A DNA stretch of 33,571 nt from an uncultured Prevotellaceae bacterium. GTDB lineage: Bacteria > Bacteroidota > Bacteroidia > Bacteroidales > Bacteroidaceae. The DNA lies in contig ONMR01000027.1 in the NCBI GenBank assembly GCA_900318995.1, forward strand, positions 1 through 33,571. Direction: 5' to 3'. Of this stretch, positions 1 to 33,571 are shown in pieces. Made by a program: the position numbers and the translations under genes. Each line of letters starts with the position of its first letter. Positions within the stretch are counted from its first letter, which is position 1. The notes under the pieces were generated by a model. It made no database searches. It saw nothing but the letters and a program-made list of their open reading frames with translations, and was not told where the DNA came from.

Positions 1-542
1 AGATCAACATACTCTAAGTTACCACCAACCATATCATAGGAGACATCCTGATAATACTCTATTATAATTTGTGCGCCTTGGATACCGTCTGTCCTTTCCC
101 CAATTTGCACAAAAGCAGTACCACTGTTCAGCTTAGTATCATCTGTATAAATAAGACCAGATGATGAAAACGGTGCTGCTTTCAGTTTGGTGTAATTTGT
201 ATAATATCTCTTACGAGAAAATACAGGTAATTCATTGAAGAAAATACTGCTTACAATCTCTTTCCCTTCTTTTGTGACTAATCTGCCCAAATTGTTTTTT
301 TCAATGCCAGGCAGGCCGAATATCAGTTCTTTAAATGTTATCCCATCTGGTATTTGATATACATTTTGGGTATAATCTTCTTTACCTTTGGGTCTTGCCA
401 TTGTTTCTTCCGATATATCTCCAATCTTAATGACATACTGAGCCAAGACTTTTGGTTTCACATAAGCCTGCTGGGCAATGGCAGGAATGCAGAGTGACAT
501 CAGCACGGTAGTCAATGCAAGCAAGAGGACTTTCTTTCTCAT
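1..542 (-). CDS. Secreted protein with TonB-plug-like motif, 3' part outside the window
   Basis: My own translation of the minus strand from ATG 540-542 gives an open frame of 180 codons running off the left edge. Residues 1-24 form a Sec signal peptide ending AIAQQ. Residues 63-97 contain a KELIFGLPGIE...TKEGK stretch that resembles the start of the plug region of Bacteroidota TonB-dependent receptors (consensus roughly LLKKLPGVxVxxxG). The neighbour at 580-2778 carries a matching stretch at residues 91-114 and a matching GTAF segment, so the two proteins share an N-terminal architecture. By analogy the missing C-terminus may carry FISUMP domains, but that is inference. It lies 37 nt downstream of the preceding gene, and DNA from 485 to 582 nearly duplicates 2721-2819, covering leader and signal peptide. 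Function unknown; probably periplasmic or surface-exposed. Confidence 0.75.
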   Translation of the reverse strand, partial: MRKKVLLLALTTVLMSLCIPAIAQQAYVKPKVLAQYVIKIGDISEETMARPKGKEDYTQNVYQIPDGITFKELIFGLPGIEKNNLGRLVTKEGKEIVSSIFFNELPVFSRKRYYTNYTKLKAAPFSSSGLIYTDDTKLNSGTAFVQIGERTDGIQGAQIIIEYYQDVSYDMVGGNLEYVD

Positions 543-582
543 AATGCTATTAATTGGTTTGTTCACTATCTAAACTGATTTA
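485..582 (-). repeat. Leader plus signal-peptide repeat, copy A
   Basis: On the minus strand this block covers the end of the preceding gene, the 37-nt gap, the start codon and the first 19 codons of the gene starting at 542. It aligns with 2721-2819 with one single-base indel and few substitutions, including an almost identical untranslated leader (AACAAACCAA followed by TTAAT and GCATTATG). Selection on protein alone would not conserve the leader, so the block looks recently duplicated. Confidence 0.75.
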
Positions 583-2778
583 CTCACAGACGGGACGGAT
601 AGGCAGGTTATAGCAGCGTTGGATTTTTTGATCTTTACAGACATCATACATCTCACCAAGCTTAAGGATGTACATAGCGTAAGCTTCGGTTGAGCCGGGA
701 TAATCACCTACATCCATTATTGCTTCATTCAGATTGCTGGACCAGTAGTAACTGCACATTTTTATTATGCCGTATCCCTGATCTGTAGTGGTGTTGATGG
801 GAAGGAATATGAAACGGTCCGTGTAACCAGGCTTGTTGCTTATCACAATGTAACCGTACACACCGTTCATGGAGGCCCAAACGAACGTACAGTTATCAAT
901 CAATTCATTACACTCATCTCGGGTGGGCAAACGCCATTTTCCGCCCAAGTTCACGTGAGCAGCGTCATCAGACCGCTGCAGGACGGTACGCTTATCAACA
1001 CGTCCCAAATCACGGGACAGATTATATTTGGATAACTGAACTTTCCAGCCGTCCTCCATACCGTTGTAGAATTTGTAGTTCTCCCATGTGTATTCAGACT
1101 TAGTTGTTGTCTCGCCCCACGCATACAGATCACCGGCAACATAGGGCTCATCGGCCCCCATATTACAGGTGGCCCACTTAACGCTCAGACCCAGGTCCAC
1201 ATACGCATAGCCGTTCTCCTTATTGGAATAATAATCCTCAGGCAACGCTATGATATGTTTGATCCTGTTTGAATCAACAACAATATCAAGTCCAGCAATG
1301 TCCACCGGCATAGGAGCGCCCGGTTTAACCTTGGGGGTATTAGGAGTCAATGTAAAATCCGTCCCTGATGGCATAGGACGCGCCTCAGGTGTGGGAACAT
1401 CGGTCTTACGGCACACGGGACGTACTGAGCAACCCAGGTCGCGCGATGTAAAGCCACGGTCTTTATCGGGTTCTTCATCCAAACCGAATACACCTGCAGA
1501 ATTGGAATAGCAGAATTCAAAACCGTACAGTGTATTATACCAGTATGAGGCATCAAAACCTGCAAAGCGGAATCCCTCACCATAATAATGACCGGCTGCC
1601 GGCAGGAATATGTAATTATCGGTATATCCCGGCTTCCTGCTCTGCACCTTGAAACCGGCTACGCCGCCAAACTCGCTGTTGCCTATTCCATACCAGGTCC
1701 AGATGGTGTTGTCAAGGTTAGTAAGTTCAGATACCTCGGCCGCACTGGGCATACGCCATTCACCGCCCCAGTTTACAGATGCGGCATCATCGGCCGGTTC
1801 AAGGATATGCTTGTTGTCCACCTGGCCCAATTTGCTGCTCACACAGTATTTTGTCATAGTTGATTCAGAACCTTCACAATAGCTGTATGAGCTCCAAGAG
1901 TAACCACGTTCCTTGCCCTTTTTCCACTTTGTTTCTTCAGCTCTGACATAACCCGGCTTATAATAAGGCTCAGTCTCACCCCACGCAAAATAGTCACCAT
2001 ACTCAACCGGGTTGTCGGCACCCACGTTACAGGTGGCCCACATGGTGCTCAAACCCAGATCAACATACCCGTGACCATTCTCCATACCCGTATAGTGGTG
2101 CTCCGGCATAGTGGTTATAACCTGCTTGCCCGTATTCACATCATAAACCTTTTCTACCAGAATCCCTTCCCACCACTCCGGGTATATTACTTCAATCCCA
2201 GAGACTTGGCCGGCATCCTTTCCGGGATAGTATGTCAATCTTATAAAAGCTGTACCTGGAGACGGGGCGTTTCTATCTTCAAGCACAACTCTGTGTGAGT
2301 TATCGTAGTAGTCCTGGTCTATTATCCTTAGAAAAACAGTTCCTTCTTTCAGTTTAAGATCACCTTTATAGGCCACAATCTGGTCTGTGGAGTACACTAA
2401 AGTATGGTCAAATACAATATCAGTAATTACCGCCTTGCCGGTTTTTGTAATCATCTTTCCGTCTTTGGCATATTCCACACCTGGCAGTTTTGACAGCAGT
2501 TCCTTCACAGTTGTACCTACAGGCACTCTACTGGTCTTATCCTTATTCAGTTTATTATCGGACTTGCTCTTTTTTGATAAAGTTCCTATCTCTATGATAT
2601 ATTCATTCTTCTGTATCTTCATGGGGCCAGGCACATAAGCCTTGACATTTGCTATCATATCGGCCGTAAGTTGCGTAAGGTTCACAGTGGAATCAGCCTG
2701 TGACTGCTGGGCACAGGCTGGAATACAAGGTGACATCAGCATGGATGTCAATGCAAGCAAGAGGACTGTTTTTCTCAT
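580..2778 (-). CDS. Secreted protein with two FISUMP (TIGR02145-type) domains
   Basis: The 732-residue product has a Sec signal peptide (about 1-24, cleavage near ACAQQ). A unique region of about 210 residues follows, including a plug-like KELLSKLPGVE motif at 92-102. Two FISUMP domains come next, at about 236-455 and 528-732, joined by a proline-rich linker. Each domain shows the family hallmarks: VDLGLS..WATCN.GA near the start, then WGET, WGG.WR.P, an IFLP motif and a terminal RPVC. FISUMP domains are common in secreted Bacteroidota and Fibrobacter proteins. Their role is not established, although a C-type-lectin-like fold has been suggested for relatives, so ligand binding is a guess. The start at 2778 is supported by the signal peptide and by a leader almost identical to that of the gene starting at 542. 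Confidence 0.85.
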   Translation of the reverse strand: MRKTVLLLALTSMLMSPCIPACAQQSQADSTVNLTQLTADMIANVKAYVPGPMKIQKNEYIIEIGTLSKKSKSDNKLNKDKTSRVPVGTTVKELLSKLPGVEYAKDGKMITKTGKAVITDIVFDHTLVYSTDQIVAYKGDLKLKEGTVFLRIIDQDYYDNSHRVVLEDRNAPSPGTAFIRLTYYPGKDAGQVSGIEVIYPEWWEGILVEKVYDVNTGKQVITTMPEHHYTGMENGHGYVDLGLSTMWATCNVGADNPVEYGDYFAWGETEPYYKPGYVRAEETKWKKGKERGYSWSSYSYCEGSESTMTKYCVSSKLGQVDNKHILEPADDAASVNWGGEWRMPSAAEVSELTNLDNTIWTWYGIGNSEFGGVAGFKVQSRKPGYTDNYIFLPAAGHYYGEGFRFAGFDASYWYNTLYGFEFCYSNSAGVFGLDEEPDKDRGFTSRDLGCSVRPVCRKTDVPTPEARPMPSGTDFTLTPNTPKVKPGAPMPVDIAGLDIVVDSNRIKHIIALPEDYYSNKENGYAYVDLGLSVKWATCNMGADEPYVAGDLYAWGETTTKSEYTWENYKFYNGMEDGWKVQLSKYNLSRDLGRVDKRTVLQRSDDAAHVNLGGKWRLPTRDECNELIDNCTFVWASMNGVYGYIVISNKPGYTDRFIFLPINTTTDQGYGIIKMCSYYWSSNLNEAIMDVGDYPGSTEAYAMYILKLGEMYDVCKDQKIQRCYNLPIRPVCE

Positions 2779-2819
2779 AATGCCATTAATTTGGTTTGTT
2801 CACTATCTAAACTGATTTA
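2721..2819 (-). repeat. Leader plus signal-peptide repeat, copy B
   Basis: This is the counterpart of 485-582, upstream of and within the start of the two-domain FISUMP gene. The genes starting at 3548 and 6591 share the signal-peptide part of the block more loosely, with matching codons around GCATTGACATGC and CTGATGTCAAT. The same export leader has therefore been placed in front of four different proteins in this locus. Confidence 0.7.
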
Positions 2820-2822
2820 TAG

Positions 2823-2856
2823 TGAAAATGCGTCTTGTGTTAAAGGCGCATTTTCA
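2823..2856 (-). terminator. Hairpin between two FISUMP genes
   Basis: TGAAAATGCG (2823-2832) and CGCATTTTCA (2847-2856) form a perfect 10-bp inverted repeat. Four further inner pairs (one G-T) leave a GTGTTA loop. It lies 26 nt downstream of the stop codon at 2883. No long U tract follows, so it could be a weak terminator or an mRNA-processing or stability hairpin within an operon. Confidence 0.45.
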
Positions 2857-2882
2857 TAATAAACCATAAATAAGAATTTACG

Positions 2883-3548
2883 TTACGGGTGGACGGGACG
2901 GACGGATTGGCCTTCGTTACGGAAACTGGCGTTACCCGTCGGCGTATCCTGAAAGAACGAATACCCGTTAGCATGATCCCAACGTCCCATAAAGAAACTG
3001 TTGGCATTATAACTTAGTGAGCTTGACCAATAAAGGCCGAATTCTGCAGGCATGCCATGTTCTATTGCGTTTGAGCTATTATGAACGTTGACCGGAAGGA
3101 AGATGGAGTTATTCTCAAATCCCTCTTTTTTACCCGATACACGATAACCGTTAACCCCGTTCACTTTTGTCCAGGTCCATATACATTCTTCACGCAGTTC
3201 ATCCAACTCTGCTCCAGTTGGCATTCGCCAGCTGCCGCCCCACTTGACATGAGCCACATCATCTTCCTGGTCCAATACCGTTTTATTGTCTTTATCGCAA
3301 TACTTGGTATAATTACCCTGCTTGCCATCCACACAGAACTTATAGGTGGCAAAACTATAGTTTGTTTTGGTTTCAGTTTCACCCCAGGAGTACAAATCAC
3401 CAGCATCCTCGGGCCTATCGGCACCTACATTACAGGTGGCCCATTTTACACTCAAACCTAGATCCACGAACTCGTGCTGTGCACTTGCGGGAACGCCAAT
3501 TGACATCAGTATGCATGTCAATGCAAAACAAAGGACTTTCTTTCTCAT
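2883..3548 (-). CDS. Secreted single-domain FISUMP protein
   Basis: The 221-residue product consists of a signal peptide (1-23, ending ASAQ) followed at once by one FISUMP domain. The domain runs from EFVDLGLSVKWATCNVGA through WGETET, a WGGSWRMPT motif, IFLP, YWSSS and a terminal SVRPV. There is no linker, membrane anchor or lipobox, so a soluble periplasmic or released protein is likely. It starts 67 nt after the stop of the BlaR1-FISUMP gene, in the same direction, and its leader and signal-peptide codons resemble those of its neighbours. It looks like the free-standing form of the domain fused to the BlaR1 protein upstream. Biochemical function is unknown. Confidence 0.85.
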   Translation of the reverse strand: MRKKVLCFALTCILMSIGVPASAQHEFVDLGLSVKWATCNVGADRPEDAGDLYSWGETETKTNYSFATYKFCVDGKQGNYTKYCDKDNKTVLDQEDDVAHVKWGGSWRMPTGAELDELREECIWTWTKVNGVNGYRVSGKKEGFENNSIFLPVNVHNSSNAIEHGMPAEFGLYWSSSLSYNANSFFMGRWDHANGYSFFQDTPTGNASFRNEGQSVRPVHP

Positions 3549-3615
3549 AATGCTATTCTTTATGTTTGTTATTTAACTGATATAAGTTTATTATGCGTAT
3601 TGTAAGAGTTTGTCG

Positions 3616-5541
3616 TTACTGACAGACGGGACGGACGGAATAACAACATTCTCGACTTCCCATGGATATAGCTGCATATCTGCTTGTAATATTAATGATG
3701 GCTGCAGAAAAACACAACACCCTTCCGTCATCTAGAGACTCGATAGAACTTGACCAATAATAACCTGTTGAGCCATATTCATAGCGAAGGTTATCTGCGG
3801 CACCGGCTGCCGGGAGAAAGATTGAGCGGTCTGTATAACCTGGTATTTTACTTGTAACACGATAACCGTTTACACCGTTTAGAGTTGTCCACTCCCAGGT
3901 ACAATTGTTACGCAATTCAACCTGTTCTTGCTTTGTAGGCATACGCCATTTACCCCCCCAGACAACATGAGCAACATCATCTTCAGGGTCAAGCGTGGTC
4001 TTGTTATCAACAGTGCCGTTTTCGCTATCCAAATTGTATTTTGTAAATCCTGACAAATTAGAACCCCACTTACTTGTCAGCCTACTTAAAGGATCGTATA
4101 TATCGGTGGGTCCGATTTCTCCCCAACCGTACAAATTTCCATTGTCTTCAGGTTTGCGGGCACCAACATTACAGGTAGCCCATTTTACAGATAAACCCAG
4201 GTCAACATATTCATGGGCTATTTTGTCATCCTTGAATATTTCAGGTCGCTTCAATTCACCTTCTATTACAGTACCTCCTTTTGTTTCGATGACACGAACG
4301 CCATTCACTGCTTCAGGACCATATAAGTCAGTTGCAGCCTTATCCATTATTGTAAACTGGGATTTAATATCCAAAAACCTGATGTTGTTTACAGTTTCCC
4401 TGTCAACTCTTTTCCCGTCAACAAAGTATATATAATCATTATCAGGTTTTTTGCCTATTCCTACCTGATCATTTCCTAATGTCAGTGTGTTCATGTCCAG
4501 CACCACTATTTTTCCTTCTTGTCCGTTAACTGTATAGGTATATACTGTATCTGACGAAACTGTAGATTCACCTGAAATCTTGTCATAAGCCACATTTGCG
4601 GTCAATGTAAGCGATATGCACATTACTACCGGTAAATAGAGGAATCTGAGCATCTGACTGCGACCGGACCTTTTGCGGTTCATCATGTCTATGCGGCTCT
4701 CTACTCCGTTGCCGTTGAAACTGGCCACGATATTGAATGCCAAGCCTCCTTGAGACTGACTGAGTAACATGAACTGATACGGACGGGCATCGGGCACGGA
4801 TTTCAGGACATCGGCATCGGCCTGCTGCTCATGTACAAGGCACAGGTCACGGCGCAATACCCAGACGGCGGGGTTGAACCACTGGAACAGTGACATGAAA
4901 TCAAGCAGCATGAGTTCCAGCGGATGACCGTGTGCTATATGGGCCTTCTCATGCTTAAGGACGTTGCTGTCAATGCCGGCATAATCCTTTTCATGCAGCA
5001 CTATGGTTCCCAGCCAACTGAACGGGCTTACGTTCTTATCGGTAACAACAATCCTGTAGCCGTCTCCGCGCTCTACGGTCTCACCACCTCTTACTATGGC
5101 CGATACCTTGAGGATGGAGCGTATCCTGAGCATGATCATTACAATAAGACCTGCCAGATATGCAGCCAGTAGGATCTGGAGCAGTACCGCGGTTTTATCC
5201 TTTTGTACTGCAGGTGCCTGGACTGTAGCGCTCTCTGAGGTCGATACGGCTGGTGCAGGGGCACTTGTTTGTGCAACAGGAGAGAAAGGTTGGATCTGAT
5301 TTACAGGAGTAGCAGCGGGCTGAGCGGATACTGCGGTCTGGGCAACCGGGCTCTTGCTGATATCACGATGTACTGTGATTACAGTTACAGGGAGAACATA
5401 GGAGAGTACAAGTGAGAGCATCAGGGCTCCGCGCTTAAGGCCGTGGAATGTCTCGCGGCGCAACAAAAGGCGGTACATAAGAACAAAGGCTATGGTTAGC
5501 AGAGCCGCCTTTCCAAGGAATAAAAGGACTTGAGTATTCAT
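3616..5541 (-). CDS. BlaR1/M56-family membrane metallopeptidase with C-terminal FISUMP domain
   Basis: The 641-residue protein has predicted transmembrane helices at about 7-26, 38-57, 117-138 and 300-316. The M56 zinc-protease site HEKAH is at 197-201, with a second conserved HEQQAD at 237-242. In BlaR1/MecR1 relatives this domain is activated by an extracytoplasmic ligand and leads to cleavage of the BlaI-type repressor. After the last helix the outer part holds a short TonB-plug-like segment (about 368-422, with YGPEAVNGV) and then a FISUMP domain (443-641) where BlaR1 would carry a penicillin-binding sensor. The ATG at 5539-5541 overlaps the blaI stop as ATGA, implying translational coupling. 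Residues 1-320 are nearly identical, with no indels, to those of the gene at 9003-12308. The signal sensed is unknown; no beta-lactamase is nearby. Confidence 0.85.
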   Translation of the reverse strand: MNTQVLLFLGKAALLTIAFVLMYRLLLRRETFHGLKRGALMLSLVLSYVLPVTVITVHRDISKSPVAQTAVSAQPAATPVNQIQPFSPVAQTSAPAPAVSTSESATVQAPAVQKDKTAVLLQILLAAYLAGLIVMIMLRIRSILKVSAIVRGGETVERGDGYRIVVTDKNVSPFSWLGTIVLHEKDYAGIDSNVLKHEKAHIAHGHPLELMLLDFMSLFQWFNPAVWVLRRDLCLVHEQQADADVLKSVPDARPYQFMLLSQSQGGLAFNIVASFNGNGVESRIDMMNRKRSGRSQMLRFLYLPVVMCISLTLTANVAYDKISGESTVSSDTVYTYTVNGQEGKIVVLDMNTLTLGNDQVGIGKKPDNDYIYFVDGKRVDRETVNNIRFLDIKSQFTIMDKAATDLYGPEAVNGVRVIETKGGTVIEGELKRPEIFKDDKIAHEYVDLGLSVKWATCNVGARKPEDNGNLYGWGEIGPTDIYDPLSRLTSKWGSNLSGFTKYNLDSENGTVDNKTTLDPEDDVAHVVWGGKWRMPTKQEQVELRNNCTWEWTTLNGVNGYRVTSKIPGYTDRSIFLPAAGAADNLRYEYGSTGYYWSSSIESLDDGRVLCFSAAIINITSRYAAISMGSRECCYSVRPVCQ

Positions 5542-5849
5542 TTGCGGTTTTCAATTTTGTCAATAATACGTTTAAGATCGTCAACAGACAGACGCTCCTC
5601 TTCAACAAGTCCAAGGACTACGCTCGAGTATGAGCTGTCAAAGTATTCGTTTACCAGCCCGTGGAAACCGTCCAGACTGTATGCCTTGCGTGACACTACA
5701 GGGATGTACTGGTAGTTGCTTCCATAAGCCTTGCGCTCCAGGAATCCGTCCTCCATCAGAGTGTGAACCTGATTGGAGAGTGTATTGAAATTGGGACGGG
5801 GTTCGAACTGCTCCATGATGATTTTTTCCTTTTTGGTGAGTTGTCTCAT
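4582..5849 (-). repeat. Duplicated blaI-blaR block, copy 1
   Basis: This block covers blaI and codons 1-320 of the BlaR1-type gene and corresponds to 11349-12647. Copy 1 is 1268 nt and copy 2 is 1299 nt. The 31-nt difference is fully explained by one indel in blaI, since the two BlaR N-termini align without gaps. Homology stops abruptly after the last transmembrane helix, at the ANVAYD codons, where the ectodomains change. Confidence 0.85.
5538..5849 (-). CDS. BlaI/MecI-type repressor with an internal deletion in the winged helix
   Basis: Starting at ATG 5847-5849 (an upstream in-frame TTG at 5855 is less likely), the product is 103 residues, shorter than the usual roughly 120-125. The N-terminus MRQLTKKEKIIMEQF and the part from EPRPNFNTLS onward match the BlaI family, as does the C-terminal dimerisation region (about 60-103). 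The segment that normally joins them, with the conserved GPMFVRE motif and helix 2 of the winged helix, is absent. The reading frame stays open because the lesion is in phase. The duplicate at 12305-12647 keeps part of the missing segment. DNA binding may be lost or altered. The gene is coupled to the BlaR1-type gene by an ATGA overlap. It has little upstream space: a REP-like palindrome ends 17 nt before the start codon. Confidence 0.75.
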   Translation of the reverse strand: MRQLTKKEKIIMEQFEPRPNFNTLSNQVHTLMEDGFLERKAYGSNYQYIPVVSRKAYSLDGFHGLVNEYFDSSYSSVVLGLVEEERLSVDDLKRIIDKIENRK

Positions 5850-5866
5850 AAGCAAACAAATTTGTG

Positions 5867-5901
5867 GTACAAAAGGGGACAGACCCCTTTTGTATCATTT
5901 T
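5867..5901. repeat. REP-like palindrome, copy 1
   Basis: TACAAAAGGGG (5868-5878) and CCCCTTTTGTA (5884-5894) form a perfect 11-bp stem with a 5-nt loop, ACAGA. It is preceded by G, giving GTAC at the base, and followed by TCATTTT. All 35 nt are identical to 32397-32431. It lies just after the FISUMP gene ending at 5908 and just before blaI. On the minus strand the 3' arm contains UUUU, so it may act as a terminator or mRNA-end hairpin. Confidence 0.8.
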
Positions 5902-5907
5902 GTGTAA

Positions 5908-6591
5908 TTACTCGCAAACAGGACGGATAGCACGGCCTAAGTTGCGTTGCACTATTGAGGTTGTAAAGTTCACATTCGGTTCAAGCCACATACCCCACGC
6001 ATCACAGATTCCGTTCAGCTCCAGTACAATTGGTTGTTCAACAAGGAAGCATGTCCAATAGAGGCCTGCATACTGCCCATCGCCTGGAAACTCACCTTCT
6101 TCAACACTTGTAGAATCTCTATACACGGTATAGGGTATAAATATGGAGCGGTCTCTATAGCCTCGTTTATTACCTGTTATACGGAACCCTTGGGTTCCAT
6201 CCTCCATCTTTACATAAGTCCAGGTACACTTGCCCATCAACTCTTTCCATTCGCCTGTTGTGGGCATACGCCAGTTCCCGCCCCATTTTACATGGGCCGC
6301 GTCATCTTCTGGTTCCAATCTGTTCTTACGGTCTTTATAGTTATACTTGGTAAAGTCATCATAACTGCCGTTTATGCTGAACTTATAATTGGACATAGTG
6401 TATTCAGACTTGGGCTCAGTCTCACCCCAGGCAAAGAGATCGCCTTTATCCTGGGGTCTTTCAGCACCCACATTACAGGTGGCCCACTTTACACTCAGAC
6501 CCAGATCCACAAACTCGTGCTGGGCACTTGCGGGAACGCCGATTGACATCAGTAAGCATGTCAATGCTATATTTTGGACTGTCTTTTTCAT
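5908..6591 (-). CDS. Secreted single-domain FISUMP protein
   Basis: I place the start at ATG 6589-6591 (MKKTVQ...) rather than 6630. The shorter form begins directly with a Sec signal peptide ending ASAQ, and the longer one would run into the upstream esterase gene. The mature part is a single FISUMP domain with EFVDLGLSVKWATCNVGA, WGETEP, WGGNWRMPT, an SIFIPY variant of the usual IFLP motif and a terminal AIRPVCE. The C-terminal part is unusual: YWTCF replaces the common YWSS. The gap to the esterase stop is 7 nt, so the two are almost certainly co-transcribed. A REP-like palindrome follows its stop. Its signal-peptide codons closely match those of the gene at 2883-3548. Function unknown. 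Confidence 0.83.
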   Translation of the reverse strand: MKKTVQNIALTCLLMSIGVPASAQHEFVDLGLSVKWATCNVGAERPQDKGDLFAWGETEPKSEYTMSNYKFSINGSYDDFTKYNYKDRKNRLEPEDDAAHVKWGGNWRMPTTGEWKELMGKCTWTYVKMEDGTQGFRITGNKRGYRDRSIFIPYTVYRDSTSVEEGEFPGDGQYAGLYWTCFLVEQPIVLELNGICDAWGMWLEPNVNFTTSIVQRNLGRAIRPVCE

Positions 6592-6598
6592 ATTGCTG

Positions 6599-8995
6599 TT
6601 ATTTGAAGAATTGTTTAACGGCCTGTTCAAGGCAGTCGCGGAAGTGCATCCATGTCTGGCCAGCCTCAGGGCCGTAGAATGTATGCTTGATACCTACATT
6701 GGTCAGATACCTGTCAAACATATCAGACAACACATACAAGGTGTCATCCTTTCCTGTTCCGATGAACACGAACTTAAGCTTATCCTTCACCTCAGTTGCG
6801 GGTTTAAACGTACCGTTCCTGAAATTGGCATCAATCTCATTGTTTTGTCCGTTAATCTGTGTCGGCGCAAAGGCTGCTACATAGTGGAACTTGTCTGGAT
6901 TGCTGAATGCTAAAGCCAGAGACTGACGGCCAGCTTTTGTATTACCTGCTAAGGCACGGTTATCGGCATCCTTCAGTACGTTGTAGTTCTTTTCTATGAA
7001 GGGGATAACATCATCCAGAAGATCCTTGTTGGAAAGCGTTAAATCATCAGAGTTATCCTGAGTTGCCTTGCCCTGGACAATCAATTCCGTATAGGGGTTG
7101 GATTCAAGCATAACCACAATCATGCGCTTGGCCTCACCCTTGGCTATCATATTGTCCAGAATGTTGTTTATCCGGCCAACCTTGAACCAACACTCATATG
7201 TTTCCAAACTTTGAAGGAGATACAATACGGGCAGTTTCTCATTGCCGTTTGGATCATAACCTGCAGGGGTATATACGCATAGAGGGCGCTCCTTGCTGTA
7301 AGCCTTTGAATAGTAATAACGGTATGAGACCTTGCCGTGAGGTACATTCTGGATGTCTTTAACACCAGGCTCAGCACCACGCACGTCAGCCAAGCTGCCT
7401 TTAAATGACTGGCTCGGGGCAATATGCATATTATTGGGGTCTGCATATGGCCTGTAATTTACCATAAACGAGTAACGATAAATATCGGGAGCAGGAGGCG
7501 TAAGGGTAAGTGTCCATACACCATTGTCATCTTTCTCCATGGCTTTTCTTGGATTACGGAAGGGTAACATATCGCAGTCAAGTTCAACACTCTCTGCATC
7601 GGGAGCCTGGAAACGGAATGTAACGGTACCGTCAGCATTGTACTCCGGTGATTTTACACCTGCGGGGAACAGGCTTGACATGAGTGAGCCTGTAAGACGT
7701 GAGGGCTCTGCACCACCCAGCTTCTCCAAGCGTACCTTCTCAGCCTCCTCAAGGCTCATGCTCTCTGCTACGGCCTTGTCAATAACCTTCTGGTCCTGGA
7801 ACAGCAGAGGAAATGACTTTTCCAGCCAGTAGCGGGCGTTCATCCAGGTATGGCCGTACTTATCGTGTGTAAATACTTTTACGTTCTTGATGTTGTGCTT
7901 GTCAAGCATCTGCATCAGGTCCTTTGAGTTTCCGTACAAGAAGTCATCGGTGCCTATGCCCAGCCAGAACAGATGTACCTTCTTGTTGAAAGCCTCTGAA
8001 TCCTCAAACTGGCTGTCACGAACCTGAGTGAATGAACTGTATGAGCACAGGTATGAGAACTTGTCAAGGTTGGCAAGTCCGATGGCCATACCCTGATTTC
8101 CACCGCGTGAGAAACCGCCTATACCACGGTGGTCAGCATCATTGATGGTGCGGTAGTTCTTTTCTACAAACGGCATCAGTACATCGGTAAAATCCTGGTT
8201 GAAGTTGTAGCCTCCACCCATGCCGCCAAAGCCGCCCATACCGCCACCTTGGCGCTGAGGCTCACGCTCGGTCTTGAGCAGTGTAGGGTTACCGTACGGG
8301 AGAACAAGGATCATATCCTTGGCCTTGCCCTGGGCAATCAGGTTGTCAAGGATAAGGTTCATCTTTCCTACCTTGAAATAGACCTCCTCGGTATCGGTAG
8401 TACCGCTGATAAGGTACATAACCGGATACTTTTTGTCCTTATTCTTGGGATCATCATAGAAAGGCGGAGTATATACTATAACGGGGATGAACATACCCAG
8501 TCCGGGTGACCAGTAGTTCAGGTAATCCACACTGCCGTGAGGAACATCCTTGAGGGCGCTCAGCTTATCGGCGCGCATATCGAGAAGACTGTTCTTGAAG
8601 GTCTCGTTGGGGAAGAAATCGGGACATTTGGGGTCCATCTGGCTGAGGCCGTCCACCTCAAAATGATAGGGGTAGATATCGGGCTCTACGGGACCAACCG
8701 TTACTGACCATATTTCATATTCACCCTTGGTCATTTCAACCGTTTCACTGAACTGGGTCCATAGCTTTACGCTTTTGGCGTTAGGATCCTGGTACTTGAA
8801 AGTCACCGTGTTGTCAGGATTGACGACTGTGGACTGGAAATCAGTCCCGAAGAATCCGACCCTAGGGGTAAATGACGTTCTTGTCGTGGGTGCACCCCAA
8901 TTACCACCATTTATAGAAGAAATGATACCCTGGGCTGATACCGTTCCTGTCATGGCTGCAGCCAGCAGGACAAGAGTAAAATCTTTAATTCTCAT
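6599..8995 (-). CDS. Secreted tandem esterase (CE1/EsD-like) with a degenerate second catalytic domain
   Basis: The 798-residue product has a signal peptide (1-21) and two repeats, each an immunoglobulin-like, CBM48/E-set-type domain followed by an alpha/beta-hydrolase of the feruloyl/acetyl-xylan-esterase-like (esterase D) group. Domain 1 (about 45-400) has the nucleophile elbow GFSRG with Ser296, acid candidates Asp350/351 and His382 in GHTW. Domain 2 (about 445-798) keeps the frame of these motifs, but Thr686 replaces Ser (GNTKAG) and Gln780 replaces His (GQTW), so it should not hydrolyse by the usual triad. Domain 1 also has a Gly/Met-rich loop at 250-262. Family members remove acyl groups from plant polysaccharides; the substrate here is unknown. 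The gene lies 7 nt after the BlaR1-LRR stop and 7 nt before a FISUMP gene. Confidence 0.85.
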   Translation of the reverse strand: MRIKDFTLVLLAAAMTGTVSAQGIISSINGGNWGAPTTRTSFTPRVGFFGTDFQSTVVNPDNTVTFKYQDPNAKSVKLWTQFSETVEMTKGEYEIWSVTVGPVEPDIYPYHFEVDGLSQMDPKCPDFFPNETFKNSLLDMRADKLSALKDVPHGSVDYLNYWSPGLGMFIPVIVYTPPFYDDPKNKDKKYPVMYLISGTTDTEEVYFKVGKMNLILDNLIAQGKAKDMILVLPYGNPTLLKTEREPQRQGGGMGGFGGMGGGYNFNQDFTDVLMPFVEKNYRTINDADHRGIGGFSRGGNQGMAIGLANLDKFSYLCSYSSFTQVRDSQFEDSEAFNKKVHLFWLGIGTDDFLYGNSKDLMQMLDKHNIKNVKVFTHDKYGHTWMNARYWLEKSFPLLFQDQKVIDKAVAESMSLEEAEKVRLEKLGGAEPSRLTGSLMSSLFPAGVKSPEYNADGTVTFRFQAPDAESVELDCDMLPFRNPRKAMEKDDNGVWTLTLTPPAPDIYRYSFMVNYRPYADPNNMHIAPSQSFKGSLADVRGAEPGVKDIQNVPHGKVSYRYYYSKAYSKERPLCVYTPAGYDPNGNEKLPVLYLLQSLETYECWFKVGRINNILDNMIAKGEAKRMIVVMLESNPYTELIVQGKATQDNSDDLTLSNKDLLDDVIPFIEKNYNVLKDADNRALAGNTKAGRQSLALAFSNPDKFHYVAAFAPTQINGQNNEIDANFRNGTFKPATEVKDKLKFVFIGTGKDDTLYVLSDMFDRYLTNVGIKHTFYGPEAGQTWMHFRDCLEQAVKQFFK

Positions 8996-9002
8996 AATTC
9001 AT

Positions 9003-12000
9003 TTATTGATTTATCCGGTTTATCATATTTTGAATTCCATTCAAATTTAATGTGGTAGGAGTGGTTGTACGCTGTCCATAATTGATTGCCAAGCCCGAAT
9101 TGTTGGTTACCTTGGACTCTTCAACCACAAGGAAAGCACTTGGACCTATCTCCTTGACCGATGAAGGAATTGTTATATACGCACTGCATCCTCTGAAGGC
9201 ATAATCACCTATACGCTCCACACCTTCTGGAATTATTATCTCCGGTATTTGAATGCAACCATCAAACGCGGCATAGCCAATCTCCTTGATGCCTTGTGGA
9301 ATTACTGAGTTTGGACAGCCCTGAATAATGGAACCTGTAGACTTGTCAATCAGCACATTGCTTCCCTCGGGTGATTCATACCTGCTGTTGCGAGAATCTA
9401 CTTTTATTGAAGTAATGGTGCGAGAATTATAAGGAGAATTTCCTATCTCTTTGACGCCTGCCGGAATGAATACTTCTGTTATTCTACGGCAATCCGAGAA
9501 AGCACGATCACCTATATATTCAAGTCCCTCAGGCAATTGGAACGGTTCCAGCATTGCGCATCCAGAGAATGCATAAGATTCAATCCTTTTAAGTGTTTTG
9601 GGGAGTGATACTTTAACCAGCTGATAGGATTGGAAAGTATAACGCTCTATGACCTTAACGCCCGATGGAATTTCTATCTCTTTCAATGCGGTTCCTTGGA
9701 ATGCTCCAGTACCTATCTCTTTTAAGCTTGAAGGCAAGATAACCGATGTCAAATTATAGCAGTTGGAAAAACAGAAGTTTCCTATTGTCTCAACTCCGTC
9801 AGGAACAACTACATTCTCAACTCTTTCCTGTCCTTCAAATGCACCAATACCGATACGCCTTACCCCCTTGCCTATAGAGATGGTTTCTATTCCTCCAGAG
9901 TAGCTGAATGCATGATCACCAATCTCTTTGACCTTTCCGGGGATAACCAGTTCCGGAGTCATCTTGCACTCATGAAAAGCACCTGATCCGATGGTCTTGA
10001 CTGTTGATGGCAGACTGAGCGGAGCGACTGATACATAGTTTGCAAACGCCTCGTTACCTATATGCTCAAGCCCCTTGGGCAGTACAATCTCTTTATTACT
10101 CTTGAGGCCTTTGAATGCCCCGTCACCTATGGCCTTTACACTTTGCGGAATGAAAGAATTCTCACATGCCAGCAGCAATGTATTGTCCTTGGTCCTGATC
10201 AGGGCATTGCAGTCTTCACGTGAATCAAAGTATTTGTTGGCAGGATTAACCTTAATTGAGGTAAAGTTAGGCTTGGTATTCTGACCTCTCATAGCCATAA
10301 CAGCCGATATTGACGTCATATCAACCTTTATCTCACTAAAGACATCCTTGCCTAATTTCTTCAGGCTGGCGGGCAGGACTAGTTCGCTATAACCGGTGCA
10401 GCCGGCCAATGCCTCATCGGCAATCTCCTCTATACCCTCCGGCAAATTCAGACCGTTTGTAAGGGTGCAATGATAGAATGCACGGTAGCCTATCTTCTTT
10501 ATGCCATTAGGTATTTTTGTAGAGGCGCAGGCCAATATCAACTCACCAGTACGGGTATTGACAATGGCATTGCAATCCTCCCTGGAATCAAACACCCGGT
10601 TACCCTGAGCCACCTTGATGGAGCGGATTCCCGTACACTCGAAGAATGCACCGTTTCCGATACTCTCCACGCTGGCTGGAATAGTGATAGCTGTCAACCC
10701 GCTGCATCCTTCAAATGCAGACTTGCCTATTGATTTTACACCCTCAGGGATAACTATTGATTTTAGTCCCTTGCATGTCTTGAAAGCGTTATCTGCTATT
10801 GAAGTGACACTTGAGGGAATCACAGACCCCTGACGTCCTACAATAAGCGTATTGGTGGCTGTCACTATAATTGCGTTACAGTTCTCACGTGAATCATAGA
10901 CCGGATTGGCGGGATCAATCTCTATCCTGGCAGGGGTGGTGTATTCCTCTCCCAGCAGGTTGTCAGCTATCTTGACTACGCTCTTGGAAATATAGATGGA
11001 CTCCAATGCAGGAAGACCACTAAATGCAGAAGTGCCTATCTCTGTAACACTGGACGGGATAACGACACGTTGTATCCTGTCAAATTGTCTAAACATGCCC
11101 AAAGAATATTCTCCTATCTTGGTTACAGGCCATGTCTTCCCTTCATGCTCAATGCTTGAAGGAATAACCAACTCACTCGGACCATTGTAGTCAGAAGCTT
11201 TTACTACACCATTCTCCACATGACGGCACAGCACTGCCCCGTCATTTTCTATGTAGTACCAAAAATCGTCAACATTGAATATAGGATTAATATAGTCACC
11301 ATAAACCGGCTCTTCTGATTCAGATGCAGATCCTGATGCTGCATTCATATCATACGCCACATTTGCGGTAAGCACAAGCGATATGCACATTACAAGCGGT
11401 ATGTAGAGGAACCTGAGCATCTGGCGGCGACCGGACCTTTTGCGGTTCATCATGTCAATGCGGCTCTCTACGCCGTTGCCGTTGAAACTTGCCACGATAT
11501 TGAATGCCAAGCCACCCTGAGACTGACTGAGTAGCATGAACTGATACGGACGGGCATCGGACAGGGAGTTCAGTACATCGGCATCGGCCTGCTGCTCATG
11601 CACAAGACATAGGTCGCGACGGAGAACCCATACAGCCGGGTTGAACCACTGGAACAGTGACATGAAATCAACCAGCATGAGCTCAAGGGGATGGCCGTGC
11701 GCTATGTGGGCTTTCTCATGCCTTAAAACATTGGCATCAATGCCGGCATAGTCCATTTGACGCACCACTATGGTTCCAAGCCAGCTGAACGGGCTTACGT
11801 TCTTATCGGTAACAACAATCCTGTAGCCGTCACCGCGTTCAACTGTCTCTCCACCTCTTACTATGGCCGATACCTTAAGGATGGAGCGTACCCTGAGAAT
11901 AAGCATTACTATGAGACCTGCCAGATAAGCCGCCATCAGGCACACCAACAGCAAGTGGGTGATATCCCTCTTTACTGCCGGTGCCTGAATAGCAACATTT

Positions 12001-12308
12001 TCAGTTTCTGTAATAATAGGAGCAACAGCGGTTGTTTCAACTGCAGGAGAGAAGGGTTGGATTTGATTTATAGGAGTAGCAGCGGGCTGAGCGGATGCAG
12101 CGGTCTGGGCAACCGGGCTCTTGCTGATATCACGATGTACTGTAATGACAGTTACAGGGAGAACATAGGAGAGTACAAGCGAGAGCATCAGGGCTCCGCG
12201 CTTAAGGCCGTGGAATGTTTCACGACGCAACAAAAGGCGGTACATAAGAACAAAGGCAATGGTTAGCAGAGCCGCCTTTCCAAGGAATATAAGGACTTGA
12301 GTATTCAT
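9003..12308 (-). CDS. BlaR1/M56-family membrane metallopeptidase with BspA-type leucine-rich-repeat ectodomain
   Basis: The 1101-residue product has an N-terminal half almost identical to that of the gene at 3616-5541. Helices are at about 7-26, 38-57, 117-138 and 300-316, HEKAH at 197-201 and HEQQAD at 237-242. From about residue 380 to 1060 the FISUMP domain is replaced by BspA-type (LRR_5) repeats with cores like IPSSVTEIGTSAFSG. Four longer units interrupt the series at about 466-500, 566-601, 688-722 and 970-1004; three carry a DSRE.CNA motif and the fourth a variant. BspA repeats mediate binding to host or microbial surfaces in several species, so a ligand-sensing ectodomain is plausible but inferred. 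Its start overlaps the end of the broken blaI as ATGA. The esterase gene follows after 7 nt, tying it to that operon. Confidence 0.85.
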   Translation of the reverse strand: MNTQVLIFLGKAALLTIAFVLMYRLLLRRETFHGLKRGALMLSLVLSYVLPVTVITVHRDISKSPVAQTAASAQPAATPINQIQPFSPAVETTAVAPIITETENVAIQAPAVKRDITHLLLVCLMAAYLAGLIVMLILRVRSILKVSAIVRGGETVERGDGYRIVVTDKNVSPFSWLGTIVVRQMDYAGIDANVLRHEKAHIAHGHPLELMLVDFMSLFQWFNPAVWVLRRDLCLVHEQQADADVLNSLSDARPYQFMLLSQSQGGLAFNIVASFNGNGVESRIDMMNRKRSGRRQMLRFLYIPLVMCISLVLTANVAYDMNAASGSASESEEPVYGDYINPIFNVDDFWYYIENDGAVLCRHVENGVVKASDYNGPSELVIPSSIEHEGKTWPVTKIGEYSLGMFRQFDRIQRVVIPSSVTEIGTSAFSGLPALESIYISKSVVKIADNLLGEEYTTPARIEIDPANPVYDSRENCNAIIVTATNTLIVGRQGSVIPSSVTSIADNAFKTCKGLKSIVIPEGVKSIGKSAFEGCSGLTAITIPASVESIGNGAFFECTGIRSIKVAQGNRVFDSREDCNAIVNTRTGELILACASTKIPNGIKKIGYRAFYHCTLTNGLNLPEGIEEIADEALAGCTGYSELVLPASLKKLGKDVFSEIKVDMTSISAVMAMRGQNTKPNFTSIKVNPANKYFDSREDCNALIRTKDNTLLLACENSFIPQSVKAIGDGAFKGLKSNKEIVLPKGLEHIGNEAFANYVSVAPLSLPSTVKTIGSGAFHECKMTPELVIPGKVKEIGDHAFSYSGGIETISIGKGVRRIGIGAFEGQERVENVVVPDGVETIGNFCFSNCYNLTSVILPSSLKEIGTGAFQGTALKEIEIPSGVKVIERYTFQSYQLVKVSLPKTLKRIESYAFSGCAMLEPFQLPEGLEYIGDRAFSDCRRITEVFIPAGVKEIGNSPYNSRTITSIKVDSRNSRYESPEGSNVLIDKSTGSIIQGCPNSVIPQGIKEIGYAAFDGCIQIPEIIIPEGVERIGDYAFRGCSAYITIPSSVKEIGPSAFLVVEESKVTNNSGLAINYGQRTTTPTTLNLNGIQNMINRINQ

Positions 12309-12647
12309 TTGCGGTTTTCAATTTTGTCAATAATACGCTTAAGATCGTCAACAGACAGGCGCTCCTCTTCAACAAGTCCAAGGACTACGCTTGAGTATGA
12401 GCTGTCAAAGTATTCATTTACCAACCCGTGGAAACCGTCCAGACTGTATGCCTTGCGTGATACGGCAGGTGAGTACTGGTAGTTGCTTCCATAAGCCTTG
12501 CGCTCCAGGAATCCGTCCTCCATCAGAGTGTGAACCTGATTGGAGAGTGTATTGAAATTGGGACGGGGTTCGTTCACGGACAAACATTGGTCCATAAGTC
12601 CAGAACTGCTCCATGATGATTTTTTCCTTTTTGGTGAGTTGTCTCAT
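11349..12647 (-). repeat. Duplicated blaI-blaR block, copy 2
   Basis: This is the counterpart of 4582-5849 (see there). Long runs are identical at DNA level, for example around the zinc-protease motif and the first 60 codons of BlaR. The main differences are in the less conserved loop of residues 70-120 and the 31-nt indel in blaI. Confidence 0.85.
12305..12647 (-). pseudogene. BlaI/MecI-type repressor, frameshifted
   Basis: From ATG 12645-12647 the frame reads MRQLTKKEKIIMEQFWTYG and continues through PMFVRE, the normal start of a BlaI winged helix. It then leaves the family frame and stops at 12414. The rest of the repressor (EPRPNFNTLS to the C-terminus) continues in another frame down to 12305. 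The break is at a tandem GTTCGTTC (12568-12575, plus strand). Compared with family members, several codons of helix 2 are also missing there. An internal ATG at 12593-12595 could restart translation, giving a 96-residue product without helices 1 and 2. Coupling to the BlaR gene by ATGA is kept. The lesion could be a real mutation or a sequencing error, but the duplicate at 5538-5849 is damaged at the same point. Confidence 0.75.
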
Positions 12648-12668
12648 AAGCAAACACAAATTGATTTT

Positions 12669-12699
12669 GACGCAAATCAAATTATTTTTGATATACGTC
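12669..12699. promoter_or_regulatory. Operator-like dyad upstream of blaI copy 2
   Basis: GACGCAAATCAAA (12669-12681) and TTTGATATACGTC (12687-12699) are inverted repeats matching at 11 of 13 positions around a 5-nt centre. The dyad lies 22-52 nt before the blaI start, where an autoregulating repressor would bind. No perfect TAnnTTTG box was found in this gap. The dyad is absent upstream of blaI copy 1. It differs from the TACA/TGTA operators known for staphylococcal BlaI, so the cognate regulator is unproven. Confidence 0.5.
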
Positions 12700-12739
12700 A
12701 CAAATCTTTTGTGTTAATAATTGTTATCTCACCAAAACA

Positions 12740-12774
12740 GTACAAAAGGGGTCTGCCCCCAATTGTATCATTTT
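12740..12774. repeat. REP-like palindrome, copy 2 (diverged)
   Basis: This 35-nt copy differs from the other two at five positions: three in the loop (TCTGC for ACAGA) and two in the right arm (AA for TT). TACAAAAGGGG (12741-12751) therefore pairs less perfectly with 12757-12767. The lgt stop codon (12768-12770) is formed by the element's TCA. It sits between lgt and blaI copy 2. Confidence 0.7.
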
Positions 12775-13598
12775 TTGCGGGAGTGGAGCATGAGCCAGAT
12801 GCCGGCTATGATGAAGGGGATACTCAGGAGCTGACCCATGTCCAGTGACATGCCCTGCTCAAAATCCACCTGAACCTCCTTGCAGAACTCAATGAAGAAG
12901 CGGAACGTGAATATGGTGGCTATGCAGAATCCGAAGTAGAATCCTGAGCCGACTTTTTCCTTGTGCTTGCGGTAGATGAGTATGATGGTGGCAAAAATGA
13001 TCAGATAGGCGATGGCCTCGTAGAGCTGTGCGGGATGGCGGGCGAAATCCTCACCGTTCTGGACAAAGATGAATCCCCAGTCGGTGCCGGTGGGCTTACC
13101 CACAATCTCGGAGTTCATAAGGTTTCCGATGCGGATGCAGGCTGCGGTGAGCGGGGTAGCCACGCAGACCATATCGATGCATTCCAGCAGTTTGACCTTG
13201 TATTTTCGGCAATAGAGCCACATTGCTATGAATATGCCGATGGTTCCGCCGTGACTGGCCAGACCGCTGTAACCCACCAGTTTCCAGCCTCCCTGCGGCA
13301 AAAACCGGATAGGCAGCAGCATCTCGATGAAATGCCTGCCGCTGGTCAGATAGTAGTCCGGCTCATAGAACAGACAATGTCCCAGGCGGGCACCGATAAG
13401 AATACCCAGAAAGCAGTACAGGAACAGAGGTTCATAAATATCCTGTTTTAAGCCGCGGTCCTTGTAGAATCTCTTGACAAGCAGGTATGCAGCCACAAGA
13501 CCGATAGCCCACATGAGTGAATAGTAACGGATGGGTAAACCCAGCAGACGGCAGAGTTCACTGTCGGGGTTCCAAACTACTGCAAGAAAATTCTCCAT
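12768..13598 (-). CDS. lgt: Prolipoprotein diacylglyceryl transferase
   Basis: Lgt is an inner-membrane enzyme that transfers diacylglycerol from phosphatidylglycerol to the lipobox cysteine of prelipoproteins, the first step of lipoprotein maturation. The 276-residue product has the expected length and about seven hydrophobic helices. Visible family signatures are ARLGHCLFYEP (about 98-108), SHGGTIG with the conserved His, the Arg-Asn region RIGNLMNSEIVGKPTG, and RHPAQLYEA near the C-terminal third. It starts 14 nt after the ychF stop in the same direction, so co-transcription is likely. The stop codon lies inside a REP-like palindrome. The GH31 lipoprotein at 29004-31331 would be one of its substrates. 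Confidence 0.97.
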   Translation of the reverse strand: MENFLAVVWNPDSELCRLLGLPIRYYSLMWAIGLVAAYLLVKRFYKDRGLKQDIYEPLFLYCFLGILIGARLGHCLFYEPDYYLTSGRHFIEMLLPIRFLPQGGWKLVGYSGLASHGGTIGIFIAMWLYCRKYKVKLLECIDMVCVATPLTAACIRIGNLMNSEIVGKPTGTDWGFIFVQNGEDFARHPAQLYEAIAYLIIFATIILIYRKHKEKVGSGFYFGFCIATIFTFRFFIEFCKEVQVDFEQGMSLDMGQLLSIPFIIAGIWLMLHSRKK

Positions 13599-13612
13599 AG
13601 TCCCTAAACAAA

Positions 13613-14713
13613 TTATACGTTAAAGCGGAAATGCATAATGTCACCGTCCTCAACCACGTAGTCCTTACCCTCAACGTAGAGCTTGCCTGCATCGCGTACG
13701 GCAGCCTCGGAGCCCAGTTCCACGTAGTCCTTGTACTTGATTACCTCGGCACGGATAAAGCCCTTCTCAAAATCGGTATGAATAACACCTGCGCACTGAG
13801 GTGCCTTCCAGCCCTTGCGGTAGGTCCATGCCTTTACCTCCAAGGGTCCGGCGGTGATGAATGTCTCCAGGTTGAGCAGGCTGAAGGCCGATTTCACAAG
13901 ACGATTTACGCCCGATTCCTCCAGACCCAGCTCCTCGAGGAACATCTGACGGTCCTCATAGCTCTCCAGCTCGGCAATCTCGCTCTCGGTCTTGGCGGCA
14001 ATCACCAGCAGCTGTGCGTTCTCGTCCTTGATGGCCTGACGCACCTGCTCCACATAGGCGTTGCCGGTCTTTACGCTGCCTTCATCCACATTGCACACGT
14101 AGAGGACGGGCTTGGATGTGAGCAGGAACAGGTCGTGTGCTATCTTCTCCTCATCCTTGGATTCGAATGTAACGGTACGGGCCGATTTGCCCTGCAGCAG
14201 TACGTCGCGGTATGCATTAAGCACATCGCAGACTATCTTGGCCTGCTTGTCGCCAACGGCAGCCTGCTTGGCCACCTTCTGCAGACGCTGGTCAATGGTT
14301 TCCAGGTCCTTTATCTGGAGCTCTGTATCGATAATCTCCTTGTCACGCACGGGATTCACGGTGCCGTCCACATGTGTCACGTTCTCATCGTCAAAGCAGC
14401 GCAGCACATGGATGATGGCGTCGCATTCACGTATGTTGCCCAGGAACTTGTTGCCCAGACCCTCGCCCTTGCTGGCACCTTTTACCAGACCGGCTATATC
14501 CACAATCTCAACGGTGGCGGGAACTATCCGGCCCGGATGAACCAGCTCGGCAAGTTTATTGAGACGCTCATCAGGTACGGTTATTGTACCTACGTTGGGT
14601 TCGATAGTGCAGAAAGGAAAGTTTGCCGCCTGCGCCTTGGCGCTTGACAGACAGTTGAAAAGTGTGGATTTGCCTACGTTGGGCAGGCCCACTATGCCGC
14701 ATTGCAATGCCAT
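13613..14713 (-). CDS. ychF: Ribosome-associated ATPase/GTPase YchF (Obg-like)
   Basis: The 366-residue product is of normal length for YchF, a TRAFAC P-loop protein that binds ribosomes, prefers ATP in studied homologues and affects stress and translation control. Motifs in order are the P-loop GLPNVGKST (8-16), the conserved NFPFCTIEPNVG segment, DIAGLVKGASKGEGLG (switch II region) and NVDE in place of the GTPase NKxD, which fits altered nucleotide preference. The C-terminal TGS domain begins around residue 280 and ends GDIMHFRFNV. The ATG is at 14711-14713 and a TACCTTTG -7 box lies at 14740-14747. Confidence 0.97.
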   Translation of the reverse strand: MALQCGIVGLPNVGKSTLFNCLSSAKAQAANFPFCTIEPNVGTITVPDERLNKLAELVHPGRIVPATVEIVDIAGLVKGASKGEGLGNKFLGNIRECDAIIHVLRCFDDENVTHVDGTVNPVRDKEIIDTELQIKDLETIDQRLQKVAKQAAVGDKQAKIVCDVLNAYRDVLLQGKSARTVTFESKDEEKIAHDLFLLTSKPVLYVCNVDEGSVKTGNAYVEQVRQAIKDENAQLLVIAAKTESEIAELESYEDRQMFLEELGLEESGVNRLVKSAFSLLNLETFITAGPLEVKAWTYRKGWKAPQCAGVIHTDFEKGFIRAEVIKYKDYVELGSEAAVRDAGKLYVEGKDYVVEDGDIMHFRFNV

Positions 14714-14739
14714 CTTTTACTGGTTTTGATAAGTAACCG

Positions 14740-14747
14740 CAAAGGTA
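14740..14747 (-). promoter_or_regulatory. -7 promoter box for ychF-lgt
   Basis: TACCTTTG on the minus strand matches the Bacteroidota TAnnTTTG consensus and lies 26 nt upstream of the ychF start codon. I do not see a well-spaced -33 TTTG element. Confidence 0.5.
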
Positions 14748-14758
14748 ATAAAAAATGG

Positions 14759-15367
14759 TCACAGCATATCATTGTCAATCATCCAGATGATTTCCTCAAT
14801 CATGGCATCCTCGTTATCGTTTGCAGGATCATATTCTTTCTTGAGGGTTGCTCCGAACAACGAGGCGAAAGTCTGGTAGAATTTGGCTTTGAATCCTCCT
14901 ATAAAGGCTTTGATAAGGTCATAACTGGTCTGGTTGCACTCACGGTCTATCAGTTTTATCAGCAGTTTGCCTTGAGCCAGGGTGCATTTTTTCATTATGG
15001 GCAGATATTGGTCCCAGACACCCTTTTCAACCTTTTCAAGATGCTCATCACGTGCCTTGTCATCGGGCAGGGTCTGAAGGTAAAGGTATGTTTCAATAAG
15101 TATGGCTTTGACCTCAAGGGCAATTGGATACATCTTGATGACATTGCGGGTCAGCTTGTCATACTGGCGTTGTTTGCGCGGTGACGGATATATACGTTTG
15201 CCGTAAATGACAACTTCAGCAAGTTCGACGGACGGAACGGTATCGCCGTCTATGACGGTAGCCAAAGCAACAAGCATTCGTTGATACTTGTCTTTGTCAT
15301 CCGGTTGGGCGCTGAAAGCAGGAATGCACAGCAAAAAGGCCAGTAATAATATGACGGAACGTTTCAT
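14759..15367 (-). CDS. DUF4294-family secreted protein
   Basis: I choose ATG 15365-15367 (MKRSVI...), which begins directly with a signal peptide ending AFSAQ; the longer frame from 15394 uses TTG. The 202-residue product matches the DUF4294 family of Bacteroidota. That family has a DGDTVPSVELAEV-type motif soon after the signal peptide and an RKQRQYDKLTRNV segment, with a helical C-terminal half. No catalytic motif is visible and the function is not known to me. It ends 45 nt upstream of the ychF start, and faces away from the HHH gene starting at 15452. Confidence 0.8.
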   Translation of the reverse strand: MKRSVILLLAFLLCIPAFSAQPDDKDKYQRMLVALATVIDGDTVPSVELAEVVIYGKRIYPSPRKQRQYDKLTRNVIKMYPIALEVKAILIETYLYLQTLPDDKARDEHLEKVEKGVWDQYLPIMKKCTLAQGKLLIKLIDRECNQTSYDLIKAFIGGFKAKFYQTFASLFGATLKKEYDPANDNEDAMIEEIIWMIDNDML

Positions 15368-15372
15368 GTCTG

Positions 15373-15380
15373 CAAATATA
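15373..15380 (-). promoter_or_regulatory. -7-like box close to the DUF4294 gene
   Basis: TATATTTG on the minus strand fits TAnnTTTG but ends only 5 nt before the chosen ATG. If used, the transcript would be nearly leaderless or start inside the gene. No -33 element has standard spacing, so this may be a chance match. Confidence 0.3.
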
Positions 15381-15451
15381 TCAATTCTCAACAAAAAGAG
15401 CTACTTTTGGGTACTCCTTTGAAATAGAGATGATTCTAATACTAATATACT

Positions 15452-17461
15452 ATGAAGTCAAGATTGTTAATTGCCATGATTGCAGGGCTTTCAATTCCTG
15501 TATGCCGTGTTTGTCCACAGAGTGAGGATAATATCCAATGGGAGAGCGTTCTCGAAGAACTCCTTTCAGATGAAGATCTGACGCCGGATTCGCGTGAGGA
15601 TTTGCAGTCCCTGTATGAGTCCGTTCATTATTGCCCTCTTAACATAAATACAGCCACTAAGGAGGAGCTCTCCGTTTTGCCGTTCCTTACTTATAGGCAG
15701 ATAGAGGATATCCATGCCTATATTTATATGCACGGCCCGATGCTCACGTTGGGTGAACTCCAATTGACCGGAAGTCTTGACTATGGTACCCGCCGGTTGC
15801 TCAGACAGTTTGTATATGCCGGTGAAATACCCGAAAAGGCAGAGAGCCTTAAACTTAAAGATGTGTTGGAACATGGCCGTAGCGAGATAGCGGTACGTAT
15901 GGATTACCCATTATATTTGCGTGACGGTTTCCGCCACCATTCCGCTGAAGAGCTGAAACGTTATCCAAACAGGCAATATCTTGGCAGCCGCCTGTCACAT
16001 TCCCTGCGATACTCATTCAATTGGCAGAATCGGATCAGGTTGGGCTTTACGGCCGATCAGGATGCGGGCGAGCCGTTTGCGGGACGTAACAGCGCGGGAT
16101 ATGACTACTGGTCGCCTTATCTGTATATTAAGGATATAGGAGTTGTCAGAGAGGCTGTAATCGGCAATTTCAAGGCAAAATTCGGCTATGGGCTACTGTT
16201 GGGCGGAGGGTTCAGCATAGGTAAGAACATGTCGCTTTCATCGATGGAAAAGAACACTCAGGGTATAAAGCCTCATTCGTCAACCCAGGAGTATGGCTAT
16301 CTTAGCGGAGCGGGACTTGCTTTGGGATGGAACCGTTTTACCAGTTCTTTTCTGGGTGCATCTACTCCACTTGACGCTACCTTAAAAGGTGATACTCTTA
16401 TCAGCTCTTTCAAACAAGACGGATTGCATCGGACGCAGTTGGAGTGGTCCAAGAAAAGAAATATCCGTCAGAAAACGATGGCTGTCAATGTACGTTACAG
16501 CTACAGGGGCTTCCATGCAGGTGTAACTGCAATTCACGATAGACTGTCATTACCGTACAATGGTATTGAGTGTATGGACGGTTTGTCATGTGACTTGTCG
16601 CTGAACCGGGCCCGATATGCGCTGGCTGCCGAGTTTTCGGTCCTTAACGGAAAGCGGGCTTTCCTGACATCACATACTTTCAGATTACCCGGGAACTGGA
16701 CTCTCAATTCAGTGTTCCGGTCATACGCTCCGGGATATATGGCGATTCATGCCAACAGCCTGGCCGAAAGCGGTGTGGAGAATGAGACGGGCATTCTTAC
16801 GGCTTTCAGCCGTTCTGGCGGCAGGTTGAAACTTAGCGGTTACATGGATCTGTTCATGCATCCCGAGCCCAGATATGGGGTGAGTGAAAGCAGTAACGGA
16901 ATAGACATAAAGGCAGAGGCTGATTGGCGGATTGGCCACAGAGACAGGATTCTATTGACAGGGCGTCTTAAATCCAAGCAGAAGGACTGCAGGTATACCG
17001 GGCAGTTGGAATACTGCATAAGAGCCCGATCCCGTATTTGCTGGACACACAGCCTGAAAAGCGGCATGGAACTGAAAACCCAACTGTTGTATTCCAGATA
17101 TGATTTTATTGCAGAACCTGTTTCAAACGGCCTGGCGCTCATTGGAAGCTGGTCCGGATCCATTTGTAACGGACAGGCTGATTTTGCCGTCTCAACCGCA
17201 CTGTTCAGTACTGACAGTAATGATAGCAGCTTGTCAGTGTATGAAAAGGGATTGAGATACACATACAATTACATTTCCCTTTACGGAAAGGGAGCGCGTG
17301 CATCGGCCACTGTCAGATTCAGATTAAGCAATGATATACAGTTATACTTTAAAGCCGGCAGTACACTATATACAGACCGAAATGAGATAGGTCAGGCCCA
17401 GCAGCGTATACCGTCCGGTCATAAAGAGGATGTATCATTACAACTGATAGCTAAGTTCTGA
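15452..17461 (+). CDS. Helix-hairpin-helix domain protein with predicted outer-membrane-type C-terminus
   Basis: The 669-residue product begins with a signal-like hydrophobic segment. Two ComEA-type helix-hairpin-helix units follow (about 60-130), with LNINTATKEELSVLPFL and LTLGELQLTG. The rest (about 150-669) is rich in alternating polar/aromatic strands with many Tyr, Arg and Gly, as in outer-membrane beta barrels, and ends in FQ-like LQLIAKF with terminal Phe. Proteins of this layout are widespread in Bacteroidota but uncharacterised. The HHH units suggest DNA or protein contact, and involvement in DNA uptake is speculation. Its start lies 84 nt from that of the divergent DUF4294 gene. No adjacent competence gene is visible. 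Confidence 0.75.
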   Translation: MKSRLLIAMIAGLSIPVCRVCPQSEDNIQWESVLEELLSDEDLTPDSREDLQSLYESVHYCPLNINTATKEELSVLPFLTYRQIEDIHAYIYMHGPMLTLGELQLTGSLDYGTRRLLRQFVYAGEIPEKAESLKLKDVLEHGRSEIAVRMDYPLYLRDGFRHHSAEELKRYPNRQYLGSRLSHSLRYSFNWQNRIRLGFTADQDAGEPFAGRNSAGYDYWSPYLYIKDIGVVREAVIGNFKAKFGYGLLLGGGFSIGKNMSLSSMEKNTQGIKPHSSTQEYGYLSGAGLALGWNRFTSSFLGASTPLDATLKGDTLISSFKQDGLHRTQLEWSKKRNIRQKTMAVNVRYSYRGFHAGVTAIHDRLSLPYNGIECMDGLSCDLSLNRARYALAAEFSVLNGKRAFLTSHTFRLPGNWTLNSVFRSYAPGYMAIHANSLAESGVENETGILTAFSRSGGRLKLSGYMDLFMHPEPRYGVSESSNGIDIKAEADWRIGHRDRILLTGRLKSKQKDCRYTGQLEYCIRARSRICWTHSLKSGMELKTQLLYSRYDFIAEPVSNGLALIGSWSGSICNGQADFAVSTALFSTDSNDSSLSVYEKGLRYTYNYISLYGKGARASATVRFRLSNDIQLYFKAGSTLYTDRNEIGQAQQRIPSGHKEDVSLQLIAKF

Positions 17462-17493
17462 TTTGGAAAACAGCCGTCGAATGAGTATTTTTG
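17462..17493 (+). promoter_or_regulatory. Bacteroidota-type promoter for radical SAM-dacB operon
   Basis: TTTG (17462-17465), a 20-nt spacer and TATTTTTG (17486-17493) match the -33/-7 consensus. The start codon is at 17520, giving a leader of roughly 20 nt. This argues that the radical SAM gene is transcribed independently of the HHH gene ending at 17461. Confidence 0.65.
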
Positions 17494-17519
17494 CAGCACA
17501 AATACCAATGTAACGGACT

Positions 17520-18296
17520 ATGTCAACAGTGCTTTATGATTCACCGATATTCGGACCGGTTCACAGCCGTCGTCTGGGAGTGTCACTGGGTATTAACCTG
17601 ATGCCGGCTGACGGCAAGATATGCACTTTTGACTGTATCTACTGCGAGTGTGGCCGTAACTCAGAGCATCACCCAAAGCATCACCGTCCCACCAGGACAG
17701 AGGTTTATGATAAACTCCGTTCAACGCTGCTCAGAATGAAGGCCGAAGGTCCGGAGCCTAATGTCCTTACTTTTGCCGGCAACGGTGAGCCCACAGCTAA
17801 TCCTGAATTCCCCGGGATAGTGGATGATGTGATAGCATTGCGCGATGAATTCTTTCCCGAAGCCAAGGTTAGCGTGCTCAGCAACGGCACCCGCGTTACA
17901 GACCCCGCCATTTTCAGGGCACTGCTCAAACTGGATAACAACATCCAGAAACTGGACACGGTGGACATTGACTATATCAGGCTTATAGATAGCCCGGTGG
18001 GGCATTATGACCTGGATGCCATCATAGAAGCGTTGTGCCGGTTCAAAGGTCATGTCATTATACAGACTATGTTCCTGACCGGTACCCTTCAGGGCCGCGA
18101 TATGGATAATACCACCGATAAGTATGTATTGCCCTGGATAGAAACAATAAAGAGGATTTCGCCTGCTCAGGTGATGATTTATACAATTGACCGTGAGACG
18201 CCTGTGTCTACATTGCGCAAGGCAAGCCGCGAATCTCTTGACAATATTGCCGCCAGACTCAGGGATAGCGGAATAGAAACAACCGTATCGTATTGA
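17520..18296 (+). CDS. Radical SAM protein (COG0731-like)
   Basis: The 258-residue product carries the radical SAM cluster motif CTFDCIYC with cysteines 35, 39 and 42, which would bind a [4Fe-4S] cluster and S-adenosylmethionine. GNGEPT about 50 residues later corresponds to the SAM-contacting GGE-type motif. The N-terminal segment FGPVHSRRLGVSLGINL is typical of a small family related by sequence to the TYW1-like Fe-S oxidoreductases (COG0731). There is no second cluster motif, so this looks like a minimal radical SAM enzyme of unknown substrate. The gene is followed 1 nt later by the PBP4-type carboxypeptidase, implying co-expression, though no functional link is known. Confidence 0.85.
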   Translation: MSTVLYDSPIFGPVHSRRLGVSLGINLMPADGKICTFDCIYCECGRNSEHHPKHHRPTRTEVYDKLRSTLLRMKAEGPEPNVLTFAGNGEPTANPEFPGIVDDVIALRDEFFPEAKVSVLSNGTRVTDPAIFRALLKLDNNIQKLDTVDIDYIRLIDSPVGHYDLDAIIEALCRFKGHVIIQTMFLTGTLQGRDMDNTTDKYVLPWIETIKRISPAQVMIYTIDRETPVSTLRKASRESLDNIAARLRDSGIETTVSY

Positions 18297-18297
18297 G

Positions 18298-19713
18298 ATG
18301 AAATATATCAGATCACTTTGCCTCTCACTGCTCCTTACTTTATCATTACCGGTTTTCAGTTCGGACATTGAAACTGTAACGGAGTCAATAGACCAGATCA
18401 TATACGACAGTCTGCCGGAAGGTACAGACATAGCCTTAATGGTTTATGACCTGACGGATGATACCGTCTTGTATGCGTATCGCGAGAAAGTGATGTGCCG
18501 TCCTGCATCGGTCCAGAAGGTTATTACGTCAGTGGCTGCCTTGACTTCGCTCGGTAAGGACTACAGGTTCCGGACCATGCTGAGGACGCAGGGTTCCATA
18601 GGGAGAGACAGCATTCTTAACGGTGATCTCTATCTGGTGGGAGGTTTGGACCCTGCCTTGAACGAGAATGAATTGCGCAGCATGGTAAGTGACCTGAAAA
18701 AAGCAGGTGTAAAAGGTATAAACGGAACACTCTACGCAGACATATCCATCATGGATACCACATATTGGGCATCAGGTTGGTGTTGGGATGACGCTCCAGC
18801 CAGTTTCCAGCCCTACATATCAGCCCTTATGGTGCATCAGGGTTTTGTGGGTGTGGAGGTAAAGCCTACTACCAAAGGCAATGCTCCCGAGGTGAAAGTT
18901 TATCCGTCAAACACTTATATAAAGGTTGTAAACAACGCCAAGACTCAGGATAAGTCCCTTGGACCGCTTACCATTACGCGTGACTGGATGAACAATGACA
19001 ACACGATAGTTGTTTCCGGCAATTGCACGCGTCGCCAGTCTACAGACCTGAGTGTGGTCGGATCGGCCGATTTTACATTCGCCCTGTTCCGTCAGTACCT
19101 GGATGATGCCGGGATAAGTTACGGCAATTACGGTTTGGGAACGTGTCCGGTGATGGCACGTGACATATCGGAAGTATCACACGGACTGCCTGAAATAATG
19201 AAGGAAGCCTTAAAAGAGAGTAACAATCTGTTTGCCGAGGCTATGTTTCTCCAGACAGGACGCCTGCAGCAGCCCAAAGGTATAGCTTTCAAGGATGCCG
19301 CCAAGTATTTCCAAAACTACATATCCCGCAAGTTCGGTCTGTTTACATCATCATATAATATTGTGGATGGCTGTGGTCTGTCAATGTATGATATGTTTTC
19401 TCCCCAGTTCATGGTTGATATGCTGACATTGATATACAGGGACAGTGAACTGTATCCGATACTTTACAAATGTCTTCCGATATCTGGCGTGGACGGAACC
19501 CTGAAGACGCGTCTTAATGACAAGACCACACTGAACAAGGTACATGCCAAAACAGGGTCAGTGACAGGTTCGTGCACCTTGGCCGGCTATATACATACTG
19601 CCGATGGAAGGGATCTGGCTTTCTGTATAATGAATGAGGGTGCCGTCAAGATGGCACCCTCAAGAGTAGTTCAGGACAAGATATGCAAAGCCTTGTGTGA
19701 ATTGGGCTTGTAA
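18298..19713 (+). CDS. dacB: D-alanyl-D-alanine carboxypeptidase/endopeptidase, PBP4 type (peptidase S13)
   Basis: This periplasmic low-molecular-mass penicillin-binding protein trims or cleaves peptidoglycan cross-links. The 471-residue product has a signal peptide (about 1-22). All three active-site motifs are present: SVQK (Ser71, Lys74), SNN (in ESNNLFAEA) and KTG (in HAKTGSVTG). The long insertion between the first two motifs is characteristic of class C PBP4. The ATG at 18298 follows the radical SAM stop after 1 nt. It converges on the deacetylase gene with only 3 nt between stop codons. A 9-bp perfect hairpin lies inside its 3' end (19636-19661). Confidence 0.93.
   Translation: MKYIRSLCLSLLLTLSLPVFSSDIETVTESIDQIIYDSLPEGTDIALMVYDLTDDTVLYAYREKVMCRPASVQKVITSVAALTSLGKDYRFRTMLRTQGSIGRDSILNGDLYLVGGLDPALNENELRSMVSDLKKAGVKGINGTLYADISIMDTTYWASGWCWDDAPASFQPYISALMVHQGFVGVEVKPTTKGNAPEVKVYPSNTYIKVVNNAKTQDKSLGPLTITRDWMNNDNTIVVSGNCTRRQSTDLSVVGSADFTFALFRQYLDDAGISYGNYGLGTCPVMARDISEVSHGLPEIMKEALKESNNLFAEAMFLQTGRLQQPKGIAFKDAAKYFQNYISRKFGLFTSSYNIVDGCGLSMYDMFSPQFMVDMLTLIYRDSELYPILYKCLPISGVDGTLKTRLNDKTTLNKVHAKTGSVTGSCTLAGYIHTADGRDLAFCIMNEGAVKMAPSRVVQDKICKALCELGL
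19636..19661. terminator. Intragenic hairpin at a convergent gene end
   Basis: GAGGGTGCC (19636-19644) and GGCACCCTC (19653-19661) form a perfect GC-rich 9-bp stem with an 8-nt loop, inside the last 26 codons of dacB. For transcripts from the opposite deacetylase operon it lies 56 nt past the stop codon. It may act as their 3' end, because no terminator fits in the 3-nt intergenic gap. There is no U tract. Confidence 0.4.
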
Positions 19714-19716
19714 CTC

Positions 19717-20325
19717 TTACAGCTGCTTGAATTCATAACCCTCCTGCTTTAGCCATTCAATAGCTTTGGGTAGTGCATAGCGCAGATTCTTTTCGCTGCG
19801 CAAGGAGTCATGAAAAACAATTATCGAGCCGTTTCGGGTATATTTCTTTACAATCTCAAGTACTTTTTCCGGCTTGAGTTTCTCATTGTAGTCTCGTGTA
19901 ATTACATCGTAGAATATGATGTCATATGAACCTTCCATGTAATGATAGGTCCAAGGTCTGAGCACACCGTGTGGGGGACGGAACAGTCGGGTGGATATAA
20001 GACCTTCACACTTCTTGACGTTATCTATGTAATCATGGTTTCTCATGCGCATGCCGCGGACATGATTGAACGTATGATTACCTATGTGATGACCGCGTTC
20101 CACAACCATCTTGAAGATATCGGGATGTTTGCGGACATTGTCACCGACTACAAAGAAGGTGGCTTTTATACCGTATTGGTCCAATATGTCCAGTAGCCAG
20201 GGTGTAACCTCGGGGATAGGACCGTCATCAAAGGTAATATACACCGAATGCTCTTCCGGATTTTTCCGGAAGATGCCTTTCGGGTATATTTTGCTCAGTA
20301 TAGAAGTAGGCTGTTCAAGTAACAT
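19717..20325 (-). CDS. Polysaccharide deacetylase (NodB homology domain)
   Basis: Carbohydrate esterase family 4-type enzymes remove N- or O-acetyl groups from glycans such as peptidoglycan. The 202-residue protein is almost only the NodB domain. TFDDGP (31-36) supplies the base Asp33 and metal ligand Asp34, HTFNH (84-88) gives the two metal-binding histidines, RPPHG is motif 3, and IVFHDS supplies the C-terminal His-Asp. There is no signal peptide or membrane helix, so it is cytoplasmic or exported by an unseen route. The start lies 3 nt after the stop of the DUF2723 gene, so translation is probably coupled. The enzyme may act on the glycan or lipid-linked product of that protein, which is inference. 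Confidence 0.92.
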   Translation of the reverse strand: MLLEQPTSILSKIYPKGIFRKNPEEHSVYITFDDGPIPEVTPWLLDILDQYGIKATFFVVGDNVRKHPDIFKMVVERGHHIGNHTFNHVRGMRMRNHDYIDNVKKCEGLISTRLFRPPHGVLRPWTYHYMEGSYDIIFYDVITRDYNEKLKPEKVLEIVKKYTRNGSIIVFHDSLRSEKNLRYALPKAIEWLKQEGYEFKQL

Positions 20326-20328
20326 CCC

Positions 20329-23300
20329 TTACCTTACTCTTGATTCAAACTGATCGCAGATAGTCTTGTAATCCTTCTGCAAAGACTCAAACGTTTTGTC
20401 TTCAAGACAGTATGAAAGCATAGGCATAACGAATGTATCCATCCGCTTGGTGGTTTCTCTGAACTGGGCCTGTGACAGTTTGAGATTCCTGTTGTTCATT
20501 GAGAGATACCAGCAGAGCGTGCTCATCATGTTATCTGCAATATCAGTGAGCATTCTGCCTCCTTTCTCCACCTGACCCAACATCAGATAGAGGTTTGCTG
20601 TCTCCACGTTGTACCAGTCGTTCTGCGGGAGCGCCTCAGATGAGATACCTTTGTCTATCTTGTTGAGCAGTTCCAAAGCCTTATCATTCTTTCCTTCATC
20701 AATCAGCTGTGAAGCCAGTTGGGTAAACAGACGGCGATGTGAAATGCACATACGACGGACTGTCTCGTCAAGATAAAGGTCAGGATTATCTGCACCACCG
20801 AACTTGTAGTTCATGAGGTTTGCATACATCTTGTCTGTATCAATTGGATTGGAGTTGAATTTACCCCATTCAAACGGTGTGATACGGTATGCCAGTCCTT
20901 CAAGCAGGAAGAAGTTTTCAAGATTCATGTAGCTGCTTGAAGTTACGGTTGTAGCCATATACAGAGGCCTCTCCCAATTGCAGTGGGCGATGAGGTCAAG
21001 CATCATGATTTCGTTCTTGTACAGGCGGCTCTTGCCTTTCAGGGAGATTACCATACGGTCCGGCATCTTTGCCTTGGTCTCCTCATCAGTGGCTCCCAGA
21101 TACTGGTCAGGAATCTTCATTCCGGAACGCAGTACTGCATCCTTGTCTATCTTAAGCCAGATGGTATCGGTTGGGATCACTCCATGCTGCTTGATCCAGT
21201 AATCCAATACATTGTGCAACTCAAAGGACTTGTCAACCACATCCTTGGGATTGCTGCTGAGCAGTTTCTGCTTGGCATCCAGTTTTATCGGAACAGCATC
21301 GTTGGTTCCTGTCTGATAGTCTATTCTCTCAAAAGATATCGGCAGGGCAGGAGAGTTGTAGGCGGGTCGTTTCATCTGGTCTATGTACCAGTCTGTCATC
21401 AGGTAGCTTAAGTTGCAGCAACGTGCATCTGTACGGAATCCTTCAGTCTCAAAATTATACCAAAGAGGGAATGTGTCGTTGTCTCCGTTGGTAAAGATTA
21501 TCGGATACCCCTTTTCCTGAAGTGAAATCAGATAATTCTGTCCGAAATCACGGCATGTGTAACGGCCGCTGCGGTCATGGTCATCCCAAGTCTGGCTGAC
21601 CATCTGCAGAGGAATTATCAGACAGATGAGAGCGGCAATGACCGGAGCGGCTTTCTTACCGGCAATCTTGCCCAACCACTCAGAGATGGCGGCAACTCCG
21701 ATTCCTATCCATATGGCATATGCATAGAACGATCCGGCATAAGCATAATCACGTTCACGTGGCTGCAAGGGAGTCTGGTTCAGATATACCACAATGGCCA
21801 GACCGGTCATGAAGAACAGTGTAAGTACGACAAAGAACTGCTGTGTTCCTTGCTTTCCTTTACCAACCTGCCATAACAGGCCTATCAGACCAAGAATAAG
21901 AGGCATGCAATAGAATACATTGTGTCCTTTACCCTTGAGTGAATCGGGCAGAAGGTCTGGATCTCCAGCGGTAAGCTTTCGGTCAATGAATTTGAAACCG
22001 GTAATCCAGTTACCGTTCTCAGGCTCTCCGTAATGGTTCTGGATATCATTCTGACGTCCGGCAAAATTCCAGAGGAAATATCTCCAGTACATAAAGTTAA
22101 CCTGATAGCGGATAAAGAATTTGAGATTTTCTGCCTGGGTAGGTATCGTTACCTTCTTGTTTTTACCGCTGAATATGTCATAGTGGTTATATGTACGCCC
22201 TTTGATGCCGTTGCACCAGCTTATATATTCGCGTACATGGTCCGATTCGGGACTGTACATTCGGGGGAACAGCATGTTTTGGGCATACTTGTACTCCCTC
22301 TTTTCATCCATTACGTAGTAACGGTCCTTCTCGTCGGCCGATTTCTTTTCCTGACGTCCGTAAGCCTTACCCTTTACTGTAAATACGGGCTCCCAGTATG
22401 ACGTTGAGTTATCAAGCCTGTACTTTATTTCGGAACTGTATGCCTGTCCGTAAAGCAACGGTCTGGATCCGTATTGTTCACGAGCCAGATAATCACCGAG
22501 AGAGAATATATCCTCGGGTGAGTTCTCGTCCATAGGTGGATTGGCTGTAGAGCGGATTACAATCACTGCATATGATGAGTAACCAATGGTAATCATCATG
22601 ACGCAAAGCATGATGGTGTTCAGTATGCTTGCCGACGGCTTTACCTTGATTCCTTTTGAGAATAGGTAGACAGATCCTGCTGCCAGGACAACGAGCCCCA
22701 GAATGATACCGGAAGCCTGATGTCCGTAGAAAGGTATTCCCGCAAAAGCTATGGTGAGCAGGAAAGAGAGATACATCAGGCTTTCCCTGTCTCCGCGGTT
22801 GGTTTCGTATACACCCCAGATCAGCAGCGCTGCCAGTAAGATGATATAGATGATAAGGCCTGTGTTGAACGGTAGTCCAAGACCGTTTACAAACAGCAGT
22901 TCAAACCATCCGCCCACCTTTACTATACCCGGAACTATTCCGTACAGTACGGCAGCAATGATGACTCCTGACAGGCAGAAGGCAAGCAGACCTCCCTTCC
23001 AAGTGGGGTTTTCAACTTTCTTGAAGTAGTAAACCAGTACAATGGCAGTGATACAAAGCAGGTTGAGCAGATGCACGCCAACTGATACACCGATCAGATA
23101 GGCTATCAGCACTAACCAACGGGCACTGTGCGGCTGGTCGCTGTTCTCCTCCCACTTGAGTATAAGCCAGAATGTAACGGCAGTGCAGAATGATGAATAT
23201 GCGTAGACCTCACCTTCAACGGCGCTGTACCAGAAAGTATCGCTCCAGGTGTATGCCAGTGCGCCTACTATTCCGGAACCGAAAATGGATATCATCTGCC

Positions 23301-23637
23301 ACATATCGGGATCCTTTGTGCCTGCCACCAGTTTCTTTACAAGCATGGTTATGCTCCAGAACAGGAACAGTATGCATAATGCGCTGAGCATGGCCGACAT
23401 GATGTTAACCATCATTGCAACCTTGCTGGGGTCACTTGTAAACTGTGAGAAAAGGTTTGCTGTCAGCATGAATATCGGTGCCCCGGGCGGGTGACCCACT
23501 TCCAGCTTGTAGCCGGTGGTTATGAACTCCGGGCAGTCCCAGAAGCTGGCTGTAGGCTCAATTGTCATGCAGTATGTAACTGCAGCGACAGCGAATACCA
23601 GCCATCCGATAATGGTGTTCAGTCTTTTGTAATTCAT
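20329..23637 (-). CDS. DUF2723 multi-pass membrane protein (GT117-like glycosyltransferase)
   Basis: The 1102-residue protein begins with the DUF2723 signature: WDCPEF about 33 residues from the start, then GHPPGAP. The first half (to about 700) has many hydrophobic helices and resembles the GT-C fold of protein O-mannosyltransferases, where acidic residues of the first loop are catalytic. The second half is soluble, with NGDNDTFPLWY and helical repeat-like segments near the C-terminus. DUF2723 proteins are classed with GT117 and in Bacteroidota are plausible protein-O-glycosylation or glycolipid enzymes; the substrate is not shown here. A promoter lies at 23671-23704. The deacetylase gene follows after 3 nt. 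Confidence 0.88.
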   Translation of the reverse strand: MNYKRLNTIIGWLVFAVAAVTYCMTIEPTASFWDCPEFITTGYKLEVGHPPGAPIFMLTANLFSQFTSDPSKVAMMVNIMSAMLSALCILFLFWSITMLVKKLVAGTKDPDMWQMISIFGSGIVGALAYTWSDTFWYSAVEGEVYAYSSFCTAVTFWLILKWEENSDQPHSARWLVLIAYLIGVSVGVHLLNLLCITAIVLVYYFKKVENPTWKGGLLAFCLSGVIIAAVLYGIVPGIVKVGGWFELLFVNGLGLPFNTGLIIYIILLAALLIWGVYETNRGDRESLMYLSFLLTIAFAGIPFYGHQASGIILGLVVLAAGSVYLFSKGIKVKPSASILNTIMLCVMMITIGYSSYAVIVIRSTANPPMDENSPEDIFSLGDYLAREQYGSRPLLYGQAYSSEIKYRLDNSTSYWEPVFTVKGKAYGRQEKKSADEKDRYYVMDEKREYKYAQNMLFPRMYSPESDHVREYISWCNGIKGRTYNHYDIFSGKNKKVTIPTQAENLKFFIRYQVNFMYWRYFLWNFAGRQNDIQNHYGEPENGNWITGFKFIDRKLTAGDPDLLPDSLKGKGHNVFYCMPLILGLIGLLWQVGKGKQGTQQFFVVLTLFFMTGLAIVVYLNQTPLQPRERDYAYAGSFYAYAIWIGIGVAAISEWLGKIAGKKAAPVIAALICLIIPLQMVSQTWDDHDRSGRYTCRDFGQNYLISLQEKGYPIIFTNGDNDTFPLWYNFETEGFRTDARCCNLSYLMTDWYIDQMKRPAYNSPALPISFERIDYQTGTNDAVPIKLDAKQKLLSSNPKDVVDKSFELHNVLDYWIKQHGVIPTDTIWLKIDKDAVLRSGMKIPDQYLGATDEETKAKMPDRMVISLKGKSRLYKNEIMMLDLIAHCNWERPLYMATTVTSSSYMNLENFFLLEGLAYRITPFEWGKFNSNPIDTDKMYANLMNYKFGGADNPDLYLDETVRRMCISHRRLFTQLASQLIDEGKNDKALELLNKIDKGISSEALPQNDWYNVETANLYLMLGQVEKGGRMLTDIADNMMSTLCWYLSMNNRNLKLSQAQFRETTKRMDTFVMPMLSYCLEDKTFESLQKDYKTICDQFESRVR

Positions 23638-23670
23638 CTTTTCTATGAATTAATAATCTTTTAAGAGCCT

Positions 23671-23704
23671 CAAAGATACCTCTTTAAAGGTTAAAGGCCG
23701 TCAA
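23671..23704 (-). promoter_or_regulatory. Bacteroidota-type promoter for DUF2723-deacetylase operon
   Basis: On the minus strand TTG (23704-23702) is followed after 23 nt by TATCTTTG (23678-23671), a perfect -7 box, 33 nt upstream of the start codon. The spacer is somewhat long. The surrounding 100-nt gap shows nothing else clear. Confidence 0.55.
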
Positions 23705-23737
23705 TTGTCAGTTATTATTTGTTATTGCCGCAGAGTC

Positions 23738-25009
23738 TTAAAGGTCCTGACCTATGTCCCTGCGGAAATATTTCTTCTCAAAATCAATCAGGCTGGCTCC
23801 CTTGAATGACAGCGCCAGAGCCTCCTCCTTGTCCTTGCCGTAAGAGCTTACGGCTATCACGCGACCACCTGCGGTGACAACGTTTCCGTTTGCATCGAAA
23901 GCTGTGCCTGCATGGAACACCACGCTGTCGGTAACCTTGTCTATTCCGCTTATTACATAGCCCTTGTCATAGTGCTGGGGATATCCGCCCGATACCAGCA
24001 TAACGCATACGGCCGATCTGGGATCCTGCTCCAGGGTCTTGGTATCCAGGTTGCCGGCTGCAACACCTTTGAACAGTTCCACTATATCGCTTTTGAGACG
24101 GAGCATAACGGTTTCTGTCTCCGGGTCACCCATGCGGCAATTGTACTCTATAACCTTGGGGTCACCGTCCACATTTATCAGACCAAAGAATATGAATCCC
24201 TTGTAGTCCAGGCCGTCCTGTGCCAGGCCATCTACTGTGGGACGGATTATCCGGTCCTCAACTTTCTGCATCCACTCCTTAGTGGCAAAGGGGACAGGTG
24301 ATACGGAGCCCATGCCGCCGGTGTTAAGACCGGTGTCATGCTCACCTATACGCTTGTAATCCTTGGCCTCGGGCAGTATCTTGTAGTGTTTGCCGTCAGT
24401 CAGAACAAATACCGAGCACTCTATGCCGCTCATGAACTCCTCAATCACAACGCGGGACGATGCATTGCCGAACATACCACCCAGCATCTCCTTAAGCTCC
24501 CTCTTCGCCTCGTCCAGGGTAGGCAGTATCAACACACCCTTGCCTGCGCACAGGCCGTCGGCTTTGAGTACATAGGGAGCCTTGAGTGTCTCCAGGAACT
24601 TGAGACCTTCCTCCAGGTTCTCGCCTGTGAATGTCTGATATGCAGCTGTAGGTATGTTGTGGCGCTGCATGAAACGCTTGGCAAAATCCTTGCTGCCCTC
24701 CATCTGTGCGGCGGCCTTGGACGGGCCGATGACGGGGATGGATTTCAGAGCCGCGTCATTCTTGAAATAGTCATAGATGCCGTTTACCAGAGGATCCTCG
24801 GGGCCTACAACTACCATGTCTATCTTCTTGTCAAGGACGAATGCCTTGATGGCGTCAAAGTCACTGGCCTTTATGGCTACGTTCTCACCTACGTTTGCGG
24901 TGCCGGCATTGCCGGGAGCTATGAAAAGCTTTTCAAGCTGCGGGCTTTGCGCTATCTTCCAGGCCAGAGCATGCTCGCGGCCTCCGCTTCCTAGTAACAG
25001 AATCTTCAT
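23738..25009 (-). CDS. purD: Phosphoribosylamine-glycine ligase
   Basis: PurD (GAR synthetase) joins glycine to 5-phosphoribosylamine using ATP in step two of purine synthesis. The 423-residue length is standard. Motifs include [12 protein letters not shown] at the start, the [19 protein letters not shown] segment before the ATP-grasp domain, [11 protein letters not shown], and [12 protein letters not shown] in the metal/ATP site. The ATG overlaps the stop of the methyltransferase gene as ATGA (25006-25009), so it is expressed from the promoter of that gene. Confidence 0.97.
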
Positions 25010-26472
25010 TTCCTATTGTTTCTGAACGGTTTCTTATCAGTTTTACGGAAAGGTTTGGCTCCACCTTCACTCTTGCGGAAAGGTTTGGCTCCACTTTCAT
25101 TCTTGCGTAGCGGCTTCTTTCCATCTGATTTATGGAAAGGCTTTCCGCCTTCAGCCTTACGGAAAGGCTTGTGGTCATCGGCCTTGCGGAAAGGCTTGCG
25201 CTCATCGGTCTTACGGAGCGGCTTATCAGCCTCCTTTGCCTCCTGCTTCTCGGCCAGACGGGCCTTGTGGCGCAGGGTGCTGCTGCGGCGGGTGGGCAGG
25301 TCATCCTTCTTGAGACGGCGGTCACCTCCGCGGAAATCATTATAGCGTCCGTCAAATATCTCGTACTTGCGCAACTCACAGGGCAGGGCGCCGTTAAACA
25401 GGGGTATCTTGGCCGACGGTTTGAGGCCTATCTTGTCAAAACACTCGTAGTGATAGCTGATAATCCAGGCCTCGCCGCCTATCAGGGCATGTTTTAGCCG
25501 CTCGCCTATCATCTCGTAAAGTCCAAGCAGGTTGTCCTCTACCAGACGCTCTCCGTAAGGAGGATTGGTTATGATTACGGTACGCTGTTTTACAGGTTCA
25601 AAATCCTTGAAGTCACGCTGCTCAAACCGGATGGTATCCAGCAGACCGGCAGCCTTGGCGTTGCGCTTTGCTGTCAGTATGGCCTTGGGGTCTTTGTCAT
25701 AACCCCTGATGGTGAATTCAAAATCACGCTCCTGCGAGTCATCATTGTATATCTCCTCAAACAGGTCACGGTCAAAATCCTTCCATTTCTCAAAGGCGAA
25801 ACTGCTGCGGAACAGACCTGGTGCCATGTTCTTGGCAATAAGGGCAGCCTCTATGGGAATTGTGCCCGATCCGCACATAGGATCTACAAAATCGCACTTG
25901 CCGTCCCAGCCCGACATCAGTATCATGCCTGCAGCCAGCACCTCGTTCAGAGGAGCCTCCATGGCCTCCTGACGGTAGCCGCGCTTGTGCAGTGACTCAC
26001 CGCTGCTGTCAAGAGAGAGCGAGCAGTCATCATGTGATATATGGATATGGAACGTAAGGTCCGGATTGGCTACGCTAACGTTTGGCCGTTTGCCGTATTT
26101 GTCACGGAAATAGTCGGCTATGGCATCCTTTACCCGGTACGCCACAAACTTGGAGTGACGGAAATCCTCGCTATAGACAACAGAGTCAACAGCAAAGCTG
26201 TCACTCAGGTCCATGTACTTCTCCCAGTCCACCTTGCGGCAGATTTCATACACGTCATCGGCGCTGTCGGCCTTGAAGTGAAGGAAAGGTTTAAGGATAC
26301 GGATTGCGGTACGCAGATGGAAATTGGCCTTGTACATCAGGGCCTTGTCTCCTTTAAAGGACACCATTCGGTTACCAATGGCCACCCCATTGGCTCCCAG
26401 ATCAATAAGTTCTTTTGCAAGAATCTCTTCCAGCCCCTGGAAGGTCTTGGCAATCATTTCAAATTCTGTCAT
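25006..26472 (-). CDS. THUMP-domain RNA N2-guanine methyltransferase (RlmL N-terminal-type) with repetitive basic tail
   Basis: I choose ATG 26470-26472 ([18 protein letters not shown]), since the longer frame uses TTG at 26478. The product is 488 residues. An N-terminal ferredoxin-like plus THUMP region (about 1-160) binds RNA. The Rossmann methyltransferase has [14 protein letters not shown] for SAM binding and NPPYGERL, the catalytic NPPY of N-methyltransferases. Homologues methylate 23S rRNA guanine (G2445 in E. coli). The last 90 or so residues are a low-complexity basic tail of repeated KPFRK units separated by acidic or polar residues, encoded at about 25017-25230. Such tails are seen on other RNA enzymes and probably add nonspecific RNA binding. 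Confidence 0.9.
25017..25230 (-). repeat. Tandem coding repeat for KPFRK units
   Basis: The 3' end of the methyltransferase gene contains about nine imperfect units encoding KP(F/L)(R/H)K plus a 3-6-residue spacer. On the plus strand they appear as recurring GGAAAGG and TTGCGGAAAGG patterns. Adjacent units near 25060-25110 are almost identical at DNA level, so unit number probably changes by slippage. Confidence 0.8.
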
Positions 26473-26497
26473 CTGCAACTGATGATGTTTCAGTCTG

Positions 26498-26505
26498 CAA
26501 AGATA
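26498..26505 (-). promoter_or_regulatory. -7 promoter box for methyltransferase-purD operon
   Basis: TATCTTTG on the minus strand is a perfect TAnnTTTG box 25 nt upstream of the ATG at 26472. The expected -33 position falls inside the arm of the heptamer palindrome and shows no TTTG. Confidence 0.5.
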
Positions 26506-26514
26506 CGAATTTTA

Positions 26515-26612
26515 AATTGAGAATTGAGAATTGAGAATTGAGAATTACCATGGGGATGCGTGTCAATCTACGCAGGCGCCTGGTCTCAATTCTCAATTCT
26601 CAATTCTCAATT
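26515..26612. repeat. Long palindrome with heptamer-repeat arms
   Basis: Four tandem ATTGAGA units (26516-26543) face four tandem TCTCAAT units (26584-26611). With one flanking pair they make a perfect 29-bp inverted repeat. The 40-nt centre is itself partly self-complementary (TGCGT at 26555-26559 with ACGCA at 26570-26574). It starts 8 nt after the GH31 operon stop codon and ends just before the methyltransferase promoter box. It could form a strong cruciform or RNA hairpin. Confidence 0.85.
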
Positions 26613-26619
26613 CAAATAG

Positions 26620-29004
26620 TCAGAGCTTTACTGATACTTTCTTGCCTGAGTAGCTTACGGTTTTGGGCTCGCTCTGCTTTCCGTCCCTGATCAGGATTAT
26701 GCGGAACTTGCGGTTCTGTATCATGCCATCAAATGAGCCTTGGCGGGCTCCGATGGTCAGGCTGTTCTTGCCGTTATAGCTGAATTCTATGGTTGAGCAG
26801 GCTCCGTTCTCGTAGTTGTAGTTGTCAAACTCATCCTCGTACAGACAGAATGTGCCGCCGGCTCCGGCATAGACGCGTATCTCCAGGTCATCCCAAGGTT
26901 TCTCGGTAGAGTACTGTACATCGGGGCCTATGGGCAGGATGGTGCCGGCCTTGACAAAGAGCGGGATGCTCTTGATGTTTACCTCACGCTCTATCTCCTG
27001 ACCGCCATTATACAGCTTCATGGTCTCAAAGTCATACCACTTGGTACCTGCCGGCAGATAGACCTTGGTGCTCTTTGTTTCCAGAAAATCCACATCGCCT
27101 ATCCCGGCGCGGCTCTTGCTTTGGGCTCTCTCAGGTGTGTATTTGGCCTCAAGAACCGGAGCTACCAGCAGTGAGCGTCCGAACATGAACTCGTTGTTGA
27201 TATCCCATACTTTGCGGTCATTCCTGAAATCCATCATCAGGGCGCGCTGGTAAGTGCCGTTGTTGGCATTGACATCGTGAGCCACTGAGTAGATGTAGGG
27301 CAGAAGGCTGTAGCGCATCTTTACGGCACCCAGCAGGGCATCAAATACTGGCTCGCCGGCCTTACCGTAATGGTAGAGCTCACGAGGAACCTCAGTGCCG
27401 TGGCTACGCATCATGGGGCAGAACACGCCGTACTGCATCCAGCGTACGTAGAGCTCCTGATAGAGCGGGTTGCGTGTGGCGCTGCCGTCCTGTGAGCGCT
27501 CGTTATAGCTGTTGGCAAAGAATCCGCCCAGGTCACTGTTAAAATTGGGGTTGCCGGTCAGGGCAAAGTTAAGGCCTGCGGGAACCTGATTCCTGAGAGA
27601 ATTCCAGTTGGACTGAACATCGCCGGACCATGTGTTGGAGCCGTAACGCTGCTGTCCTGCAAACACTGAACGGGTCAGTATAAGCACACGCTTGTCGGAG
27701 CCATTCTCCATGGCACGCTGGTTGTCATAGACACCGCCCACTGCCATAAGCGGGAATGCGTTACGAACCCTGCGCCAGGGACCCATTGCGGTGGGCAGGT
27801 CCAGGTCAGTCTCCTTAAAGTCCATGTGGTCAGGCTCGGTAGAATCCATCCACCAGCCGTCAATGTTAAGGTTATACAGGCGGGTCAGGTGGTTCCAGTA
27901 TATGTCACGAGCCTCCTTGCTGTAGGGGTCATACGGACGTACTCCTGACGGATAGTCCCTGCGTGGTGGCCAGTCGGTAAGTCCGCTCTGCGGCCAGGTC
28001 TCTATATCGATGAGCAGGTTCTTGGGCTCCAGTTCGCGGTAGGGCTTGGTCATGGGACCGAACGATGACCAGATTGAGATCATCAGTTTGGCGTTCTGGT
28101 CATGGATATGCTTAATCCAGCGCTCGGGATTGCTGAACTCCGGTGCGTTGAACTCCATGGCGTTCCACAGGTAGTTGCTGCCCCAGTACTGCCAGTCCTG
28201 GATCATCACGTCGATAGGCACTCCTATTGAGCGGTAGCGGTCCAGCACCTCGGTCAGTTCGGCCGATGACTTGTAACGCTCGCGGCTCTGCATGAATCCG
28301 TAGCTCCAGAGCGGCAGCATGGGTACTGTGCCGGTCAGTTGGCGGATACCTGCTATTACGCCGTCGGCATTACCGCCCCAGATAAAGTAGTAATCCACGC
28401 AGCCGGCGTTTTCGGAGGTAAAATAAAACTTGCCATCCTCAATGCCCAGTGTGGTGGGAGAGTAGTTGTCCCAGAACAGGCCGTATCCCTTGATGGATTG
28501 GATGATATTGCAGTAGTCATCGGTATTGCCCTGAATCATGCGGCGGTATGTTCCGCTCTTGGCCATCTTGCCGTCCTGCTGTATTCCTATGCCGTAGAGA
28601 GGCTCATCGGCATCAAGGTAAAAACCCTGGTCAACGGGTATATCGGCATACTCGGGGCGTGTCATGGCCACGTTGCCGTGACCGTAACCGTTCTCGGCCA
28701 GCAGAACCTTGCCCTTGCTGTCCATGAATGTGACATCGTTTCCCGATACCTTAACCGTTAGAGCCGGACTCTTGTAAACCTGGGCTCCGTTCTTATCGAC
28801 CGATTGGGAAACCTTGACCTGCTGCGGCTGCATCGTAACGGACAGACTCTGTTTCTTGTCAGGATTGTCAGGTCCGGTCTTGTAGATTCTTACTATGGAC
28901 GGGCTGAAGAATGTAACCTTTGTGGTCCAGTCGTCAGGCTCTTGTGCGCTGCAAACGGCGAACACACCGGTAAGCGCAATGCAAAGGGTCAGTAATCTTT
29001 TCAT
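26620..29004 (-). CDS. Secreted glycoside hydrolase family 31 enzyme (alpha-xylosidase/alpha-glucosidase type)
   Basis: GH31 enzymes release alpha-linked glucose or xylose with retention. The 794-residue product has a signal peptide (1-20), the N-terminal galactose-mutarotase-like beta domain (to about 225), the catalytic barrel, and C-terminal beta domains from about residue 640. The nucleophile is Asp387 in WWMDSTEP and the acid/base is Asp462 in WSGD. Aromatic residues around IQDWQYWG (268-275) are typical of the alpha-xylosidase/transglycosylase-like branch. No lipobox is visible, so it is probably periplasmic. Its ATG overlaps the stop of the upstream GH31 by 1 nt (TAATG). No SusC/SusD pair is seen, so the substrate cannot be set from context. 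Confidence 0.92.
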   Translation of the reverse strand: MKRLLTLCIALTGVFAVCSAQEPDDWTTKVTFFSPSIVRIYKTGPDNPDKKQSLSVTMQPQQVKVSQSVDKNGAQVYKSPALTVKVSGNDVTFMDSKGKVLLAENGYGHGNVAMTRPEYADIPVDQGFYLDADEPLYGIGIQQDGKMAKSGTYRRMIQGNTDDYCNIIQSIKGYGLFWDNYSPTTLGIEDGKFYFTSENAGCVDYYFIWGGNADGVIAGIRQLTGTVPMLPLWSYGFMQSRERYKSSAELTEVLDRYRSIGVPIDVMIQDWQYWGSNYLWNAMEFNAPEFSNPERWIKHIHDQNAKLMISIWSSFGPMTKPYRELEPKNLLIDIETWPQSGLTDWPPRRDYPSGVRPYDPYSKEARDIYWNHLTRLYNLNIDGWWMDSTEPDHMDFKETDLDLPTAMGPWRRVRNAFPLMAVGGVYDNQRAMENGSDKRVLILTRSVFAGQQRYGSNTWSGDVQSNWNSLRNQVPAGLNFALTGNPNFNSDLGGFFANSYNERSQDGSATRNPLYQELYVRWMQYGVFCPMMRSHGTEVPRELYHYGKAGEPVFDALLGAVKMRYSLLPYIYSVAHDVNANNGTYQRALMMDFRNDRKVWDINNEFMFGRSLLVAPVLEAKYTPERAQSKSRAGIGDVDFLETKSTKVYLPAGTKWYDFETMKLYNGGQEIEREVNIKSIPLFVKAGTILPIGPDVQYSTEKPWDDLEIRVYAGAGGTFCLYEDEFDNYNYENGACSTIEFSYNGKNSLTIGARQGSFDGMIQNRKFRIILIRDGKQSEPKTVSYSGKKVSVKL

Positions 29005-31331
29005 TATTTCAATTCAATTAAGTGATCAGCTTTTTCAAATACGGGTATGCAGTCCTTTGAAACCTCAACATCAACGTAAGTGCCTCCCTTATAGACATAA
29101 GGTTTGACCATGATGCCACGCTCTGATGCATTAACCAAGGCATTGAATGAAACCCAATCCTGCCCGTCGCCTGGCAGATATACGCGCATTGTCTTTATGC
29201 CGGGCTCGGTTACAGGGCATACCAGAAGTGACGGACCGAACATGAATTCCGTCTGCTGCTTGAGAGCTTCAGTATCATCGGGATAATCAAATACCAGCGG
29301 ACGCATTATGGTGTAGTTCTCCTCACTCACCCTTTTGGCGCACTCCAGGATGTAAGGCTGGAGTTTGTAGCGCAGGTCTATCTGCTTGCGGAAGTTCTCC
29401 TGAGTCTCTTTGGAGTAGTTCCAGGGCTCGGTGCGGCTCATGTAACCGTGTACACGCATGAACGGCAGATATACTGCAACCTGTATCCAGCGCAGCATAC
29501 GCTCCTGATAATCGGCATCGGTGTACTGGTTGCCGGGACGGAAGAATCCGCCTGCATCGTATGTCCACCAGGGCTGGCCTGTGGCCATCAGGTTGAGTCC
29601 GCCTGCTATCTGACGACGCAGGGTCTCCCAGTCATTGCCTACATCGCCTGACCAGTTGATGGCGCCGTAACGCTGTATTCCGATAAATCCGCTGCGGGTC
29701 AGGATCATCGGGTCACGGTCAGGCTGATCCTTTATGAGTCCGTTGTAAACGGTATGGTTAACCATGTTGGGGTAGGCGTTGCGGTAGAACTCACCGGGAA
29801 TCTTACCGCCGGCCACCATGCGGCCCTTCAGGTCATCGTTCTCAGGCTCGGTAGCATCCTGCCACCATGCGTCTATGCCTGTGGGGAGCAAACGCTCGCT
29901 GAAGTTCTTCCAGTAGGCTGAGGCTGCATCGGGATTGAAGAAATCTATCCAGTCAGTCCCCTTTATGTAATAGCCGGCGGCGTTCATCTGACGGCCCACC
30001 TCACTGTTCTTGTCTATCTTGGACCAAACGGAGAGCATCAGTTTCATGTCCATGGCGTGCAACTCGTCGGTCATAGCCTTGGGATCGGGGTACTTGCCCT
30101 CGTCAAACTGCATGGCGTTCCAGCCGTACTTGCCCCACCACTGCCAGTCCTGTACAATCACGCTGGTGCGGTAGCCCTCATCCTTGAGACGGTGGGCGTT
30201 CTCCAGCAACTCTCTCTGGCTGTCATAGCGCTCGCGGCAGTGAATGTAACCGAAAGCCCAGTCGGGCATCTGCGGAACCTTACCGGTCAGGTTGCGGTAT
30301 GAACTTACTATCTCATCGGCAGTGCCGGCAAATACGGTGTAGTCAAGCGCCACTGCTACGGGCGAGCTGAATGTGGTGACATCGGTCACCTTGCGTACGC
30401 CTACCGACGGCTTGTCACCGCGTGATCCGCTTACAAACACCTTATGTGTACCCTTGTCCAGATGGGTTATGGCCGATGATGTGGGCGGCAGCCAGGTGTT
30501 GTTGGCGTTGATTATGGTGTCGCCGTCAATTGATAGCAGATGCTTGCGGGCCATTGACTGGCCTACGTCCAGCAGTATTGAGTAGTCACCGCTTTCCTTT
30601 ACCTCGATTTCACCGCTGAAATCGTTGAATACGCGGCGTTCCCTGACGTTACCGGCAGTACCGGTGGCATTTACTGTCACAGCCGTACCGTCCGATCCGC
30701 CCTGCTGCAACTCAACCGTAAAGTCCGAGGGGTTGTAATCGGTCAGACCGTAGTTGTTCCAAAGGATTCCGTATCCCTTGTTGGAGATAATCATCGGTAT
30801 TGAAATCTGGGTGTTCACCTGTGTAAGGCGGCGGGTCAGTCCGCGTATGTTCAGGTAGCCGTCCTGGAACTGGCCGGTACCGAAGAGGAACTCATCAGGG
30901 GCGGTCTTGAATGACTGGCTTACGGAGAGTGAATTCAGGTCACCCGTCTTGCCGGCCACTATTGAGCGGACATCCTCTGCCAGGATTTCCTTTCCTTTTG
31001 AGTCTAAGAATCTGATCTGTCCGGTACGGGTATTGACCACTGCACGCAGGCCGTCGCCATGTGCGCTGACGGTAACCTTATTGCCGGACTGGGAATAATG
31101 GCATGCGCGGCTTTCCTGTTTCTCTGTATATATCAGGTTTTCCAGTTGTGGCAGTTCTATACCTTCCGGAATATACTGTACACGGATGGCGTCATCGGCC
31201 ATAGGGGTTACGTAGAGGGTTCCGTCGGGCATGCCAATTGACAGCATGTTGTCTTGGGACTTGATTGGAGCCTGGCTGCAGGCCGAAAGGGCTAAAGCAG
31301 AAAGCAAAACAAATAACGCGGTTTTTTTCAT
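29004..31331 (-). CDS. GH31 lipoprotein with inserted PA14-like domain (alpha-xylosidase-like)
   Basis: The 775-residue product has a lipoprotein signal with lipobox LSAC (Cys18), so it is anchored to a membrane. The N-terminal beta domain is interrupted at about 225-320 by a segment resembling the PA14 domain of Cellvibrio Xyl31A-type alpha-xylosidases. The catalytic barrel follows, with nucleophile Asp492 in WWQDATEP and acid/base Asp563 in WSGD. This architecture suggests activity on short xyloglucan-like oligosaccharides, but that is family-based inference. It is the first gene of a two-gene GH31 operon, with a promoter at 31363-31394, and its stop overlaps the next start by 1 nt. Confidence 0.92.
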   Translation of the reverse strand: MKKTALFVLLSALALSACSQAPIKSQDNMLSIGMPDGTLYVTPMADDAIRVQYIPEGIELPQLENLIYTEKQESRACHYSQSGNKVTVSAHGDGLRAVVNTRTGQIRFLDSKGKEILAEDVRSIVAGKTGDLNSLSVSQSFKTAPDEFLFGTGQFQDGYLNIRGLTRRLTQVNTQISIPMIISNKGYGILWNNYGLTDYNPSDFTVELQQGGSDGTAVTVNATGTAGNVRERRVFNDFSGEIEVKESGDYSILLDVGQSMARKHLLSIDGDTIINANNTWLPPTSSAITHLDKGTHKVFVSGSRGDKPSVGVRKVTDVTTFSSPVAVALDYTVFAGTADEIVSSYRNLTGKVPQMPDWAFGYIHCRERYDSQRELLENAHRLKDEGYRTSVIVQDWQWWGKYGWNAMQFDEGKYPDPKAMTDELHAMDMKLMLSVWSKIDKNSEVGRQMNAAGYYIKGTDWIDFFNPDAASAYWKNFSERLLPTGIDAWWQDATEPENDDLKGRMVAGGKIPGEFYRNAYPNMVNHTVYNGLIKDQPDRDPMILTRSGFIGIQRYGAINWSGDVGNDWETLRRQIAGGLNLMATGQPWWTYDAGGFFRPGNQYTDADYQERMLRWIQVAVYLPFMRVHGYMSRTEPWNYSKETQENFRKQIDLRYKLQPYILECAKRVSEENYTIMRPLVFDYPDDTEALKQQTEFMFGPSLLVCPVTEPGIKTMRVYLPGDGQDWVSFNALVNASERGIMVKPYVYKGGTYVDVEVSKDCIPVFEKADHLIELK

Positions 31332-31362
31332 TATGTTATAAGGGTTTACTTGGTTAGTTCAA

Positions 31363-31394
31363 CAAAAGTAGTGAATCAGTTTTAATTTTGGCAA
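31363..31394 (-). promoter_or_regulatory. Promoter for the GH31 operon
   Basis: On the minus strand TTG (31394-31392), a 21-nt spacer and TACTTTTG (31370-31363) match the Bacteroidota consensus, 31 nt upstream of the start codon at 31331. It overlaps the divergent promoter at 31387-31421. Confidence 0.6.
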
Positions 31395-31421
31395 TTAATA
31401 GGTAAAAACATCCTAATTTTG
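31387..31421 (+). promoter_or_regulatory. Promoter for the lytic transglycosylase gene
   Basis: TTTG (31387-31390), a 23-nt spacer and TAATTTTG (31414-31421) give a good -7 match, 40 nt upstream of the start at 31462. The -33 element lies inside the opposing GH31 promoter, so the two may interfere. Confidence 0.6.
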
Positions 31422-31461
31422 CAGTCACGAACAACCAAATATCAATACTTATCCGTTTTTT

Positions 31462-32397
31462 ATGAAAAGGCAATTACACATTTTACTTACAGGGCTGTTT
31501 TTTTGCGCCATGGCATCCGTCACGATTCCAACATCAGGACAGCCTGTACAGCCTGCTCCGCCTTCTGTTCCCCAGTCGGTAGTTTTTGCCGGTCAAACCG
31601 TAAAACTGGACCGTGCCGACCTGAGGGAGCGAATGGACCGTGAACTTATAGCATTCACATATACGCACTCCACATCCACACTGATGATAAGGAGGGCCAA
31701 CCGGTATTTTCCGCAGATAGAACCCATTCTGGAGCGTATGGGAGTGCCCGATGACCTTAAGTACCTGATGGTGATTGAGAGCAACCTGGACCCGCAGGCC
31801 CAGTCGGGTGCGGGCGCAGCCGGCCTTTGGCAGTTTACCCAGTCCACCGGACGTGCTTACGGACTAGAGGTGAATGCCAATATCGATGAGCGTTTCAATA
31901 CCGAAAAGGCAACCGAGGCTGCATGCCGTTTCCTGAAGGAGGCATACAGCAAGTATGGCAACTGGATGACCGTAGCCGCCAGTTACAACGGCGGTCAGCA
32001 GGGCATGGACCGCCGCATAGAGGCACAGCATCAGAAGGATGCCATGGATATGTGGCTGGTTGAGGAGACCTCGCGTTACATGTTCCGCCTGCTTGCGGTC
32101 AAGATGATGTTTGAGAATCCTGCCTTGTTCGGGTTCAGTTTCAGGCGCGAGGAACTCTATCCGTATATCCCCATCAAGGAGCAGGTCAAGATAACCGATC
32201 CCGTTGAGGACCTGGTAAAGTTTGCCGAGGACCACGGCATCACATACGCCGACCTTAAGCGGGCCAACCTGTGGCTGCGTGAGACCAAACTCAACAACAA
32301 ATCCCACCGCACCTACTACGTTGCTATTCCCGATGTAAAGGCAGAGCATTACGATCCTTCCAAGACCAAGGTTCACAGCCCCGCCTGGGTCAAATAG
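31462..32397 (+). CDS. Secreted lytic transglycosylase (SLT/MltD-like catalytic domain)
   Basis: These enzymes cleave peptidoglycan between MurNAc and GlcNAc, forming 1,6-anhydro-MurNAc. The 311-residue product has a signal peptide (about 1-26) and the goose-lysozyme-like catalytic core at about 80-240. The catalytic Glu106 lies in MVIESNLDP, followed by AGLWQFTQSTGRAYGL and AASYNGG. The C-terminal 70 residues contain a YPYIPIKEQ segment as in MltD-like proteins, but no clear LysM repeat, so the mltD symbol is not given. A REP-like palindrome begins at the last base of its stop codon and separates it from the convergent metK. Confidence 0.92.
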   Translation: MKRQLHILLTGLFFCAMASVTIPTSGQPVQPAPPSVPQSVVFAGQTVKLDRADLRERMDRELIAFTYTHSTSTLMIRRANRYFPQIEPILERMGVPDDLKYLMVIESNLDPQAQSGAGAAGLWQFTQSTGRAYGLEVNANIDERFNTEKATEAACRFLKEAYSKYGNWMTVAASYNGGQQGMDRRIEAQHQKDAMDMWLVEETSRYMFRLLAVKMMFENPALFGFSFRREELYPYIPIKEQVKITDPVEDLVKFAEDHGITYADLKRANLWLRETKLNNKSHRTYYVAIPDVKAEHYDPSKTKVHSPAWVK

Positions 32398-32431
32398 TAC
32401 AAAAGGGGACAGACCCCTTTTGTATCATTTT
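32397..32431. repeat. REP-like palindrome, copy 3
   Basis: It is identical over 35 nt to 5867-5901, with a perfect 11-bp stem (32398-32408 with 32414-32424) and loop ACAGA. It fills the whole gap between the convergent stop codons of the transglycosylase and metK genes, so it is well placed as a bidirectional terminator. TTTT in the 3' arm on either strand supports this. Confidence 0.85.
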
Positions 32432-33571
32432 AAAGATTGAAGGCTTGCTTTATCTTATCTACGTAGTCCAGCTTCTCCCAAGTGAACAGTTCCACCTCTA
32501 CGGTTTTGGCGGGCATATAATGTGATGTGAATACCTTGGTAACGGTCTGTGGCTCACGACCCATGTGTCCGTAGGCTGCGGTCTCGCTGTAGATTGGGTT
32601 GCGCAGCTTGAGGCGGTTCTCAATGGCCTTGGGGCGCATATCGAAAATCTCATTCACCTTATCGGCTATCTGTGCATCGGTCAGTTTGACGTGACTGGTG
32701 CCGTAGGTGTTTACAAAGATGTTTATGGGTTTGGCCACGCCGATGGCGTATGATACCTGCACCAGAACCTCATCGGCCACACCGGCAGCAACCAGATTCT
32801 TGGCTATGTGACGGGTTGCGTATGCGGCCGAGCGGTCCACCTTGCTGGGATCCTTGCCGCTGAATGCGCCGCCGCCGTGGGCTCCCTTGCCTCCGTAGGT
32901 ATCCACAATGATCTTGCGGCCGGTAAGACCGGTATCTCCGTGCGGTCCGCCGATTACGAACTTGCCGGTGGGATTGACAAAATACTTGATTTCACCGTTA
33001 AAAAGAGCCTTGACCTTGTCCGATGTAATGGTGCTGACTACACGCGGTATCAGAATGTTCTTAACATCGCTCTCAATCTGTGCCAGCATCTTGGCATCAG
33101 CCTCCAGTTGAGCCTGGACAGTAGCGTTTTCAGGGGCGATGAACTCATCATGCTGGGTTGAAACCACGATTGTATCTATGCGTACGGGCTTGCCGTTGTC
33201 ATTGTATTCAACGGTCACCTGGCTCTTGGAGTCGGGACGCAGATAGGTCATCTGCTTGCCCTCGCGGCGGATATCGGCCAGAACACGCAGTATGCGGTGT
33301 GAAAGGGCCAATGAAACCGGCATGTACTCATCGGTCTCGTTGGTGGCGTAACCGAACATCATACCCTGGTCACCGGCTCCCTGGTTCTCGGGATCCTCGC
33401 GCTCCACGCCGCGGTTGATGTCGGCGCTCTGCTCATGTATGGCGCTCAGCACTCCGCATGAGTCTCCGTCAAACTTGTACTCGGAGCGGGTATAGCCTAT
33501 GCGGTTAATCACTCTGCGGGCGGTCTCCTGAAGGTCAATGTATGCCTTGGATTTTACCTCACCTGCAAGCA
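32430..33571 (-). CDS. metK: S-adenosylmethionine synthetase, 5' end outside the window
   Basis: MetK makes S-adenosylmethionine from methionine and ATP and would supply the radical SAM protein and the methyltransferase in this window. The frame continues upstream of the internal GTG at 33512 to the right edge, adding [19 protein letters not shown], so the true start, with the GHPDK motif, is beyond 33571. Visible are [28 protein letters not shown] and [19 protein letters not shown], all classical MetK signatures. The stop at 32430-32432 abuts the REP-like palindrome. Confidence 0.97.

What the first reader, a model, noticed from the sequence alone, without database searches (positions are those of the whole stretch)
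3616..12308. Two near-identical BlaR1/M56 sensor proteases with exchanged ectodomains (FISUMP versus BspA LRR)
Residues 1-320 of the two proteins, including all membrane helices and the HEKAH site, align without a gap and are almost identical. Just after the last helix one continues into a plug-like segment plus FISUMP domain and the other into about 680 residues of BspA repeats. In known BlaR1 proteins this outer part is the ligand sensor. Free-standing FISUMP proteins and a secreted esterase are encoded in the same direction at 7-104 nt spacing. This suggests a modular surface-sensing protease system in which the sensor module is swapped while the protease is kept, possibly monitoring secreted partners or their ligands.
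Basis: partly seen in the sequence, partly recalled or inferred. Interest (0 to 1): 0.8.

Follow-up and report, generated by a model that had tools for sequence, protein, structure and literature searches.

The report
Interchangeable sensor cassettes on membrane protease
Rumen bacteria of one genus keep the same membrane protease and repressor pair but exchange, between gene copies and between species, the part of the protease that faces outward, usually together with the secreted-protein gene that follows it, which looks like a natural plug-and-play sensor system.

Summary
The two M56 proteases share 278 of 320 N-terminal residues without a gap and diverge after codon 320: one carries a plug-like plus FISUMP-like domain, the other a BspA-type LRR. 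It is not a one-genome oddity: the subfamily occurs in 13 of 37 genus genomes, 18 loci. Ectodomain and head have separate histories: monophyly of the LRR-alpha, FIS-alpha or FIS-beta type on the head tree is rejected (AU p <= 6.6e-5), and DNA similarity between different types stops near nt 960. Fifteen of 16 readable loci pair one ectodomain type with one downstream secreted gene. FIS-beta ectodomains are 98.6-99.8% identical between species whose two tested core genes are 86-93% identical. In the window an LRR-plus-esterase cassette sits where three relatives carry a FIS-alpha ectodomain, with homologous DNA on both sides. A second M56 subfamily shows a like break.

Cautions: both BlaI repressors here are damaged, probably by assembly. 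The outer part should be periplasmic, not surface. FISUMP membership is weak. Ligands and BlaI cleavage are untested.

The parts
12661..12681 (-). Dyad-like sequence TTTGATTTGCGTCAAAATCAA upstream of BlaI_B; candidate operator
   Evidence: Only exact copy in the genome, one further site with 3 mismatches, reversed-pattern control 0; similar sequence upstream of first-module BlaI in several relatives. Operator role is inference.
12305..12647 (-). BlaI_B, penicillinase-repressor family; frame broken in this assembly (17 nt shorter than 13 loci of relatives)
   Evidence: Penicillinase_R E=9.5e-13 from the C-terminal frame; length comparison and exact 100-nt repeat shared with BlaI_A near the break
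11349..12308 (-). M56 head B (codons 1-320): membrane segments and HEKAH/ExxxD protease
9003..11348 (-). Ectodomain of protein B: BspA-type LRR (type LRR-alpha)
   Evidence: LRR_5 E=1.8e-121; 88-97% aa identity to three relatives and 95.5% to G026
6599..8995 (-). Secreted two-domain esterase with CBM48-like part, partner gene of LRR-alpha
   Evidence: Esterase 1.4e-34 with 2 stretches, CBM_48 5.1e-10; follows LRR-alpha in 5 of 5 loci, cut by the contig end in two (G003, G002)
6605..11348 (-). Exchanged segment: LRR-alpha ectodomain plus esterase, standing where G006, G031 and G032 have a FIS-alpha ectodomain
   Evidence: Head similarity ends at nt 959 (G006, G031) or 905 (G032); similarity resumes at nt 5703-5791 (signal peptide, 81-82%) and from nt 5817 to 9540-9605 at 90.6-93.7%
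5908..6591 (-). Secreted FIS-like protein (227 aa), shortened relative of the partner of FIS-alpha
   Evidence: 89-90% aa identity in the FIS domain to the 301-aa partner of FIS-alpha in three genomes
5538..5849 (-). BlaI_A, in frame but 48 nt shorter than 13 loci of relatives; part of the winged helix missing
   Evidence: Penicillinase_R profile positions 23-114 only
4582..5541 (-). M56 head A (codons 1-320)
3616..4581 (-). Ectodomain of protein A: plug-like segment plus FISUMP-like domain (type FIS-beta)
   Evidence: 97-100% aa identity to three relatives; plug segment hits SusC family
2883..3548 (-). Secreted 221-aa FIS-like protein, partner gene of FIS-beta
   Evidence: Follows FIS-beta in 4 of 4 loci (split into two ORFs in G031); 99.7-100% nt identity between species in the 3 pairs measured
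580..2778 (-). Secreted protein with two FIS-like domains and the shared signal peptide

Best explanation
BlaR1-type membrane sensor proteases built as a constant head plus an exchangeable cassette. The head (BlaI repressor, four membrane segments, cytoplasmic zinc protease; about 1.3 kb) is conserved. The cassette is the periplasmic ectodomain from about codon 320, usually together with the secreted protein encoded just behind it. Cassettes are exchanged by recombination between gene copies and between species: the homologous head would serve as the left anchor; downstream genes, or their shared signal-peptide sequence, as the right anchor (anchors inferred from where similarity starts and stops). 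Shown here: the modular anatomy, the recurrent break, separate head and cassette histories, strong but not absolute linkage of ectodomain and partner, and near-identity of cassettes between species. Inferred from BlaR1: the ectodomain binds a ligand in the periplasm, the protease cleaves BlaI, and the operon with its secreted partner is derepressed. Likely ligands are plant-fibre glycans or esters, or envelope components, because one partner is an esterase and relatives come from forestomachs. The loop that fills the sensor site in BlaR1 (EL1) does not vary with ectodomain type, while the last membrane helix does, so coupling through that helix is more likely; breakpoints lying in that helix could give the same pattern.
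For: 13 of 37 genus genomes carry the subfamily, 18 loci; ectodomain readable in 17, next gene in 16. AU test on 15 heads rejects monophyly of each of the three types tested alone (p 1.2e-5 LRR-alpha, 6.6e-5 FIS-beta, 8e-77 FIS-alpha). Four different-type pairs against G002: similarity stops at nt 959 in two, 985 and 915 in the others; the same-type pairs of the same call align through codon 320 and past the end of the M56 gene. Ectodomain nt identity exceeds both core genes in 18 of 23 same-type pairs, head identity in 3 of 23 (counted). Window segment flanked by homology on both sides in 3 of 3 relatives compared. Head similarity not clearly higher within types (overall p=0.07; EL1 p=0.11; last 30 aa p=0.004). 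Second subfamily: BlaI plus head 95.9% nt, break at nt 933, unrelated ectodomain, 192-nt stretch alike downstream. Fold: the top five PDB hits are BlaR1. Catalytic residues H197, E198, E238, D242 in 28 of 28 and H201 in 27 of 28 M56 rows. BlaI directly upstream in 117 of 122 M56 genes, some loci present twice.
Against: One of 16 loci (G003 C84) has an ectodomain 75% identical to FIS-beta but the FIS-alpha partner, and the window keeps a FIS-alpha-type partner without its sensor, so linkage is not absolute. The heads are mosaic themselves, so one tree describes them poorly and the AU test is approximate. Two same-site comparisons cross weak assembly points: Ns inside BlaI in G002 and the damaged BlaI_B in the window. 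Five of 23 pairs do not exceed both core genes, and only two core genes were used, one of which (PurD) seems to recombine too. No ligand, BlaI cleavage or expression data. Both window BlaI genes are damaged. The ectodomain is poorly modelled (pLDDT 51-52).
Confidence: 0.7

Rival explanations
1. Old tandem paralogues with fixed ectodomains, whose heads are homogenised by gene conversion inside each genome; ectodomains never move.
For: Tandem pairs occur in the window and three relatives (G006, G031, G032), with the FIS-beta module second in each; BlaI and the first 80 codons are nearly identical between the window copies.
Against: Heads do not cluster by genome: nt identity within one genome 78.6-91.4%, while winA is 93.6% to G006a of another species and type. 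FIS-beta ectodomain and partner are 98.6-100% identical between species with the two core genes at 86-93%. Different cassettes at one operon position with both flanks kept.
Confidence: 0.15
2. Assembly chimeras in metagenome-assembled genomes at near-identical repeats.
For: BlaI_A and BlaI_B are 48 and 17 nt shorter than 13 loci of relatives, with an exact 100-nt repeat shared by the two copies near the break; the other closely related pair in this genome (C14, C22) also lacks 54 and 89 nt at the BlaI/M56 junction against G006.
Confidence: 0.06
3. The outer domains are not sensors but display or adhesion modules; the M56 part is a membrane anchor or is decaying.
For: BspA-type LRR proteins are linked with adhesion (recalled); FISUMP has been suggested as a possible cohesin analogue (passage in PMC4704652). 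BlaI damaged in this assembly.
Against: Catalytic motifs intact in both window proteins and conserved in 27-28 of 28 M56 rows; BlaI directly upstream in 117 of 122 and full length in the 13 subfamily loci measured.
Confidence: 0.15

Closest known systems
BlaR1/MecR1-BlaI/MecI of staphylococci and bacilli (PMC9834060, abstract and passages seen)
   Same: M56 gluzincin with HExxH and ExxxD, four membrane segments, C-terminal outer domain, BlaI gene beside it; BlaR1 chains are the top five fold matches
   Different: No penicillin-binding sensor found; FIS-like or LRR outer domain; ectodomain exchanged as a cassette with the next gene; EL1 does not vary with the sensor type
PetP/PetR of cyanobacteria (commentary PMC7896320, passages seen)
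   Same: BlaR1-family protease and BlaI-family regulator used for a signal other than beta-lactams
   Different: Copper signal; no exchangeable ectodomain mentioned in those passages
M56-TonB_C proteins of Bacteroidales (own genome C8 and C34)
   Same: Same family, BlaI partner, other C-termini behind the head
   Different: TonB_C or CarboxypepD_reg domains instead of FIS or LRR
Rhs / polymorphic toxins (recalled, not tested)
   Same: Constant head, exchangeable tail with a cognate downstream gene
   Different: Here the head is a sensor protease and nothing found indicates a toxin

Membership tests
Peptidase M56 / BlaR1-like protease | PF05569 above cut-off | tested here: met
   43.4 and 35.8 bits, cut-off 31
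Peptidase M56 / BlaR1-like protease | HExxH and ExxxD zinc motifs | tested here: met
   HEKAH at 197, EQQAD at 238-242 in both; H197, E198, E238, D242 in 28 of 28 and H201 in 27 of 28 M56 rows of alignment A2
Peptidase M56 / BlaR1-like protease | Four membrane segments and BlaR1 fold of the head | tested here: met
   hydropathy, model helices 3-26, 33-52, 116-152, 294-314, BlaR1 chains ranks 1-5 (8exr TM by target 0.55)
BlaR1 beta-lactam sensor proper (NCBIfam NF000326) | Equivalog score cut-off 400 and penicillin-binding sensor domain | tested here: not met
   26.1 and 26.9 bits only; no penicillin-binding or beta-lactamase family hit
BlaR1-type signalling | Cleavage of the adjacent BlaI on ligand binding | not testable with these tools
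   needs biochemistry
BlaI/MecI repressor | Complete winged helix | tested here: not met
   Window copies match profile 23-114 and 32-114 of 115; 13 subfamily loci of relatives are of one full length
FISUMP (TIGR02145 / PF09603) | Profile match of window proteins | tested here: not met
   No TIGR02145 hit at E<=0.001; no PF09603 hit up to E=10 (HMMER filters apply); weak Lcl_C in two of four
BspA-type LRR (PF13306) | Profile match above cut-off | tested here: met
   400 bits, cut-off 27.7
Anti-phage defence systems (PADLOC) | Any model hit | tested here: not met
   0 hits for 6 proteins

The most novel reading that the evidence does not exclude
A genus-wide pool of sensor cassettes: one BlaI-M56 head works with many unrelated outer domains, each usually travelling with its own secreted effector, and species acquire new senses by recombining a cassette behind codon 320. 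Coupling runs through the last membrane helix rather than through the EL1 loop used by BlaR1, so the head would be a naturally universal receptor chassis.
Probability: 0.45. Interest if true: 0.82.

Novelty: new variant of a known kind. Interest (0 to 1): 0.7.

Why it matters
BlaR1-type proteases are known chiefly as beta-lactam sensors. Here nature shows which part is the reusable chassis, where it can be cut, and that unrelated sensors with their neighbouring secreted genes can be attached. That makes the open question of how the outer domain signals to the inner protease testable with natural chimeras, and it suggests how gut bacteria of herbivores could gain new responses.

Tried and rejected
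Sensor derived from its partner (as the BlaR1 sensor resembles beta-lactamase; recalled): not supported for FIS types; the two sensor FIS domains are closest to each other (63-66%), while sensor-to-partner identities are 43-53%.

EL1 loop matched to ectodomain: not supported (p=0.11).

Scattered regulon of the upstream dyad: not found; one exact site and one 3-mismatch site in the genome.

Perfect ectodomain-partner linkage: my note after one search counted G003 C84 as FIS-alpha; two searches showed a FIS-beta-like third type, so the count is 15 of 16, and the perfect-association probability printed is not used.

Fold of the FIS ectodomain: model too poor (pLDDT 51); no fold search was run on it. 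In alignment A2 the four FIS-only rows were placed on the head columns, so the outer part of the full-length model is not to be trusted; the head is covered by 28 M56 rows.

Fusion outside the genus: (301 family genomes) lists matches spanning head and FIS only in G000, G006, G009 and G033, but it scored about five candidates per genome, did not include G031 or G032 in its list, and its list was cut, so absence elsewhere is not shown.

Literature: ten searches listed nothing that I recognised as being on exchangeable ectodomains of M56 proteins; most hits were seen as listings only, and the library lacks most subscription journals and all preprints.
Full report
Setting. The window is the whole contig C32 of an 86.8%-complete, 2.50-Mb genome. 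The genome holds 12 M56 genes; the 98 other genomes drawn from the order hold 0 to 6 (that sample has one other genome of the same family). Each of the 12 has a BlaI-family gene beside it; in C22 the two are fused in one frame, and in C15 BlaI lies behind M56.

Observation. Confirmed as described under the observation check: 278/320 identical residues, no gap, sharp loss of similarity after codon 320. The own genome has a second pair of like design: C14 (LRR_5) and C22 (FIS-like), sister to the window pair in the head tree.

Recurrence. A genus search with the head (37 genomes, own included) found the window subfamily in 13, at 18 loci. The ectodomain is readable in 17 of 18 (G028 is cut by its contig end): LRR-alpha 5, LRR-beta 2, FIS-alpha 5, FIS-beta 4, and one FIS-beta-like third type. 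Between the two FIS types and between the two LRR types aa identity is 55-60%.

Separate histories. For 15 heads (left out: G026 with a split frame, G028 truncated, G003 C84 with Ns) the head tree mixes types, for example G032a (FIS-alpha) with G002 (LRR-alpha) at support 100; other mixed pairs have support 64-89. Forcing LRR-alpha, FIS-beta or FIS-alpha to be monophyletic is rejected by the AU test (p 1.2e-5, 6.6e-5, 8e-77). The heads are themselves mosaic (segment identities), so a single tree is an approximation. Heads are not clearly more alike within types than between types overall (p=0.07), nor in the EL1 loop (p=0.11) or protease part (p=0.14); the last 30 residues are (p=0.004). That fits breakpoints in or just behind the last helix.

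Breakpoints. In four heterotypic pairs against G002, similarity covers BlaI and head and stops at nt 959 (G031a, G006a), 985 (G033) and 915 (G032a); homotypic pairs run through codon 320 and past the M56 gene. The clearest case is the window against G006, G031 and G032: head similar to nt 959, 959 and 905; no similarity reported over the LRR ectodomain and esterase; similarity resumes at the signal peptide of the next gene (nt 5703-5791) and continues from 5817 to 9605, 9605 and 9540 at 93.7, 91.7 and 90.6%, including the second BlaI, the M56-FIS-beta gene and its partner. The gene directly behind the cassette (5908-6591) is an 89-90% relative of the FIS-alpha partner, consistent with a FIS-alpha module that was overwritten. 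This comparison needs no join across the damaged BlaI_B.

Partner linkage. The next gene is readable in 16 loci: LRR-alpha is followed by the esterase in 5 of 5 (cut by the contig end in two), LRR-beta by a 195/196-aa protein in 2 of 2, FIS-alpha by a 301-aa FIS-like protein in 4 of 4, FIS-beta by the 221-aa FIS-like protein in 4 of 4; the third FIS type (G003 C84) has the 301-aa protein and breaks a strict rule. In G031 both partner genes are split into two ORFs.

Transfer. In 23 same-type pairs, ectodomain nt identity exceeds that of both YchF and PurD in 18; head identity does so in 3 (counted). FIS-beta is 98.6-99.8% identical and its partner 99.7-100% (three pairs measured), at core identities of 86-93%. 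The five exceptions are G034-G011 (70.6%), G006a-G031a, G031a-G032a, winB-G002 and G027-G003. PurD is 100% identical between the window genome and G033 while YchF is 89%, so interspecies recombination may be common here in general.

Sites. Left flanks place window and G034 at one site; G002, G006, G009, G031, G032 and G033 at a second; G026, G027 and G028 at a third; G011 is apart and G003 too short. LRR-alpha thus occurs at three sites, and the second site holds FIS-alpha in five genomes and LRR-alpha in one; the latter, G002, has a 106-base run of N inside BlaI, so its flank-to-head join is less sure.

Second subfamily. G006 (LRR, 233 aa) and G027 (unrelated 530-aa ectodomain) share BlaI and head at 95.9% nt up to nt 933, then nothing until a 192-nt stretch of 84.9% downstream; own C14 against G027 gives 90.6% and a 194-nt stretch of 91.8%. 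The short LRR type is followed by one family of 416-467-aa proteins in 5 of 5 distinct loci.

BlaI. In the window BlaI_A is 48 nt and BlaI_B 17 nt shorter than 13 loci of relatives, which all agree in length (G002 has Ns); an exact 100-nt repeat shared by the two copies lies directly at the break. C14 and C22 lack 54 and 89 nt at the BlaI/M56 junction against G006; seven other compared relatives have only gaps of 8-19 nt further upstream. All four damaged places lie in the two closely related pairs of this assembly, which points to assembly error; real decay is not excluded. Intact copies exist in relatives.

Mechanism. The head has the BlaR1 motifs, helices and fold. In BlaR1 the outer domain binds the ligand, displaces the EL1 loop, and the inner protease cleaves BlaI (passages of PMC9834060). 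By analogy the operon here would be derepressed on ligand binding; this is inference. That EL1 does not follow the ectodomain type argues against a sensor-specific EL1 plug. In a Gram-negative cell the outer domain would be periplasmic (established anatomy). The esterase partner resembles xylanase/feruloyl-esterase proteins (NCBIfam NF041944, 211 bits, far below the 1200 cut-off), and TIGR02145 domains have been suggested as cohesin analogues in Fibrobacter (passage of PMC4704652); a link to plant-fibre sensing is plausible but untested.

Verdict.

Noticed in passing
window 5876-5897 and 32406-32427: TGATACAAAAGGGGTCTGTCCC, part of a hairpin-like element found 67 times in the genome at up to 2 mismatches (reversed control 0), in several places as facing pairs; REP-like.
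   Followed up: partly
L031 8453-12031 (own C22): BlaI and M56 fused in one 1192-aa frame; 89 nt missing at the junction against G006, 54 nt missing in the sister C14.
   Followed up: partly
window 580-6591; L066-L078: 25 ORFs share a signal peptide at mean 78% nt identity while the next 66 nt average 37%: a possible anchor for recombination among secreted-protein genes.
   Followed up: partly
window 23738-25009: PurD gene 100% identical to G033 although YchF, about 9 kb away in the window, is 89% identical: possible interspecies exchange outside the M56 loci.
   Followed up: no
own genome, 12 loci: Expansion of BlaI-M56 pairs: 12 against 0-6 in 98 other genomes of the order; several outer domains match no Pfam family.
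   Followed up: partly
window 26620-31331: Two adjacent genes that look like glycoside hydrolases of family 31 (recalled from a look at the sequence, not searched).
   Followed up: no
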